In this document: in pieces, positions 1 through 64,000 of the stretch | Position numbering within the stretch: position 1 is the stretch's first letter | Layout: each line of letters begins with the position of its first letter | DNA from: Mycolicibacterium boenickei | GTDB taxonomy: Bacteria > Actinomycetota > Actinomycetes > Mycobacteriales > Mycobacteriaceae | DNA: 64,000 nucleotides | Assembly: GCF_010731295.1 (NCBI RefSeq) | Contig: NZ_AP022579.1 | Location: forward strand, 558,001 to 622,000 | Reading direction: 5' to 3' | Position numbers and translations under genes: made by a program | Notes under the pieces: model-generated | What the model was told of the DNA's origin: nothing | Database searches by the model: none | The model's input: only the letters and a program-made list of their open reading frames with translations

Positions 1-433
<433 letters not shown>

Positions 434-1624
434 TCAGACCATCGTGTCGGCCGGGGGCAGGCCGAACTCGTTGTTGCCGAAGATCAGGTAGGCGCGCTCG
501 GGATCGTTGGCGGCGTGCACCCGGCCGGCGTGCGCATCACGCCAGAACCGCTGCACCGGAGCGTCGTTGGACAGCGCGGTGGCACCCGAGGCCTCGAAGA
601 GACGGTCGATCGAGGCGATCGCGCGGCCGGTGGCACGCACCTGATCGCGACGGGCGCGGGCCCGCAGCTCGAACGGGATCTCCTCACCGGCGACCAGCAG
701 CGCGTACTCGTCGGCGACATTGCCCGACAGCTGGCGCCAGGCGGCGTCGATGTCGCTGGCCGCCTCGGCGATCCGGATCTTGGCGAACGGATCGTCCTTG
801 GCCTTCTCGCCGGCGAACGCCGCGCGGACACGCTTGCCCTGGTGCTCGACGTGGGCGTCGTAAGCGCCGTAGGCCATGCCCACGATCGGGGTCGAGATGG
901 TGGTGGGATGGATTGTGCCCCAAGGCATCTTGTAGACCGGGGCGGTGTTGGTCCGGTAGCCGCCTGCGGTGCCGTCGTTCATCGCCTTGTAGGACAGGAA
1001 GCGGTGCTTGGGCACGAACGCGTCCTTGACCACGACGGTGTTACTGCCGGTGCCGCGCAGGCCGACGACGTTCCACACGTCGTCGATCTTGTAGTCGCTG
1101 ATCGGGATCAGGAAGCTGCCGAAGTCGACCGGCCGGCCGTCCTTGATGACCGGGCCGCCGAGGAAGGCCCAGGTGGCGTGGTCGCAACCCGAGGACCAGT
1201 TCCAGGCGCCGTTGACGATGTAGCCGTCGCCGGCCTCGGTCACGGTGCCCGCACCCATCGGCGCGTAGGAGGAGGAGATCCGAACCGCGGTGTCCTCGCC
1301 CCAGACGTCTTCCTGGGCCTGCTGGTCGAACAGCGCCAGGTGCCAGTTGTGGACGCCGATGATGCCGGCCACCCAGCCGGTGGAACCGCAAGCGCTGGCC
1401 AACCGCCGGACCGCCTCGTAGAACACCGTCGGGTCGCACTGCAGACCGCCCCACTGCTCGGGTTGCAGAAGCTTGAAGAAACCGATGTCTTCCAGCGCCT
1501 TGACGTTCGCGTCCGGCAGCTTGCGCAGATCCTCGGTCTCCTGAGCGCGCTCACGCAGTGTCGGCAGCAGTTCATCGATGCCGGCCAGAACTGCCTGCAC
1601 GTCACGCTGTTCAATGGATGTCAC
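434..1624 (-). CDS. hsaA: 3-HSA hydroxylase oxygenase subunit HsaA
   Basis: Flavin-dependent monooxygenase oxygenase component (acyl-CoA dehydrogenase fold). It hydroxylates 3-HSA to the catechol 3,4-DHSA using reduced flavin from HsaB, in steroid ring degradation. The 396 residues match the family length and contain the typical N-terminal helix MTSIEQRDVQ and segments such as GGLQCDPTVFYEAVRRLAS and SGCDHATWAFLGG. The GTG start at 1624 was chosen because GGGAGG lies about 7 bases upstream; the open frame runs on upstream without family similarity. It heads the minus-strand hsa operon and faces kshB across a KstR-box-containing intergenic region, so cholesterol induction through KstR is expected. 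Confidence 0.95.
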   Translation of the reverse strand: MTSIEQRDVQAVLAGIDELLPTLRERAQETEDLRKLPDANVKALEDIGFFKLLQPEQWGGLQCDPTVFYEAVRRLASACGSTGWVAGIIGVHNWHLALFDQQAQEDVWGEDTAVRISSSYAPMGAGTVTEAGDGYIVNGAWNWSSGCDHATWAFLGGPVIKDGRPVDFGSFLIPISDYKIDDVWNVVGLRGTGSNTVVVKDAFVPKHRFLSYKAMNDGTAGGYRTNTAPVYKMPWGTIHPTTISTPIVGMAYGAYDAHVEHQGKRVRAAFAGEKAKDDPFAKIRIAEAASDIDAAWRQLSGNVADEYALLVAGEEIPFELRARARRDQVRATGRAIASIDRLFEASGATALSNDAPVQRFWRDAHAGRVHAANDPERAYLIFGNNEFGLPPADTMV

Positions 1625-1683
1625 GGAAATGCCTCCCAAGAATCGGACTGCGATGAGCGCGAGCTGACCGCCTAGACAGAGAT

Positions 1684-1697
1684 TAGAACACGTTACG
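1684..1697. promoter_or_regulatory. KstR-type operator (imperfect), hsaA side
   Basis: TAGAACACGTTACG matches the published KstR motif TnnAACnnGTTnnA at 7 of 8 fixed bases (last A is G). It lies 60 bases upstream of the hsaA start in the hsaA/kshB divergent region. Confidence 0.7.
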
Positions 1698-1752
1698 ATT
1701 TGTGTCGAGTAGCGGGTTGCAATGAGCGGCTGGACCTGGGCAAGTATGTTTT

Positions 1753-1766
1753 TGTAACCTGTTCTA
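1753..1766. promoter_or_regulatory. KstR operator, kshB side
   Basis: TGTAACCTGTTCTA is an exact match to TnnAACnnGTTnnA, 27 bases upstream of the kshB GTG. Together with the site at 1684 it can control both divergent units. Confidence 0.87.
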
Positions 1767-1792
1767 GTTATGAGTGAAGAGAGGGGCCAGCC

Positions 1793-2851
1793 GTGACTGA
1801 TGAGCCACTGGGCAGCCATGTGCTCGAACTGCAGGTGAGCGCGGTCATCGAGGAGACAGCCGACGCGCGGTCTCTGGTGTTCAGCGTTCCCGAAGGTTCG
1901 GACATCCCTGCCGACCGGTTGCGCTACGCCCCGGGCCAATTCCTGACCCTGCGGGTGCCGAGCGATCGCACCGGCTCGGTGGCCCGTTGCTACTCGCTGT
2001 CCAGCTCGCCGGTGACCGACGATCAGCTGACCGTCACGGTCAAGCGCACCGCCGACGGCTACGCGTCGAACTGGCTGTGCGACAACGCACACGCCGGGAT
2101 GCGCATGCACGTGCTGGCCCCGTCCGGGACGTTCGTGCCCAAGGATCTCGACACCGACTTCCTGCTGCTGGCCGCGGGCAGCGGCATCACGCCGATGATG
2201 GCGATCTGCAAGTCCGCGCTCGCCGAGGGCAGCGGCAACGTCGTCCTCGTCTACGCCAACCGCGACGAGAACTCCGTCATCTTCGGCGCCACCCTGCGCG
2301 AGCTGGCCGCCAAGTACCCCGACCGGTTCACCGTCGTGCACTGGCTGGAGACGGTGCAGGGGCTGCCCAGCCCCGCCGCGCTGGCCGGACTGGTCGCGCC
2401 CTACGCCTCCCGCGAGGCCTTCATCTGCGGGCCCGGACCGTTCATGGCCGCGGCCGAGCAGGCGCTGCAGCAGGCCGGTGCCGCCGACGAGCGCATCCAC
2501 ATCGAGGTGTTCAAGTCACTCGACTCGGACCCGTTCGCCGCCGTGGTGATCGAAGAAGATGACAGCGACCAGGGACCGGCCACCGCCGTCGTCACCCTCG
2601 ACGGCACCACCCACGAGGTCCGCTGGCCACGTTCGGCCACGCTGCTCGACGTGTTGCTGGACAAGGGCCTGGACGCACCGTTCTCCTGCCGCGAGGGCCA
2701 TTGCGGCGCATGCGCGGTGCTCAAGAAGTCCGGAGACGTCGAGATGAAGATCAACGACGTGCTCGAACCCTCCGACCTCGAGGAGGGCCTGATCCTGGGA
2801 TGCCAGGCCACGCCGGTCTCGGATTCGGTCGAAGTCACCTACGACGAGTAA
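1793..2851 (+). CDS. kshB: 3-ketosteroid 9-alpha-hydroxylase reductase KshB
   Basis: Reductase that passes electrons from NAD(P)H to the oxygenase KshA, which opens steroid ring B. Domain order in 352 aa: FAD-binding FNR-like domain (flavin motif RCYSLSSSP near residue 65), NAD-binding domain (GSGITPMMAIC near 130), and a C-terminal plant-type 2Fe-2S ferredoxin domain with CREGHCGAC plus a later C in GCQ (near 300-335). The GTG start follows GAGAGGGG by a few bases. Divergent from hsaA, with an exact KstR box immediately upstream; regulation by KstR is inferred from that box and known biology. Confidence 0.94.
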   Translation: MTDEPLGSHVLELQVSAVIEETADARSLVFSVPEGSDIPADRLRYAPGQFLTLRVPSDRTGSVARCYSLSSSPVTDDQLTVTVKRTADGYASNWLCDNAHAGMRMHVLAPSGTFVPKDLDTDFLLLAAGSGITPMMAICKSALAEGSGNVVLVYANRDENSVIFGATLRELAAKYPDRFTVVHWLETVQGLPSPAALAGLVAPYASREAFICGPGPFMAAAEQALQQAGAADERIHIEVFKSLDSDPFAAVVIEEDDSDQGPATAVVTLDGTTHEVRWPRSATLLDVLLDKGLDAPFSCREGHCGACAVLKKSGDVEMKINDVLEPSDLEEGLILGCQATPVSDSVEVTYDE

Positions 2852-2873
2852 CGAGCGGATACCTTTCTTGACG

Positions 2874-3449
2874 ATGACGATCAACAGGCTCTCCGCAGCG
2901 AGCGCGGCAGCAGTGCTGACCGCGGCGGCGCTGACGTTCCCCGCGTCGGCCCCTGCGGCCGCGAACTCGGCCGTCACCTCGATCCCCAGCCCACAGGGCG
3001 ACATCGAGATGCACGTCAGCGCGGACTGCGCGGGCACCCAGTGCACGTTCAACACCCAGGCCAACCTGCTGACACCGGACGGCCAGATCGGGTTCCCGGG
3101 CGACGCGTGGGCCCGTCAGACCATCACCCTGCGCAGCACGAACAAGGACACCTGGCAGGAGGCCTCCTACAGCGCCCCGGCCGGAATGCCCCGGGAGATC
3201 AAGGGCTCCAACCACGACAACGTGCTGTCGAAGCTGTACCGCTCGACGAACAAGGTCGAGATCTCGGCGACCTACTTCGGCGGCGGGCCCATCGAACGCT
3301 TCCGGATCGAGGGCGTGTCGACCCCGACCGAGTGGCGGACCGGTCAGCCGAACACCAAGGACCAGTTCATCATCTGCTCAGTCATCCAGGTGGTGTTCGG
3401 TGGCGTCAACCTGACCACTCCGACCGCCTGCACCCAGACGGGGTTCTGA
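2874..3449 (+). CDS. Secreted protein of unknown function (Rv3572-like position)
   Basis: 191-residue protein with an N-terminal signal peptide (INRLSAASAAAVLTAAALTF then ASAPAAA), predicted to be exported. The mature part contains four Cys, suggesting disulfides, and no domain I recognise. It starts 22 bases after kshB on the same strand, so it is probably in the kshB transcript; in M. tuberculosis the gene after kshB is likewise a small hypothetical. A TTG at 2868 is an alternative start two codons upstream. Its last 72 bases overlap the convergent SRPBCC gene. Confidence 0.72.
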   Translation: MTINRLSAASAAAVLTAAALTFPASAPAAANSAVTSIPSPQGDIEMHVSADCAGTQCTFNTQANLLTPDGQIGFPGDAWARQTITLRSTNKDTWQEASYSAPAGMPREIKGSNHDNVLSKLYRSTNKVEISATYFGGGPIERFRIEGVSTPTEWRTGQPNTKDQFIICSVIQVVFGGVNLTTPTACTQTGF

Positions 3450-3893
3450 CATGTGGCGGTCCACGAGCCTGCGCCACCGGCGGTGCCGGTACGCGTAGAT
3501 CCCGCGGGCCAGCAACACCACAGCGGAAGTGAGTCGGCCGGCATCGATCTCGACGGTGTCGCTGTACCGGCACGAGTGATCGGTGACCGGTTCCACGTGC
3601 AGCATGTGATCCCACGATCGCAGCACTCCGCCGTACTCATGGGTGCGGATCGTGCGAGCACTGTCGTCGACATCGAGCACCTCGATGGTGTGCCGGTAGG
3701 CCGGGATCACGTGGAAGGCGAACAGCCAACCCGTGCCCCGGTCCCCGGCCTGGAACGGCTCGGTACGGCCGGACAGGGCCGGCACGCCGAACAGTCCGCG
3801 GCAGACGTAGAGAAACGTCGGCACCTGCTGCATGGCCTGCCACATTCGTTCGGTATCGGCGGGCAGAATCGTCTCAACGTGGATGCGCTGCAT
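3378..3893 (-). CDS. SRPBCC (START/Bet v1-like) family protein
   Basis: 171 residues beginning MQRIHVETILPADTERMWQA, the opening strand and helix pattern of SRPBCC ligand-binding or polyketide-cyclase-like proteins; the HEYGGVLRSWDHMLHVEP stretch fits the central sheet. Ligand unknown. It is divergent from a TetR-family gene 60 bases away, suggesting local control by that regulator. The C-terminal 24 or so residues are encoded antisense to the end of the preceding secreted-protein gene and look non-conserved, so the frame may have lengthened after losing an earlier stop. Confidence 0.68.
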   Translation of the reverse strand: MQRIHVETILPADTERMWQAMQQVPTFLYVCRGLFGVPALSGRTEPFQAGDRGTGWLFAFHVIPAYRHTIEVLDVDDSARTIRTHEYGGVLRSWDHMLHVEPVTDHSCRYSDTVEIDAGRLTSAVVLLARGIYAYRHRRWRRLVDRHMSEPRLGAGGRSGQVDATEHHLDD

Positions 3894-3953
3894 GTCACCA
3901 ATTTTCGTGAGCCTCGCATCGGCTGACTACTCGCTTTTCGTGCGGAGGTGAGG

Positions 3954-4568
3954 ATGACCCCGACCGACCGGTTCCGGGCACGTAAGCAGCCCAGACAACA
4001 GCGCTCCGTCGAGACCCGGCAGGCCATCCTCGACGCCGCGGCTCGCGTTTTCGCCGAATACGGGTATGCCGCAGGGACCACCAACCGCATCGCGGCAGCG
4101 GCGGAGCTGTCGATCGGCTCGCTGTATCAGTACTTCCCGAACAAAGACGCGATCCTGTCGGCGCTCACCGACGCACATGTCGACGCCGGTACCGCGCTGC
4201 TGCGCGAGCGCGCTTCCGCAGGTCTGCCCGAGACACTCGAAGACCTGCTCCGGCTGTTCGTCCGGGCGACCATCGACAACCACCGCGACGACACCCGCCT
4301 GCACCGGGTGCTGTTCGAAGAAGCACCGCGATCACCCGGCTTGCTGGACCGGTTGCATCACGCCGAAGCGGACGCGGTGAGCGCGGCAAAAGCCTTGCTG
4401 GACAGCCATTCCGACGTGACGGTTGCCGACACCGCATTCGCGGCGCGCATGGTGGTCGCGACCGTCGAATCCCTGACCCACCGGTTGCTGGCGTGCGACC
4501 AGCCCGCCGATGCCGACCAGCTCGAGGACGGCATCGTGACGATGCTGGCGGGGTACCTGCGGGGTTAG
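3954..4568 (+). CDS. TetR-family transcriptional regulator
   Basis: 204-residue one-component repressor. The N-terminal helix-turn-helix is clear: [17 protein letters not shown], then [18 protein letters not shown]. The C-terminal ligand-binding domain is generic. ATG 3954 was chosen over GTG 3948 because GGAGG at 3944-3948 is spaced correctly only for the ATG. It is divergent from the SRPBCC gene and its TAG stop shares bases with the fadE34 TAA on the opposite strand (GTTAG at 4564-4568). Likely target: the divergent SRPBCC gene (inference). Confidence 0.85.
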
Positions 4569-6694
4569 CGCGGCAGGCCGAGCAGGCGCTCGCCGGCGAC
4601 GGTCAGCAGGATCTGCTCCGTCCCACCGGCGATCGTCAGGCAGCGGGTGTTGAGGAAGTCGTGCACCTCCCGGTTGCGCACCACACCACCGCCGTCGGAC
4701 AGTTCGAGCCGGAACTCCGCCAGCGTCTGGCGGTAGCGCACCCCGATCAGCTTGCGGGCGCTGGCCTGCGCACCGGTGTCCTGACCGCTGACCGCCAGCT
4801 GGGCGATCCGCTGATCCAGCAGTGAGCCCACCTGGGCCGTCAGGATCAGCCCGCCGAGGCGATCCAGATCGGCCGGGTCGACATCCGGCTTCGCGCCGAG
4901 GGTGCGCAGCAGCTCCTCCATCGGGTTGCCCAGCGCCGTACCGCCTGCCATCGCCACGCGCTCGTTGGCCAGCGTGGTGCGGGCCAGCCGCCATCCGTCA
5001 TTGACGGTGCCGACCACCATCTCGTCGGGCACGAAGACGTCGTCGAAGAACACCTCGTTGAACAGTTCGTCACCGGTGATCTCGCGCAGCGGGCGGATCA
5101 CGATGCCCGGCGTCTTCATGTCGATCAGGAAGTAGGTGATCCCCTTGTGCTTCGGAGCGTCGGCGTCGGTACGCGCCAGGCACACCCCCCAGTGCGCCTT
5201 CTGCGCCGCAGAGGTCCACACCTTCTGCCCGGTCAGCTTCCAACCCGGCTCACCGTTCGGGCCTTCTGCGCGAACAGCTTTCATGCGCAGCGCGGCCAGG
5301 TCCGAGCCGGCACCCGGCTCCGAGAACAGCTGGCACCAGGCCAGATCACCGCGCAGCGTGGCCGGCACGAACTGGTCGATCTGCTCCGGGCTGCCGTGCT
5401 CCAGGATGGTCGGCACCGCCCACCAGCCGATCACCAGATCCGGGCGTTCCACCTCGGCCGCGGCCAGCTCCTGATCGATCAGCAGCTGTTCGGCCGGAGA
5501 TGCGTTGCGGCCGTACGGACGTGGCCAGTGCGGGGCCAGCAGACCGGACTCGGCCAGCGCCACCTGCCGCTTCTCCACCGGCAACGCGGCCACCTCGGCG
5601 ACCGCGGCACTGATCTCCGGACGCAGCCCGGCCACCGACTCGAGGTCGATACGCAATTCACGACGCACGCCCTGCTGGGTCAGCGCCGAGACGCGACGGA
5701 TCCACCGGCGCCGGCCACCGAGCGCATGCGAAATCCCGTATGCGCGACGCAAGTACAGATGTGCCTCGTGCTCCCACGTGATGCCGATACCACCGAGCAC
5801 CTGGATGCAGTCCTTGGCGTTGTCCTCGGCCGCATCCACGCCCGCGGCGGCCGCCACCGCGGCGGCGATCGACAGCTGGGAGTCATCGGATTCCGAGACC
5901 GCGCGCGCCGCATCGGCCGCCGACACCGAGATCTGCTCGGAGCGCAGCAGCATCTCGGCACACATGTGCTTGACGGCCTGGAAGCTGCCGATCGGCTTGC
6001 CGAACTGCTCACGCACCTTGGCGTATTCGGTGGCGGTCTGCAGGGTCCAGCGCGCCAGGCCGGCGGCCTCGGCGGCCAGCACGGCGCCAGTGATGTCCTC
6101 GAACCGCTGCCTCGACACGTCGAGCACCTGAGCCGGCGCCGAATCGAACACGACCCGGGCCAGCGGCAGCGAGAAGTCGGTGGCGGTGAGCAGTTCGATG
6201 CTCACCCCGGCGGCACCCGCGTCGACCAGAATCACGCGGTCCCCGGCGGGCAGCAACAGCACGCCCGCGGCGTCCGCGCCCAGGACATACTCGGCGGTGC
6301 CCGAGACCTTCTCACCGTCGAGCGTCAGGTCGGCATCCAGCGCCGCACCAGCGGTCCGCTCGCCGGAGACCAGAGCCTCCAGCACAGCCTCATCGGTCAC
6401 GATCAGGGTGGCCAGCGCCGTGGTGGCCACCGGACCGGGCACCAGCGCCGCGGCGGCCTCGTCGACCATCGCGCACAGATCCTCGACCGTGCCGCCGGCG
6501 CCACCCTGCTCCTCGGGGACCGCGACGCTGAAGATCCCTAGTTCAGCGAGACCCTGAAACGGTGCGCGCCAGGCGTCGGCATCAGTTTCACCGGCTCGGA
6601 CCGCCGCAGCGGTGTCGTTGGCACCAGCCCAGCTCCTTACCAGGTCACGGGCGGCAAACTGCTCGTCAGTGATGGTCGCAGACGCGCCGGACAT
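4565..6694 (-). CDS. fadE34: Acyl-CoA dehydrogenase FadE34 (ChsE3-type, fused double ACAD)
   Basis: 709-residue protein with two tandem acyl-CoA dehydrogenase domains (roughly 5-340 and 365-709), the architecture of FadE34. FadE34/ChsE3 oxidises the C24 steroid side-chain CoA thioester in cholesterol beta-oxidation. Diagnostic segments: [17 protein letters not shown] and [18 protein letters not shown] in the first half, [15 protein letters not shown] and the C-terminal [20 protein letters not shown] in the second. ATG 6694 is preceded by AGGAGGT. A perfect KstR palindrome lies 45 bases upstream, shared with divergent kstR. Confidence 0.93.
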
Positions 6695-6738
6695 GGTGGA
6701 CCTCCTAGCCCCTAACGCGAGAAGTCCGTGCTTCCCAC

Positions 6739-6752
6739 TAGAACGTGTTCTA
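6739..6752. promoter_or_regulatory. KstR operator between fadE34 and kstR
   Basis: TAGAACGTGTTCTA is a perfect palindrome and an exact match to TnnAACnnGTTnnA. It lies 45 bases from the fadE34 start and 144 bases from the upstream kstR start, consistent with KstR controlling fadE34 and itself. Confidence 0.92.
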
Positions 6753-6895
6753 ATGGTGACAGTGTTCGACCGTCAAGTCGACCCGCATCACAGCAGGACA
6801 CGTCCGTGTGTTTACCGGCGCGGAGGTGCGTAGAAGGAGTTCGCCGTGCGTATCGTTTTCCATGAGGTACGCGCCGAGAGGGGGCCACATACCGC

Positions 6896-7573
6896 ATGTC
6901 CAGCGCACCACAGCAGACAGGCAGCGAATCGTCCGGGTCGGACACCCGACCGCGTGAGGTCCTGAACGTGGCCGTACTCGCCGAATCCGAACTCGGCTCA
7001 GAAGCACAGCGGGAGCGCCGCAAGCGCATCCTCGACGCCACCCTGGCCATCGCCTCCAAGGGCGGCTACGAGGCCGTCCAGATGCGGGCCGTGGCCGAAC
7101 GCGCCGATGTCGCCGTCGGCACGCTCTACCGCTACTTCCCCTCCAAGGTCCACCTGCTGGTGTCCGCACTCGGCCGCGAGTTCGAGCGCATCGACGCCAA
7201 GACCGACCGGGCCGCCCTCTCCGGCGGTACCCCCTACCAGCGGCTGAGCTTCATGGTGGGCAAGCTGAACCGGGCCATGCAGCGCAACCCGCTGCTCACC
7301 GAGGCCATGACGCGGGCGTTCGTCTTCGCCGACGCATCCGCCGCGGGCGAGGTCGACCACGTCGGCAAGCTGATGGACTCGATGTTCGCCCGGGCCATGA
7401 GCGACGGCGAACCGACCGAGGACCAGTACCACATCGCCCGGGTCATCTCGGATGTGTGGCTGTCGAACCTGCTGGCCTGGCTGACCCGGCGGGCCTCGGC
7501 CACCGACGTCAGCAAGCGACTGGACCTGGCCGTGCGGCTGCTCATCGGCGCCGAGGACAAACCTAAGATCTAG
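6896..7573 (+). CDS. kstR: Cholesterol regulon repressor KstR (TetR family)
   Basis: TetR-family repressor of the cholesterol regulon, released by steroid CoA thioesters. The HTH segments KRILDATLAIASKGGYEAVQ and DVAVGTLYRYFPSKVHLL are near-identical to M. tuberculosis KstR as I recall it, and the C-terminus (DVWLSNLLAWLTRRASATDV) matches too. The ATG at 6896 gives 225 aa; a GTG at 6968 (MAVLAESELGSEAQRERRKR) would give 201 aa, close to the 199-aa M. tuberculosis form, so the start is uncertain. Divergent from fadE34 with a shared KstR box, implying autoregulation. Confidence 0.95.
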   Translation: MSSAPQQTGSESSGSDTRPREVLNVAVLAESELGSEAQRERRKRILDATLAIASKGGYEAVQMRAVAERADVAVGTLYRYFPSKVHLLVSALGREFERIDAKTDRAALSGGTPYQRLSFMVGKLNRAMQRNPLLTEAMTRAFVFADASAAGEVDHVGKLMDSMFARAMSDGEPTEDQYHIARVISDVWLSNLLAWLTRRASATDVSKRLDLAVRLLIGAEDKPKI

Positions 7574-7576
7574 CGG

Positions 7577-8320
7577 GTGAGCCTTCCCGTCGATCTCCAG
7601 GACGCACTGAACCGGGCCGCGCAGGCCCCACGCCTGCTCATAACCTCCGATTTCGACGGCACCCTGGCCCCGATCGTCAACAACCCGGCCGACGCGCGCC
7701 CGCTGCGCGAAGGTGCGGAGGCGCTGGTGGCGCTGGCTCAACGTCCGGACACCTCGACCGCCCTGATCTCCGGCCGCGCGCTGGAGGTACTGCGGGACCT
7801 GTCCGGCATGCCCGCGGCCGTGCACATGGTCGGCAGCCACGGCGCCGAGTTCGACTCCGGCTTCGCCCACCCCATCGATCGCGCCCTGCTCGACCGGATC
7901 GCGGCAGAACTGACCACGATCGCCGCGGCCCGGCCCGGGGTGACCGTCGAAGTCAAACCCGCGAGCGTGGCCCTGCACGTGCGCAACGCCGAACCTGCCG
8001 ACGCCGAAGCCGCGTCCGCGCAGGCACTTCAGTCCGCCCGAGCCTGGGATGCGCAGCTGACCAAGGGCAAAGCCGTGCTCGAGTTCGCGGTGATCACCAC
8101 CGACAAAGGTGAGGCGATCGACATCCTGCGCGACAAGCACCGGGCGTCGGCAGTGATCTACTTCGGCGACGACGTCACCGACGAGAAGGCGTTCCGCCGA
8201 CTGCGCGACGGCGATGTCGGCGTCAAGGTGGGGCCCGGCGAGACGCTCGCCGGATATCGGGTCGACGAGCCCGAAGACGTTGTGGCAGCGCTGAAGTACC
8301 TGTTGGACGCGCGCCGCTGA
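7577..8320 (+). CDS. otsB: Trehalose-6-phosphate phosphatase OtsB
   Basis: HAD-superfamily phosphatase producing trehalose from trehalose-6-phosphate. Motif I is SDFDGTLAPI (nucleophile Asp, residues 24-28), motif II SGR, and motif IV GDDVTDEKAF near 200; 247 aa covers the catalytic HAD core plus cap and lacks the long N-terminal extension of mycobacterial OtsB2. GTG start 3 bases after the kstR stop, so it probably shares kstR's transcript. From memory otsB2 of M. tuberculosis is not next to kstR, so this placement is notable. A long hairpin follows the stop. Confidence 0.9.
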   Translation: MSLPVDLQDALNRAAQAPRLLITSDFDGTLAPIVNNPADARPLREGAEALVALAQRPDTSTALISGRALEVLRDLSGMPAAVHMVGSHGAEFDSGFAHPIDRALLDRIAAELTTIAAARPGVTVEVKPASVALHVRNAEPADAEAASAQALQSARAWDAQLTKGKAVLEFAVITTDKGEAIDILRDKHRASAVIYFGDDVTDEKAFRRLRDGDVGVKVGPGETLAGYRVDEPEDVVAALKYLLDARR

Positions 8321-8383
8321 CGCCGAAACGGTATTCCAGCAGAAGAAATGCGAGTAACGGCCTGCCGGAATACCGTTTCGGCG
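8321..8383. terminator. Long inverted repeat between convergent otsB and lacI-type gene
   Basis: CGCCGAAACGGTATTCC (8321-8337) and its exact reverse complement (8367-8383), 17 bp with a 29-base interval; the stem extends inwards by GCAG pairs after one mismatch. Position between two converging genes suggests a bidirectional terminator without a U-tract. Confidence 0.65.
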
Positions 8384-8399
8384 GAATGGGTGAGAGGAG

Positions 8400-9500
8400 C
8401 TAGGCCGGCGGGCCCGACGTCCGGCCGCGCACCACCTCGGTATCGAGTACCTCGATGACGGGCAGCCCGTCCCGCGGCGGATTGTGCAGCAACTCGCCCG
8501 CCCGCCGCCCCTTGGCCACGCTCGACTGCACCACCGTGGACAGGCCGCGGCGCAATGCTTCCGGCACCCCGTCGAAACCGGTCACCGTCATCTCCCCCGG
8601 CACGTAGATGCCGCGCGAACGCAGATAATCCATGGCCGACAAGGCCAGCACGTCGGCGGTGCACATCAGCGCAGTGATGCGGGGATTGGCTTCCAGCGCC
8701 ACCTCGGCAGCCGCACCACCGGAGGTCGGCAGGTGGTCGTAGCTCTCCACCACCGTCAGCGTGTCCGGCGCCAGGCCGGCAGCCGTCATCGCGTCGTACA
8801 CCCCGTGGATCCGTTCCCGCTGCACGTGGAAATGCGGAGACAACACCCGATCCGGGTCTGCCAGTGCGGGTTTCGTGCCGTCATGCGGCCAGTCCCGGCC
8901 CAGCCGCATGGTCAGCAGGCCGATGTCGCGATGGCCCAGCTCGAGCACATGCTCGGCCAGCCGACGCATCCCGCCGCGATCATCGATGCTGACCCGCGAC
9001 ACCCCAGGCACGTCTTTCGGCTGATCCACCACCACGACCGGCAGGTGACGCTGACGCACCACCGGCAGATACGGATCGTCGTCCGAGGCCGAATACACCA
9101 CGAATCCGTCGACACCCGCCGCGAGCACCGCCGCCGAACCGTCCTCGAAACTGCGGTTGGGCCCGATCGCCACCAGCAACAGCCCCTGCCCCACCGCCTC
9201 GCAGGATTCGGCAAGTCCGGCAACGAAATCCAATGCTGCTGGATCACTGAACGAGTAGTTGAGCGGCTCGGTGATGATCAACCCGACGGCGCCGGCCTTA
9301 CGGGTGCGCAGGGAACGTGCCACCGGATCCGGTCCGGCATAGCCCAACCGCTTGGCCGCATCGAAGATCCGGTCGCGAAGCTCCGCGGACAACTGATCGG
9401 GACGGTTGTAGGCGTTGGAGATCGTGGTCCGAGAGACCTTCAGTTCGGCCGCCAACGAAGCCAGGGTGGCCCGCCGGGGCGGGTGGGGACTCCTTGGCAT
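8400..9500 (-). CDS. LacI-family transcriptional regulator (Rv3575c-like)
   Basis: 366 residues: N-terminal LacI HTH (ATLASLAAELKVSRTTISNA, residues 11-30, then RPDQLSAELRDRIFDAAKRL hinge-helix region) followed by a periplasmic-binding-protein-like effector domain (GAVGLIITEPL, GFDGVPEALRRGLSTVVQS). Effector unknown. A LacI gene is also near kstR in M. tuberculosis (Rv3575c). ATG 9500; upstream is the end of znuB on the same strand with 11 bases between, so it may be read through from the znu operon. Confidence 0.9.
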   Translation of the reverse strand: MPRSPHPPRRATLASLAAELKVSRTTISNAYNRPDQLSAELRDRIFDAAKRLGYAGPDPVARSLRTRKAGAVGLIITEPLNYSFSDPAALDFVAGLAESCEAVGQGLLLVAIGPNRSFEDGSAAVLAAGVDGFVVYSASDDDPYLPVVRQRHLPVVVVDQPKDVPGVSRVSIDDRGGMRRLAEHVLELGHRDIGLLTMRLGRDWPHDGTKPALADPDRVLSPHFHVQRERIHGVYDAMTAAGLAPDTLTVVESYDHLPTSGGAAAEVALEANPRITALMCTADVLALSAMDYLRSRGIYVPGEMTVTGFDGVPEALRRGLSTVVQSSVAKGRRAGELLHNPPRDGLPVIEVLDTEVVRGRTSGPPA

Positions 9501-9511
9501 GCTTTCCGAGG

Positions 9512-10393
9512 CTAGTGGATGACCGAATTCCTCACCCGGTCAACCGTCCACACCGCCAGCCAGATCCCGCACGCGATCGTGACGATCACGAAGCTCGGCG
9601 GCATGTTGAAGATCGCCGATACCGCCAGCCCGGCCCACACCGAAACCACGCTGATCCCGGTCGAGATCGTCATCGCGAGAACCGGCCGGGCCGTCACCAT
9701 GATCGCCGTCGCGGCCGGGGTGACGACGAGCGCGAACAACAGCAGCGTGCCCACGGCGAGCACCGCCATCGTCACCGCGATCCCCAGCAGAACCATGAAC
9801 AGCACCGACAACACGCGCACCGGTATCCCCTTGGCCTCGGCCACCTGCGCGTTGACCGAGGCGAACAGCAGTGGGCGGAAAACGAATACGACGGTGGCGG
9901 CCAGCACGAGCAGCAGCGCGGTGAAGGTCAGCAATTGCTGATGCGTGATGGCCAGCAGGTTGCCGAACAAGACGTTGGTCAGCGTGGACGAATTCTTGGT
10001 CGCCAGCGAGTTGAAGAACAGGCCGAAGCCGGTGGCCAGGGCCAGCACCGTGCCGGTGGCGACCTCGCGATCGTGGGCCCGACTGCCCAGTGCCCCGATC
10101 ACGAGGGCTCCGCCGACGCAGAACGCGCCAAGACCCAACCCGACCGGAAGCCCGAGCAGCGCCGCACCGGTGGCGCCGGGCAGACCGATGTGGGCCAGTG
10201 CATGGGCGGCGAACGCGGTATTGCGCACGATGACGAAATAGCCGATCAGCCCGGCCGCCAACGCCACCAGCGTGCCGCCGATCAATGCGTTGCGCATGAA
10301 CGCCGAGGTCAGGATCTGCCACCAGTTGTGCTGGTAGCCCAGTGCCAGAGTGCTTTGGGCGAACGTGCCCTGCGCCAGCAGACCCGCCGACAT
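9512..10393 (-). CDS. znuB: Zinc ABC transporter permease ZnuB
   Basis: Hydrophobic 293-residue ABC-3 family permease with about eight membrane segments (for example GGTLVALAAGLIGYFVIV, VVSVWAGLAVSAIFNM) and the family-typical AHALAHIGLPGATGAALLG near residue 65. ATG 10393 is preferred (AGGAG six bases upstream; overlaps the znuC stop as TGATG); GTG 10396 is one codon upstream. Third gene of znuA-znuC-znuB, whose start carries a Zur-type operator. Zinc is inferred from the SBP and the operators; manganese is possible in this family but less likely. Confidence 0.88.
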   Translation of the reverse strand: MSAGLLAQGTFAQSTLALGYQHNWWQILTSAFMRNALIGGTLVALAAGLIGYFVIVRNTAFAAHALAHIGLPGATGAALLGLPVGLGLGAFCVGGALVIGALGSRAHDREVATGTVLALATGFGLFFNSLATKNSSTLTNVLFGNLLAITHQQLLTFTALLLVLAATVVFVFRPLLFASVNAQVAEAKGIPVRVLSVLFMVLLGIAVTMAVLAVGTLLLFALVVTPAATAIMVTARPVLAMTISTGISVVSVWAGLAVSAIFNMPPSFVIVTIACGIWLAVWTVDRVRNSVIH

Positions 10394-11169
10394 CACCCAC
10401 TCCTCATGTACATCTGCCCCAGTGGGGTGTGGGCCACCTGCACCTTGGTCCCGTACAGGTGGGTCAGCAACTCGGCATCGACCACCTCGTCGATGGCCGC
10501 GTGGTGAGCGTGTCCGTCGAGCAGATAGATGGCGCTGTCGAGCACGCTAAGCAGTGGGTTGAGGTCATGGGCGACAACAAGAATCGTCACGCCCAGGTCC
10601 TGGTTGAGCCGGGCCAGCAACTGCACGATCTCGTGCTGGTTGCGCAGGTCGAGGGCGGCCAGCGGTTCGTCGAGGATCAGCATCCTCGGATGTCCGACAA
10701 GGGCATTGGCCAGCGCGATGCGCTGCCGTTGGCCGCCGGACAGTTCCGAGAGTCGCATGGTCGCGAACCCGGTGGCCTCGACCGACGCCAGGGCCTCGTC
10801 GACGCGGGCCCGGTCGGCGGCCGACGTCCGGGTGAAACCCCACCTGCGACCGGTGAGGCCGAGGGTCACCGCACCGCGGGCCCGGATGGCCTCCCCCGCA
10901 CCCGCCGCGTAATCCTGCGGGACGTAGCCGATCAGGTCGTTGTGCTCACCCGGTGCGCCACCGAGCACCCGCACCGATCCCGACGCCGCGGGCAGCAGGC
11001 CAAGGATGACCTGCAGCATCGTGGACTTGCCCGACCCGTTGGAGCCGATCAGTGCGACGATGCCGCCGGCCGGGATCTCGAAGGTGCCCTCCGACCAGAT
11101 GAGCCGTCCCCCGCGCACGGCGCTGACATCGTCGAAGACGAGGGCAGGCGGGTCCGCACTGCCGGGCAC
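10393..11169 (-). CDS. znuC: Zinc ABC transporter ATPase ZnuC
   Basis: 258-residue ABC ATPase energising zinc import. Walker A GSNGSGKST (near residue 43), signature LSGGQRQRIALANAL, Walker B ILDEPLAALDL, H-loop VAHDLN. The GTG at 11169 overlapping the znuA stop (TAGTG) was chosen; the open frame continues 18 codons upstream inside znuA but without family similarity. Shine-Dalgarno is weak, fitting translational coupling to znuA. Confidence 0.9.
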   Translation of the reverse strand: MPGSADPPALVFDDVSAVRGGRLIWSEGTFEIPAGGIVALIGSNGSGKSTMLQVILGLLPAASGSVRVLGGAPGEHNDLIGYVPQDYAAGAGEAIRARGAVTLGLTGRRWGFTRTSAADRARVDEALASVEATGFATMRLSELSGGQRQRIALANALVGHPRMLILDEPLAALDLRNQHEIVQLLARLNQDLGVTILVVAHDLNPLLSVLDSAIYLLDGHAHHAAIDEVVDAELLTHLYGTKVQVAHTPLGQMYMRSG

Positions 11170-12137
11170 TAGACCTGTATTCCGAGCGCTTTGGCGAGCG
11201 CCGTCAATTGGTTCACCTGCCAAGCCTCGAACGAATCCGCTCCCGGCGCCACCGTTTCGGTGACATCGACCACCGGAATACCCGCGCCCTCGGCGGCAGC
11301 CCGGATCTGTTTGGGCAGCGAACCCTCGGTCTGGGTGTTGTAGATCAGCACGTCGGCACCGTGGTCGGCGAGCAGGCGCAGGAACGCGTCGAGGTCGGCC
11401 GGCGACGGGTCGGCCTCGTTGGACGCGGCAGCCTGATAGCCCGCCGGGGTCGCGTTGACCAGGCCGACTGCGGCGGCCATGTCGTCGAACACGGCCTCGG
11501 TCGCGGCGTAGCGCTTGCCGGAAGCCTTTGCCTTGATGTCGGCGATCAGCTGTTGATAGGGCTGCATCGAAGTGTTGAACTCGGCGCGGCGCTGCGCGAA
11601 GTAATCGCGCGCATCGGGAGCCAGCTGCCCCAGTTCCTCGGTCACCGTGTCGGCGACACCGGTCACCGCTTCCGGGTTGTACCAGGCGTGCGGGTTGTTC
11701 GAGTGTTCGTGGGCATGGCCGCCGTCCCCGTCACCGTGGTCATGATCGTCATCGCCGGTTCCGACGGCAGAGACGACGACGGCATTCGGTGCGGTGCTCT
11801 GCGCCAGCTTGGCCGCCCACTCGTCGTAGTGCCCTCCGTTGATCACCACCAACTGCGCGCCCTGGAACTTGGCCGCATCCGCAGGCGACGGCTCGAAGTC
11901 GTGCGGGTCGACCGACGAGCCGGCCAGCACCGTGGTCACCTTCGCGCAGTCTCCGCCCAGTGCGGACACGATGTCGCCCCACTGGTCGACGCTGACGACC
12001 ACGTTGACCGGTGTGGTCACGCAGTTCCCTGCGGACTCGGCCGGTTGGGCCTCATCGGCGCCGCAGGCGGCGAGGGCGAACGGTGTGGCCAGCAGCAACG
12101 CGGTGGCCGCGGCACGGAGATTCAGGGGCAGGAGCAC
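11169..12137 (-). CDS. znuA: Zinc-binding lipoprotein ZnuA
   Basis: Cluster A-I metal-binding protein delivering zinc to ZnuBC. Lipoprotein signal with lipobox ALAAC, then a mature domain with the ligand His in VDPHDFEPSPADAAK, the charged His-rich loop DDDHDHGDGDGGHAHEH typical of zinc (not manganese) receptors, and NPHAWYNPEAV. GTG 12137 (MLLPLNLRAAATALLLATPF) is preferred because the upstream ATG 12161 would place the Zur-type operator inside the gene; TATCGT ending 7 bases before the GTG suggests a leaderless transcript. Start confidence is moderate. Confidence 0.88.
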   Translation of the reverse strand: MLLPLNLRAAATALLLATPFALAACGADEAQPAESAGNCVTTPVNVVVSVDQWGDIVSALGGDCAKVTTVLAGSSVDPHDFEPSPADAAKFQGAQLVVINGGHYDEWAAKLAQSTAPNAVVVSAVGTGDDDHDHGDGDGGHAHEHSNNPHAWYNPEAVTGVADTVTEELGQLAPDARDYFAQRRAEFNTSMQPYQQLIADIKAKASGKRYAATEAVFDDMAAAVGLVNATPAGYQAAASNEADPSPADLDAFLRLLADHGADVLIYNTQTEGSLPKQIRAAAEGAGIPVVDVTETVAPGADSFEAWQVNQLTALAKALGIQV

Positions 12138-12145
12138 GGCGATAA

Positions 12146-12160
12146 CGATAACCGTTTGCA
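12146..12160. promoter_or_regulatory. Zur-type operator at znuA start
   Basis: CGATAACCGTTTGCA aligns with three other operators in this window (12192, 15749, 23575) that share the shape nGAnAnyCrTTTnCA. It overlaps the predicted znuA promoter, 9 bases from the chosen start. Confidence 0.66.
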
Positions 12161-12191
12161 TTAGCGGATGCACGTCCGGATGATGATTTAT

Positions 12192-12206
12192 TGAAAATCG
12201 TTTTCA
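12192..12206. promoter_or_regulatory. Zur-type operator upstream of cobW
   Basis: TGAAAATCGTTTTCA, a near-perfect palindrome resembling the mycobacterial Zur box. It lies 15 bases before the cobW ATG and close to znuA on the other side. Confidence 0.85.
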
Positions 12207-12221
12207 TTAAGGAGTGTCCCG

Positions 12222-13352
<1,131 letters not shown>

Positions 13353-13370
13353 GCGGCTTGACGCCGAAAG

Positions 13371-13415
13371 GCCACTTATGACACGCAATTTGGTCATACG
13401 CGTGTCATAAGTGGC
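13371..13415. terminator. Long inverted repeat between convergent cobW and aztD-like gene
   Basis: GCCACTTATGACACGC (13371-13386) and its exact reverse complement (13400-13415), 16 bp with a 13-base loop, preceded by ACGCCGAAA as in the hairpin at 8321. Located between converging genes; probable bidirectional terminator. Confidence 0.62.
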
Positions 13416-13431
13416 CACCCGACCACGACAC

Positions 13432-14589
13432 TCAGTGCTCGTGGCCCACGGTTCCGCTGAGCTCATTGGGCGCCTGATCGAGCGTCACCGACGCGCCTTT
13501 CTCGCCGGATTCGACATCGACGGCGTGAATCTGCCTGGTGGCCGGGTCGGTGACGAAGACGTCGTGGCCGCGGGCGAACACGCTCGGCCGGGGCTGCTGC
13601 CAGTCCTCGGGTTCGGTCCACGGCGCGACCACCGCGATCGTCTTGAGGGTGCGCCCAGATGCCGGATCGATGACGTGGAGATTGCCGTCCGTACCGAGGA
13701 TGAGGCCTTCGGCGTGCGGCCCCCGCGCCAGCGACCGGAACGAGTAGCTGACCGCCTGCGGGAGCGACACCAGACGCAGTTGGTCGGTTGCGGTGTCGAC
13801 GAGGGCGAACCGGTTGGGCCGCTCCAGCTCGGCATCGGGGTCGACCTTGTAGTCGCCCAGCGCCACCGGTGAGTCCTGGTGCCCGCGAACGGTTCCCACC
13901 CGGCCGTATTGGTCCGGGGCGGCGACCTTGGTGAAGGCGCCGTCGGAGAAGGTCAACGCGCCGTTCTCACAGCCGAAAACCAAAGTGGAGGCCTCCACGA
14001 CCGTTTCTCCGTGTATGCCGGGGCACTCGGCACTGCGAGCGATCTCCCGATCCGAGGCGTCGAATGCGACTGCGCCGCTGCGCTCGTCGGAATTGCCTTC
14101 GCTGCGTACCCAGCTCCCGTCATCGAGAACCACGGCGACGCCGTGATGCGGCTGCGGTGCCTTCATACCTCGCATCCGCGGTACAGAGGCCGCGAGCTCG
14201 TGTGGGTCGAGCACGGTGATCTCACCGGAGCCGTCGGCGAACAGCACGGTGTGCTCGCCGTGGGCGACAACGTGACCGGGCTCGTCGGCCATGAAGGTGG
14301 TGTCGGTCAGCTCACCGGCCGACGCGTCGAGCAGGCGGAAACCCTGATCGGTGGTCACCATCACATGCGTGTCGTCACCGGCGGGGTTGACCCGCAGGAA
14401 TCCCTCCAGCGGCACGTCGGCTTTGACCTGCAAGGTGTTGCCGTCCAACACATACAACCCACCGTCATAGGTGACCACCAGCGGATCGGGTATCGGCTCC
14501 CGCGCCGCCGGCGGCGTCTCGCCACCCCCACAACCGGTCAGCGCCACCGCGAGCGCACTGACCAGCAGGACCTTCATGGACTTCGGCAT
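13432..14589 (-). CDS. AztD-like secreted zinc chaperone, beta-propeller lipoprotein (copy 1)
   Basis: 385 residues. Lipoprotein signal MKVLLVSALAVALTGC, then repeated blade-like strands (LVVTYDGGLYVLDGNTLQV, VLFADGSGEITVLDPHELA, GLILGTDGNLHVIDPASG, DVFVTDPATRQIHAVDVESG) characteristic of a beta-propeller and resembling AztD, the periplasmic zinc chaperone that loads an AztC receptor. His-containing sites PQPHHGVAVV and C-terminal GHEH could bind metal. ATG 14589 is preceded by AAGGAG. It follows the paralogous gene by 27 bases in the same direction and is likely Zur-controlled from the box at 15749. Confidence 0.75.
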   Translation of the reverse strand: MPKSMKVLLVSALAVALTGCGGGETPPAAREPIPDPLVVTYDGGLYVLDGNTLQVKADVPLEGFLRVNPAGDDTHVMVTTDQGFRLLDASAGELTDTTFMADEPGHVVAHGEHTVLFADGSGEITVLDPHELAASVPRMRGMKAPQPHHGVAVVLDDGSWVRSEGNSDERSGAVAFDASDREIARSAECPGIHGETVVEASTLVFGCENGALTFSDGAFTKVAAPDQYGRVGTVRGHQDSPVALGDYKVDPDAELERPNRFALVDTATDQLRLVSLPQAVSYSFRSLARGPHAEGLILGTDGNLHVIDPASGRTLKTIAVVAPWTEPEDWQQPRPSVFARGHDVFVTDPATRQIHAVDVESGEKGASVTLDQAPNELSGTVGHEH

Positions 14590-14616
14590 TCGTTCTCCTT
14601 CTTGCATGTTGGGGAA

Positions 14617-15729
14617 TCACCAGCCCGCGGCTGCCAGGTGATCCGGGGTGACTTCCGTGCGGTGCGTGCGCACCACCCGCAAGCCGTCCGCGTAGTCGAT
14701 TTCGTGCACTGCCCTTGCCGTTGAGTCGTTGACGTAGGCCCGCCCGGCACCCACCTCGATCACCGGCGTGCCGACCGGAGCGGCGAGCAGGGCGATGCGG
14801 CCGATGTTCGCACCTGCCGCCACATCGAGCGCGTGCAGGACGCCGTCTCGGGTCAGGGCCAGCACGGTGGTGGCATCGGCGGTGTTCACGGCGACCACGC
14901 CGGGAAGCCGCATCGATGCCCAGCGGCGGCCGTTGAGCAGCCACACCTCGTCACCGGCCACCGCGGCCACGGAGTTACCGGTCCTGCGGTATCCGAAGGG
15001 ACCCAACGGCATTGAGGGCCGAGATGCTCCGAACGGGATATCTTCGGCCACGAGTGCCCCGCCGCGCCGGGAGATCCGCAGTGCGCCGTCGCGACACCCG
15101 AGCACCGCTGTCCGGCGCAATACCGCCGCACCGGTGACCTCGGGGCAGTGTCCGAGGACCGTGGCCTGCCCGGCGCCGTGCCTGACCAGTCCGGGCTCGG
15201 TCACCGTCAACAAGTCCTTGCCGAATGCCACTGCGGCCCTTGCATGGTCCGCTCCCGGCACGGTCGCCGCGGACGGGTCCTCGCGGGGGAAGGCCTCCCG
15301 GTTCAGCGATTCGACCGCGCCGTCTCCGCGGAGCACGACGGTCGACGCCCCATCGCCGCGCACCGCGGCCACCCGGCCGTCGATCCGGCCCACCACCGCC
15401 GGCGGCACGACGTAGTAATGCGAGTGATCGCCGTGGTCATACGTCCACGCCCCGCCGTCGAGGATCGTCAGGCCGGCCTCCTCGCGCAGGTAGGCATATC
15501 GGCCGTCGCCACTCACGGCGTCGACACGACCGAACCGTCCGAGACCGGTCTCGGCCGCATCGGCGACGTCGAACACCGCAGCCGCACCCGTCTGGCGCTC
15601 CACCAGGACCAGGCGCGTCACGGGCCGCCCGGATTCCCGAGGCGCCGCCGACGGCCGGGGATCGGGGGTCGCCGAGCAACCGGCCGACAACACACCGACG
15701 AGCGCTATCGCCCGGGCCCAGTTCAGCAC
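14617..15729 (-). CDS. AztD-like secreted zinc chaperone, beta-propeller lipoprotein (copy 2)
   Basis: 370 residues with lipobox LSAGC after a short signal (MLNWARAIALVGVL), followed by propeller-type repeats (RLVLVERQTGAAAVFDVAD, DEVWLLNGRRW, RAYVNDSTARAVHEIDYADG). A His cluster, TYDHGDHSHYYV near residue 95, is a candidate zinc site. It shares blade pattern with the adjacent copy 1 but little direct identity, so an old duplication or two separate recruitments are possible. GTG start; the Zur-type operator lies 20-34 bases upstream, overlapping the expected core promoter. Confidence 0.72.
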   Translation of the reverse strand: MLNWARAIALVGVLSAGCSATPDPRPSAAPRESGRPVTRLVLVERQTGAAAVFDVADAAETGLGRFGRVDAVSGDGRYAYLREEAGLTILDGGAWTYDHGDHSHYYVVPPAVVGRIDGRVAAVRGDGASTVVLRGDGAVESLNREAFPREDPSAATVPGADHARAAVAFGKDLLTVTEPGLVRHGAGQATVLGHCPEVTGAAVLRRTAVLGCRDGALRISRRGGALVAEDIPFGASRPSMPLGPFGYRRTGNSVAAVAGDEVWLLNGRRWASMRLPGVVAVNTADATTVLALTRDGVLHALDVAAGANIGRIALLAAPVGTPVIEVGAGRAYVNDSTARAVHEIDYADGLRVVRTHRTEVTPDHLAAAGW

Positions 15730-15748
15730 CCCAAACTCTTATCATTAA

Positions 15749-15763
15749 TGACATTCATTTTCA
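15749..15763. promoter_or_regulatory. Zur-type operator between aztD-like copy 2 and bluB
   Basis: TGACATTCATTTTCA fits the four-site alignment seen in this window. Distance favours control of the minus-strand aztD-like pair; it lies 48 bases upstream of the bluB start. Confidence 0.68.
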
Positions 15764-15810
15764 ATAAGGTCGGTGTCCGGCGCCCCCGAGGGCCCACATA
15801 AGCTCGGTCC

Positions 15811-16470
15811 GTGTCTGAGCACGCCTTCAACCCCGACGAGCGCCGCGCCGTCTACCGGGCCATCGCCGAACGTCGCGACATGCGCCGATTCGTCCCCGGC
15901 AGCACAGTGCCGCCAGAGGTCCTCGGCCGGCTGCTGCAGGCCGCCCACGCGGCGCCGAGCGTCGGCCTGATGCAGCCGTGGCGGTTCATCCGGATCACCG
16001 ACGACGCGCTGCGCGGCAAGATCCACGCCCTGGTCGACCAGGAGCGCATCCACACCGCCGACGCGCTCGGGGTTCGCGGCGACGAGTTCCTGGCCCTGAA
16101 GGTGGAAGGCATCCTCAACTGCGCCGAACTGTTCGTCGTCGCCCTGGGCGAGAACCGCGACCGGCACATCTTCGGCCGCCGCACCCTCCCGCAGATGGAC
16201 CTGGCCTCGGTGTCCTGCGCCATCCAGAACATGTGGCTGGCCGCGCGCGCCGAAGGGCTCGGCATGGGTTGGGTGTCGATCTTCCAGCCGGCGCCGCTCG
16301 CCGAGCTGATGGGCATGCCCGACGATGCCGAGCCCGTGGCGATCCTGTGCCTGGGTCCGGTTCCCGAGTTCCCGGACCGGCCGGTGCTGGAGATCGAGCA
16401 CTGGACCGTCGGTCGCCCGCTGCCCGAATTCGTGGCGGAGAACGAGTGGCCGGCGGAGGCATCGCCTTAG
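15811..16470 (+). CDS. bluB: 5,6-dimethylbenzimidazole synthase BluB
   Basis: Flavin-destroying enzyme of the nitroreductase fold that turns FMNH2 into DMB, the lower ligand of cobalamin. 219 residues with AERRDMRRFVPGSTVPPEVL (flavin loop), AAPSVGLMQPWRFI and the C-terminal GLGMGWVSIFQP and EWP ending typical of BluB. GTG start with TAAGCT ending 6 bases upstream, so probably leaderless. First of four codirectional genes (bluB, pxpA, permease, TIGR03943-like). Confidence 0.9.
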   Translation: MSEHAFNPDERRAVYRAIAERRDMRRFVPGSTVPPEVLGRLLQAAHAAPSVGLMQPWRFIRITDDALRGKIHALVDQERIHTADALGVRGDEFLALKVEGILNCAELFVVALGENRDRHIFGRRTLPQMDLASVSCAIQNMWLAARAEGLGMGWVSIFQPAPLAELMGMPDDAEPVAILCLGPVPEFPDRPVLEIEHWTVGRPLPEFVAENEWPAEASP

Positions 16471-16479
16471 GCTGGTCGG

Positions 16480-17241
16480 GTGGCCGCCTCCGTGGATCTC
16501 AATGCCGACCTCGGTGAGAGCTTCGGCGCGTGGAAGCTCGGTGACGACGAGGCCATGCTCAGGCTGGTCACCAGCGCCAATGTGGCCTGCGGCTTCCACG
16601 CCGGGGACCCGGCACTGCTGCTGCGCACCTGCCGCGAGGCCGCGGCAGGGGGCGTACGCGTCGGCGCCCAGGTGAGCTACCGGGATCTGGCCGGTTTCGG
16701 CAGACGCTTCATCGACGTCACCCCCGAGGATCTGACCGCCGACGTGATCTACCAGATCGGCGCCCTGCAGGGGATCGCCCAAGCCGCGGGCACCGCGGTG
16801 AGCTACGTGAAACCCCATGGCGCGCTGTACAACACAATCGTCGGCCATCCCGAGCAGGCCGCCGCCGTCGCAGCCGCGGTAGCGGCCGTGGACGCCGGGC
16901 TGCCCGTGCTCGGCCTGTCCGGTTCCGTGTTCTTCGAAGAGGCGGCGCGGCGCGGGCTGCGCACCGTGGCCGAGGCCTTCGCGGACCGCGCCTACCAGGC
17001 CAACGGCACGCTGGTGTCCCGCCGCGAACCCGGCGCCGTGCTGCACGACGCTTCCGAGATCGCCGAGCGGGTGGCAGGCATGGTGATGGCGGGACAGGTC
17101 ACCGCGGTGGACGGATCCGTCATTCCGGTGACAGTGGAATCGGTTTGCGTACACGGAGATTCGCCGGGCGCGGTGGAGATCGCGACGGCGGTGCGCGACC
17201 GCCTGGTCGCCGAGGGGATCGCGCCGAGCCCCTTCTGCTGA
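16480..17241 (+). CDS. pxpA: LamB/YcsF family 5-oxoprolinase subunit A
   Basis: 253 residues with the family signature at the N-terminus ([20 protein letters not shown]), [12 protein letters not shown] near 30 and [10 protein letters not shown] near 108. PxpA works with PxpB and PxpC in ATP-dependent cleavage of 5-oxoproline. Neither partner gene is in this window, so the subunit is an orphan here. GTG start 9 bases after bluB. Confidence 0.9.
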
Positions 17242-17266
17242 CAGGTTCGCCTGGCATGATGGCCGC

Positions 17267-18268
17267 GTGGTGGCAAACCCGGCGGTGAGGCGTTGGCGGC
17301 CGAGTTCCATGCAAGTGCTGGTGGTCGGTGTCATTGCGTTGGCCTTGGCCGGCACCACGCTGCAGGCCTTCGTCGAGAACACCCCCGACGTGGCGACAGC
17401 GGCCACCGTGTTCTGCGGTGTGTTCGTCCAGGCCCTGCCCTTTCTGGCACTCGGCGTGGTGATCAGCGGGCTGATCGCGGTCTTCGTCACGCCCGACCGG
17501 CTCGCCCGCTGGCTGCCGAGACGCCGGGGCGTGGCGATCCTGGCCGCCGGTGTGGGCGGTGCGGCGCTACCCGGCTGTGAATGCGGTTCGGTGCCGGTGG
17601 CACGCAGGCTGTTCGGCGACGATGCCGAGGACGGCACCGTGGGGGCAGCCGCATTGACCTTCATGCTCGCGGCACCGGCCATCAATCCCGTCGTGCTGGT
17701 GGCGACCGCCGTCGCGTTCCCCGGCCATCCGCAGATGGTCGCCGCCCGCTGCGCCGCGTCACTGTTCACCGCGCTGATCATGGGAGCGCTCTGGGCCCGG
17801 TTCGGCAGCCCCGAGTGGATCACCCGCCGCCTGCCCAAGCCGCATCACGACGAAGGTTCGCGGTGGTCAGTGTTCACCGAAGCCGCCCGCCACGACTTCC
17901 TCTCGGCGGCCTCATATCTGGTCGTCGGCGCCGCCGCCGCGGCCGCCCTGCACGTACTGGTTCCACCCTGGGTGTACGAACATCTGGCGGGGCAGCTCGT
18001 ACTCGGAGTGCTCGTCATGGCGATGCTCGCTGTGGTGCTGGCGTTGTGTTCGGAAGCGGATGCGTTCGTCGCGGCCAGCCTGACCATGCTGCCGCTGCTG
18101 CCCCGGTTGGTGTTCCTGGTGGTCGGACCAGCCGTCGACATCAAGCTGTTCGCGATGCAGGCCGGAATGTTCGGCCGCGCGTTCGCCGTCCGGTTCGCCC
18201 CCGCCACGTTCGTGGTCGCGACACTGGTGGCGACCGCCGTCGGCCTGCTGATCCTGGGGCCGCAGTGA
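17267..18268 (+). CDS. UPF0718-type membrane permease
   Basis: 333 residues with about eight membrane segments in two halves. Conserved PGCECGSVPVARRL (CxC) near residue 103 and CSEADAFVAASL near 262 identify the YraQ/UPF0718 permease family, whose substrate is not established. It overlaps the following TIGR03943-like gene by GTGA; the two families co-occur often and have been linked with metal homeostasis. Lies at the end of a run starting near a Zur-type box. Confidence 0.82.
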   Translation: MVANPAVRRWRPSSMQVLVVGVIALALAGTTLQAFVENTPDVATAATVFCGVFVQALPFLALGVVISGLIAVFVTPDRLARWLPRRRGVAILAAGVGGAALPGCECGSVPVARRLFGDDAEDGTVGAAALTFMLAAPAINPVVLVATAVAFPGHPQMVAARCAASLFTALIMGALWARFGSPEWITRRLPKPHHDEGSRWSVFTEAARHDFLSAASYLVVGAAAAAALHVLVPPWVYEHLAGQLVLGVLVMAMLAVVLALCSEADAFVAASLTMLPLLPRLVFLVVGPAVDIKLFAMQAGMFGRAFAVRFAPATFVVATLVATAVGLLILGPQ

Positions 18269-18981
18269 GCCGCGAGACCGAGAACGCGCTGCTGCTGCTG
18301 ATCGGGGTCAGCACCGCGCTCATCACCATCAGCGGTGCCTACACCCGCTACGTCAAACCGGGCCTGCTGCCCTACCTCGCCGCGACCGCGATCTTGCTCA
18401 TCGCGCTGGCCCTCGCCGCGATCGTGCGCGACATCCGACACGGCCGCCGCGAGGACGGACCGGACGAAGCTCACGACCATCCGCACTCCCCCGGCATCGC
18501 GTGGCTCCTGCTCATCCCGATCGCACTGCTGGCGTTCGTGGTGCCTCCGGCGATTCGTCCCGATGCCGCGTCAGTGACCGAGGTGTCGACCGATGTGCTG
18601 CGCCGGCCGTTTCCGCCGCTGCCCGACGGCCCGGCTCCGGAGATCTCGCTGCCCCAAGCGCTGATTCGCGTGGCCCAGGACTCCGCGGGCACCCTGGACA
18701 ACCGCACGATCACCGTCACCGGGTTCACCATGCGCGACGGTGACCGCAGCGACCTGGCTCGGGTGGTGATCATCTGCTGCGCGGCCGACGCTCAGCTGGC
18801 CCGCATTCGCCTCTCCGGGCCTGCGGCGGCCCAGGTGGCCGGCTATCCGGACAACACCTGGATCAAGGTGGTGGGCACGATCCCGGCGGGACAGAGCGAT
18901 TCGAGCCGGCGCTCCATTCCGACGATGACAGCCCTGAGCGTGACCCGCACCGAACCCCCGGCACGTCCGTACGCCTACTGA
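18265..18981 (+). CDS. TIGR03943-family putative permease subunit
   Basis: 238 residues. Membrane segments near 7-24, 30-50 and 80-97, a His-rich cytosolic loop EAHDHPHSPG that may bind metal, then a soluble C-terminal domain containing VIICCAADAQLARIRLSG, typical of the YcgQ/DUF1980 family. GTG start overlaps the permease stop by four bases, indicating a two-component unit. Specificity unknown; zinc is an inference from context. Confidence 0.8.
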   Translation: MSRETENALLLLIGVSTALITISGAYTRYVKPGLLPYLAATAILLIALALAAIVRDIRHGRREDGPDEAHDHPHSPGIAWLLLIPIALLAFVVPPAIRPDAASVTEVSTDVLRRPFPPLPDGPAPEISLPQALIRVAQDSAGTLDNRTITVTGFTMRDGDRSDLARVVIICCAADAQLARIRLSGPAAAQVAGYPDNTWIKVVGTIPAGQSDSSRRSIPTMTALSVTRTEPPARPYAY

Positions 18982-19628
18982 CGCGTGAGCCCGCAATCAC
19001 CGCATTTCGATCCGCCGGGGACCCGGTAGTACAGGCAACAGCTGCGCCGGCGGAACGTGAGGCCGCGCAGGTAGCCGGTGCCGACCAGGTCCCCGGTCGC
19101 CAACAGCGATTCGGTGAGATCGCGGGCGTCGTCGGCCAACTCCGGTCGCACCCTGGCGAGCTCATGGGCCGCCGCCACCAGAGCGGCAGCGGCGTTGCCG
19201 TACAGCAACCGTGGTGCCATCTTGACCCGCAAGCCGGCGGCCAGCGGCTCGAGGTGCTCGGTGATCACGCTCCGGTACAACCGCTGTGGCAGTGGGCCGT
19301 CGACGGGTGTGCCCACCGGGACCGGTAACCGGAGTTCGGTACTGGTGGCATGGCGTTGCAGATCCGCGAGGTCGGGCAGCACGCCGTATCGCAGGGCACA
19401 TGCCAGCAGCGGTGACCACAACCGCGAGGCATGACTGAACTGGACCAGAGACGCGCCGATGCGCAGATCCGTGGTGCGGTTTCGCGCGGCGGTCGCGTCG
19501 ACGAGGTCGGCGCAGCCCTGCTCGTAACAGCGTTGCACCGGAACCCAGTCAGTCGGATCGCCACCGAAGGCGATCGCGAAGAAGCCTCCGTACAAGGCGA
19601 TCTCGCGCAGTTGCGGGTCGATGTTCAT
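18975..19628 (-). CDS. FhuF-like (2Fe-2S) reductase family protein
   Basis: 217 residues ending in the FhuF C-terminal cluster motif, seen as SCCLYYRVPGGSKCGDCG (C-C-x10-C-x2-C). FhuF proteins bind a 2Fe-2S cluster and reduce ferric siderophores. Here it is the last gene of an operon headed by a cobalamin riboswitch, and its ATG overlaps the ATPase stop (ATGA), so its natural substrate may be a corrinoid rather than an iron chelate (inference). Its stop overlaps the convergent TIGR03943-like gene by 7 bases. Confidence 0.8.
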   Translation of the reverse strand: MNIDPQLREIALYGGFFAIAFGGDPTDWVPVQRCYEQGCADLVDATAARNRTTDLRIGASLVQFSHASRLWSPLLACALRYGVLPDLADLQRHATSTELRLPVPVGTPVDGPLPQRLYRSVITEHLEPLAAGLRVKMAPRLLYGNAAAALVAAAHELARVRPELADDARDLTESLLATGDLVGTGYLRGLTFRRRSCCLYYRVPGGSKCGDCGLTRQ

Positions 19629-20410
19629 CGCCTCGCCACCACCTTGGCAGGAACGGTGACCTGCGGGCTTCCGGTATCGGGGTCAGAGGTGATCCGCGCC
19701 TCGACCCCGTACACCTCGGCCAGCAAGCGCTCGGTCAGGACGTCGGCCGGCGCCCCGACCGCGACCAGCCCGCCGTCGGCAAGGACGCAGATCCGATCGC
19801 AGTAGGCCGCAGCGAGATTCAGGTCGTGCAACGCCGCGACCACGGTGGCACCGGTCTCCCGCAGCAGCTGCAGGGCCTCGTGTTGATGACGCAGATCGAG
19901 ATGGTTGGTGGGCTCGTCGAGCACGATCACGTCGGTCCGCTGCGCCAGCGCCCGGGCGATCAGCACGCGTTGCTTCTGCCCTCCCGACAGCCTGCCGTAG
20001 CCGGTCCCGCTCAGCTCGGCGATGTCCAGCGCCGTCAACGCCGCGTCGATGATCTCCCGGTCTTCGACGTTGTCGGCCTCGAAGGACCGCTTGTAGGGGG
20101 TGCGCCCCATCGCCACCATGTCGAACACGGTGAGCTCGAAATCACCGGTGGCTTCCTGTAATACCGCCGCGACCCGGCGTGCGGCCCGCTTACCCGGCAG
20201 CTTCCACACGTCGATGCCGTCGACCAGGACCTGCCCGGTACTCGGCCGCTGCGCCCGGTACAACGTGCGCAGCAGCGTGGTCTTGCCCGCGCCGTTGGGA
20301 CCCACGACGGCCAGCATCTCACCCGGGACGACCGACAACGACACGTCGGCGATCAACGGTCTGCCGCGCAGCGACACCGAGACCGCATCGAATTCCACGG
20401 CCGCCGTCAC
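19625..20410 (-). CDS. btuD: BtuD/FecE-type ABC transporter ATPase
   Basis: 261-residue ATPase: Walker A GPNGAGKTT (near 38), RLSGGQKQRVLIARALAQR signature, Walker B VIVLDEPTNHLD, H-loop AALHDLN. GTG 20410 overlaps the permease stop (GTGA); the open frame extends far upstream antisense-like and was not used. The cobalamin symbol rests on the riboswitch upstream of the operon; by sequence alone a siderophore or haem transporter is equally possible. Confidence 0.84.
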   Translation of the reverse strand: MTAAVEFDAVSVSLRGRPLIADVSLSVVPGEMLAVVGPNGAGKTTLLRTLYRAQRPSTGQVLVDGIDVWKLPGKRAARRVAAVLQEATGDFELTVFDMVAMGRTPYKRSFEADNVEDREIIDAALTALDIAELSGTGYGRLSGGQKQRVLIARALAQRTDVIVLDEPTNHLDLRHQHEALQLLRETGATVVAALHDLNLAAAYCDRICVLADGGLVAVGAPADVLTERLLAEVYGVEARITSDPDTGSPQVTVPAKVVARR

Positions 20411-21423
20411 GTCACGGCCTTTCGCCGCATCAACCACAGGAAGAACGGCCCGCCGGCGAGCGCGGTCAGGATCCCCACCGGCAGCTCCTCCGGCGCGGCC
20501 ACGGTCCGGGCCACGATGTCGCACACCACCAGGAACGCCGCGCCCAGCAAGGCCGCGGCGGGCAGCGCCCGGCGATGATCGGCACCGACCAGCAGGCGCA
20601 CCACGTGCGGCATGATCAGTCCGACGAACCCGATGGTGCCGCTGACCGCGACCATGGCCCCGACCATCAGCGCCACGACGACGAACATCCCGGCCCGGAA
20701 CCGGTGCACATCCAGCCCGAGTGAAGCGGCAGCCTCCTCCCCGGTGTAGAGCAGGTTCAGCGACCGGGTGAAAGCCAGCAGCACCACCACACCGACGAGG
20801 ACCGCCACCGCGGGCACCCAGACCATGCGCCAGGTGGCACCGCCCAGGCCGCCGAGCATCCACCGCACGGCGGCCTGCGTCTTGTGCGGATCGTCGGAGG
20901 TGACGATGAGCAGACTGGCCACCGCGGACAGCACTTCGGCCACCGCGACGCCGGCCAGGATCAACCGCGCCGTCGTCATCCGCCCACCCGAGCGGGCCAG
21001 GAAGTACACCGCGACGAGGGCGAGGAAGGCTCCGAGGAAGGCCGCCAGCGGCACGGTGACCACCTGAAGCGCACCGGCGCCGAACACCAGGATCACCACG
21101 GCCCCGACCGATGCCCCGGAGGAGACACCCAGCAGCATCGGATCGGCGAGCGGGTTGCGCACCACTGCCTGCAGCGCCATCCCGCATGCCGCCAGGCCGG
21201 CGCCCACCACGGCGCCCAGCACGACGCGGGGCAGCCGGGCGTCGAGCACGATGGATTCCCTTACCGCAGGCCAACTCTGCTCGACCAGGCCCGGGTGGAC
21301 AGCGTGTATCACGATGGCCCACACCTGGCCCGGCGGGATCGACACCGAACCGATTGCCACCCCGGCGGTCATCGCCGCGAGCAACAGCCCGGCCAGCGCG
21401 GCGAGGGTGAACCGGTAGGGCAT
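20407..21423 (-). CDS. btuC: BtuC/FecCD-type ABC transporter permease
   Basis: 338 residues with about ten membrane segments and family motifs RLPRVVLGAVVGAGLAACGM, NPLADPMLLGVSSGASVGAV (near 100) and GTIGFVGLIMPHVVRLLVG (near 265). ATG 21423 overlaps the receptor stop as TGATG; GTG 21426 is one codon upstream. Second gene of the riboswitch operon. Confidence 0.86.
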   Translation of the reverse strand: MPYRFTLAALAGLLLAAMTAGVAIGSVSIPPGQVWAIVIHAVHPGLVEQSWPAVRESIVLDARLPRVVLGAVVGAGLAACGMALQAVVRNPLADPMLLGVSSGASVGAVVILVFGAGALQVVTVPLAAFLGAFLALVAVYFLARSGGRMTTARLILAGVAVAEVLSAVASLLIVTSDDPHKTQAAVRWMLGGLGGATWRMVWVPAVAVLVGVVVLLAFTRSLNLLYTGEEAAASLGLDVHRFRAGMFVVVALMVGAMVAVSGTIGFVGLIMPHVVRLLVGADHRRALPAAALLGAAFLVVCDIVARTVAAPEELPVGILTALAGGPFFLWLMRRKAVT

Positions 21424-22406
21424 CACACGAACCGGTCCGGGTGCAGCTGCCGGGCCAGCGCGTCCACCGCCCGGCCCACCCGCACGCCGACCACCACCGA
21501 GGACAACGGGAGCACCGCGAACCGCTGCTGAGCGACTGCCGGAACATGCTGCAGCAGAGGATGTTCGGTCAGGAACCGCTTTTTCTCGGCGACCGGCTGG
21601 TCTCCGTAGTCATAGATCACGATGACCTCGGGCTCCCGCTCGGCGAACTGCTCGAAGGACACGTCGCCCCACACCTTGGGGACATCGGCGAACACGTTGA
21701 CCCCGCCGGCGGCCTCGATCATCAGGTTGCCTATGCCCTTGCCGCCCGAAGTGAACACGGTCGCCTCGCCGCTGTCGTAGACCGCGACCCGTAACGGCTG
21801 GACCCCGCGCAGCCTGTCCGCCGAATCCGCGAGTTCACGGTGCAGCTTCTCGATCTGCTGTCCGGCCCGGTCCGCGACCCCGAATATCGTTCCGATGTTG
21901 CGGATTTCGTCATCCACGGTGGACATCGTGACCGGCTCGGGCCGGCAATCCTCGATGTTGAGGTAGGTGTGCACTCCGGCATCGGCCAGGCGTTGCCTGC
22001 TGCGGCCCTCTTTCTCGTCGAACGCGCTGTCCCAGCCGCCGTACACGAAATCAGGTTCGACGGCCAGTAACGATTCGTAGGACGGGTATTCCTTGGCCAG
22101 CACGGGAACGGCGTCGTAGGCGGCCCGGTACTCGGGCAGGATCTGGTCGTCGAGGTAGGACGTGCCGACCATGGATCTTTCGAGTCCCAGCGCCAGCAGC
22201 GTCTCGATCGCGTGCTGGTTGAGTGCGACCGCGCGGGCGGGCGGGCGGTCATAGGTGCTGCTGACGCCGCAATTGTCCACGGTGACCGGGAATCCCGGTG
22301 GAGCGTCGCCCTCGGTCTCGGGCGTCGCGGTCGAGGCGCACCCCGAGACCAGTAGCGCCGACGCGAGTCCGGCGATCAGCCAACGAGCAGCCATGGGCGT
22401 ACCCAT
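21423..22406 (-). CDS. btuF: Periplasmic-binding lipoprotein, BtuF-like
   Basis: 327 residues with lipobox LLVSGC, then a helical-backbone periplasmic binding domain (PPARAVALNQHAIETLLALGL, EPDFVYGGWDSAF, EVIVIYDYGDQPVAEKKRFL). This class carries cobalamin, siderophores or haem. ATG 22406 has GGAGAGG directly upstream; ATG 22394 is an alternative. The cobalamin riboswitch at 22443-22553 lies on the same strand immediately upstream, arguing for corrinoid uptake. Homologues labelled as F420-0 or Fe receptors are an alternative reading. Confidence 0.8.
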   Translation of the reverse strand: MGTPMAARWLIAGLASALLVSGCASTATPETEGDAPPGFPVTVDNCGVSSTYDRPPARAVALNQHAIETLLALGLERSMVGTSYLDDQILPEYRAAYDAVPVLAKEYPSYESLLAVEPDFVYGGWDSAFDEKEGRSRQRLADAGVHTYLNIEDCRPEPVTMSTVDDEIRNIGTIFGVADRAGQQIEKLHRELADSADRLRGVQPLRVAVYDSGEATVFTSGGKGIGNLMIEAAGGVNVFADVPKVWGDVSFEQFAEREPEVIVIYDYGDQPVAEKKRFLTEHPLLQHVPAVAQQRFAVLPLSSVVVGVRVGRAVDALARQLHPDRFV

Positions 22407-22442
22407 CCTCTCCGGGGAGATCCGCCCCAGTACGTGCGAGGT

Positions 22443-22553
22443 GGCGACTGCGGTGCGTATCTGGCTCTCGACTCCTCAGCGGAGGCTGATCGGTCGATCA
22501 CAGTGGCGGGACCGCGCCGGATTCACACCGGCTTCCACGATCCGCAGTCGCCC
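22443..22553 (-). ncRNA. Cobalamin (B12) riboswitch upstream of btuFCD-like operon
   Basis: Read on the minus strand, the element has the conserved core GCCGGTGTGAATCCGGCGC then GGTCCCGCCACTGT, and a B12-box-like GAGAGCCAGATAC. An 11-bp P1 helix closes it: GGCGACTGCGG (22552-22542) with CCGCAGTCGCC (22453-22443). A possible -10 TACCAT lies at 22565-22570, next to the rpsR2 stop. The btuF start is 37 bases downstream. Cobalamin riboswitches normally repress uptake genes when B12 is plentiful. Confidence 0.88.
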
Positions 22554-22572
22554 TATCGCCTCGAATGGTAGG

Positions 22573-22836
22573 TCAAGCGGGGCCGACCACCGGCAGCAGC
22601 GCCATCTCCCTGGCGTTCTTGATCGCCGTGGCGACCTGCCGCTGCTGCTGAGGAGTGAGCCCGGTGATACGCCGGGACCGGATCTTGCCCCGCTCACTGA
22701 TGAAGGTGCGCAGCAGGTGGACCTCCTTGTAGTCGACCTGCGTCACCCCGAGGGCGGTCAACTGATTACGCCTCGGCTTCTTGAGGTCGGTGACCGGTGG
22801 GCGCTTCTTGGTGTTCTTCCGGGAATTCGCCGCCAT
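22573..22836 (-). CDS. rpsR2: Alternative (zinc-independent) ribosomal protein bS18
   Basis: 87-residue S18 with [19 protein letters not shown] and the C-terminal [20 protein letters not shown]. No Cys at all, so no zinc site (C-minus paralogue). ATG 22836 overlaps the rpsN2 stop (TGATG). Last gene of rpmB2-rpmG2-rpsN2-rpsR2, which replaces Cys-containing proteins under zinc limitation in mycobacteria. Confidence 0.95.
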
Positions 22837-23141
22837 CACCAACTCGACTTCCGCACACCCGGCAGCTCACCGCGGTGCGCCATCTCGCGCACCCGCACCC
22901 GCGACAGCCCGAACTTGCGCAGGTGCCCGCGCGGGCGGCCGTCGACCGAGTCTCGGTTGCGCAGCCGCACCGGACTCGAATCACGCGGCAGCCGTTGCAG
23001 TGCCGAGACCGCCGCGGCGCGCTGCTCCCGCGTGCTGGCCGGATTGCGGATTGCCTCCTTGAGTTCGGCCCGTCGTTCGGCGTAGCGCTCGACGAGTTTG
23101 CGGCGCTGCTCGTTCTTGACGATCTTGGATCGCTTGGCCAT
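22836..23141 (-). CDS. rpsN2: Alternative ribosomal protein uS14
   Basis: 101-residue S14 of the long, zinc-free type: [20 protein letters not shown] start, and [20 protein letters not shown] where the zinc type carries CxxC pairs. No Cys in the protein. ATG 23141 overlaps the rpmG2 stop (ATGA). Confidence 0.95.
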
Positions 23142-23305
23142 CAGCGCTCCTCGCGGAAGTCGACGTGGCGGCGGACGATCGGGTCGTACTTGCGCAGCAC
23201 GATCCGGTCCGGGTCGTTGCGGCGGTTCTTGCGGGTGACGTAGGTGTACCCCGTCCCCGCGGTCGATCGCAGTTTCACGATCGGCCGGATATCAGTGCTG
23301 GCCAT
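23141..23305 (-). CDS. rpmG2: Alternative ribosomal protein bL33
   Basis: 54 residues, [20 protein letters not shown] through [20 protein letters not shown], the L33 pattern with all four zinc cysteines absent. Too short for a 60-residue cutoff but certain by sequence and context. Overlaps both neighbours by start/stop sharing. Confidence 0.94.
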
Positions 23306-23541
23306 CAGATCTTCTCCCCTGCGCTACGCAGCCGCGCCACCACGGCCTCGATGCCGTCGCGGTCGATCACCTTGATTCCCTTGGCGCTGACCCGAAGCCG
23401 GATCCGGCGTCCCTCTCCGGGCAGGTAGTAGGTCTTCGTCTGGATGTTGGGGTTCCAACGGCGGCGACTGCGCTTGTGCGAGTGCGACACCGTGTTGCCG
23501 AACCCGGGCGAGCGCCCGGTGACTTGGCAGTGGGCAGACAT
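23305..23541 (-). CDS. rpmB2: Alternative ribosomal protein bL28
   Basis: 78-residue L28, [20 protein letters not shown] then [16 protein letters not shown]. One Cys remains (HCQVT) where zinc forms have CxxC, so the zinc site is broken. First gene of the operon; AAGGAG precedes ATG 23541, and a Zur-type operator lies 33 bases upstream. Confidence 0.95.
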
Positions 23542-23574
23542 GGGTCTCCTTCGGATGGGGTAGCCTCACGATAA

Positions 23575-23589
23575 TGATAATCGTTTTCA
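23575..23589. promoter_or_regulatory. Zur-type operator between rpmB2 operon and mrf
   Basis: TGATAATCGTTTTCA, close to the palindrome at 12192. It is 33 bases from rpmB2 and 24 from mrf, placed to silence both divergent units when zinc is present. Confidence 0.85.
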
Positions 23590-23613
23590 ACAACAACCCG
23601 ATCGGGAGGTGCG

Positions 23614-24792
23614 GTGCGAACCCCTGTGGTGCTGATCGCCGGTCAAGGTGACAGCGACGGTGTAGCGGAAGAACTGGGCCGCAGGCCGGGAACGGTGCTG
23701 GTGCGCCACACCTTCGACGGTCAGGTGGTGCTGCGGACCGTGGCCGACGGCGGCGGGACATCCGACCTCGCCCTGGAGCTGGCCCACGGATGCGTGTCCT
23801 GCACGGTCCGCGACGACCTGCTGATCCTGTTGCGGCGCCTGCACCGGCGCAGCGACGTGGAGCGCATCGTCGTGCAGTTGATGCCCTGGCTGGAGGCCGA
23901 GCCCGTGTGCTGGGCGATCAACACCATCCGGGTCCACGTCGGCCCGGGTTATCTCGACGGGCCTGCAGCCCGCGACGTCGAGATCGAGGCGGTGATCGCA
24001 AGCCTGGACGCGAGCGTCTGGCTGCAACAGTCCGTCGGCGACGAGGAACTGCCCGACGGACGCACCGTCGCCCAGGTGGTCGTCGGGCAGGCCGAGTTCG
24101 CCGACATGCTGGTGCTCAACGAGCCCGACGCCACCACACTCGCCGTGCTGCGCCGGCTCGCTCCCCGCGCCCGCATCACCGTCGGCCCCGACCGGGTCGA
24201 ACTGGGCCTGGCACATCTGGAAGCGAACAGCCGACGGGGACGCACCGCGACACCGCACGATCCGCTCCTGGCCGGCGAACCACCGCTGGAACCCGACGAT
24301 GAGGTCATCATCGTCGAGTTCGCCGCTCGCCGGCCGTTTCACCCGATGCGCCTGCACGACGCCGTCGACCACCTGCTGGACGGCGTGGTGCGCACCCGCG
24401 GGCGGGCCTGGCTGGCCAACCGCCCCGCCGATGTCATGTGGATCGAATCCGCGGGCGGCGGAATGCATTTCAGCAATGCCGGCAAATGGCTGGCGGCGAT
24501 GGACGCCACCGAACGCGCCTACACCGACCCGGAACGGCTGGCGATCGCCGCGATCGACTGGCACCACGAGTTCGGCGATCGTCACATCTCGCTGACCGTG
24601 CTGGTCTGCGGCGCCCGGCCCGGCGAGGTCATCGAGGCACTGCGCGGCGCGCTGCTCACCGACGACGAACTGGCGCGACCCGACGAATGGGCCCACTATC
24701 CGGACCCGTTCGGGGATTGGCACGAAGAACCGTGTCTGCCCGGCATCGAAGAGCCCGCGACATCCGCCTACACAGAAGGGGAATCCCAATGA
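23614..24792 (+). CDS. mrf: MRF-like CobW-family protein (ribosome hibernation recruitment factor homologue)
   Basis: 392-residue COG0523 relative with a degenerate nucleotide site: the expected Walker A GxxGxGKT reads [11 protein letters not shown], lacking the Lys. The metal-site-like [12 protein letters not shown] and C-terminal CobW domain ([18 protein letters not shown]) are retained. In M. smegmatis a Zur-regulated gene at this position (MRF, Rv0106 family) recruits protein Y to C-minus ribosomes; function here is inferred from sequence type and context. GTG start after GGGAGG. Overlaps rpmE2 by ATGA. Confidence 0.82.
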
Positions 24793-25043
24793 AGCCCGAC
24801 ATCCACCCCGACTATCACCCCGTGGTGTTCCAGGACGCCGCGACCGGCACCCAGTTCCTCACCCGGTCGACGGCCACCAGCGAGCGCACCATCGACTGGC
24901 CCACCGCCCAGGGAATTCAGACCTATCCGTTGATCGTCGTCGACGTCACCAGCGACTCACACCCGTTCTGGACCGGGTCGGCCAGGCACATCGACTCGGC
25001 CGGACAGGTGGAGAAGTTCCGGCGGCGTTACGGCCGCCGCTAG
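24789..25043 (+). CDS. rpmE2: Type B ribosomal protein bL31
   Basis: 84-residue L31 of the long zinc-free type: [34 protein letters not shown] and ending KFRRRYGRR. No Cys. ATG overlaps the mrf stop, so it is co-induced with mrf under zinc starvation. Confidence 0.95.
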
Positions 25044-25058
25044 CCATAGGGTGGGGCC

Positions 25059-25982
25059 ATGCGGCTCAAGCCCGGCAGACCCGACCTGGCCCCCTATGCG
25101 CGGTACTTCGACGCGCCGCCGGCTTCCGCGCAATCCCCGGTCACCGTCAGCTGGGCCGGGGTCAGCACGCTGCTGGTCGACGACGGCACGTCGGCGGTTC
25201 TCACCGACGGATTCTTCTCGCGGCCTGCGTTGCCGACCGTCGTCCTGGGCAAGCTTTCGCCGTCACTGCCCCGCATCGACGGCAGCCTGGCCCGCCTCGG
25301 CATCGACCGGCTCGAAGCGGTGCTGCCGGTGCACACCCACTTCGACCACGCCATGGACTCGGCGGTGGTGGCCAGGCGCACCGGCGCGCGACTGGTCGGC
25401 GGCACCTCGACGGCCCAGGTCGGCGTCGGCGGCAGGCTTGCCCCCGAGCAGATCGTCACGGTCACCCCGGGCGAAGCCGTCACCCTCGGCGCCTTTGAGG
25501 TCACACTCTTCGAGTCCGAGCACTGCCCACCGGACCGCTTCCCCGGCGTGATCACCACGCCCGTCGTTCCGCCGGTGAAGACCTCGGCGTACAAGTGCGG
25601 CGAGGCCTGGTCGACCCTGGTGCACCATCGGCCCAGCGACCACCGCGTGCTGATCGTCGGCAGCGCCGGCGCGGTGCCGGGCGCGCTGGCCGGGCAGCAC
25701 GCCGAGGTGGTGTACCTGGGGATCGGCCAACTCGGGCTGCAGTCCGAGCGGTACTTCGAGAGCTACTGGGCCGAGACCGTGCGCACGGTCGGCGCGCGCC
25801 GCGTCGTGCTGATCCACTGGGACGACTTCTTCCGCCCGCTGCACAAACCGTTGCGCGCACTGCCGTACGCCGGTGACGACCTCGACGTCTCGATGCGGAT
25901 CCTGACCCGGCTGGCCGAACGTGACAATGTCAGCCTGCACCTGCCGACCCTGTGGGAACGCGCCGACCCGTGGCTCAGCTGA
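25059..25982 (+). CDS. Metallo-beta-lactamase fold hydrolase (Rv3577-like)
   Basis: 307 residues with the metal motif PVHTHFDHAMD near residue 88 (HxHxDH), further His in FESEHCPPDRFPG and LIHWDDF. Substrate unknown. Homologue of the gene between lppH and arsB2 in M. tuberculosis by position. The end overlaps the GDPD gene by 8 bases (convergent). Confidence 0.85.
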   Translation: MRLKPGRPDLAPYARYFDAPPASAQSPVTVSWAGVSTLLVDDGTSAVLTDGFFSRPALPTVVLGKLSPSLPRIDGSLARLGIDRLEAVLPVHTHFDHAMDSAVVARRTGARLVGGTSTAQVGVGGRLAPEQIVTVTPGEAVTLGAFEVTLFESEHCPPDRFPGVITTPVVPPVKTSAYKCGEAWSTLVHHRPSDHRVLIVGSAGAVPGALAGQHAEVVYLGIGQLGLQSERYFESYWAETVRTVGARRVVLIHWDDFFRPLHKPLRALPYAGDDLDVSMRILTRLAERDNVSLHLPTLWERADPWLS

Positions 25983-26952
25983 GCCGCTGAAACGCCGGCG
26001 GCAACGGCAGGCCCAGATCTGCCAGCACACCGCGCAGCCGCGTCGGGTAATCGGTGATGAGGCCGTCGACGCCGTCCGCGATCAGCGCCCGCATGGCCGC
26101 CGGATCGTTGACGGTCCACGGAGTCACCTTCAGACCCAACGCATGTGCCCGCTCCACGAACCCCCGGTCCACCAGCTGATACTGAGGCGACAGCACGGTG
26201 GCGCCCACCGACCTGGCGCCGGCGATCGGATCGGCTTCCGTGGCCGGATCGACCCCACCCAGCCACGGAGAACCGGGCACCCACGTCGTGTCATCCCACA
26301 GCGCCACCCGTGGCATCGACGGCTCGGCCCGCTGCACCAACGGCAGGGTGCGCCAGTCGAAACTCTGGATGTCGACCTTGTCGACCTTGCCCGCAGCGCG
26401 CACGGCGCCCAGGATCACGCCGACGAATTCCTCTGGTGCGGCCGATGTTTCGGGCTTGTCCGCCTCGATCTTCGTCTCGATGTTGAACCGCACGTCGGCG
26501 TGGTAGGCGTCGGTCAGCTCGAACACCTCGGGCAAGGTGGCGATCTTGTTGCCGCGCACCACTTCGGCGTCGGGAAACCCGCTGAGCAGCTTGCCGCAGT
26601 CCAGGGTGCGGATCTGCTCGAGGGTGAGATCGTGCACCAGCTGCCCGACGTACGGGTACATCGGGTCGCCCGGGAACGCCGGGCCGGTGTCGGTGCATTT
26701 GGTCTCGTCGATCCGGGGGTCGTGCCACACCAGGGGTTGCTTGTCCCTCGTCAGCACGATGTCGAGCTCAAGCGTGCTGACCCCGAGCTCCAACGACTTC
26801 GCGAAGGCCCGCAGCGACTCCTCGGTCGTCTCGCCGCGCCCGCCACGGTGCGACTGCAGGTCGAATCCGGCGGGCGCCGCGACGGCAGGCGGGACAGACT
26901 GGAACGCGGCAGCCAGAGCGAACAACAGGACCATGGAAACGGCAGGACGCAT
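25975..26952 (-). CDS. Secreted glycerophosphodiester phosphodiesterase
   Basis: 325 residues with signal peptide (MRPAVSMVLLFALAAAF to AVAAPA) and GDPD motifs: SHRGGRGETTEESLRAF, LELDIVLTRDKQPLVWHD and FNIETKIE, plus C-terminal PWTVNDPAAMRALIADGVDG. It would hydrolyse glycerophosphodiesters outside the membrane to glycerol-3-phosphate. ATG 26952 chosen over a TTG three codons upstream. Confidence 0.9.
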   Translation of the reverse strand: MRPAVSMVLLFALAAAFQSVPPAVAAPAGFDLQSHRGGRGETTEESLRAFAKSLELGVSTLELDIVLTRDKQPLVWHDPRIDETKCTDTGPAFPGDPMYPYVGQLVHDLTLEQIRTLDCGKLLSGFPDAEVVRGNKIATLPEVFELTDAYHADVRFNIETKIEADKPETSAAPEEFVGVILGAVRAAGKVDKVDIQSFDWRTLPLVQRAEPSMPRVALWDDTTWVPGSPWLGGVDPATEADPIAGARSVGATVLSPQYQLVDRGFVERAHALGLKVTPWTVNDPAAMRALIADGVDGLITDYPTRLRGVLADLGLPLPPAFQRLS

Positions 26953-27023
26953 GGTCAGCAACGCTATCGAGCAAGCCCGGTACGGTCAGGTCCGCGCGGC
27001 CCGGCCGCGCGAATCGTCATCGG

Positions 27024-28286
27024 ATGTTCGACTGGCCGAAAGGATCCACGCCGTTGATTCTGGCCCTGGTGCTGCTGGCCGTCGTGTTGGTGTTCGCGCT
27101 GGCGCGACCCGAGGGCTGGCCCGAGGCCGTCGTGGCGATCCCGGCGGCCGGGCTGCTGATCGCCTGCGACGTGATCTCGCCGGACGAGGCGCTGGCCGAA
27201 GCCGAACGCCTGCTGCCCGTGGTCGGATTCCTGGCGGCCGTGCTGGTGCTGGCCCACCTGTGCGACGACGAAGGCCTGTTCCATGCCGCGGGCACGCTGA
27301 TGGCCCGGGCCAGCAGGGGTGATTCCCGGCGGCTGCTCACCCGGGTGTTCCTGATCGGGGCGACGACGACGGCCGTGCTGAGCCTGGACGCGACCGTGGT
27401 GCTGCTGACGCCGGTGCTACTGGCCACCGCGCGCACCCTGTCGATACCGCCGCGGCCGCATGCCTATGCCAGCGCGCATCTGGCCAACTCCGCGTCGCTG
27501 CTGTTTCCGGTGTCGAATCTGACGAACCTGTTGGCCTTCGCCGTGGCCGGATTGTCGTTCACGGAATTCAGCGCGGTGATGGCGCTGCCCTGGCTGGCCG
27601 TCATCGCCGTCGAGTTCGTCATACTGCGCGTGTTCTTCCGTCACGAGTTGAAACACCCGGCCGCCGACGTGACTCCCCCGCCGCCCGAGGTGCCGGTGTT
27701 CGTGCTCGTTGTGCTGGGTCTGACGCTGGCGGGTTTCGTCGTCACCTCGGTGTTCGATGTGTCGCCGGCCTGGGCCGCGCTGGCCGGCGCGGTGGTGCTC
27801 GGGGTACGCAGTCTGGCCCAGCGTCGCAGCACGGTGGGCGGGATCGTGCGCGCCGTCAATGCGCCGTTCCTGGCGTTCGTGCTGTGCCTGGGCATCGTGG
27901 TCGATGCGGTCGTGCAGAACGGCCTCGGCGACGCCATGCGCGGGGTGCTTCCGGTCGGCGACTCGCTGCCCGCACTGTTGGGTCTGGCGGCGGTGGCGGC
28001 CGTGCTGGCCAATCTGGTCAACAACCTGCCCGCCGTGCTGGTACTGCTACCGCTGGTGGCAGGCGCCGGACCCGCAGCGGTGCTGGCGGTGCTGATCGGG
28101 GTCAACGTCGGCCCCAACCTGACCTACGTCGGCTCACTGTCAAACCTGCTGTGGCGCAATGTAGTTCACCGAGACGGCCTGTCCGCGCGGTTCACCGAGT
28201 TCAGCCGGGTGGGCCTGGCGACCGTGCCGTTCACCTTGGTGGCCGGCGTGCTGGCGCTGTGGGCCGGCCTACGGGTCCTCGGCTGA
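27024..28286 (+). CDS. arsB2: ArsB/SLC13-type anion transporter (ArsB2-like)
   Basis: 420-residue membrane protein with about eleven hydrophobic helices and two related halves, each with an ion-transporter helix hairpin (SLDATVVLLTPVLLATARTL; NLVNNLPAVLVLLPLVAGAG). Matches the position of arsB2 in M. tuberculosis. No arsR or arsC nearby, so arsenite export is not established; a general anion permease is as likely. Confidence 0.84.
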   Translation: MFDWPKGSTPLILALVLLAVVLVFALARPEGWPEAVVAIPAAGLLIACDVISPDEALAEAERLLPVVGFLAAVLVLAHLCDDEGLFHAAGTLMARASRGDSRRLLTRVFLIGATTTAVLSLDATVVLLTPVLLATARTLSIPPRPHAYASAHLANSASLLFPVSNLTNLLAFAVAGLSFTEFSAVMALPWLAVIAVEFVILRVFFRHELKHPAADVTPPPPEVPVFVLVVLGLTLAGFVVTSVFDVSPAWAALAGAVVLGVRSLAQRRSTVGGIVRAVNAPFLAFVLCLGIVVDAVVQNGLGDAMRGVLPVGDSLPALLGLAAVAAVLANLVNNLPAVLVLLPLVAGAGPAAVLAVLIGVNVGPNLTYVGSLSNLLWRNVVHRDGLSARFTEFSRVGLATVPFTLVAGVLALWAGLRVLG

Positions 28287-28348
28287 CGGGCGACACCGTT
28301 AACTTGCCGGTGCCACCCCGTTCGCATTGACCCGGTAGCACGGCAAGG

Positions 28349-29902
28349 GTGAACAACAACGCGGCAGTCAGCAGACGGACGTTGCTGCTGGTGGGCGGCA
28401 CCACCGCGATTCTGGGTGCCGGCGCCGGAGTCGCCGTAGACGGCTCGCTCCGGTCGTCAGGGCCAGAGCTCTGGCAGCGTGAGGACCGCAGCGATGCACC
28501 GCGAGTCGGCGGGCTGCACCTCCAGTACGGCGCCGATGCCTCTTCCGAGGTCGTGGTGTCCTGGCACAGCGCCACCCGGGTCGGCAACCCGCGGGTCATG
28601 TTCGGCACCCCGAACGACGGCTTCGGCGAGACGGTTGCCGCCGACACCGTCACCTACCGCGACGGACAGTCGGGGACCGAGATCCGGGTGCACCACGCCC
28701 GGCTCACCGGCCTGCTGCCCGACACCGACTACGTCTACGCCGCGGTGCACGACGGCACCAGCCCCGAGCTGGGCACCGCCCGAACCGCGCCGCGCGGCCG
28801 GGCCGCCTTGCGGTTCACCAGTTTCGGCGATCAGTCGACCCCGACGCTGGATGCCATGGTGGCCGACGCGTTCGGCAGCGACAACCGGGGTTCGCCTGCC
28901 GCGGGCGACATCACGACCGCAGTCGAGAATGCCCGGCCGCTGTTCAACCTCGTCAACGGAGACCTCTGCTACGCCAACCTGTCCGGAGACCGGATCAGAA
29001 CCTGGTCGGACTGGTTCGAGAACAACTCTCGCTCCGCGCGGCACCGGCCATGGATGCCCGCCGCGGGCAACCACGAGAACGAATTGGGCAACGGCCCGAT
29101 CGGCTACGCCGCGTATCAGACCTACTTCGCGCTGCCCGATTCCGGCGCGGACACCGAGCTGCGCGGAATGTGGTACGCGTTCACCGCGGGCGCGGTACGG
29201 GTGATCAGTCTCAACAACGACGACGTGTGCTACCAGGACGGCGGGAACTCCTATGTTCACGGATACTCCGGTGGCGCCCAGAAACGTTGGCTGGAACAAG
29301 AACTGGAACGCAGTAGCACCGATTCCGGCATCGACTGGATCGTGGTCTGCATGCACCAGACCGCGGTGTCGACGGCCGACCGCACCAACGGTGCGGATCT
29401 CGGGATCCGCGAGAATTGGCTGCCCCTGTTCGACCGCTACGGCGTCGACCTGGTGGTGTGCGGCCACGAACACCACTACGAGCGCTCACACCCGATCCGC
29501 GGCGTGCAGCCGACCGACACCCTCACCCCGATCCCGGTCGACGGCCACGGGAAGGCCATCGACACCAGCAGAGGCACAGTGCATCTGGTGATCGGCGGTG
29601 GCGGAACCTCGATCCCGTCGAACCGAATGTTCTTCCCCGAACCCCGCTGTCGCGTGCTGACCGGGGTCGGGGCACTCGATCCCGCGCTGGGCAAACGCAC
29701 ACCGCGTTATGTCACCGAAGCTGCCCCGTGGTCGGTGTTCCGGGATCGTGACCACGCCTACGGTTTCGTGATGTTCGATGTCGATCCGGGTTCGCCAGGC
29801 GGCGAGACATCGATCGAGGCAACCTATTTCGCGGTCGACGGCCCGTTCGGCCAGACCACTGCGGTGGACCGCTTCACGCTCCGCAAGCCGCGACGGTCCT
29901 GA
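28349..29902 (+). CDS. Tat-exported purple acid phosphatase-like metallophosphoesterase
   Basis: 517 residues. Twin-arginine signal VSRRTLLLVGG, then a fibronectin-like N-terminal domain (VSWHSATRVGNPRVMFG), then the metallophosphatase core with metal ligands in order: FGDQST, NGDLCYAN, AAGNHEN, VCMHQT, CGHEHHYERSHP. Likely cell-surface phosphatase or nucleotidase. GTG start. The stop is one base from the rlmB stop (convergent). Confidence 0.88.
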   Translation: MNNNAAVSRRTLLLVGGTTAILGAGAGVAVDGSLRSSGPELWQREDRSDAPRVGGLHLQYGADASSEVVVSWHSATRVGNPRVMFGTPNDGFGETVAADTVTYRDGQSGTEIRVHHARLTGLLPDTDYVYAAVHDGTSPELGTARTAPRGRAALRFTSFGDQSTPTLDAMVADAFGSDNRGSPAAGDITTAVENARPLFNLVNGDLCYANLSGDRIRTWSDWFENNSRSARHRPWMPAAGNHENELGNGPIGYAAYQTYFALPDSGADTELRGMWYAFTAGAVRVISLNNDDVCYQDGGNSYVHGYSGGAQKRWLEQELERSSTDSGIDWIVVCMHQTAVSTADRTNGADLGIRENWLPLFDRYGVDLVVCGHEHHYERSHPIRGVQPTDTLTPIPVDGHGKAIDTSRGTVHLVIGGGGTSIPSNRMFFPEPRCRVLTGVGALDPALGKRTPRYVTEAAPWSVFRDRDHAYGFVMFDVDPGSPGGETSIEATYFAVDGPFGQTTAVDRFTLRKPRRS

Positions 29903-29903
29903 G

Positions 29904-30848
29904 TCAGAGACTGCGCCGCTGACGGGCGATCTCGGCCAGCACCACACCGGCCGCGACCGAGGCGTTCAACGATTCGGTCGGCCCGGCCATCGGGATCGAG
30001 ACCACCGCGTCGCAGGTCTCCCGAACCAGCCGGGACAGGCCCTTGCCCTCCGAGCCGACCACCACGACCATCGGTCCCGAGCCTGCGAGCTCGTCGAGCG
30101 TGGTGTCACCACCGGCATCGAGGCCGACCACCTGCAGACCGGCGTCGGCATAGCTCTTCAGCGTGCGGGTCAGGTTCGTCGCCCGTGCCACCGGCGTGCG
30201 GGCCGCGGCTCCGGCGCTCGTGCGCCAGGCCACCGCGGTCACCGAAGCCGAACGTCGTTGCGGGATCACCACGCCATGCCCGCCGAACGCGGCCACCGAA
30301 CGCACGATGGCGCCCAGGTTGCGCGGGTCGGAGATGTTGTCCAGCGCGACCAGCAGCGGGGGCTCACCGGATTGCCGGGCAACCTTCAGCAGATCGTCGG
30401 GGTGCGCGTAGTCGTAGGGCGGCACCTGCAGGGCCAGGCCCTGGTGCAGCGTGTTGTTGCTCATCCGGTCCAGATCGTGGCGCTGCACCTCCAGGATCGA
30501 GATGCCGCGATCGGCCGCGATCTGGACGGATTCGGTGAGCCGCTCGTCGGCCTCGGCGCCGAGCGCGACGTAGAGCGCCGTAGCCGGAACCTTCGCGCGC
30601 AGACACTCCACCACGGGGTTGCGGCCCAGCACCAACTCGGTGTCGTCGGTCTTCTTGTGCCTGCCCTGCGCCTGACGCGCGGCCTTGGCGGCCTTCTTGG
30701 CGGCCGGATGGTGCGGCCGCTGGTCCGCGCGCGGCGTGGCGCCCCGGCCCTCGAGCCCGCGACGACGCACGCCGCCGGACCCGACCGTCGGCCCCTTCTT
30801 GGTGCCCGGCTTGCGCACTGCGCCGCGCCGCTGCGAATTCCCGGCCAT
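29904..30848 (-). CDS. rlmB: 23S rRNA 2'-O-methyltransferase RlmB/TrmH family
   Basis: 314 residues: basic N-terminal extension (about 65 aa, rich in Lys/Arg), substrate-binding domain starting [18 protein letters not shown], then the SPOUT catalytic domain with [36 protein letters not shown] and [19 protein letters not shown]. Modifies a 23S rRNA ribose using SAM. Its ATG directly abuts the cysS TAG, so they are one transcript. Rv3579c equivalent. Confidence 0.92.
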
Positions 30849-32285
30849 CTACGCTCCGTTCCCGTCCAGCAGTGCCCACTGCGGACCGTCGGCGGTGTCG
30901 GTGACCTCGATGCCGGCCGCCTTGAGCCGATCTCGGATGGCGTCGGCCTCCGCCCAGTCACGATTGGTCCGGGCCTCGGCCCGGGCGGCCAGCGCCCACT
31001 GCACCAGTTCGTCGACGGCAGCCAGCGCGGCCGACGTCTCGTCGCGCGATTCCCAGCGCTCGTCGAGCGGGTCGCAACCCAGGATGCCCATCATCGCCCG
31101 GATCGAGGTGGCCTGCGCCATCGCGCCCGCGTGGTCCCCGGCGTCCAGCGCGCGGTTGCCCTCGGCGCGGGCGGCGTGCACCTCGGCCAAGGCCATCGGC
31201 ACCGCGAGGTCGTCGTTGAGGGCGGCGGCGAATTTCGGCGTCCAGTCGCCCACTGCGACGGCGCCGACCCGGTTGCGGACCCGGTGCAGGAAGTCCTCGA
31301 TGCCGCTGTAGGCCTTCACCGCGTCCTGCAGCGCGTTCTCGGAGAACTCCAGCATGGACCGATAATGCGCGCTACCCAGGTAGTAGCGCAGCTCGGCAGC
31401 GCGAACACGTTGCAGCACAGCGGGAATGGAGAGCACGTTGCCCAGCGATTTGCTCATCTTCTCGCCGCCCATGGTGACCCAGCCGTTGTGCAGCCAGTAC
31501 CGGGCGAAGCCGTCGCCGGCGGCCTGCGCCTGGGCGATCTCGTTCTCGTGGTGCGGGAACACCAGGTCCATACCGCCGGCGTGGATGTCGAACTCCGCGC
31601 CCAGATAGGCCTCGCACATCGCGACGCACTCGGTGTGCCAGCCGGGGCGTCCCCGGCCCCAGGGCGTCGGCCACGACGGCTCTCCCGGCTTGGCGCCCTT
31701 CCACAGCGTGAAATCGCGCTGATCGCGCTTACCCGTCGCCACACCCTCGCCCTGGTGCACATCGTCGATCCGGTGCCCGGACAGCGCGCCGTAATCGGGC
31801 AGGCTCAGCACGTCGAAGTAGACGTCCCCACCCTGCGCGTAGGCGTGCCCCTTCTCGATCAGCCGGTCGATGAGCTCGACCATCTGGGTGATGTGCCCGG
31901 TGGCCCGCGGCTCGGCCGACGGCGGAAGCACGCCCAGCGCGTCGTACGCGGCGCTGAACGCCCGCTCGTACGTGGCGGCCCACTCCCACCACGGCCGGCC
32001 TGCGTCGGCCGCCTTGTTGAGGATCTTGTCGTCGATGTCGGTGACGTTGCGGATGAACGCAACGTCGTATCCATTGGCGGTCAGCCAGCGGCGCAACACG
32101 TCGAACGCGACTCCGCTACGGACATGGCCGATGTGCGGCAAGCCCTGGACGGTGGCACCGCACAGGTAGATCGAAGCGTGCCCCGGCCGCAGCGGTACGA
32201 AATCTCGTACGGCACCCGCCATGGTGTCGTACAGCCGCAAATCGGAGGCAAACCCCGACGCGACGGCTTGAGCGCGATCGGTCAC
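30849..32285 (-). CDS. cysS: Cysteinyl-tRNA synthetase
   Basis: 478-residue class I synthetase with zinc Cys in [19 protein letters not shown] (HIGH motif), [15 protein letters not shown] and the KMSKS loop [13 protein letters not shown]. It charges tRNA-Cys. GTG start (MTDRAQAV). It carries a short insertion ([10 protein letters not shown]) near the N-terminus relative to the M. tuberculosis protein as I recall it. Downstream of ispDF. Confidence 0.95.
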
Positions 32286-32304
32286 GACGTGCCAGCTTAC
32301 CGGC

Positions 32305-32781
32305 CTATTCCGCAGGAACCACCAAAGCGCTGGCTATCGCGGCCAATCCTTCACCCCGGCCGGTCAGCCCGAGCCCGTCGGTGGTGGTGGCCGACACCGA
32401 CACCGGCGCCCCGATCAGCTCGGAGAGCAGCCGCTGTGCCTCATCCCGGCGCGGCCCGATCTTGGGCCGGTTGCCGATCACCTGGACGGTGGCATTGCCG
32501 ATCTCGAAGCCCGCCGCGTGCACTAGTCCGCGGACGTGACGCAACATGTCGGCGCCGGTGACCCCGCGCCATTCCGGCCGGTCGGTGCCGAACACCGCGC
32601 CGAGGTCACCGAGGCCGGCGGCACTGAGCAGCGCGTCGCACAAGGCGTGGGAGGCGACATCGCCGTCGGAATGGCCGGCGCAGCCGTCTGCGCCGTCGAA
32701 AAGCAGCCCCAGTAACCAGCAGGGGCGGCCCGGTTCGATCGGATGGACGTCGGTACCCAGCCCGACCCGTGGAATCAACAT
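32305..32781 (-). CDS. ispF: 2-C-methyl-D-erythritol 2,4-cyclodiphosphate synthase
   Basis: 158-residue MEP-pathway enzyme. Zinc ligands GTDVHPI and later His in [36 protein letters not shown] near the C-terminus. Overlaps the ispD end by 7 bases; together they make isoprenoid precursors. Confidence 0.95.
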
Positions 32782-33446
32782 GCGTCACGCGCCATGACGG
32801 CTTCGGCGAGCAACAGGTCCAGCGGAGTGGTGATCTTGAAGGCCAGCGGATCGCCCTCGACGATCTGCACCGGCGTACCGATCTGCTCGACGAGCGAGGC
32901 GTCATCGGTGACCGCGCCGGCACCGGCGCGTTGGTAGGCCCGGCGCAACACGTCGGCGCGGAAGCCCTGCGGGGTCTGTACGGCCCGCAGACCGGCCCGT
33001 TCCGGCGTCCCCAGCACCGCACCGTTGGCGTCGACCGCCTTGATCGTGTCGGCCAGTGGAAGGCCAGGAACGACGGCAGCGTGCCCGTCGGCCAGCGCCG
33101 CCACCACGCGAGCGATCAGCGTGGGAGGCGTCAACGCCCGGGCCGCGTCGTGAACGAGGACGAAATCGGCGTCCCCTGCGGCGGCCAGAGCCAATTCGAC
33201 CGATTCGGTTCGATCGGCTCCCCCGGCCACGATCCGCGCGCGCCCACCGAACACCAGGGTGGCTTCATCGGTGAGCGCGGGCGGTACCGCAACCACGACC
33301 TGGTCGATCACCCCCGAAGCCAGCAGCCCGTCCAGGGCATGCTCCAACAGGGGCTTGTCCCCCAGATTGACGAACGCTTTCGGTCTGCCCGCACCTAGCC
33401 GCTCACCGGAGCCGGCGGCCGGGACGACCGCGACAGTTGTTGCCAC
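32775..33446 (-). CDS. ispD: 2-C-methyl-D-erythritol 4-phosphate cytidylyltransferase
   Basis: 223 residues. Nucleotide-binding [18 protein letters not shown] at residues 8-25, [11 protein letters not shown] near 110, and [13 protein letters not shown]. Makes CDP-methylerythritol from MEP and CTP. GTG 33446 lies 6 bases after the carD stop, giving the carD-ispD-ispF order of M. tuberculosis. Confidence 0.95.
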
Positions 33447-33452
33447 GACGCG

Positions 33453-34238
<786 letters not shown>

Positions 34239-34817
34239 GTGAACCGCTTCGCAATGCGTGCCTCGGCCGGTCTGGCCGCATGTGGCCTGACCGCAGCCGT
34301 TCTCACCGGTTGCAGCGCCGGGCAGGTCTCCCAGACGGCGACCCAGGAGCCCGCCGTCAACGGTGTCAACGCACAGGCCGGCTCGATCGCGCTGCGCAAC
34401 GTGCACCTGCGCGCGCCGCAGCAGAAGGACTACGTCGAGCCCGGCTCCGAGGCCGAGCTGCTGTTCGTCGCAGCCAACGGATCCACCGAGGCGCCCAACA
34501 AGCTCGTCTCGATCAAGACCACCGTCGGCGACGTGGCGCTGACCGGGGATCAGACCATCCCGGCGGGTGGCGTCCTCGTGGTGGGCGAGCCCGACGGCCA
34601 GACCAAGCCGCTGGAGAAGGCCGAGGCCGCCGACGCCGTCACCGCCAAGGTCACCTTGACCAAGCCGGTCACCAACGGGCTGCTCTACGACTTCACGTTC
34701 AAGTTCGAGAACGGCGAGACGACTGTGGCCGTGCCGATCTCGGCAGGCGAGTCGCCCCGGCGCGACACCACCGGCGAGGAGCCCGGCGAGGGCCCCGCAG
34801 CCGGCGGCCATCACTGA
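34239..34817 (+). CDS. lpqE: Lipoprotein LpqE
   Basis: 192 residues with lipobox VLTGC after a signal ([15 protein letters not shown]). The mature part is a beta-rich domain ([60 protein letters not shown]) with a low-complexity tail ending GGHH. Position between carD and radA matches Rv3584. Function unknown; the terminal His pair hints at metal but is not evidence. Confidence 0.86.
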
Positions 34818-34897
34818 TCTGAGCTACCGCTGACCCGCGGGCCCCGACCGGCGCGTGCACACCGCCGATGTCGGGGCCACCGGTTACTGTCACGGGC

Positions 34898-36304
34898 GTG
34901 GCCGCTTCGAAAGTACGTTCGCAATACCGTTGCTCGGAATGTCAGCACGCCACCCCCAAATGGGTCGGCCGCTGCGCCAATTGCGGCACCTGGGGAACGG
35001 TCGACGAAGTAGCGACACTGGCACCGGTGGGCAGCCCTGTCCGCCGCTCGGTGGCCCCGACCTCGCCCGCCGTGCCGATCACCGCCATCGACCCTGGCAT
35101 CACCCGGCATTTCGCGACCGGGGTCAGTGAGCTGGACCGGGTCCTCGGCGGCGGCCTGGTGGCCGGTTCGGTCACGCTGCTGGCCGGGGAACCCGGAGTC
35201 GGCAAGTCCACCCTGCTCCTCGAAGTCGCCAATCGCTGGGCGCACACCGGCCGCCGCGCCCTCTACCTGTCCGGCGAGGAGTCCGCGGGCCAGATCCGGC
35301 TGCGGGCCGAACGCACCGGCTGCACGCACGACAACGTCTATCTGGCAGGCGAATCCGATCTGCAGATCGCCCTCGGTCACATCGACGAGGTCAAACCGAG
35401 CCTGGTGATCGTCGACTCGGTGCAGACCATGTCCACCACCGAAGCCGACGGCGTGACCGGCGGGGTGACGCAGGTGCGCGCGGTGACGACGGCGCTCACC
35501 GGCTACGCCAAGACCGCGGTCGGAGACCCGGCGGTGGCCATGATCCTGGTCGGCCATGTGACCAAGGACGGCGCCATCGCGGGCCCGCGCTCACTGGAGC
35601 ATCTGGTCGACGTGGTGCTGCACTTCGAAGGCGATCACACGTCGAGCCTGCGCATGGTGCGCGGGGTCAAGAACCGGTTCGGCGCCGCCGACGAGGTCGG
35701 CTGTTTTCAGATGCACGACAACGGAATCGAGTGCGTCAGCGATCCGTCCGGACTGTTCCTGGACCAGCGTCCGGCGGCGGTGCCCGGCACCGCCATCACG
35801 GTCACCCTCGACGGCAAGCGCCCCATGATCGGCGAGGTTCAGGCGCTCGTCGCCCAGCCGGTTGGGCCGCCCCGGCGGGTCGTCAGCGGAATCGACTCGG
35901 CCCGCGCGGCCATGATCGGCGCGGTACTGCAGACCCGGTGCGCCCTGCCGATCGGCAACAACGACATCTACCTGTCCACCGTCGGCGGCATGCGGCTGAC
36001 CGATCCGTCCTCGGATCTGGCCGTGGCGGTGGCCGTCGCCTCGGCCTACCTCGACATCGCGTTGCCGATGAACGCGGTGGCTATCGGTGAGGTGGGGCTC
36101 GTCGGCGATCTGCGCCGGGTCACCGGTATGGACCGCAGGCTGGCCGAGGCCGCCCGGTTGGGGTTCAACATTGCCGTGGTGCCGCCAGGGGTCACCAGCG
36201 CGCCGCCGGGACTGCGCGTCATCACCGTCGATCACATCGGGGCGGCGTTACGGGCACTCAAAGACATCGCGATTGCCAGCAATCAATCCCATCACGGACA
36301 ATAG
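34898..36304 (+). CDS. radA: DNA repair protein RadA
   Basis: 468 residues: N-terminal C4 zinc finger ([20 protein letters not shown]), RecA-like ATPase with Walker [10 protein letters not shown], RadA-specific KNRFG near 260, and a Lon-like C-terminal domain. Promotes branch migration in recombination. GTG 34898 was chosen because TACTGT ends 7 bases upstream, a leaderless arrangement, and homologues begin near this point; an ATG at 34868 would add 10 residues. disA follows by 21 bases. Confidence 0.94.
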
Positions 36305-36325
36305 CGGCCGACCCTAGGAGAGCTG

Positions 36326-37444
36326 ATGGCCGTGAACTCCGGCGCCAGGACCAGCCGCACCGTCGTGCATCTGGCTCGGCCGACGCTACGAGAAACCCTC
36401 GGCCGCCTGGCGCCCGGTACCCCGCTGCGCGACGGCCTGGAACGCATCCTGCGCGGCAAGACGGGCGCGCTGATCGTGCTCGGCTACGACGACAGCGTGG
36501 AGACCATCTGCGACGGCGGATTCGCCCTCGACGTGCGGTATGCCCCCACCCGGTTGCGCGAGCTGTCGAAGATGGACGGCGCGGTGGTGCTGTCCAGCGA
36601 CGGCAGCCGGATAGTGCGGGCCAACGTCCAGCTGGTGCCTGATCCATCGATCCCCACTGACGAGTCCGGGACCCGCCACCGCTCGGCCGAGCGCACCGCG
36701 ATCCAGACCGGTTACCCGGTGATCTCGGTGAGCCATTCGATGAGCATCGTGACGGTCTACGTCGCCGGGGAGCGCCACGTGGTGCCCGATTCGGCGACCA
36801 TCCTGTCCCGGGCCAACCAGACCATCGCGACGCTGGAGCGCTACAAGGGCCGGCTCGATGAGGTCAGCAAGCAGCTGTCGACCGCAGAGATCGAAGACTT
36901 CGTGACGCTGCGCGACGTCATGACCGTGGTGCAGCGCCTGGAGATGGTGCGCCGCATCAGCCTTGAGATCGACGCGGACGTCGTCGAACTCGGCACCGAC
37001 GGACGCCAGCTCAAACTGCAGCTCGACGAACTCGTCGGCGACAACGAGGCCGCCCGCGAGCTGATCGTGCGGGATTACCACGCCCTTCCGGATCCGCCGA
37101 CGGCCGCGCAGGTGCACTCGACGCTCGATGAGCTGGATGCCCTGACCGACAGTGAGCTGCTCGACTTCACCACGCTGGCAAGGGTTTTCGGCTATCCGTC
37201 GACGTCCGAGGCGCAGGACTCGGCGATGAGCTCACGCGGCTACCGCGCCATGGCAGGGATACCGCGACTGCAGTTCGCCCACGTCGATCTGTTGGTCCGC
37301 TCGTTCGGCTCACTGCAGGGGCTGCTGGCCGCCAGCGCGGACGATCTGCAGTCCGTCGACGGCATCGGGTCGATGTGGGCCCGGCACATCCGTGAGGGCC
37401 TGTCGCTGCTGGCCGAGTCGACCATCGCCGACCGGCTGGCCTGA
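36326..37444 (+). CDS. disA: DNA integrity scanning protein DisA (diadenylate cyclase)
   Basis: 372 residues. The DAC domain carries [13 protein letters not shown] and [11 protein letters not shown] (catalytic DGA and RHR motifs), then a helical linker and C-terminal helix-hairpin-helix DNA-binding domain ([19 protein letters not shown]). Makes c-di-AMP from two ATP. ATG after GGAGAG, directly behind radA as in M. tuberculosis. Confidence 0.95.
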
Positions 37445-37447
37445 GCC

Positions 37448-38230
37448 TCAGTTACCCGGCGTGGGCGTCTCCGCCGCCGGCGCGCCCTCAGCAGCGGGCG
37501 GTGCAGGCTGTTGCGGGTTGGCCTGCGCCAGGATGAACGGCACCGGCGCCGATCTGAGGTTGCCAAGCTGCACCATCAGGTTGTAGGTGCCGGGACCGAT
37601 CGGCTGACGGGGCATCGGGCACTGCGGCGCCGACCCCATGCCGGTCCAGGTCACCTCGGTGGTGACCTGCTCACCGGGGTTGAAGGTCTTCACCAGGGTC
37701 TCGTTGGACGGTGCGCAGTCCAGGTTCGACCACAGCCGGTTGTTGTCCAGCGAGTACACGTAGGCGGCCAGCACCGCGGCACCCACGTCCCGCTTGCAGG
37801 CCACCAGGCCGATGTTGGTCACGACCATGGTGAACTTCGGCTGATCGCCCACGACGTACTCGGGCTGGCTGGTGATGCCCTTGACCGCGAGCGTGGAATC
37901 CGGGCAGTCGTCGCCCTCTTTGAGCAGCGGCGGCGGCGTGACGGCAGCGGTCGGCGTGGCCGTCGGCGGCGGCGCGTGCTGAGCCGGCGGCACCACCGGG
38001 GTCTTCACCTCGGGATTCTCGCCCGGCAGCGGCGTCGGAGGGGCAGCCGCGGCAGAGGGTTCGTCAGCTGACTTGGTCTCGGCTCCGGAGCTGCTGGTCA
38101 TGATCACCGCGACGATCGCGGCGATGATCCCCACGACCACCACCGCGATTCCGATGGCCAGCGCACGGCGCCGCCAGTAAATCTGCGAGGGCAGTGGCCC
38201 ATGAGGTTCGAGATCTAACACGGCTTTCAC
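37448..38230 (-). CDS. Membrane-anchored proline-rich protein (Rv3587c homologue)
   Basis: 260 residues: short cytoplasmic part, one membrane helix (IGIAVVVVGIIAAIVAVIMT, residues 26-45), a Pro/Thr-rich linker, then a soluble extracytoplasmic domain with paired Cys (GDDCPDSTLAVKG; LVACKRDVG; NLDCAPSNE; PQCPMPRQ), likely disulfide-bonded. Function unknown. GTG 38230 is only 14 bases from the start of the divergent small ORF in the TnpB-like locus, so its native promoter region appears to have been replaced by that insertion. Confidence 0.85.
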   Translation of the reverse strand: MKAVLDLEPHGPLPSQIYWRRRALAIGIAVVVVGIIAAIVAVIMTSSSGAETKSADEPSAAAAPPTPLPGENPEVKTPVVPPAQHAPPPTATPTAAVTPPPLLKEGDDCPDSTLAVKGITSQPEYVVGDQPKFTMVVTNIGLVACKRDVGAAVLAAYVYSLDNNRLWSNLDCAPSNETLVKTFNPGEQVTTEVTWTGMGSAPQCPMPRQPIGPGTYNLMVQLGNLRSAPVPFILAQANPQQPAPPAAEGAPAAETPTPGN

Positions 38231-38244
38231 GGTAAGCCCAGGTC

Positions 38245-38469
38245 ATGCCGGGTTGTCCGAGGCGCCTCGGCGTGTCGGGCTTGTCGGTATGTGGAGTTAG
38301 CGTCGAGGTGCTGCATGAGCGTGGGGACAAGTCGCTGCTGGAGGAGCTGATGGACGACTTCATAGCGTTGCTGGCATCGTTTTCGGGCCGTTTCTACCAA
38401 CTGCGGTCCCGGCAGAATCAACAGCGGCTGCTCGACGCGGCCGTTGGGCGATTACCACAGCGGTCCTGA
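38245..38469 (+). CDS. Small ORF preceding and coupled to the tnpB-like gene
   Basis: 74 residues; the segment LLEELMDDFIALLASFSGRF then YQLRSRQNQQRLLDAAVGRL looks genuinely coding. A GTG at 38308 is an alternative start that would drop the less plausible first 21 residues. Its stop (38467-38469) is one base before the GTG GTG start of the TnpB-like gene, in a different frame. It may be a separate partner protein or the detached N-terminus of a once longer TnpB-like protein split by a +1 shift; the two cannot be told apart here. Confidence 0.55.
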   Translation: MPGCPRRLGVSGLSVCGVSVEVLHERGDKSLLEELMDDFIALLASFSGRFYQLRSRQNQQRLLDAAVGRLPQRS

Positions 38470-38470
38470 C

Positions 38471-40237
38471 GTGGTGATTCAGTCTGCGGTGCCGTTGCGG
38501 ATCTCCGTGGCGGTCGACGACGCGACTGGCGAGGCCATCTCTATCGACGCCCGGATAGGGTGGCTTTTGGACCTGGTCGAGCAGCTCAGCACCGAGTTGA
38601 TGCAGTCGCTTTGGCAGCCCGCGACGTTCGCTGCGCTCCATGGTGGGGTTGATGGGCTGGGCCGCAGATTGCCCTCGACTGCCGCGGCGGCCGCCGCGCG
38701 ATTGGGCTGGGTACCCACACCCCCGATCGGGGTGTACGTCCCGTCGCGGGTAGTGCGATTGGCCCAAGCGAACGTGGTGCCGGTATTGAGAACGATCGCC
38801 TTTCGGGATGCGCTGATCGGCCCGGTGATCGCCGCCCTCGACGAGCACGGCCGACTCGATCGCCGGCGTCTCGGACAGGACCGGGCCCGGTATGTGCCCT
38901 CGGCGTTCCTGCGCAACCTATGCCGCCAGTTGAGCCATCCCCGCGGCGCAGTCGTGACCTCGATCGTCCAGATTCAGAACCAACCCACGGTAGCGCGGAT
39001 CGCCCGGCTGGGGGCGGCCGATGGCCAGCTGGTCGAGCTGAACGCCGCGGATCCGGCCGGGGTGTGGCTCCGCATCAAACTGCCGACCAGCGCGGCGCCA
39101 ACTGGGCGCGGTGAATGGTCGTGGTGTCGGCTGTGGTGCCCGCTCCCGCCGCATCTGAAAGAACGTGACATCGCTTGCTGGCATCTGCCAACACTCAGCG
39201 TGCAGCGCGGTAGACCGTTGTTGCGGTTCACCATCTCCGAAATCGTTCCCGATCCGGCCACTGCCGCCGCGGCCGCAGCGTTGGGGATCGACTGGTGCCC
39301 ATCCTCCCTGGGCTCGGCGACCGTGGTCGTCGAATGTGCCGGACAGCTATTCACCGACGCAGCCACACACGTGTACAACGATCGCGGTCTGGGCATCAAG
39401 CTTGCCCGGCTGCAGGCCGAGGGCCAGGCGTTGACCGGCAAGATCGCCCGACTGACGAAACTCGCCGCCAACGCTGCTGAACCCACGCGCGCCCAATTGA
39501 CCGCCAAAATCGAGACCCTGCACGACAACCGGCGGGCGCTGGGCGCCAAACGGCGACGGATCAATCGGGACATGGCGTTCGACTTCGCCGTCACCATGAC
39601 CACGATGGCCACTACCTCAGGCGCTGGGGTGATCGCGGTGGAAGACTTGCGCGACCTGGAATCGACTGGCCGAGGCCGCGCCAACAACAACCGAGCGGCC
39701 CAATCAGCCCGCCGCCGGGCGGTCGTGGCGCTTGAGCACACCGCCGCCAGAGCCGGTCTGGAAGTCGTGATGTGCCCACCACGGGGCACATCAGCGAACT
39801 GTTCCAGCTGCGATCAGGAGCTGACCCGTCCCGGCGGGTATCACACCGCAACATGCGAACGCTGCGGCATCCGAGGTGCAAACCGTGACCAGATCGCGGG
39901 TCAGAACATCGCCAAACGCGTTCTACTGGCCAAGGCGAAAGTCAAGCGGCCCAAAGGAAAACCGAAACGAGTTACCACCGTCGAGCACCAGCCGGTACGC
40001 AAAACCCGGCGCAAAACCACCGCCACACCGAAACAACGCCGCCACAAACGAGTGCGGCGCACGATCCCGCGACCGCTGGTGGCCACCCGGCCACCAAGCC
40101 CATCGTTCGTTCCTGCACGTGCAGCGTCCGTGTGGGACAGAGACCAGCAACCCGCCACCACAGCGGCGAGCACCTCTGCACAACCGATCCCCGACACCGG
40201 CGACACCCATGTGTCAGCAAATGTCAGAGACCGATAG
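38471..40237 (+). CDS. TnpB-like RuvC nuclease family protein (IS605 OrfB type)
   Basis: 588 residues from GTG 38471 (TTG 38444 would add nine). C-terminal half is TnpB-like: RuvC-I Asp in LGIDWCPSS (codon 39290), long coiled region KIARLTKLAANAAEPTRAQL, RuvC-II Glu in VEDLRDLE (codon 39641), zinc ribbon CSSCDQELTRPGG and TCERCGIRG, RuvC-III Asp in ANRDQIAGQNIAKR (codon 39887). The catalytic triad looks intact. A basic, low-complexity tail of about 100 residues follows. No tnpA, serine recombinase or CRISPR array is adjacent. Longer than typical TnpB (about 400). Its end overlaps canB by 14 bases. Guide-RNA endonuclease activity is inferred from the family. Confidence 0.8.
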   Translation: MVIQSAVPLRISVAVDDATGEAISIDARIGWLLDLVEQLSTELMQSLWQPATFAALHGGVDGLGRRLPSTAAAAAARLGWVPTPPIGVYVPSRVVRLAQANVVPVLRTIAFRDALIGPVIAALDEHGRLDRRRLGQDRARYVPSAFLRNLCRQLSHPRGAVVTSIVQIQNQPTVARIARLGAADGQLVELNAADPAGVWLRIKLPTSAAPTGRGEWSWCRLWCPLPPHLKERDIACWHLPTLSVQRGRPLLRFTISEIVPDPATAAAAAALGIDWCPSSLGSATVVVECAGQLFTDAATHVYNDRGLGIKLARLQAEGQALTGKIARLTKLAANAAEPTRAQLTAKIETLHDNRRALGAKRRRINRDMAFDFAVTMTTMATTSGAGVIAVEDLRDLESTGRGRANNNRAAQSARRRAVVALEHTAARAGLEVVMCPPRGTSANCSSCDQELTRPGGYHTATCERCGIRGANRDQIAGQNIAKRVLLAKAKVKRPKGKPKRVTTVEHQPVRKTRRKTTATPKQRRHKRVRRTIPRPLVATRPPSPSFVPARAASVWDRDQQPATTAASTSAQPIPDTGDTHVSANVRDR

Positions 40238-40856
40238 ACGCTTCGCCGATGTTGCCCAGGTGGCTGCGCAGTTCCACGTGCCCGTCCGACAGGTGGTACG
40301 TGGCGCCGACGATGGCCTGGGTGCCCGCGGCCAGGCCGTTGGCGATCGCGGACGAGCGCATCTGCAGCTGGCTGACCGTTTCCTTGACGTGGAAGGCCTC
40401 GAACTCGTCGACGCGGGTCAGGCCGGAATGCCGGCCCATGAGGATCGACGGGGTGACGCGCTCCACGATGTCGCGTACGTAGCCGCCGGGCACCTGACCT
40501 TCGTCGAGGGCGGTGATCGCGGCCTTGACCGCGCCGCAGCTGTCGTGGCCGAGGACCACGATCAGCGGCACCTCCAGGATGGAGACCGCGTACTCGATCG
40601 AACCCAGCACCGCGTTGTCGATGACGTGGCCGGCGGTGCGCACCACGAACATGTCGCCCAGGCCCTGGTCGAACAGCAACTCGGCGGCGACGCGGCTGTC
40701 ACCGCAGCCGAACACCACCGCGGTGGGCTTCTGCCCGTGCGTCAGCTTCGCCCGACGGGCGATGTCCTGGCTGGGGTGCTGCGGTTCGCCTGCGACAAAG
40801 CGGGCGTTACCGTCCTTGAGTGCCTTCCAAGCGGACACCGGATTCGAGTTGGGCAT
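40224..40856 (-). CDS. canB: Beta-carbonic anhydrase CanB
   Basis: 210 residues with zinc and active-site motifs VVFGCGDSRVAAELLFDQ and LGHDSCGAVKAA. Hydrates CO2 to bicarbonate. ATG 40856 (MPNSNPVSAWKALKDGNARF) matches M. tuberculosis CanB; upstream open frame ignored. C-terminus appears intact despite the overlap with the TnpB-like gene. Divergent from mutY. Confidence 0.94.
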   Translation of the reverse strand: MPNSNPVSAWKALKDGNARFVAGEPQHPSQDIARRAKLTHGQKPTAVVFGCGDSRVAAELLFDQGLGDMFVVRTAGHVIDNAVLGSIEYAVSILEVPLIVVLGHDSCGAVKAAITALDEGQVPGGYVRDIVERVTPSILMGRHSGLTRVDEFEAFHVKETVSQLQMRSSAIANGLAAGTQAIVGATYHLSDGHVELRSHLGNIGEASIGL

Positions 40857-40881
40857 GCCAGCCATTCTGCATGAGGCTGCG

Positions 40882-41754
40882 ATGAGCATCGACCCTGGCG
40901 AATTAGTAGGTTGGTATGAATCCGCCCAGCGTGACCTGCCGTGGCGTCGACCAGGCGTTTCCGCCTGGCAGATCTTGGTCAGCGAATTCATGCTGCAGCA
41001 GACGCCGGTGGCGCGCGTCGAGCCGATCTGGCTGGCCTGGATCGAGCGGTGGCCCACACCGTCGGCCACCGCGGCCGCCGGGTCCGCCGAGGTGCTGCGC
41101 GCCTGGGGAAAGCTGGGCTACCCGCGCCGGGCCAAGCGCCTGCACGAATGCGCAGTGGTGATCGCCACCGAGTACGGCGACGAGGTGCCGGCCGACGTCG
41201 ACACGCTGCTGACGCTGCCCGGCATCGGCGCCTACACCGCGCGTGCGGTGGCCTGCTTCGCGTATTCGGCCAGCGTGCCGGTGGTCGACACCAACGTGCG
41301 CCGCGTGGTGACCAGGGTGCTGCACGGCCAGGCAGACGCGCCGGCCCGGGCCCGCGACCTCGAAGACGTCGCCGCTCTCCTGCCCGATGAGGAAACCGCA
41401 CCGACCTTCTCGGCCGCGCTCATGGAACTGGGTGCGGTGGTGTGCACCTCTCGGGCACCGCAGTGCGGGATCTGCCCACTGAGCCGGTGCCGTTGGCGCA
41501 CCGCGGGCTATCCGGCCGGGACGGTCGCCAAGCGGGTGCAGCGGTATGCCGGGACGGACCGCCAGGTTCGGGGCAAGCTGCTGGACGTGTTGCGCGACAG
41601 CAGTTCTCCGGTCACCCGGGCCCAGTTGGACGTGGTCTGGCTCACCGACACCGCCCAACGCGACCGGGCTCTCGACTCACTTCTGGTCGACGGGTTGGTG
41701 GAGCAGACCGCCGACGGTCTCTTCGCCCTGGCCGGCGAAGGTGAAATTCCATGA
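40882..41754 (+). CDS. mutY: A/G-specific adenine glycosylase MutY
   Basis: 290 residues. HhH-GPD glycosylase: WQILVSEFMLQQTPVARV, LPGIGAYTARAVACFAY with catalytic Asp in VVDTNVRR, and the 4Fe-4S loop CTSRAPQCGICPLSRC (C-x6-C-x2-C-x5-C). The C-terminal part lacks an obvious NUDIX domain, as in mycobacterial MutY. ATG 40882 has GAGG upstream; an in-frame ATG at 40855 is possible. Confidence 0.92.
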   Translation: MSIDPGELVGWYESAQRDLPWRRPGVSAWQILVSEFMLQQTPVARVEPIWLAWIERWPTPSATAAAGSAEVLRAWGKLGYPRRAKRLHECAVVIATEYGDEVPADVDTLLTLPGIGAYTARAVACFAYSASVPVVDTNVRRVVTRVLHGQADAPARARDLEDVAALLPDEETAPTFSAALMELGAVVCTSRAPQCGICPLSRCRWRTAGYPAGTVAKRVQRYAGTDRQVRGKLLDVLRDSSSPVTRAQLDVVWLTDTAQRDRALDSLLVDGLVEQTADGLFALAGEGEIP

Positions 41755-41815
41755 GATCGGCATGAATCCGTTCCGCGGCACACCATTTGGGCGTTGCTTC
41801 ACATAGAACGGAGCT

Positions 41816-42121
41816 ATGTCAAGCAAATTCTTCGCGACCATTGCGTGTACTGCGATGGGCCTTGGCGCCGGCCTGGGCCTGGCGGCGACCGCGAACGCCG
41901 CACCGGCGGGCACCGGTTCAGCCGCCGACACCGTGCGTGACCTGCAGAGCCGGGGCTATCACGTGCAGGTCAACTCGAACGCCAATACGGCCCTGTCGAA
42001 TTGCCGGGTGACCGGGGTGCACGGACTGGCCGACTCCAACATCGACGACAACGGGTACCGCATCGACTCGGCGCAGCACACCACGGTCTACGTGAACGTG
42101 GCCTGCCAGCCCGACGGCTGA
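41816..42121 (+). CDS. Small secreted protein of unknown function
   Basis: 101 residues with signal peptide (FATIACTAMGLGAGLGLAAT, cleavage near ANAAPA). Mature part of about 70 residues has two Cys (SNCRVTG, VACQPDG) that could pair, and resembles small mycobacterial exported proteins of unknown role (TVRDLQSRGYHVQVN). Five bases before the convergent glxA-like gene. Confidence 0.78.
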   Translation: MSSKFFATIACTAMGLGAGLGLAATANAAPAGTGSAADTVRDLQSRGYHVQVNSNANTALSNCRVTGVHGLADSNIDDNGYRIDSAQHTTVYVNVACQPDG

Positions 42122-42125
42122 CGCA

Positions 42126-43097
42126 TCACGCGGTGACGGCTTCTTCGGCTGCACCACAGGCGAATTGACGCCGGTAGTCCGACGGTGTCACGCCGATGAG
42201 CCGGCGGAAGTGATGGCGCAGCAGCGTCGCGGTACCGAACCCGGCCTGGCCGGCGATCCGATCGATGTCGAGATCGGACTCCTCCAGCAGCCTGCGTGCG
42301 TACAACACCCGCTGATCGGTGATCCACTGCATGGGCGTGGTGCCGGTCTCCTCGACGAACCGGCGGGCGAACGTGCGCGTGGACATCGCGGATCGCCTGG
42401 CCAAGGTCGTCACAGTGTGCGGCTTGTCCAGGTTCCCCATGATCCAGTCCAGATGCGGCGCAAAGCCTTCCGAGCACCGGACCGGGATCGGCTGATCGAT
42501 GAACTGGCGTTGCCCGCCGTCCCGCTGCGGAGGGACCACCATGCGCCGCGCGATCTTGTTGGTGACCTCGCTGCCGAGTTCGCGGCGAACCAGATGCAGG
42601 CACGCATCGATGCCCGCCGCGGTACCCGCACTGGTGATCAGGTTTCCGTCGTCGACGAACAGGACGTTGCGGTCCACCTTGGCCGTCGGATACTTGCGGG
42701 CCAGCGCGTCGGCGTGCATCCAGTGCGTGGTGCACGGCCTGCCGTCGAGCAGGCCCGCCGCGCCGGCGAGAAAGGCGCCCGAGCACACGGTCAGGATGAT
42801 CGAGCCCGCATCGGCGGCGGCCCGCACAGCCTCCAACGCCTCGGGTAGGTAGTCGGAGGTGCCGATGGCCGGGATCGCCACCAGGTCGGCGCCCTGGAGG
42901 GCATCCAGCCCGTGCTCAGGCGTCAGGGTGGCCCCGACCGACGTCCGTAGCGGCTTGCCAGGTTCGGGCCCGCACACCTTGAAGTCGAAGTTGGGGACCC
43001 CGTCCGCGGACCGGTCGATTCCGAAAACCTCGCAGATGACCCCGAACTCGAAAACGGCCAGGCCATCGAGCACCAGCGTGGAGACGCTTCTCAGCAT
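42126..43097 (-). CDS. GlxA-type regulator (DJ-1/PfpI domain plus AraC HTH)
   Basis: 323 residues: N-terminal DJ-1/PfpI-like domain (VLDGLAVFEFGVICEVFGID; nucleophile-elbow-like TVCSGAFLAGAAGLLDG) and C-terminal AraC helix-turn-helix (TTLARRSAMSTRTFARRFV; AGQAGFGTATLLRHHFRRL). Family members regulate catabolic or stress genes. Target unknown; the divergent small membrane-protein gene at 43169 is the nearest candidate. Confidence 0.9.
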   Translation of the reverse strand: MLRSVSTLVLDGLAVFEFGVICEVFGIDRSADGVPNFDFKVCGPEPGKPLRTSVGATLTPEHGLDALQGADLVAIPAIGTSDYLPEALEAVRAAADAGSIILTVCSGAFLAGAAGLLDGRPCTTHWMHADALARKYPTAKVDRNVLFVDDGNLITSAGTAAGIDACLHLVRRELGSEVTNKIARRMVVPPQRDGGQRQFIDQPIPVRCSEGFAPHLDWIMGNLDKPHTVTTLARRSAMSTRTFARRFVEETGTTPMQWITDQRVLYARRLLEESDLDIDRIAGQAGFGTATLLRHHFRRLIGVTPSDYRRQFACGAAEEAVTA

Positions 43098-43168
43098 GGC
43101 AGTATTTTATCGCAAGGTGTCAGCGCTGCCACTGTTGGCGGTATATTTCCCCGACAAGCATTACTGCC

Positions 43169-43411
43169 ATGACTGTTGCACTCGCTCTGATCATCCTGAT
43201 CTCACCCTTCGCGGTCGCCGCGGCAGTGGGCTGGGCGGCACAGCGCAGCAATATCCTGCGGTTCCGCCTCGATCTGTTCGACATGCCTTTCAACGCCGGC
43301 CAACCCGACTACGAGGCATACCGTGCCGGCCACGACCTCGACGCGATCCGCAGCCGCTTCGAACACCAGCCGTCATGGCCGAGTGCGGGCGTTCTAGGCG
43401 AGCGCCGATAG
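43169..43411 (+). CDS. Small membrane protein of unknown function
   Basis: 80 residues with one N-terminal hydrophobic segment (VALALIILISPFAVAAAVGW) and a charged remainder containing RLDLFDMPFNAGQPDYEAYR. Conserved-looking composition but no recognised domain. Divergent from the glxA-like gene; its last 18 bases overlap the convergent hydrolase gene. Confidence 0.6.
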   Translation: MTVALALIILISPFAVAAAVGWAAQRSNILRFRLDLFDMPFNAGQPDYEAYRAGHDLDAIRSRFEHQPSWPSAGVLGERR

Positions 43412-44155
43412 GAACCCGGTCACCGCTTCGCGGTACACCTCGGGCGCGTCGTCGTGGATCAGGTGACCCGCCCCGGGAACGTGCAAATACCTTGTGTCCT
43501 TCCCGATCTCGGCCATCTCGCGCATCTGCCCGGGCGGCGCCACCGAATTGCCCGCCTCGATGAGCAAGGTCGGAACCTGTACCTCTCGCCACTGCTGCCA
43601 ATAGTCGCGCGTCCCCCATTGGGCAGCGATGTCCAGCCACCACTGCGGATACCCGTGCAGCCGCCAGCCGGTGGCCGTCCGGTCGAACGCCTCCAGGAAG
43701 TACCGGCCCGCGACGGGCCCGAACTCGTCGTAAACCTCCTGCGCCGAACCGAACTCGACCGGGAGGGCGTGCACCCACGGCTCCCACGGCCCGGTGGTAC
43801 GGCCACGGAAATCGGGGGCCATGTCCTCGACCACCACCGCGCGAGCCAGTTCCGGACGGGCCGCGGCCAGGCACCACGAATGCAACGCACCCATGGAATG
43901 CCCCACCAAGATCACCGGCCGCCCCAGCCCGGCGACGGCATCACCGAGATCGGTGACGAAACGCTCGGTGCTGATCGGATACGGGTCGACCACGTCGCGC
44001 CCTCGGTGCCATGGCGCGTCGTATGTGTAGACCTCCCCCAACCCGGTCAACCAGGGCAATTGGCGCGACCAGGTGCTGCCGCGGCCCATCAGGCCGTGCA
44101 CCAGAACGATGGGCTCGCCACGGCCCCCTCGGCGGGTGAGCAGATCTGTGACCAT
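43394..44155 (-). CDS. Alpha/beta hydrolase (Rv3591c-like)
   Basis: 253 residues with VLVHGLMGRGSTW oxyanion motif, nucleophile GHSMGALHSW, and GAGHLIHDDAPEVY with the catalytic His. Substrate unknown. ATG 44155 (MVTDLLTRRGGRGEP). Divergent from mhuD with 39 bases between, as in M. tuberculosis (Rv3591c/Rv3592). Confidence 0.88.
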   Translation of the reverse strand: MVTDLLTRRGGRGEPIVLVHGLMGRGSTWSRQLPWLTGLGEVYTYDAPWHRGRDVVDPYPISTERFVTDLGDAVAGLGRPVILVGHSMGALHSWCLAAARPELARAVVVEDMAPDFRGRTTGPWEPWVHALPVEFGSAQEVYDEFGPVAGRYFLEAFDRTATGWRLHGYPQWWLDIAAQWGTRDYWQQWREVQVPTLLIEAGNSVAPPGQMREMAEIGKDTRYLHVPGAGHLIHDDAPEVYREAVTGFLSALA

Positions 44156-44194
44156 CCCGTTATCTTGCCGGGCAGCCACGGTAGCCTGAACACC

Positions 44195-44512
44195 ATGCCC
44201 GTCGTGAAGATCAACGCCATCGAGGTCCCGCCCAATGCCGGCCCGGAACTGGAGAAGCGGTTCGCGAACCGTGCACATGCTGTCGACAGCCAGCCCGGCT
44301 TCCTCGGCTTCCAACTGCTCCGCCCGGTCAAGGGCGAAGACCGCTACTTCGTGGTGACGCAGTGGGAAACCGAAGAGGCCTTCCAGGCCTGGGCTTCGGG
44401 CCCGGCCGTGGAGGCCCACAAGGGCCAGGCGGCCAAGCCTGTGGCCACCGGCGCATCGCTGCTGGAGTTCGAGGTTGTGCTGGACGTTGCAGGGCCCGCT
44501 GCCCAGGCGTAG
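44195..44512 (+). CDS. mhuD: Haem-degrading monooxygenase MhuD
   Basis: 105 residues, ABM fold. Catalytic Asn7, Trp66 and haem ligand His75 are all present (MPVVKIN; EAFQAW; AVEAH). MhuD degrades haem to mycobilin with iron release. Strong match to the M. tuberculosis protein. lpqF begins inside its 3' end. Confidence 0.95.
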   Translation: MPVVKINAIEVPPNAGPELEKRFANRAHAVDSQPGFLGFQLLRPVKGEDRYFVVTQWETEEAFQAWASGPAVEAHKGQAAKPVATGASLLEFEVVLDVAGPAAQA

Positions 44513-45851
44513 CCGCGGCCGGACGCTGCGCCGCACTGTTGGCCTGACGGCCATCACAGCGGTCGCCGCGGCCCTGGCTTGTGGCTGTTCGCCGTCCGTC
44601 GCGCCCGCGGCAGAAGTGTCCTACGGCGCGCACATCGACACCATCACCCCGCCTGGTCTGCGGGCCAAGCAGACGATGGACATGCTCAACTCCGACTGGC
44701 CGATCGGGCCCATCGGCGTGCGGACCCTCGCCGCACCCGAGAAGGTCGATCTGGTGGGCACCAAGATGGACTCCATCTGGTGGGATCGCCCGTTCAAGGT
44801 CACCTCGGTCGACATCGGGGCCGCACAGGCGACGCTGCACGTGCAGACGTCGTACAACGTCGCCCAGGACATCGAGCTCCGCACCAACGATGTCGGTCTC
44901 GTCGACCGTTTCGAGGTCAACCTCGTGCCCCCGAAGATCGACAAGTGGTCCGACATCGATGCCGAGCTGACCAAGTCGGGTGCGCGGTACTCGTACCGGG
45001 TGTCGAAGGTCAACAACGGCAAGTGCGAGCAGGTCGCAGGCACCAACACCGAGATGTCGCTGCCGCTGGCCTCGATCTTCAAACTGTATGTGCTGCTTGC
45101 GGTTTCAGATGCGGTCAAGGCCGGGACGCTGAGCTGGGACGATCACCTCACGATCACCAAGGAAGGCAAGAAGCTCGGTTCGGCCGGGCTGGACAAACTT
45201 CCCCCCGGCGCCCAGATCACCGTGCGGACCGCCGCCCAGCAGATGATCTCGGCCAGCGACAACATGGCCACCGATCTGCTGATCGGGCGGATGGGCCCGG
45301 CGGCGGTGGAACGCGCACTGGTGACCGCAGGCCATCACGATCCGGCCAGCATGACCCCGTTCCCGACCATGCACGAGGTGTTCTCGGTCGGTTGGGGGCA
45401 ACCGAATCTCCGCGACAAGTGGAAGACGGCCTCCCCGGCTGATCGGGTGGCACTGCTGCAGCAGACGAATTCCCGCCCCTACGAACCAGATCCGTACCGG
45501 ACCCACACCCCGGCCTCCAACGACGGCCTGGAGTGGTTCGCCAGCGCGGCTGACATCTGCCGGGTGCATGCCGCCCTGCAGGCCTCGGCCTACGGTGCCG
45601 CCGCGCCGGTGAAAGACATCCTGTCGGCGCTGCCGGGCATCGACCCGGATCCGGCGAAGTGGCGCTACATCGGAGCCAAGGGCGGCAATCTGCCCGGCGA
45701 CCTGACCTTCAGCTGGTACGCAGTGGACTACACCGGCCAGCCGTGGGTGTTCAGTTTCCAGCTGAACTGGCCGAAGTTCCGCAGCCCCACCGCCGCGGGC
45801 TGGTTACTGCAGATCGCCAAGCGCGCGTTCGCCATGGCGCCCGTGGGCTAA
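44475..45851 (+). CDS. lpqF: Lipoprotein LpqF, serine beta-lactamase-like
   Basis: 458 residues. Signal with lipobox ALACGC, an N-terminal adhesin-like domain, then a class A beta-lactamase-like domain with LPLASIFKLYVLLAVSDAV (S-x-x-K) and SASDNMATDLLIG (SDN). Likely a surface-anchored esterase or peptidase-like protein; beta-lactamase activity is not implied. TTG 44475 (GGAG 8 bases upstream) chosen; TTG 44487 is the alternative. It overlaps mhuD by 38 bases. Confidence 0.88.
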   Translation: MCWTLQGPLPRRSRGRTLRRTVGLTAITAVAAALACGCSPSVAPAAEVSYGAHIDTITPPGLRAKQTMDMLNSDWPIGPIGVRTLAAPEKVDLVGTKMDSIWWDRPFKVTSVDIGAAQATLHVQTSYNVAQDIELRTNDVGLVDRFEVNLVPPKIDKWSDIDAELTKSGARYSYRVSKVNNGKCEQVAGTNTEMSLPLASIFKLYVLLAVSDAVKAGTLSWDDHLTITKEGKKLGSAGLDKLPPGAQITVRTAAQQMISASDNMATDLLIGRMGPAAVERALVTAGHHDPASMTPFPTMHEVFSVGWGQPNLRDKWKTASPADRVALLQQTNSRPYEPDPYRTHTPASNDGLEWFASAADICRVHAALQASAYGAAAPVKDILSALPGIDPDPAKWRYIGAKGGNLPGDLTFSWYAVDYTGQPWVFSFQLNWPKFRSPTAAGWLLQIAKRAFAMAPVG

Positions 45852-45964
45852 CTGCTGGTTCGGCGCCTCGCTGCGCCGGTTTCTGCCTCAAGGCTGTGGT
45901 CGTCGCCGAATGACAACCTCGGGGTAGAAACGGACGTCCCGGTCGACAGATCCTGCGGCGGAAA

Positions 45965-46516
45965 CTAGCTGCTGCTCCGCAGCGTCCAGGCGTGGCCGCG
46001 GAAGTTCATGACGGTGCGGCTCATCGGTGCGATGTCGATGCGCCAGAACGATTTTGGCGGGGCATCCAGGGCCACCAGGATGGCAGCCCTGACCACCGCG
46101 GGGTGGGTGACGGCGACCAGCCGTCCTCGCTCCGAGGCCAGGCCGTCCATCCAGCCGTGCACCCGATTGACGAGGTCGACCACGGATTCACCACCGTGCG
46201 GCGCCCGGGCCGGATCGGTCAGCCAGACCGCCAGGTCTGCCGGCGGGACGCCGCCGAGCACAGCTCCGCGCCAACTCCCGAAGTCCAGGTCGGCCAGCCG
46301 GGGTTCGACCGCCGCCGACAGCCCCAGCAGTTCCGCGGTCTGGCGGGCCCGTTTCTCCGGCCCGCAGCACGCGGTGTCGATGACACCGAGTTCAACGGCA
46401 GCGTCAGCCTGACGGTGGCCCAACGCATTCAGCGGTTCGTCGGTGGGAAATCGTCCGGCCGCCGTGGCATCGGTCATGGCGTGCGACACCAACGTCAGCC
46501 GGACGACCTCACTCAT
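45965..46516 (-). CDS. CobC-like histidine phosphatase with altered RHG motif
   Basis: 183 residues of the phosphoglycerate mutase/CobC family. The usual RHG reads SHAM (VSHAMTDATAAG), so the catalytic His is present but the flanking Arg and Gly are replaced. Second His in AVTHPAVVRAA, and LDFGSWRG resembles the CobC pattern. It is the last gene behind cobalamin-riboswitch-controlled cbtB-cbtA (6 bases after cbtA), which favours a corrinoid role such as alpha-ribazole phosphate dephosphorylation; loss of Arg makes activity doubtful. Confidence 0.72.
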   Translation of the reverse strand: MSEVVRLTLVSHAMTDATAAGRFPTDEPLNALGHRQADAAVELGVIDTACCGPEKRARQTAELLGLSAAVEPRLADLDFGSWRGAVLGGVPPADLAVWLTDPARAPHGGESVVDLVNRVHGWMDGLASERGRLVAVTHPAVVRAAILVALDAPPKSFWRIDIAPMSRTVMNFRGHAWTLRSSS

Positions 46517-46522
46517 CGAAGT

Positions 46523-47290
46523 TCACGCTGCGAGAGACTCCCGTTTGCCCTCGAGCACCTTCGATGCCAGGGCCCCGAACACCAGACCGATCGTCGCCCA
46601 GATCACCACCTGGGTACCCAGGGAGTACAACCGGAACTGGTAGAGGTCGTCGGCCGGGAACGTCGACGGGGTCTCATGGATGCCCGGCAGGATCAGAAAA
46701 ACCACGGCCATCGACACCACGTAGTCCGCGGCGCCGACCAGGGTGGCGTTCCATGCTCCCAGCTTCGGCGTCAGCCGGCGCGCCAGCAGCACCGATCCCA
46801 CGAACAACCCGGCAGAGAGCACGACCAACAACAGGTACAGCAGGGTCCGCTGCTGGATGGTCTCCTCGAGGCTGACCGCCGGCGGGTTCGGCGGGTACTT
46901 GAGCGCCGGGACGATCCACAGTGAGACGAGCATGCCGCCCGCGGTCAGCGCGGCCAACGCCCGCGCGGACAGGTTGGCCCTGCCGTACAGCGCGCAGAAC
47001 ACGACGGCCAGCAGCGCGCCCATCGCCACACTGAAGATCAGGACGCCGAGGCCCATGCCGATGTTGGATTGCACGCCGCGGGTGAACACCTCGGCACTCT
47101 CGGCGCCGCCGTGCGAATGCCCGCCTCCGCCGTGCGAATGTTCCGCGGCTTCATGCGCCGCGCCGACACCGTTCTCGAAGTCGATCGCCCGACCGATGAT
47201 CGGTTCGATCAGCAGCTTCGCCCACAGGAAGGCGAGCACGCCAGCTAGGGCGCCGGCCAGAATGCCGCGCCCGATGATCTGCTTTTCCAT
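46523..47290 (-). CDS. cbtA: CbtA cobalt transporter subunit
   Basis: 255 residues with about six membrane segments and the family N-terminus IIGRGILAGALAGVLAFLWA. A His-rich loop HSHGGGGHSHGG near residue 52 is a likely metal-binding site. CbtA pairs with CbtB for cobalt import supplying B12 synthesis. 23 bases after cbtB. Confidence 0.9.
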   Translation of the reverse strand: MEKQIIGRGILAGALAGVLAFLWAKLLIEPIIGRAIDFENGVGAAHEAAEHSHGGGGHSHGGAESAEVFTRGVQSNIGMGLGVLIFSVAMGALLAVVFCALYGRANLSARALAALTAGGMLVSLWIVPALKYPPNPPAVSLEETIQQRTLLYLLLVVLSAGLFVGSVLLARRLTPKLGAWNATLVGAADYVVSMAVVFLILPGIHETPSTFPADDLYQFRLYSLGTQVVIWATIGLVFGALASKVLEGKRESLAA

Positions 47291-47313
47291 TTTGTCGCCG
47301 AATCTCCGCTGCG

Positions 47314-47529
47314 TCAGTGGCAGGGGAAACCGAGCAGGTGGCGGGCGTCGTGCACGAACTCGTGCACGTAGGTGTTGTTGCCCAGCACAGAGGTTGCGCC
47401 CTGGTCCATCCCGACGAAGTAAAGGGCCAACAGCGCGACGAACGCGGTCAGGGTCAGCCAGAGCACCGCCTTGGTTGCCGAGAGGTCGATCGGCCGGGCC
47501 TGGCCCTTGCGTACGTCAGTGGAAGCCAT
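47314..47529 (-). CDS. cbtB: CbtB cobalt transporter subunit
   Basis: 71 residues with one membrane helix (AVLWLTLTAFVALLALYFVG) and the CbtB C-terminal metal motif YVHEFVHDARHLLGFPCH. ATG 47529 with AGGA upstream. First gene after the cobalamin riboswitch. Confidence 0.9.
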   Translation of the reverse strand: MASTDVRKGQARPIDLSATKAVLWLTLTAFVALLALYFVGMDQGATSVLGNNTYVHEFVHDARHLLGFPCH

Positions 47530-47564
47530 CGAGAGGTCCTTTCCGGGAATTCGCGTCCCAGTCC

Positions 47565-47645
47565 GTGTCGTGACAGGTCGGGTCTGACTGTTAACAGTGG
47601 CGCGGCCGTCCTGGACTCTCACCAGGTTCCGTTTGCCTGTCGATT
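47565..47645 (-). ncRNA. Cobalamin riboswitch upstream of cbtBA
   Basis: On the minus strand the conserved core reads CCTGGTGAGAGTCCAGG, then CGCGCCACTGT, then AGTCAGACCCG (B12 box). A P1 helix pairs GACAGG (47641-47636) with CCTGTC (47577-47572). A -10 TAGGAT at 47654-47659 would start transcription at its 5' edge. It lies 36 bases before the cbtB ATG. Confidence 0.9.
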
Positions 47646-47781
47646 ACAACAGCATCCTAACCACGGCGCAGGAGATCGCCGTATACCGCAACCGCGCCCA
47701 CTGCGTGAAAACGCAAATAACCGCAGGTGACGCGTTTTTCAAACGCGGTGTTTCGGCGAATCGGTGCCACATAATCACGCG

Positions 47782-48771
47782 GTGACCCAACTCCTACGCA
47801 GTGCGCGCGTCTTCGCCGCCGCCGTTATCGCAGTGCTGCCGTTTGTGTCCGTCCCCGTGGCCGAAGCAGCGCCCATCCCGGGCGGTGCCCACATCACCGG
47901 CATCGAGCACGTCAACGATCGCTGGGACAAGGTGTCGGTGTTCTCGCCGGCCATGAACCAGGTGATCGTCAACGACGTGTTGAAGGCTCCGCGTTCGGGA
48001 GCGCCCACCTTCTACTTGCTGCCGGGCATCGACGGCGGCGACAACCTCGACCCCGGCGGCAATTTCGCGCCCGGCGCCAAGAGCTGGTTCGGCATGACCG
48101 ACATCCAAGGTTTCTTCGCCAACAAAAACGTCAACGTCGTCTCCCCGCTCGGCGGCCAGTTCAGTTGGTGGACCAACTGGGTCAACGACGGCAGCCGGCA
48201 GTACCAGACCTACATGACCCAGGAACTGCCGCCGCTGATCAACTCGCAGTACAACGCCAACGGCCGCAACGCAGTCGGCGGACTTTCGAGCACCGGCGGC
48301 ACCGCCGTCGACTACGCCGTTCAGGCGCCCGGACTGTTCCGGGCCGTCGCGTCCTACAGCGGGCTGCTCAACCCTGCCGACAACGCCCAGCAGGTCTCGC
48401 TGACGCTGATGGGCGGCGGCGTGAGCGCCGACAACATGTGGGGACCGGCCGGCGGACCGCTGTGGGTCGCCCACGATCCGTCGAAGAATGTCGGAAAGCT
48501 GCGGGGTACGGCCGTCTACGCCGCGGCATCCGCCTCGGGCGACGTGGGTGACGTCGACCGGCTACCTGCGGGCTTCGGCCCCAACCTCACCGGCGGGTTG
48601 ATCGAGCGCATCGTCGCCGACAGCACCAAGGTGTTCGCCGACGCGGCCTCCGCCGCCGGGGTGCCGATCACCTACGTGGTCCGGCCGCAGGGCTCGCACA
48701 CGTGGGGCCTGTTCGAGTCGGAGATGCAGGAGTCCTGGAACACGACCGTGGGCCCGGCCCTGGGCAGCTGA
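47782..48771 (+). CDS. Secreted Ag85/esterase-like alpha/beta hydrolase
   Basis: 329 residues with signal peptide (LLRSARVFAAAVIAVLPFVS to AEAAP). The mature domain resembles the Ag85/esterase D family: LPGIDGGDNLDPGGN, WWTNWVND, nucleophile-elbow region VGGLSSTGGTAVDYA, and a C-terminal GSHTWGLFESEM carrying the catalytic His. Mycolyltransferase activity is possible but not shown. GTG 47782 chosen over GTG 47764. Convergent with clpC1. Confidence 0.82.
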   Translation: MTQLLRSARVFAAAVIAVLPFVSVPVAEAAPIPGGAHITGIEHVNDRWDKVSVFSPAMNQVIVNDVLKAPRSGAPTFYLLPGIDGGDNLDPGGNFAPGAKSWFGMTDIQGFFANKNVNVVSPLGGQFSWWTNWVNDGSRQYQTYMTQELPPLINSQYNANGRNAVGGLSSTGGTAVDYAVQAPGLFRAVASYSGLLNPADNAQQVSLTLMGGGVSADNMWGPAGGPLWVAHDPSKNVGKLRGTAVYAAASASGDVGDVDRLPAGFGPNLTGGLIERIVADSTKVFADAASAAGVPITYVVRPQGSHTWGLFESEMQESWNTTVGPALGS

Positions 48772-48778
48772 CCACCAC

Positions 48779-48813
48779 AAAAAATCAGGCCCCCGGATTT
48801 CCGGGGGCCTGAT
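48779..48813 (-). terminator. Intrinsic terminator of clpC1
   Basis: Stem ATCAGGCCCCCGG (48784-48796) / CCGGGGGCCTGAT (48801-48813) with loop ATTT. On the minus strand it is followed by six T (48784-48779), a classic rho-independent signal 12 bases past the clpC1 stop. Confidence 0.9.
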
Positions 48814-48824
48814 CTCTTGTGAAC

Positions 48825-51353
48825 TTATTCCGCGGTCGCTCCGGCCTTGGCCAGGTCCGGACCATCGGAGCCGGCCGCCTTGGGCGCGCCCGAGAACGTG
48901 AACTTCGCGTCCTCGCCGGCACCTTCGCCGTCCCAGCCCTCGACGTCGACCGTCACCAGCTGGCCGGGGCCCAGCTCCTCGAAGAGGATCTTCTCGGACA
49001 GCTGATCCTCGATCTCGCGCTGGATGGTGCGCCGCAACGGGCGGGCACCGAGCACCGGATCGAAGCCGCGCTTGGCCAGCAGGGCCTTGGCCTTGTCGGT
49101 CAGCTCCATCGCCATGTCCTTGGCCTTGAGCTGGTTGCCGACCCGGCCGATCATCAGGTCGACCATCTGGATGATCTCGTCCTGCGTCAGCTGGTGGAAC
49201 ACGATGATGTCATCGATGCGGTTGAGGAACTCAGGCCGGAAGTGCTTCTTGAGCTCGTCGTTGACCTTCTGCTTCATCCGCTCGTAGTTGTTCTCCCCGC
49301 CGCCCTGGCTGAAGCCCAGTCCGACCGCCTTGCTGATGTCGGAGGTGCCCAGGTTGGAGGTGAAGATCAACACGGTGTTCTTGAAGTCGACCGTGCGGCC
49401 CTGACCGTCGGTGAGGCGTCCGTCTTCCAGGACCTGCAACAGGCTGTTGTAGATCTCCTGGTGGGCCTTCTCGATCTCGTCGAACAGCACGACCGAGAAC
49501 GGCTTGCGGCGCACCTTCTCGGTGAGCTGGCCGCCCTCTTCGTAGCCGACGTACCCCGGAGGGGCACCGAACAGCCGCGACGCGGTGAAGCGATCGTGGA
49601 ACTCGCCCATGTCGATCTGGATCAGCGCATCGTCGTCGCCGAACAGGAAGTTGGCCAGCGCCTTGGACAGCTCGGTCTTACCGACACCGGACGGGCCGGC
49701 GAAGATGAACGAACCGGACGGGCGCTTCGGGTCCTTCAAACCGGCACGGGTGCGGCGGATCGCCTTGGAGACGGCCTTGACGGCGTCCTCCTGGCCGATG
49801 ATCCGCTTGTGCAGCTCCTCCTCCATGCGCAGCAGGCGCGTGGTCTCGGCCTCGGTCAGCTTGAACACCGGGATACCGGTCCAGTTGCCGAGCACCTCGG
49901 CGATCTGCTCGTCATCGACCTCGGCGACGACGTCGAGATCGCCTGAGCGCCACTGCTTCTCACGCTCGCCGCGCTGGGCGACCAGCTGCTTCTCGCGGTC
50001 GCGCAGGCTCGCCGCCTTCTCGAAGTCCTGCGCGTCGATCGCAGACTCCTTCTCCCGGCGCGCGTCGGCGATCTTCTCGTCGAACTCGCGCAGGTCTGGC
50101 GGAGCGGTCATCCGGCGGATGCGCATCCGGGCGCCGGCCTCGTCGATCAGGTCGATCGCCTTGTCCGGCAGGAACCGGTCGTTGATGTAGCGGTCGGCCA
50201 GGGTGGCCGCGGCCACCAGCGCGCCGTCGGTGATCGAGACACGGTGGTGCGCCTCGTAGCGGTCACGCAGACCCTTGAGGATCTCGATCGTGTGCTCGAC
50301 GGTCGGCTCACCCACCTGGACCGGCTGGAACCGGCGCTCGAGGGCGGCGTCCTTCTCGATGTACTTGCGGTACTCGTCGAGGGTGGTCGCACCGATCGTC
50401 TGCAGCTCGCCACGAGCCAGCTTCGGCTTCAGGATGCTGGCGGCGTCGATGGCGCCCTCGGCGGCACCCGCACCGACGAGCGTGTGCAGCTCGTCGATGA
50501 ACAGGATGATGTCGCCGCGGGTGTTGATCTCCTTGAGCACCTTCTTCAGCCGCTCTTCGAAGTCACCGCGGTAACGGCTGCCTGCCACCAGCGAACCCAG
50601 GTCCAGGGTGTAGAGCTGCTTGTCCTTCAGCGTCTCGGGAACCTCGCCGTGCACGATGGCCTGGGCCAGGCCCTCGACGACGGCCGTCTTACCGACGCCG
50701 GGCTCACCGATCAGCACCGGGTTGTTCTTGGTGCGGCGGCTCAGCACCTGCATGACCCGCTCGATTTCCTTCTCACGGCCGATGACCGGATCGAGCTTGC
50801 CCTCCATGGCGGCGGCGGTCAGGTTACGGCCGAACTGGTCGAGGACCAGCGAGGTCGACGGGTTGCCCGACTCGCCACCACGACCACCGGTGCCGGCCTC
50901 GGCGGCCTCCTTGCCCTGGTAGCCGCTGAGCAGCTGGATGACCTGCTGGCGCACGCGGGTCAGCTCGGCGCCGAGCTTGACCAGCACCTGGGCCGCGACG
51001 CCCTCGCCCTCACGAATCAGACCGAGCAGAATGTGCTCGGTGCCGATGTAGTTGTGGCCGAGCTGCAGCGCCTCGCGCAGGGACAGCTCAAGCACCTTCT
51101 TGGCGCGCGGCGTGAACGGGATGTGCCCGGACGGGGCCTGCTGGCCCTGGCCGATGATCTCCTCGACCTGGCTGCGAACGCCTTCCAGCGAGATGCCCAA
51201 CGACTCCAGCGACTTGGCGGCTACGCCCTCGCCCTCGTGAATAAGACCCAACAGGATGTGCTCGGTCCCGATGTAGTTGTGGTTGAGCATCCGGGCTTCT
51301 TCTTGCGCCAAGACGACGACCCTGCGGGCACGGTCGGTAAATCTCTCAAACAT
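48825..51353 (-). CDS. clpC1: ATP-dependent protease ATPase subunit ClpC1
   Basis: 842-residue AAA+ unfoldase working with ClpP1P2. Order: N-domain with two repeats ([19 protein letters not shown] twice), D1 Walker A GEPGVGKT near 210, UVR/M-domain ([20 protein letters not shown]), D2 Walker A GPSGVGKT near 550, and ClpP-docking loop VGLGFSQG. Essential in mycobacteria. A ClgR-like inverted repeat lies about 235 bases upstream and an intrinsic terminator follows. Confidence 0.97.
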
Positions 51354-51588
51354 CGGTGGTTACCTGCTCTCCATCGCTAGCGATACCCGCGTACGGCTGC
51401 GTTCTATCGGTTTTCTCGTAGCCCGCACGTAGTACCTACCGTCCACTCTAATGGGCGGCCGTCCCGGGTGCGGAGGTTGGCGGTCCGTTCCGGAGGGCAG
51501 GCACCCAGTAGGAGCTGTCCACATCTGGTACTGCAGATGAGCAACGTCGCCGGTCGGCGAATCGTTTCCGAAATCCGGGCCTTTCGGG

Positions 51589-51603
51589 TTCGCCACTAGC
51601 GAA
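51589..51603. promoter_or_regulatory. Possible ClgR box upstream of clpC1
   Basis: TTCGCCACTAGCGAA has inverted arms (5 of 6 pairs) around three bases, close to the ClgR consensus CGCYnAnRGCG. clpC1 is a known ClgR target in actinobacteria; binding here is inferred. Confidence 0.45.
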
Positions 51604-51637
51604 AAACTCCGGACCGGGAATTCTCACCGGTCCGGAG
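51602..51637 (-). terminator. Intrinsic terminator of lsr2
   Basis: Stem CTCCGGACCGG (51607-51617) / CCGGTCCGGAG (51627-51637), 11 bp, followed on the minus strand by five T (51606-51602). About 30 bases after the lsr2 stop. Confidence 0.83.
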
Positions 51638-51667
51638 CTGGCAACTGTTGGTTAAGTTGCGGTCGTT

Positions 51668-52009
51668 TTAGGTTGCGGCGTGGAAGGCGTCGATGACGTC
51701 GGCGGGGATACGGCCACGGGTGGACACGTTGTGCCCGTTGCGGCGGGCCCATTCGCGGATGGCGGCACTCTGCTCACGATCGATGGCTCCGCGGCCACGG
51801 GCCGGTCCGGCTGCGCGTCCGCGGCGGCGGCCGCCGACCCGGCGCCCGGCCTCGACCCACTGCTTCAGATCGTTACGGAGCTTGGCGGCATTCTTGGACG
51901 AAAGGTCGATCTCGTAGGTAACGCCGTCGAGGCCGAATTCGACCGTCTCATCGGCGGTGGCCTCACCGTCGAAATCGTCGACCAACGTGACGGTCACTTT
52001 TTTCGCCAT
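51668..52009 (-). CDS. lsr2: Nucleoid-associated protein Lsr2
   Basis: 113 residues. N-terminal dimerisation domain ([20 protein letters not shown]) and C-terminal DNA-binding domain with the AT-hook-like RGR ([14 protein letters not shown]). H-NS-like silencer of AT-rich DNA. ATG 52009 with GGGG upstream; matches the 112-aa M. tuberculosis protein. Confidence 0.97.
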
Positions 52010-52141
52010 TACCCCGCACCGAACCCTTCCGCATACGCATTGGTGACTACGCCTGAGTATCCTGCACCTGCGCCCTAATGTGCCACAAAAACGCACACAT
52101 TTCCAACGACCCGACGATCAAGACGGATCGGTTGCGCGGGC

Positions 52142-53665
52142 TCAGTTACTGTGACGGCGAACAATCGGGAACAAAACCGTCTCCCGAATAGACAAGCCGG
52201 TCAACGCCATCAACAAGCGATCGATACCCATTCCGGTGCCCGTTGTGGGCGGCATCGCATACTCCAATGCGGCAAGAAAATCGTCATCGAGAACCATTGC
52301 CTCGTCATCGCCGGCAGCCGCGGCACGGGCCTGGGCTTCGAATCGTTCCCGCTGGATTACCGGGTCGACGAGTTCGGAATATCCGGTGGCGAGCTCGAAA
52401 CGCCGCACGTAGAGATCCCATTTCTCGGTCACCCCGGGGATGCTGCGGTGGGCCCGGGTCAGCGGAGACGTCTCGACGGGGAAGTCACGGACGAACGTGG
52501 GCGCCCACAGCTTCTCCCCCACGGTGTGTTCCCAGAGTTCCTCGACCAATTTCCCGTGTCCGTAACCGCGGTCACGCGGAATCTCGAGCTCGAGGCCCTC
52601 GGCAATACGCCACAAGTAGTCGACTGATGTCTCGGGCGTGATCTCCTCACCCAACGCTTCCGACAGCGAGGGATACATTTCCAATGTGTCCCATTGGCCG
52701 TCGAGATCGTAGACAGTGCCATCGGGCAATGGCACCTGACGCGTGCCGATCGCCTCGTCCGCGACCTCTTGAATAAGTTCGCGCGTGACCCGCGCAGAAT
52801 CGTTGTAGTCGCCGTAGGCCTGATATGTCTCCAACATCGAGAATTCCGGCGAGTGCGTGGAATCGACACCTTCGTTACGAAAGTTTCGATTCAACTCGAA
52901 AACCCGGTCAAATCCGCCGACGATGCAGCGTTTGAGGAACAGTTCCGGCGCAATCCGAAGGTACAGATCGACATCGAGCGCATTGGAATGGGTGATGAAC
53001 GGCCGAGCCGCCGCCCCGCCGGCCAGCGTCTGCAGCATCGGGGTCTCGACCTCGAGAAAGCCACGCCGTTCCAGTGCCGACCGCACCGCCCGCACTACCG
53101 CGACCCGTTGACGTGCGATGGTGCGCGCCTCCGGCCGGACGATGAGATCGACATAGCGCTGACGCACCCGAGTTTCTTCGCTCATTTCTTTGTGAGCAAC
53201 CGGAAGTGGTCGCAAAGCCTTGGCCGCCATCTGCCAGGAATCGGCCAGCACCGACAGCTCACCACGCTTGGAGCTGATCACCTCGCCGTGGACGAACACG
53301 ATGTCGCCCAGATCGACGTCGGCCTTCCACGCGTCAAGCGACTCCTGCCCCACCTGGGCCAGGCTGATCATCGCCTGCAGCTGGGTGCCGTCACCTTCCT
53401 GCAGCGTCGCGAAGCACAACTTGCCGGAATTCCGGGCGAATACCACGCGGCCCGAGACGCCGACGATCTGCCCGGTCTGGGTGTCGGCGGCCAGCTCCGG
53501 ATAGGCGGCCCGCAGTTCGGCCAAGGTGTGCGTGCGCGGAACGGTCACCGGGTAGGGCTCGCGGCCCTCTGCCAGCAGCCGCTCCCGCTTGGCCTGACGA
53601 ATCCGGAACTGCTCGGGAAGGTCGGCCTGGGACTGGGACGCGTCGTCGCGATCGGCTGGGCTCAC
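52142..53665 (-). CDS. lysS: Lysyl-tRNA synthetase (class II)
   Basis: 507 residues: OB-fold anticodon-binding domain ([20 protein letters not shown]) then the class II catalytic core with [46 protein letters not shown] and C-terminal [16 protein letters not shown] 53665 ([13 protein letters not shown]) chosen; the frame runs on upstream without similarity. Confidence 0.95.
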
Positions 53666-53818
53666 AAAATGCCAGCTTAAATGAACCCGGCGGCGGACAA
53701 TTGCACGCCGAGAATGCGGCCGACGGTCGACCACGAGCCAATGGACCGGCGCCTCAAGGGCATATCCGCGTCCCGTTGGGGTCGGTGTGCTGACCGGGTG
53801 TGCACAACCTCACACCGG

Positions 53819-54634
53819 TCACCTGGCCGGTTTGAGCCGTCCGCGCTGGCTGTCGCGGTTGCGCTCGAACACCAGGCGCAGTCCGTCGAGGGTGAGATGG
53901 CGGTCGTAGTGCTCGACGGTTCGCAGGTCAGGCAGCACCAAGGGAGCGGTGTAACCGGTGGCCACCACCGCGACGTCGCTGCCGGAGAACCCGTCGACGT
54001 CCTCGCGGATCCGGTGGACCAGCCCGTCGACCAGCCCGGCGAACCCGAACACCGCACCGGCCTGCATGCATTCCACGGTGTTCTTGCCGATCACCGAACG
54101 GGGACGGGTCAGCTCGACCCGGCGCAGCGCGGCCGAGCGGGCGGCCGCCGCGTCGGAGGAGACCTGGACGCCGGGTGCGATCGCGCCGCCGAGGAACTCG
54201 CCCTTGGCTGACACCACGTCGACGCAAATCGACGAACCGAAGTCGACGATGATCGCCGCGGTGCCGTATTTGTGATAGGCGGCAAGGCAATTCACGATCC
54301 GGTCGGCGCCGACTTCCTTGGGGTTGTCGACCAGTAACGGGATACCGGTACGCACACCGGGCTCGATCAGCACATGCGGCACCGACGGCCAGTACTGCTC
54401 GAGCATCAGCCGCACCTCATGTAGCACCGAGGGAACGGTGGACAGCCCAGCGGCCCCGGTCAGGCGCTCGGAATCATCACCGATCAGGCCGTCGATGGTG
54501 AGCGCCAACTCGTCGGCGGTCACCTCGGATTCGGTCCGGATCCGCCACTGCTGCACCACTTTCGCGTGATCCCCCGAACCGGAGATCAACCCGACGATGG
54601 TGTGGGTGTTGCGGACGTCGATCGCGAGCAGCAT
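53819..54634 (-). CDS. coaX: Type III pantothenate kinase CoaX
   Basis: 271 residues: P-loop-like [55 protein letters not shown]. First step of CoA synthesis from pantothenate made by panC and panD products. ATG overlaps the panD stop by one base. 153 bases of intergenic DNA separate it from lysS, with nothing recognised. Confidence 0.94.
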
Positions 54635-55050
54635 CAGCGCGGCGACATCAGTTCGGACGCGTCCGCGGGGACGTACGCCGGGTCGTGGGCGTGCTCACCG
54701 AGGTCGATCTGCTTGTTGTCGGCATCCACGAACACGATTCGCGGCCGGTACTCGCGGGCCTCCGCATCTTCCATCACCCCGTAGGCGATCAGGATGACCA
54801 GATCGCCCGGGTGGATGAGATGTGCTGCGGCGCCGTTGATCCCGATCACCCCGGTGCCGCGCTCGCCGGTGATGGCATAGGTGACCAGCCGGGCACCGTT
54901 GTCGATGTCGACGATCGTGACCTGTTCGCCCTCGAGCAGATCGGCGGCCTCCATCAGGTCGGCGTCGATGGTCACCGAGCCGACGTAGTGCAGGTCGGCC
55001 TGCGTCACCGTGGCGCGGTGAATCTTGGATTTCAGCATGGTGCGCTGCAT
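54634..55050 (-). CDS. panD: Aspartate 1-decarboxylase PanD
   Basis: 138-residue pyruvoyl enzyme. Self-cleavage site Gly24-Ser25 is present in [28 protein letters not shown] near 75. Makes beta-alanine for pantothenate. ATG 55050 overlaps the panC stop. Confidence 0.96.
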
Positions 55051-55997
55051 CAGTTCCTCCAGGGCAATTCGTGATTGTCGCCGTCGCCGACGCGGGGGTG
55101 TCCGTCGATTCCGGCGGACGCTCCGATGTCTACAGAGATGTTGTCCAGCAGTCTGGTTCGGCCCAGCCGGGCGGCCACCAGCAACCGCGCCTGGCCTTCG
55201 CTTGGCGCGGGACCCAGCAGCGGGTCGCGTACTTCCAGGTAGTCCACCTCGATCGCCGGGACCTCGTCGAGTACGGCCCGGGCGGCCTCGACCGCTGCTG
55301 CGGCGCCGCCCGCGGCGGCGTACTTGCCTGCCAGCAGGGCTGCCGACAAGGCTCCGGCCTGTTCCCGCTCGTCGGCGTCGAGGTACCGGTTGCGCGAGGA
55401 CATCGCCAGCCCGTCCGATTCCCGCACGATCGGAACCCCGACGATCTGGGTGTCGAGGTTCAGGTCGGTGGCCATCTGCCGGATCAGCGCCAGCTGCTGA
55501 TAGTCCTTCTCGCCGAAGAAGGCCCGGTCGGGCCGGACGATCTGGAGCAGCTTGAGCACGACCGTCAGCACGCCCGCGAAATGGCCGGGACGCGAGGCCC
55601 CTTCGAGCTCCCCACCGCCCGGACCGGGTTGCACGCTGGTGCGGGGGCCATTGGGATACATGTCCGAGCCGGTTGGGGTGAAGGCGATCTCAACGCCTTC
55701 GGCCTGCAGCGCGGCCAGGTCCTCGTCGAGGGTGCGCGGGTAGGCGTCGAGGTCCTCCCCCGCACCGAACTGCAGCGGGTTGACGAAGATCGACACCACC
55801 ACGATCGCGCCCGGAACCCGCTTCGCGGCGCGGATCAGCGTCAGATGCCCCTCGTGCAGCGCACCCATCGTCGGCACCAGCGTGACCCGCCGCCCGCTGG
55901 CCCGCAGCGCCCGGGTGACAGCCGCGACGTCGGCGGGCGCCGAGTAGACGTTCAGCTCACCGGCGACGAACTTCGGAGGATTGCTCTGGGTCATCAT
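55050..55997 (-). CDS. panC: Pantothenate synthetase PanC
   Basis: 315 residues with HIGH-like [52 protein letters not shown] and AMSSRNRYL. Joins pantoate and beta-alanine. ATG 55997 overlaps the preceding gene's stop (ATGA); ATG 55994 is alternative. Confidence 0.96.
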
Positions 55998-56959
55998 TGA
56001 CTCGTTTCCGGGCTGGTTTCGGGGCCTGCTTCCAAGACTGCGACCACGTCCGCCGGCGCGTGGGCGCGTTGGGCGGTACGCAGCGAATCGGCCCGATATG
56101 CCTGGGCCAGTTGAGGATCCAATGTCTGCAGAGCATTGAGGTGCGCGGCTACCGCCGCGGCGTCACCGCGGGCGACGGGGCCGGTCAATGCGGCCTGGCC
56201 GCGTTGCAGCGCGTTCTCCAGCGCGGCGCGGGCCAGCGGACCCACCACCCGCTCGGGCAGACCACCGGGTGCATCGCCGACGAGTTCCTGACCGAGCAGC
56301 TCCTGGCCGCGCAGGGACGCCCGCAACGTGTCGACGGCGTCGAGTACGAGGGTGACCAGGTGGTTGCTGGCGTGCGCCAGCGCCGCGTGATACTGCGTCC
56401 GCGCATACTCGGGCACCCGGAACGGCTCGCCGCCGATCTCCAGCACTAGCGACTGTCCGATCGCGTAGCCCACCTCGTCGGCCGCGGTGATGCCGAAGCA
56501 CGAATCGGGCAGCCGTGCGATGTCCTCGTCGGAGCCGGTGAATGTCATCGCGGGATGAATGGCCAGTGGAATGCAGCCGAGCTCGGTCAACGGGGCCAGC
56601 ACCGCGACGCCGTTGGCCCCGGACGTGTGCACCACGATCGTGCCGGGGCGCACCACCCCGGTGGCGGCCAGACCGGACACCAGCGACGGCAACTCGGAGT
56701 CCGGGACCGTCAGCAGCAGCAGCTCGGCCCGCTGCGCTACCTCGGGGACAGGAAGGATCGCGGTGTCGGGCAGCCGGCGCTGTGCCCGCAGCCGCGAGGC
56801 CTCGGAGATCGCGCTGCACGCCACCACCACGTGTTCGACCCGTTCCAGGGCATAGCCCAGCGCCGTTCCCACTCGGCCCGCCGAGACGATGCCGACGCTG
56901 AGCCGGGCCGGGCGCAGCCCCTCAGGCAGGGACCACCCGTTTGCAGGGGGTTGCTCCAT
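55994..56959 (-). CDS. Rossmann-like/DUF2520 oxidoreductase (Rv3603c homologue)
   Basis: 321 residues: NAD(P)-binding fold [37 protein letters not shown], and DUF2520 C-terminal domain ([20 protein letters not shown]). Resembles ketopantoate or pyrroline-carboxylate reductase-type dehydrogenases and is coupled to panC, so a role in pantoate supply has been suggested but is not proven. ATG 56959 with GAGG 9 bases upstream; GTG 56974 possible. Confidence 0.88.
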
Positions 56960-57041
56960 CGCAGGAGACCTCACAGGTTGAATAGGTTTCAGTCGTTCCA
57001 GTCCCGCGTTGCGGGTACCGGACGGTCGTCACGAGACTAGC

Positions 57042-58532
57042 TCACTCCTCGCGGCGCCTGCGACGCCCGCCTTCAGCAGGGGCGGACTGAAACCGTGCGA
57101 GCAGCTCGTTCACCGACTGCCCGTCGGCGTGGCTCCCGTTCGGTGGCTCGGGCTCCGCGTCGCTGCGGTGCCGGGACGCCCGCCGCCGGGGCGGCTCGGG
57201 TGGCTGCGAGGACTCGGTGGCCAGGGCCGGGGACGGTTGGGCCGCTTCAGGACGGCCAGGATCGGCGGCCTCCGCTGCGGCGGAGTGCCGACCGCGGGGA
57301 GGCTCAGGGGCCTGGCCGGCCGACATCGCGGGAGCCGGCGTGGGTGCCGGTTCAGGGGCCGGTTCGGCCTTGGGTGCCGCGGTCGGTGCCGCGGGTGTTT
57401 CGGGGGCCCGGCGCCTGCCGACGTATTCGGTGGAAGCGCCGTTCTGCGGCGTCACCGGCGCGGCCCAGTTGCTGCCCGGTGCGCCCGCGGGAATCCACTG
57501 GCCCTCGGCGGGTGCCGGTTGCCAACCCGTGGCCGCCGGTTCGGCGGCCGGCGGCGGGCTCGGCGGCTCGGGCTCCGTGGCATCGATGGTGGGTGAGGGC
57601 TGCATCGGTGGCATGGCCGGCGGCGGCGGGGGCGGCGCCCAGGTGGACGGTGGTTCGGGCTGCCTGCTCGCGGCGGGTTGCTCAGGCCGAGGCGCGGGTT
57701 GCGGTTCCGGTTCCGGACGGGGCGCCGGTTGCGGTTCCGGACGCGACACGGGTTGCGGTTCCGGACGGGGTGCCGGTTGCGGTTCGGGACGCGGCTGGGG
57801 CCTGGGCTCGGGCTGGCGCGGGGCCTCCTGCTGCCGTGCGGCATCCTGCTGGCGCCGGCGACGCCGGGGCTGCTCGCCGGCGGGAACCGGCCGCGACGGC
57901 AGGCGATGGGCACCGCCCGCCGTGGCCCAGTCGTTCTCCGGCGGATGCGGCTCGGCCGGGACGTCGATGATCGGGCTTTCCTCGGTCCGCGACGACCGGA
58001 TGTCGGTGACCTCGACCGGCGGCACGTCCAGCCGGCTGGCGGTGACCCGGCCTGCCGTACGCGGGGCGCTCTTGTCGGTCTCGATGGCCGGCCGGTGCAC
58101 CAGGTCGGTGTCGAACAGGATCTCCAGATTCGCCCGCAGGGCGGCCAGCTCAGAACGCAGCGCGGCGACCTCGTCGGCGGCCTGGGCGCGCAGCTCCGAG
58201 GCCAGCTCGCGGCGGAGCTGGGTTTCGACGGTCAGCTCGTATTCCCGCCGCGCCGAGATCTCCCGATCCAGCTGCAGGTCGTAGACGAACTTCAGATCCC
58301 GGGCCTTGGCCTGGTCCAGGTCACTCTGGCGCCGGTAGATGACGGAGACGAAGGCCGCCACGACGGCGGCCCACAGGGCCAGGATGACGGCGAGCTTCAG
58401 CAACTCGACACGATCGGTGAACACCAATGCGGAACTGGCCAGAATGGCGAGCACCAGCAATACCGTCAGGAGCAGCCAGCCTGGCCTTCGGCCGCCGCGC
58501 CGTGGCCGACCACCGCGGGGCAGAACGGTCAT
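57042..58532 (-). CDS. DUF6779-type membrane protein with proline-rich repeats (Rv3604c homologue)
   Basis: 496 residues. Two membrane helices (GWLLLTVLLVLAILASSALV; LLKLAVILALWAAVVAAFVS), a coiled coil (REYELTVETQLRRELASEL to about 120), then a long disordered region with repeated RPEPQPAP units around residues 250-300 and Pro/Ala-rich tracts. The first half is conserved in mycobacteria; the repeat tail varies. Function unknown. ATG 58532 (MTVLPRGGRPRRGG). Confidence 0.83.
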   Translation of the reverse strand: MTVLPRGGRPRRGGRRPGWLLLTVLLVLAILASSALVFTDRVELLKLAVILALWAAVVAAFVSVIYRRQSDLDQAKARDLKFVYDLQLDREISARREYELTVETQLRRELASELRAQAADEVAALRSELAALRANLEILFDTDLVHRPAIETDKSAPRTAGRVTASRLDVPPVEVTDIRSSRTEESPIIDVPAEPHPPENDWATAGGAHRLPSRPVPAGEQPRRRRRQQDAARQQEAPRQPEPRPQPRPEPQPAPRPEPQPVSRPEPQPAPRPEPEPQPAPRPEQPAASRQPEPPSTWAPPPPPPAMPPMQPSPTIDATEPEPPSPPPAAEPAATGWQPAPAEGQWIPAGAPGSNWAAPVTPQNGASTEYVGRRRAPETPAAPTAAPKAEPAPEPAPTPAPAMSAGQAPEPPRGRHSAAAEAADPGRPEAAQPSPALATESSQPPEPPRRRASRHRSDAEPEPPNGSHADGQSVNELLARFQSAPAEGGRRRRREE

Positions 58533-58610
58533 GCGCCGACTGTACCCGTCACAGGCCATCCAGCCTGGTGACCGCCGCGGCGATTCGGCCACCGGCCTGG
58601 AGGAAATCGT

Positions 58611-59087
58611 TCACTCGGTCGCGGCATCGCCGTTGTCCGGCGGTTCCTCGGGCGACTTGCAGCAGTGTTGCAGCCACACCGCGGCCACGACGAGGGCCAT
58701 GGCACTGATCGCCGCGACCGCCGCACCAGGGGTGTCCTCCCCCGCTACCCGCAGTTCACCGCGCCGGGGCAGCAGATACACCAGCACCCCGATCCACCAG
58801 CCCGCCACGATGGCGCCGACCCAGGCCGAAGCCTTGGCGATCACCACCGACCGAGCCACGGTCAGCGGGTGTAACCGGCCAGCGCCGACCCCGATCTGTC
58901 CGTCGTTGATCTTGGCCCGCACGTAGAACGCCCAACCCGCCTCGATCAGCGCGACCGCCAGCAGGGAGAGCCCGGTCCAGATCGTGAGCGGCGGGAACCA
59001 CCGGTAGAGCACCCCGACCAGCACGTAGCCGACGATCGCGACCACGGCGACCGCGCCGGCCAGGTCACGTTTGCGGGTCGGGCCCAT
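58611..59087 (-). CDS. DUF3180 membrane protein (Rv3605c homologue)
   Basis: 158 residues with four membrane segments (AGAVAVVAIVGYVLVGVLYR; LTIWTGLSLLAVALIEAGWA; AWVGAIVAGWWIGVLVYLL; AAVAAISAMALVVAAVWLQH). Function unknown; conserved behind folK in actinobacteria. ATG overlaps the folK stop (TGATG). Confidence 0.88.
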   Translation of the reverse strand: MGPTRKRDLAGAVAVVAIVGYVLVGVLYRWFPPLTIWTGLSLLAVALIEAGWAFYVRAKINDGQIGVGAGRLHPLTVARSVVIAKASAWVGAIVAGWWIGVLVYLLPRRGELRVAGEDTPGAAVAAISAMALVVAAVWLQHCCKSPEEPPDNGDAATE

Positions 59088-59623
59088 CAGCGCGCCACCG
59101 GTTCCGAGCCGAGATCCAGCGCCAGATCGGTGGGCCTGACCCCGGCCCGTTCGGCCGGGTCGATCTCCTCCAGCAGGTGCGCCACCCGGCGGGACCGGCC
59201 GACCACCGTCAGCGTGGCGTCGGGATCCACGGCCAGCCACGGGATCAGCACGAAGGCGCGCAGGTGAGCGAGTGGGTGCGGCAGCGTCAGATCCTCATCG
59301 CGAGACGTCACCTCGATGTCACCGTCGTGGCAGGTGACCAGGTCGACGTCGAGGGTGCGCGGGCCCCACTTCTGCTCCCGGACCCGCTCCGCCGCCTGCT
59401 CGAGTTGCTGGCCGCGGCGCAGCCAGCCGTGGGCATCGAGGTCGGGATCGTCGGCGATCAGCACCGCGTTGAGGAACGGGCCCTGCTCGACGCCGCCCCA
59501 GGCATCGGTCTCGAACACCGGCGACACCGCGCGCACCGCGGTCCCGAGGCCGTCGACCACGGACTGCAACCGGGCCAGCCGGTCGCCGAGGTTCGACCCG
59601 ATCGAGAGAACTGTGGTCGTCAC
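59087..59623 (-). CDS. folK: HPPK, folate biosynthesis pyrophosphokinase
   Basis: 178 residues with [19 protein letters not shown], family-typical [11 protein letters not shown] and [16 protein letters not shown]. Transfers pyrophosphate from ATP to 6-hydroxymethyl-dihydropterin. GTG overlaps the folB stop. Confidence 0.95.
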
Positions 59624-59994
59624 TGACTGTTTCCTCTTCTGGAACGCCGGGCGACCACCGCGACATCGTCGAACGTCAGCGGAATGGGTGCGCTGGGTTT
59701 GTGGACGACGACCTCGACGGCGTGGAGGCGCTCGTCGGCCATGATGGCGTCGGCGATCTCGGCCGAGACCGTCTCGATCAGATTGCGCGGCGGGCCCGCG
59801 ACGATGTCGGCCGCGAGATGGGCCAGCGCGCCGTAATCGAGCGTGTCGGCCAGATCGTCGGTGGCCGCCGCCCGGCGCAGGTCCACCCAGGCCGTGATGT
59901 CGACGACAAACTCCTGGCCGTCGCGGCGCTCATGGTCGAAGACGCCGTGATTGCCTCGAACTCGCAAGCCGCGCAACTCAATTCGATCAGCCAA
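59620..59994 (-). CDS. folB: Dihydroneopterin aldolase FolB
   Basis: 124 residues: [39 protein letters not shown], catalytic-site region [13 protein letters not shown] and [12 protein letters not shown] 59994 chosen: GGAGG lies exactly 5 bases upstream and the reading matches the family length; the start overlaps folP by 8 bases. Confidence 0.93.
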
Positions 59995-60820
59995 CCCGAC
60001 CTCCAGATTCCCAGGCTTCCAGTACCGCGAGTGCGTCGACGGAGGCCACCACATCGTGCACCCGAACACCCCAGGCCCCGTGCTGGGCGGCCAGCATCGA
60101 GATCGCGGCGGTCGCCGTCTCACGGCCGTCCGGCGGCCGCGGTGTCCCGTCCGCGCCCGCCAGCAACGCCCCCAGGAATCGCTTGCGGGACGCACCCACC
60201 AGCACTGGGATCCCGGTGCCGATGAACTCCGGCAGCGCGTGCAGCAGCGCCCAATTGTCCTGGGCGGTCTTGGCGAATCCCAGGCCCGGGTCGATGATCA
60301 ACCGCTGCGCGTCGACACCCGCGGCGACAGCGGCGTCGACCGCGCCGAGCAGTTCGGCCCGCACCTCGGCCACCACGTCGCCGTAACCCGGCGCGTGATG
60401 GGGGTGCTCGGCGCTGACCGAACGCCAGTGCATGAGGATCCACGGCACCTGCGCCTCGGCGAGCAGGGGCGCCATGTTCGGGTCGGCCAGGCCACCGGAC
60501 ACGTCGTTGACGATTTGCGCGCCGCTCTCCAGGGCCACCTGCGCCACGTCGGCGTGCATGGTGTCGATGCTGACCGTGATCCCTTGGGAGGCAAGCGCTT
60601 CGATCACGGGAGCGACGCGCGCTGCCTCCACCGCGGGGTCGACCCGCACCGCCCCGGGACGCGTCGATTCGCCGCCCACATCGATGATCGCGGCCCCCGC
60701 GGCGGCAAGCGCCAGCCCATGTTCGACAGCGCGGTCGCGGTCGATGAACTTGCCGCCATCGGAGAAGGAATCGTCGGTGACGTTCACAACTCCCATGACC
60801 TGCAAATGGGTGGGCTTCAC
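59987..60820 (-). CDS. folP1: Dihydropteroate synthase FolP1
   Basis: 277 residues with [48 protein letters not shown] and [10 protein letters not shown]. Joins pABA and the pterin pyrophosphate; target of sulfonamides. GTG 60820 overlaps folE (GTGA). Confidence 0.95.
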
Positions 60821-61434
60821 TTCCGCAGGATAAGTTCCAGCGCCTCGGCCCGGGATGCCTTGTCGGTCTTGAACTGTCCGCGGACGGCCGAGGTGGTGGT
60901 GACCGCGCCGGGCTTCCGGACACCGCGCATGGCCATGCAGAGGTGCTCGGCCTCGATCACCACGATGGCGCCGCGCGGATCGAGCTTGCGCATCAGCGCG
61001 TCGGCGATCTGGGCGGTCAGCCGTTCCTGCACCTGCGGGCGCTTCGAGTACAGGTCCACCAGGCGGGCGATCTTCGACAGCCCGGTCACCCGGCCGTCGA
61101 CCCCGGGGATGTACCCGACGTGGGCCACCCCGTGGAACGACACCAGGTGGTGCTCGCAGGTGGAGTACAGCGGGATCTCCTTGACCAGTACGAGCTCGTC
61201 GTGCTCCTCGTCAAAGGTGGTGTTGAGCACCGCGTCCGGGTCGGTGTACAGACCGGCCATCAGCTCCTTGTACGCACGTGCCACGCGAGCCGGGGTGTCG
61301 AGCAGACCCTGACGATCAGGGTCTTCACCGATGGCGATCAGCAGCTCACGCACTGCCGCCTCGGCCCGCGGCTGGTCGAACACCCGCGTGGTCGTATCGG
61401 TGTTGTTGTGATGCTCGCGCAGCGTCTGCGACAT
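60817..61434 (-). CDS. folE: GTP cyclohydrolase I FolE
   Basis: 205 residues. Zinc and active-site motifs [37 protein letters not shown] and [17 protein letters not shown]. First folate step, zinc-dependent type IA. ATG 61434; the open frame upstream is antisense-like. 19 bases after ftsH. Confidence 0.96.
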
Positions 61435-61453
61435 GAAGCCTCCGTTCGTCCGG

Positions 61454-63781
61454 TCAGCCGTGGGCCGGTGGGTTGGACCGGTCGGAACGGTCGGTCCGCT
61501 CAGGGGCACGGTCCTGGCCCGCCTCCTCGTTCGGATTCGGCTGGCCGGGATGAGGATACGGCTGGTACGGGTACGGCTGGGGCTGCTGCCATCCCGACGG
61601 GTGCGGCGGCGGGTACCAGTAACCCTGCTGTTGCTGGGGCGGCTGATATCCCGGCTGCGACGGGGCCGGCGGCCAGCCCGGGGCGTGCCAGCCGGCCGGT
61701 GCACCGTAGTCGGGCTGGGTCGAACCGTTCTGGTTCGTGCCGTTCGGCGGTGCGCCGTTGGTGCCGGCACCGTTGGTCTCCTTGGCCCGCTCGGCGGCCT
61801 CCCGGCTGGCGGCGGCGATGGCGGCCTTGAACGCGGGCTCGGGCACCGGCGGCGGCCACGGCTCGCCACGCTCGATCGCGATCTCGCCCGGCGTCTTGAT
61901 CGGCGGCTTGTCCGACGGCACCCGGCCACCGAAGTCGTCGAACATGGTCAGCCGCGGACGCTTCTTCACGTCACCGAAGATGGCCTCCAGCTCGGCCCGG
62001 TGCAGCGTCTCCTTCTCCAGCAGCTCACCGGCCAAAGTGTCCAGCACATCACGGTATTCGGTGAGGATCTCCCACGCCTCGGTGTGCGCGGCCTCGATCA
62101 GCTTGCGCACCTCGTCGTCGATGTCGCGGGCCACCTCGTGGCCGAAGTCGGCCTGGGTGCCCATGGTGCGGCCCAGGAACGGGTCGCCGTGTTCGGTGCC
62201 GTAGCGCACCGCACCAAGCTTGGAGCTCATGCCGTACTCGGTGACCATGGCACGGGCGATCTTGGTGGCTTGCTCGATGTCGGACACCGCACCCGTGGTG
62301 GGCTCGCGGAAGACCAGCTCCTCGGCAGCGCGGCCGCCCATCGCGAACACCAGCCGGGCGATCATCTCCGAGCGGGTCATCAGACCCTTGTCGTCCTCGG
62401 GCACCGCGACGGCGTGACCGCCGGTGCGACCGCGGGCCAGGATGGTGACCTTGTAGATCGGCTCGATGTCCGGCATCGCCCACGCGGCCAGGGTGTGCCC
62501 GCCCTCGTGGTAGGCGGTGATCTTCTTTTCCTGCTCGCTGATGATGCGGCCCTTGCGGCGCGGACCACCCACCACCCGGTCCACGGCCTCTTCCAGTGCC
62601 GCACCGGTGATGACTGTGCCGTTCTCGCGCGCGGTGAGCAACGCGGCCTCGTTGATGACGTTGGCCAGATCGGCGCCGGACATGCCGACGGTGCGCTTGG
62701 CCAGCCCGTCCAGGTCGGCGTCGGGGGCGATCGGCTTGCCCGCGGAGTGCACCTTGAGCACCGCGCGACGGCCGGCCAGGTCGGGGTTGGACACCGGGAT
62801 CTGGCGGTCGAACCGGCCCGGGCGCAGCAGCGCCGGGTCGAGGATGTCGGGCCGGTTGGTGGCCGCGATCAGGATGACGCCCTGGCGGTCGCCGAAGCCG
62901 TCCATCTCGACGAGCAGCTGGTTGAGCGTCTGCTCGCGCTCGTCGTGGCCGCCGCCCATGCCTGCGCCGCGCTGGCGGCCGACAGCGTCGATCTCGTCGA
63001 CGAAGATGATGCACGGGCTGTTGGCCTTGGCCTGCTCGAACATGTCGCGCACGCGGGAGGCGCCGACACCGACGAACATCTCGACGAAGTCCGAACCGGA
63101 GATCGTGAAGAACGGCACCCCGGCCTCGCCGGCCACTGCGCGGGCCAGCAGGGTCTTACCGGTTCCGGGCGGGCCGTAGAGCAGCACGCCGCGGGGGATC
63201 TTGGCGCCCAGCGCCTGGTACCGGCTGGGGTTCTGCAGGAAGTCCTTGATCTCGTAGAGCTCTTCGACCGCCTCGTCGACACCGGCCACGTCGGCGAACG
63301 TGGTCTTGGGCATGTCCTTGCCCAGCTGCTTGGCCTTCGACTTGCCGAAGCCGAAGCCCATCCGGCCGCCGCCCTGCATGCGGGAGAACATCACGAACAG
63401 GCCGACGAGCAACAGCAGCGGCAGCATGTAGATCAACATCGAGCCGAGGAAGCTGCCCTGGTTCACCGTGGTGCCGAACTTGACGTGCTTGGCGTCGAGC
63501 TGGTCGACGAGCTTCACCGCGTAACCGGTCGGGTATTTGGTGATGACCTTGTCGGAGTTCTCGGTCTCTTCTTTACCGCTCTTCAGATCGAGACGCAGCT
63601 GCTGTTCGCGGTCGTCGATCTGGGCGTTGTTGACGTTGTCGGCGTTGATCTGCGCCACCGCCACCGAGGTGTCGACGGGTTTGTAGCCTCGGGTGTCGTC
63701 GCTGAAATAGAAAAACGACCAGCCCAGCAACAGCACGACCGCGATCACGGTCAGCGTACGGATCACATTTTTGCGGTTCAT
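61454..63781 (-). CDS. ftsH: Membrane ATP-dependent zinc metalloprotease FtsH
   Basis: 775 residues. Membrane segments at about 8-22 and 112-128 ([20 protein letters not shown]), AAA domain with Walker A GPPGTGKT near 205 and [13 protein letters not shown], and zinc protease [11 protein letters not shown] near 430. A disordered Pro/Gly/Tyr-rich tail of about 110 residues follows, longer than in typical FtsH and characteristic of mycobacteria. Heads the ftsH-folE-folP1-folB-folK run. Confidence 0.97.
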
Positions 63782-63908
63782 CGATCACTCGGCCGAGTTC
63801 GGCCCGGTCCTTCCAACGTGCGCAGTTGAGACATTCAAGGCTACCGCTAGACCAACGTCTGGCAGTTCCCGACGGTATCCGTCGTTACTACGCGCACCTG
63901 AAGTGCCC

Positions 63909-64000
63909 TTACTCACCGGCGATGCCCGCCACCTCCGCGATGACATCGCCGTACCAGCGGAAGAGTTTCAGGGGCTCCGGCTGATCGCCTTGCAGCAGCT
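63909..64000 (-). CDS. C-terminal fragment of an unidentified protein (cut by window edge)
   Basis: Only the last 29 residues are visible, ending EPLKLFRWYGDVIAEVAGIA then GE and TAA. Reads as coding in the same direction as ftsH. Identity cannot be assigned. The 127 bases before ftsH presumably carry the ftsH promoter. Confidence 0.5.
   Translation of the reverse strand, partial: LLQGDQPEPLKLFRWYGDVIAEVAGIAGE

What the first reader, a model, noticed from the sequence alone, without database searches (positions are those of the whole stretch)
38245..40237. Two-ORF TnpB-like locus with no transposase partner, inserted between conserved core genes
A 588-aa TnpB-like protein has an intact-looking RuvC triad (Asp 39290, Glu 39641, Asp 39887) and zinc ribbon. 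A 74-aa ORF with coding character ends one base before its GTG. No tnpA, serine recombinase or CRISPR array is near. From memory, Rv3587c and canB are adjacent in M. tuberculosis, so this is an insertion. The unusual N-terminal half (about 270 aa before RuvC-I), basic tail and small upstream protein suggest a specialised guide-RNA nuclease family or a domesticated element.
Basis: partly seen in the sequence, partly recalled or inferred. Interest (0 to 1): 0.72.

Follow-up and report, generated by a model that had tools for sequence, protein, structure and literature searches.

The report
Stranded IS607 TnpB with truncated transposase
A small jumping gene landed at the end of a carbonic anhydrase gene in a mycobacterium and lost most of its transposase, while its probable RNA-guided DNA-cutting protein and the guide-RNA segment still look intact.

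Summary
The 588-aa protein is an IS607-type TnpB with intact RuvC triad and zinc ribbon. The 74-aa "small protein" is no partner gene: it is 11 host codons and a junction codon fused to the last ~60 codons of a lost IS607 transposase (tnpA). The insertion is real: 24 of 24 other same-genus loci fetched have the empty canB/Rv3587c-like junction. The right end sits at a CAG^GCT site on the canB stop codon and gives canB a new stop. Left end, about 70% of tnpA and 19 bp of host DNA are gone, and no intact tnpA of this kind was found in the genome, so the copy probably cannot move. Its last 133 nt look like a conserved reRNA scaffold with three helices and a pseudoknot; the guide would be the canB 3' end. 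In relatives, mostly Rhodococcus, tnpB outlives tnpA: of 35 assessable copies 27 have open tnpB, and none of those 27 has open tnpA (two copies outside that set speak against a strict rule). So: a stranded member of a little-described IS607 TnpB subfamily, probably a nuclease, not a new two-gene system. RNA-guided cutting is inferred, not shown.

The parts
38280..40242 (+). IS607-family element remnant: 3' stub of tnpA, full tnpB, right end (RE); left end missing
   Evidence: blastn against related elements and against empty sites of sibling genomes
38245..38469 (+). 74-aa chimeric ORF: 11 host codons and a junction codon (38245-38280) fused in frame to the C-terminal ~60 codons of IS607 tnpA
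   Evidence: NF033518 E 4.6e-6, phrog_6620 E 4.4e-7; 90% identity to TnpA residues 147-205
38471..40237 (+). tnpB, 588 aa
   Evidence: PF07282, NF040570 (below cut-off), phrog_506; Foldseek Cas12f/TnpB fold
39290..39292 (+). RuvC Asp274
   Evidence: invariant in 20 of 20 aligned sequences
39641..39643 (+). RuvC Glu391
   Evidence: invariant in 20 of 20 aligned sequences
39887..39889 (+). RuvC Asp473
   Evidence: invariant in 20 of 20 aligned sequences
39800..39865 (+). zinc ribbon CxxC...CxxC (Cys444-Cys465)
   Evidence: invariant cysteines
40110..40242 (+). predicted reRNA (omegaRNA) scaffold, almost wholly inside the tnpB 3' coding end
   Evidence: covariance model built from 25 non-mycobacterial copies finds it as the one window hit at E 1 or better, 57.3 bits, E 1.3e-14; pair counts
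40113..40135 (+). stem-loop 1 (40113-40119 with 40129-40135)
   Evidence: 99.7% of cells paired, 49 sequences
40123..40128 (+). pseudoknot strand AGCGTC in the loop of stem-loop 1
   Evidence: AGCGTC in 49 of 50 RE tails; complementary to 40237-40242
40138..40178 (+). stem 2 (40138-40142 with 40174-40178)
   Evidence: two pairs with double-sided changes, between clades
40202..40215 (+). stem-loop 3 (40202-40206 with 40211-40215)
   Evidence: 97.1% of cells paired
40237..40242 (+). RE terminal GACGCT: pseudoknot strand; GCT (40240-40242) is the core shared by LE, RE and target
40243..40262 (+). predicted guide segment (host DNA, 3' end of canB, antisense to it)
   Evidence: position after the scaffold; 21 of 22 nt match the empty site of G021 behind CAGGCT; length is inferred
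38277..38282 (.). left deletion junction (host to 38279, element from 38280); 19 nt of host DNA present in the two nearest siblings are absent
   Evidence: L014, L015 empty sites
40224..40871 (-). canB-like carbonic anhydrase; the insertion replaced its stop, product now ends ...NIGEA-SIGL with a stop from the RE
   Evidence: PF00484 (scanned as 40224-41069); empty sites in L014/L015 read ...GCCTGA on this strand
37448..38230 (-). Rv3587c-like gene, left neighbour (host)
   Evidence: ORF list; name taken from the finding and recall

Best explanation
A single IS607-family element inserted through its serine recombinase at a CAG^GCT site overlapping the canB stop codon. Its RE, with the reRNA scaffold at the 3' end of tnpB, was joined precisely to the canB 3' end, so the guide carried by the reRNA is canB sequence. 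A later deletion removed the LE, about 70% of tnpA and 19 bp of host DNA and left a probably immobile tnpB-reRNA unit with a 74-codon chimeric leader. If expressed, TnpB would process the 3' end of its own transcript into a reRNA and cut DNA that carries an (A/G)GGCT motif followed by the canB end, i.e. an unoccupied allele, but not its own locus, where the RE (ACGCT) replaces that motif. This favours retention of the element. Shown: anatomy, insertion site, truncation, conserved reRNA structure. Inferred: expression, cleavage, motif use, order of events, retention.
For: TnpB and TnpA domain matches. Precise RE junction and empty sites. Core GCT at LE and RE: a pattern called 37 LEs in 58 copies, G before the core in 33, GCT core in 32; by eye 5 of the 37 are spurious. 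Pre-insertion site CTCAG-GCT-TCGCC in sibling G021 fits. reRNA: AGCGTC in 49 of 50 tails; 98.9% of cells paired in 49 tails, reached by 0 of 500 shuffles; a model of 25 non-mycobacterial tails finds the window tail; fourfold sites identical 51/62 in the tail against 461/793 in the body. tnpB dN/dS 0.18-0.22 among window, G124 and CBMA copies. No intact tnpA found in the genome: no IS607 transposase over the cut-off, only the stub at E 1e-10.
Against: No expression or cleavage data. The window tail folded alone is unremarkable (z -0.8). Double-sided changes fall mostly between two clades, so few independent events; on the two measures counting pairs and types, 5 and 9 of 500 shuffles reach the observed value. 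The RE ends were located by a GACGYT-like motif, so its constancy is partly by construction, and 25 of 71 non-redundant copies without it were dropped; L063, the one tail without AGCGTC, was not in the pair count. The pseudoknot hardly varies. The protein model is of middling quality (pLDDT 69). The left junction reads GGGCT (38277-38281), which looks like the core and is not explained by a plain deletion. The window's species has one genome here, so fixation is unknown.
Confidence: 0.82

Rival explanations
1. Non-autonomous mobile unit: the left end at 38279 is a real, alternative left end (GGGCT), and the tnpB-RE unit was mobilised in trans.
For: Left junctions of window and G124 both carry GGGCT and lie within about 20 nt of each other in tnpA. 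Rhodococcus holds tnpA-less copies with a true LE (L060, L063, L134, L135, L143, L144).
Against: The sequence behind the window's GGGCT is tnpA codon 147 onward and lacks the LE motif seen in the full-length and tnpA-less copies; 19 nt of host DNA are missing, which a precise IS607 insertion would not do; no tnpA for trans action found in the genome.
Confidence: 0.08
2. Domesticated TnpB kept for a host function, e.g. antisense or guide-directed control of canB.
For: Open frame and intact triad without transposase; in relatives, 27 of 35 assessable copies keep tnpB with tnpA broken or missing; a transcript through the RE would run antisense into canB (inference).
Against: Only 3 of 297 sampled genus genomes, the own one included, have the gene, and at different places; no orthologous site in another mycobacterium among the 24 loci; catalytic triad intact, unlike TldR regulators (definition recalled).
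Confidence: 0.06
3. Dead fossil: recently inserted, truncated, not expressed, and simply not yet decayed.
For: Single copy, LE side deleted; frame preservation alone needs no activity if the event is young.
Against: Does not explain the same pattern in relatives, where most tnpA remnants are in several pieces while tnpB is open; cannot be excluded for this copy.
Confidence: 0.25
4. A specialised two-gene guide-RNA nuclease with a small partner protein.
For: Two adjacent ORFs with stop and start one base apart.
Against: The small ORF is the tnpA C-terminus joined to host DNA; no tnpA trace in the CBMA copy and in several Rhodococcus copies.
Confidence: 0.02

Closest known systems
IS607-family elements with reRNA-guided TnpB, ISXfa1 (Yoon et al. 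2023, PMC10711439; passages read)
   Same: TnpA serine recombinase plus TnpB; reRNA from the RE; the base flanking the RE belongs to the scaffold; pseudoknot between the scaffold end and the loop of stem-loop 1
   Different: Core here looks like GCT instead of GG; expected motif (A/G)GGCT instead of GGG; tnpA truncated in the window
ISFba1 and RAGATH-18-associated IS607 TnpBs (Ren et al. 2024, PMC11061315; passages read; author name recalled)
   Same: IS607 TnpB nuclease with AG-rich motif (AGGAG or GAGGG) beside the LE; 30% of their TnpAs reported as pseudo
   Different: ISFba1 TnpB is 387 aa and its reRNA starts 13 nt downstream of tnpB; here TnpB is 588 aa, the scaffold lies inside the coding end and the RE ends 5 nt after the stop codon; 0 of 27 open-tnpB copies keep tnpA; no Rfam match up to E 0.5
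ISDra2 TnpB (Karvelis et al. 2021, PMC8612924; passages read)
   Same: reRNA overlaps the tnpB 3' end, guide from the flank, RuvC nuclease
   Different: IS200/IS605 type with Y1 TnpA; 408 aa
Mycolicibacterium plasmid copies on pTY81_01 and pCBMA213_1
   Same: about 75% identical TnpB and the same RE
   Different: pTY81_01 has two near-identical full-length copies, one with intact tnpA, both with tnpB in pieces; pCBMA213_1 shows no tnpA
IS1341-type tnpB-only elements (recalled)
   Same: tnpB without tnpA
   Different: Those go with IS200/IS605 (recalled); this one is of IS607 origin

Membership tests
TnpB (RNA-guided nuclease family) | RuvC D-E-D triad and C4 zinc ribbon | tested here: met
   invariant in 20 of 20 aligned sequences; PF07282 above cut-off
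TnpB (RNA-guided nuclease family) | match to NCBIfam guided_TnpB at the curated cut-off | tested here: not met
   41.2 bits against 100, residues 353-483 only: divergent member; the cut-off is a naming rule, not a definition of the family
TnpB (RNA-guided nuclease family) | Cas12f/TnpB-like fold | tested here: met
   Foldseek: AsCas12f 8j12 E 2.1e-11 (TM 0.38-0.49), ISFba1 TnpB 8iaz E 2.5e-7, with a model of pLDDT 69
TnpB (RNA-guided nuclease family) | reRNA from the element's right end | tested here: inconclusive
   conserved structure and covariation support it; no transcript was seen
TnpB (RNA-guided nuclease family) | RNA-guided DNA cleavage | not testable with these tools
   needs the bench
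IS607 family | tnpA serine recombinase upstream of tnpB | tested here: met
   for the lineage: intact in pTY81_01 copy b; in the window only the last ~60 codons
IS607 family | insertion without target duplication at a short matching core | tested here: met
   RE junction at CAG^GCT, no duplication; LE side deleted in the window, so seen on both sides only in relatives
IS607 family | complete, self-mobile element (LE, tnpA, RE) | tested here: not met
   LE and about 70% of tnpA missing: a remnant
IS200/IS605 family | Y1 transposase partner | tested here: not met
   the stub matches the IS607 serine transposase
TldR (nuclease-dead TnpB regulators) | broken RuvC triad (recalled) | tested here: not met
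   triad intact
Type V CRISPR (Cas12) | adjacent CRISPR array | tested here: not met
   no repeat array found within 30000-48000 (direct repeats of 20 nt or more, copies at most 120 nt apart); two weak two-copy families only

The most novel reading that the evidence does not exclude
This subfamily persists as transposase-free RNA-guided nucleases: after tnpA dies, tnpB and its reRNA stay under purifying selection at fixed sites, each copy guarding its own insertion by cutting empty alleles, with tnpB sequences exchanged among copies by gene conversion. The window copy would be a mycobacterial example that protects an insertion in the canB stop codon.
Probability: 0.25. Interest if true: 0.7.

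Novelty: new variant of a known kind. Interest (0 to 1): 0.42.

Why it matters
The copy itself is an ordinary stranded element. The subfamily is more telling: in relatives with at least 11 copies in one genome, open tnpB did not go with open tnpA in any of the 35 assessable copies, which makes the question why TnpB outlives its transposase testable. The anatomy (scaffold inside the coding end, pseudoknot strand starting in the stop codon, core GCT, predicted motif (A/G)GGCT) also gives a concrete guide-RNA hypothesis for a long TnpB type for which I saw no test in the papers listed.

Tried and rejected
Rejected or left open: (1) Frameshifted single gene: tnpA and tnpB are separate in full-length copies. 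(2) Alternative left end at 38279: kept as a rival; the sequence behind it is tnpA, not LE. (3) Same truncated element at two mycobacterial sites: window and G124 left ends differ by about 20 nt and the flanks differ; the empty site of G124 was not found among five loci of relatives of its neighbour gene, so its left flank is unresolved. (4) Known RNA family: no Rfam match up to E 0.5 in 37000-41500. (5) Phage carriage: no tblastn match in 50,697 phage records. (6) Folding energy of the single tail: not significant. (7) Same-site Rhodococcus pairs as a clean test of selection: tnpB there is a mosaic more diverged than its flanks, so dN/dS of 0.30-0.34 mixes conversion and descent. (8) A first genome-contig scan with the single protein confirmed nothing (24 pattern matches, none a relative); the scan with alignment A1 found 46 loci.

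Results against a strict tnpA/tnpB exclusion: L129 (left out, contig ends inside tnpB) has intact tnpA and about 360 open residues of tnpB; the distant Streptomyces mirabilis plasmid copy L010 (31%) has both open. The loci were found through tnpB peptides, so badly decayed tnpB is under-sampled. Guide matches: of 24 sibling loci, 3 have AGGCT before the best match (L014, L019, L021); the second nearest sibling, L015, has the site but several mismatches to the guide.

Full report
What is there. The window lies in a 6.6-Mb genome of the Mycobacterium group (gene order disA, Rv3587c-like, canB, mutY; names recalled or from the finding, except carbonic anhydrase, PF00484). At 38471-40237 + is an open frame of 588 codons. 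It matches PF07282 (E 4e-9, above the cut-off), NCBIfam guided_TnpB (41.2 bits, below the cut-off of 100) and phrog_506. The D-E-D triad (Asp274, Glu391, Asp473) and four zinc-ribbon cysteines are invariant in all 20 aligned sequences. A profile of these finds Cas12g, Cas12f and, weaker, Fanzor2 chains in the PDB. An AlphaFold model from 17 sequences (mean pLDDT 69, pTM 0.49, residues 489-588 below 50) is closest by Foldseek to AsCas12f (E 2e-11); ISFba1 TnpB is among the matches (E 2.5e-7). It is the only copy in the genome at E 0.001. No CRISPR-like array was found within 30000-48000.

The small ORF. The 74-aa ORF (38245-38469) matches positions 145-187 of the IS607 transposase model (E 4.6e-6, below the cut-off) and is 90% identical over residues 147-205 to the intact TnpA of plasmid pTY81_01. 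Homology to related elements starts at 38280; what lies before it, including the ORF's ATG, matches host DNA of sibling genomes. So it is a host-tnpA fusion, not a partner gene. G124 has a similar stub ORF (78 aa) with a different upstream part.

The insertion. canB was sought in 41 genomes. In all 24 same-genus loci fetched besides the window's own, canB and the Rv3587c-like gene lie side by side with no such insert. In the two nearest siblings (G021, G020) host homology runs to window 38279 and resumes at 40240, with 19 nt in between that the window lacks. The five mycobacterial copies, the window's included, share the right end (...GATAGAC, then GCT in four and GTT in one). Full-length copies show the left end: host (A/G)G, then GCT, then a conserved LE before tnpA. 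A pattern called 37 LEs in the 58 copies whose upstream side could be read: base before the core G in 33, the one before that A in 26 or G in 6, core GCT in 32 and GCG in 5; by eye five of the 37 calls are spurious. The sibling empty sites read CTCAG-GCT-TCGCC, so insertion at CAG^GCT is the simple reading, followed by a deletion from 38279 to about tnpA codon 147 that took the LE and 19 nt of host DNA. canB lost its own stop; the RE supplies one four codons later (...GEA-SIGL-stop). A 37-nt solo RE in G021 gives another ORF the same end (...LASIGL-stop). The left junction reads GGGCT, which resembles the core; I treat this as unexplained.

The guide RNA. RE ends were located in 46 of 71 non-redundant copies outside the genus by a GACGYT-like motif and added to four mycobacterial ones; the 25 copies without the motif (9 distant ones; the rest cut by contig ends, broken, or with a variant end such as L046) were dropped, so constancy of the end is partly by construction. 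In these 50 tails the hexamer AGCGTC lies about 120 nt before the end in 49, and the end is GACGCT in 47, GACGTT in 2, AACGCT in 1. The two are complementary. RNAalifold on 49 tails (all but L063, the one without AGCGTC) gives three helices, with AGCGTC in the loop of the first. With the pseudoknot added, 98.9% of 1121 cells pair and five pairs show double-sided changes; 0 of 500 shuffles reach the share of paired cells or the covariation score, 5 and 9 of 500 reach the numbers of pairs and of pair types; slid structures pair in 23-45%. Most double-sided changes separate the four mycobacterial sequences from the others, so they are few events. A covariance model from 25 non-mycobacterial tails finds window 40110-40242 with 57.3 bits, E 1.3e-14, as the only window hit at E 1 or better, and the three other mycobacterial REs given to it; it did not report the solo RE of L097. 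Fourfold-degenerate sites among window, G124 and CBMA copies are identical in 51 of 62 cases in the tail and 461 of 793 before it (p 1.3e-4; pairs are not independent). In L064, L073 and L074 the tnpB frame is shifted or ended before or in the tail, yet the tail is kept. A comparable pseudoknot was shown to matter in ISXfa1 (PMC10711439, passages read), where the flanking base also belongs to the scaffold. The window tail folded alone is unremarkable (z -0.8).

Predicted action. The guide would be canB sequence from 40243. Of 24 sibling loci, three have AGGCT before the best match to the first 22 guide bases: L014 (21 of 22), L021 (20) and L019 (19); the others match 15-18. The occupied locus has ACGCT instead of AGGCT, so it would be spared if the motif includes that G. 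IS607 TnpBs tested by others use AGGAG or GAGGG (PMC11061315) or GGG (PMC10711439).

The family. TnpB relatives at E 1e-10 or better: 3 of 297 genus genomes, 21 of 401 family genomes, 2 of 200 order genomes, the own genome counted each time and the samples overlapping; 9 plasmid records at E 1e-5; no phage record. A scan of genome contigs gave 46 loci, 44 of them Rhodococcus, 11 in R. koreensis DSM 44498. Of these 46, 35 hold both sides of the element; 11 were left out (L109, L114, L129-L133, L136, L137, L143, L144). tnpB is open for at least 520 codons in 27 of 35; tnpA has a single open piece of at least 180 of 207 residues in 1 of 35 (L128, whose tnpB is broken); so 0 of 27 open-tnpB copies keep tnpA. 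Most tnpA remnants are in two or more pieces, a few are missing. The loci were found through tnpB peptides, which favours recognisable tnpB, and copies within a genome are not independent. Of 11 genomes searched with TnpA, a full-length open match occurs in two (G206, G831), not in those of R. koreensis, R. jostii, R. opacus or R. wratislaviensis (matches at E 1e-10). dN/dS of tnpB (Nei-Gojobori) is 0.18-0.22 among the three mycobacterial copies. Ren et al. report 30% pseudo-TnpA among their IS607 loci (PMC11061315), so the tendency is known; I saw no description of its strength in this subfamily in the listings. Against strict exclusion: L129 and L010 (see Tried and rejected).

Verdict. An ordinary event (insertion, then truncation) involving a long IS607 TnpB subfamily for which I found no test. 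Identity is well supported; nuclease action and retention are inferences from relatives and from other IS607 TnpBs.

Noticed in passing
L104/L119, L102/L110, L114/L126: Rhodococcus copies at the same site in two genomes are more diverged in tnpB than in their flanks: flanks 88-94% (first two pairs) with tnpB patches of 70-80%, and 98% downstream flank with tnpB windows of 81-93% (third pair). Looks like gene conversion among tnpB paralogues.
   Followed up: partly
L097:1501-1537 (G021 contig 35): A 37-nt solo right end, 92% identical, at the 3' end of another ORF (L097:773-1519), again ending ...ASIGL-stop: a possible scar of a lost copy in the sibling species.
   Followed up: partly
L060, L063, L134, L135, L143, L144: IS607 elements without detectable tnpA but with a left end of the usual kind (AG-GCT-cacaacagtcg or close) 134-410 nt before tnpB, in several Rhodococcus genomes: non-autonomous tnpB-only units.
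   Followed up: partly
L075-L080 (G796): Six related copies in one genome with open tnpB; remnants from the first ~58 tnpA residues were found in four of the six, none in the other two.
   Followed up: partly
L044, L045 (pTY81_01): Two near-identical full-length copies on one plasmid: one with intact tnpA, the other with one extra G in tnpA; tnpB is in pieces in both.
   Followed up: partly
window 38277-38281: The left deletion junction reads GGGCT, like the recombination core; the G124 left end also carries GGGCT.
   Followed up: partly
G000:C1:5684691-5684981 (L081): Fragment of another IS607-type tnpA (84.9 bits), followed by a frame that by eye looks TnpB-like; not of this subfamily.
   Followed up: no
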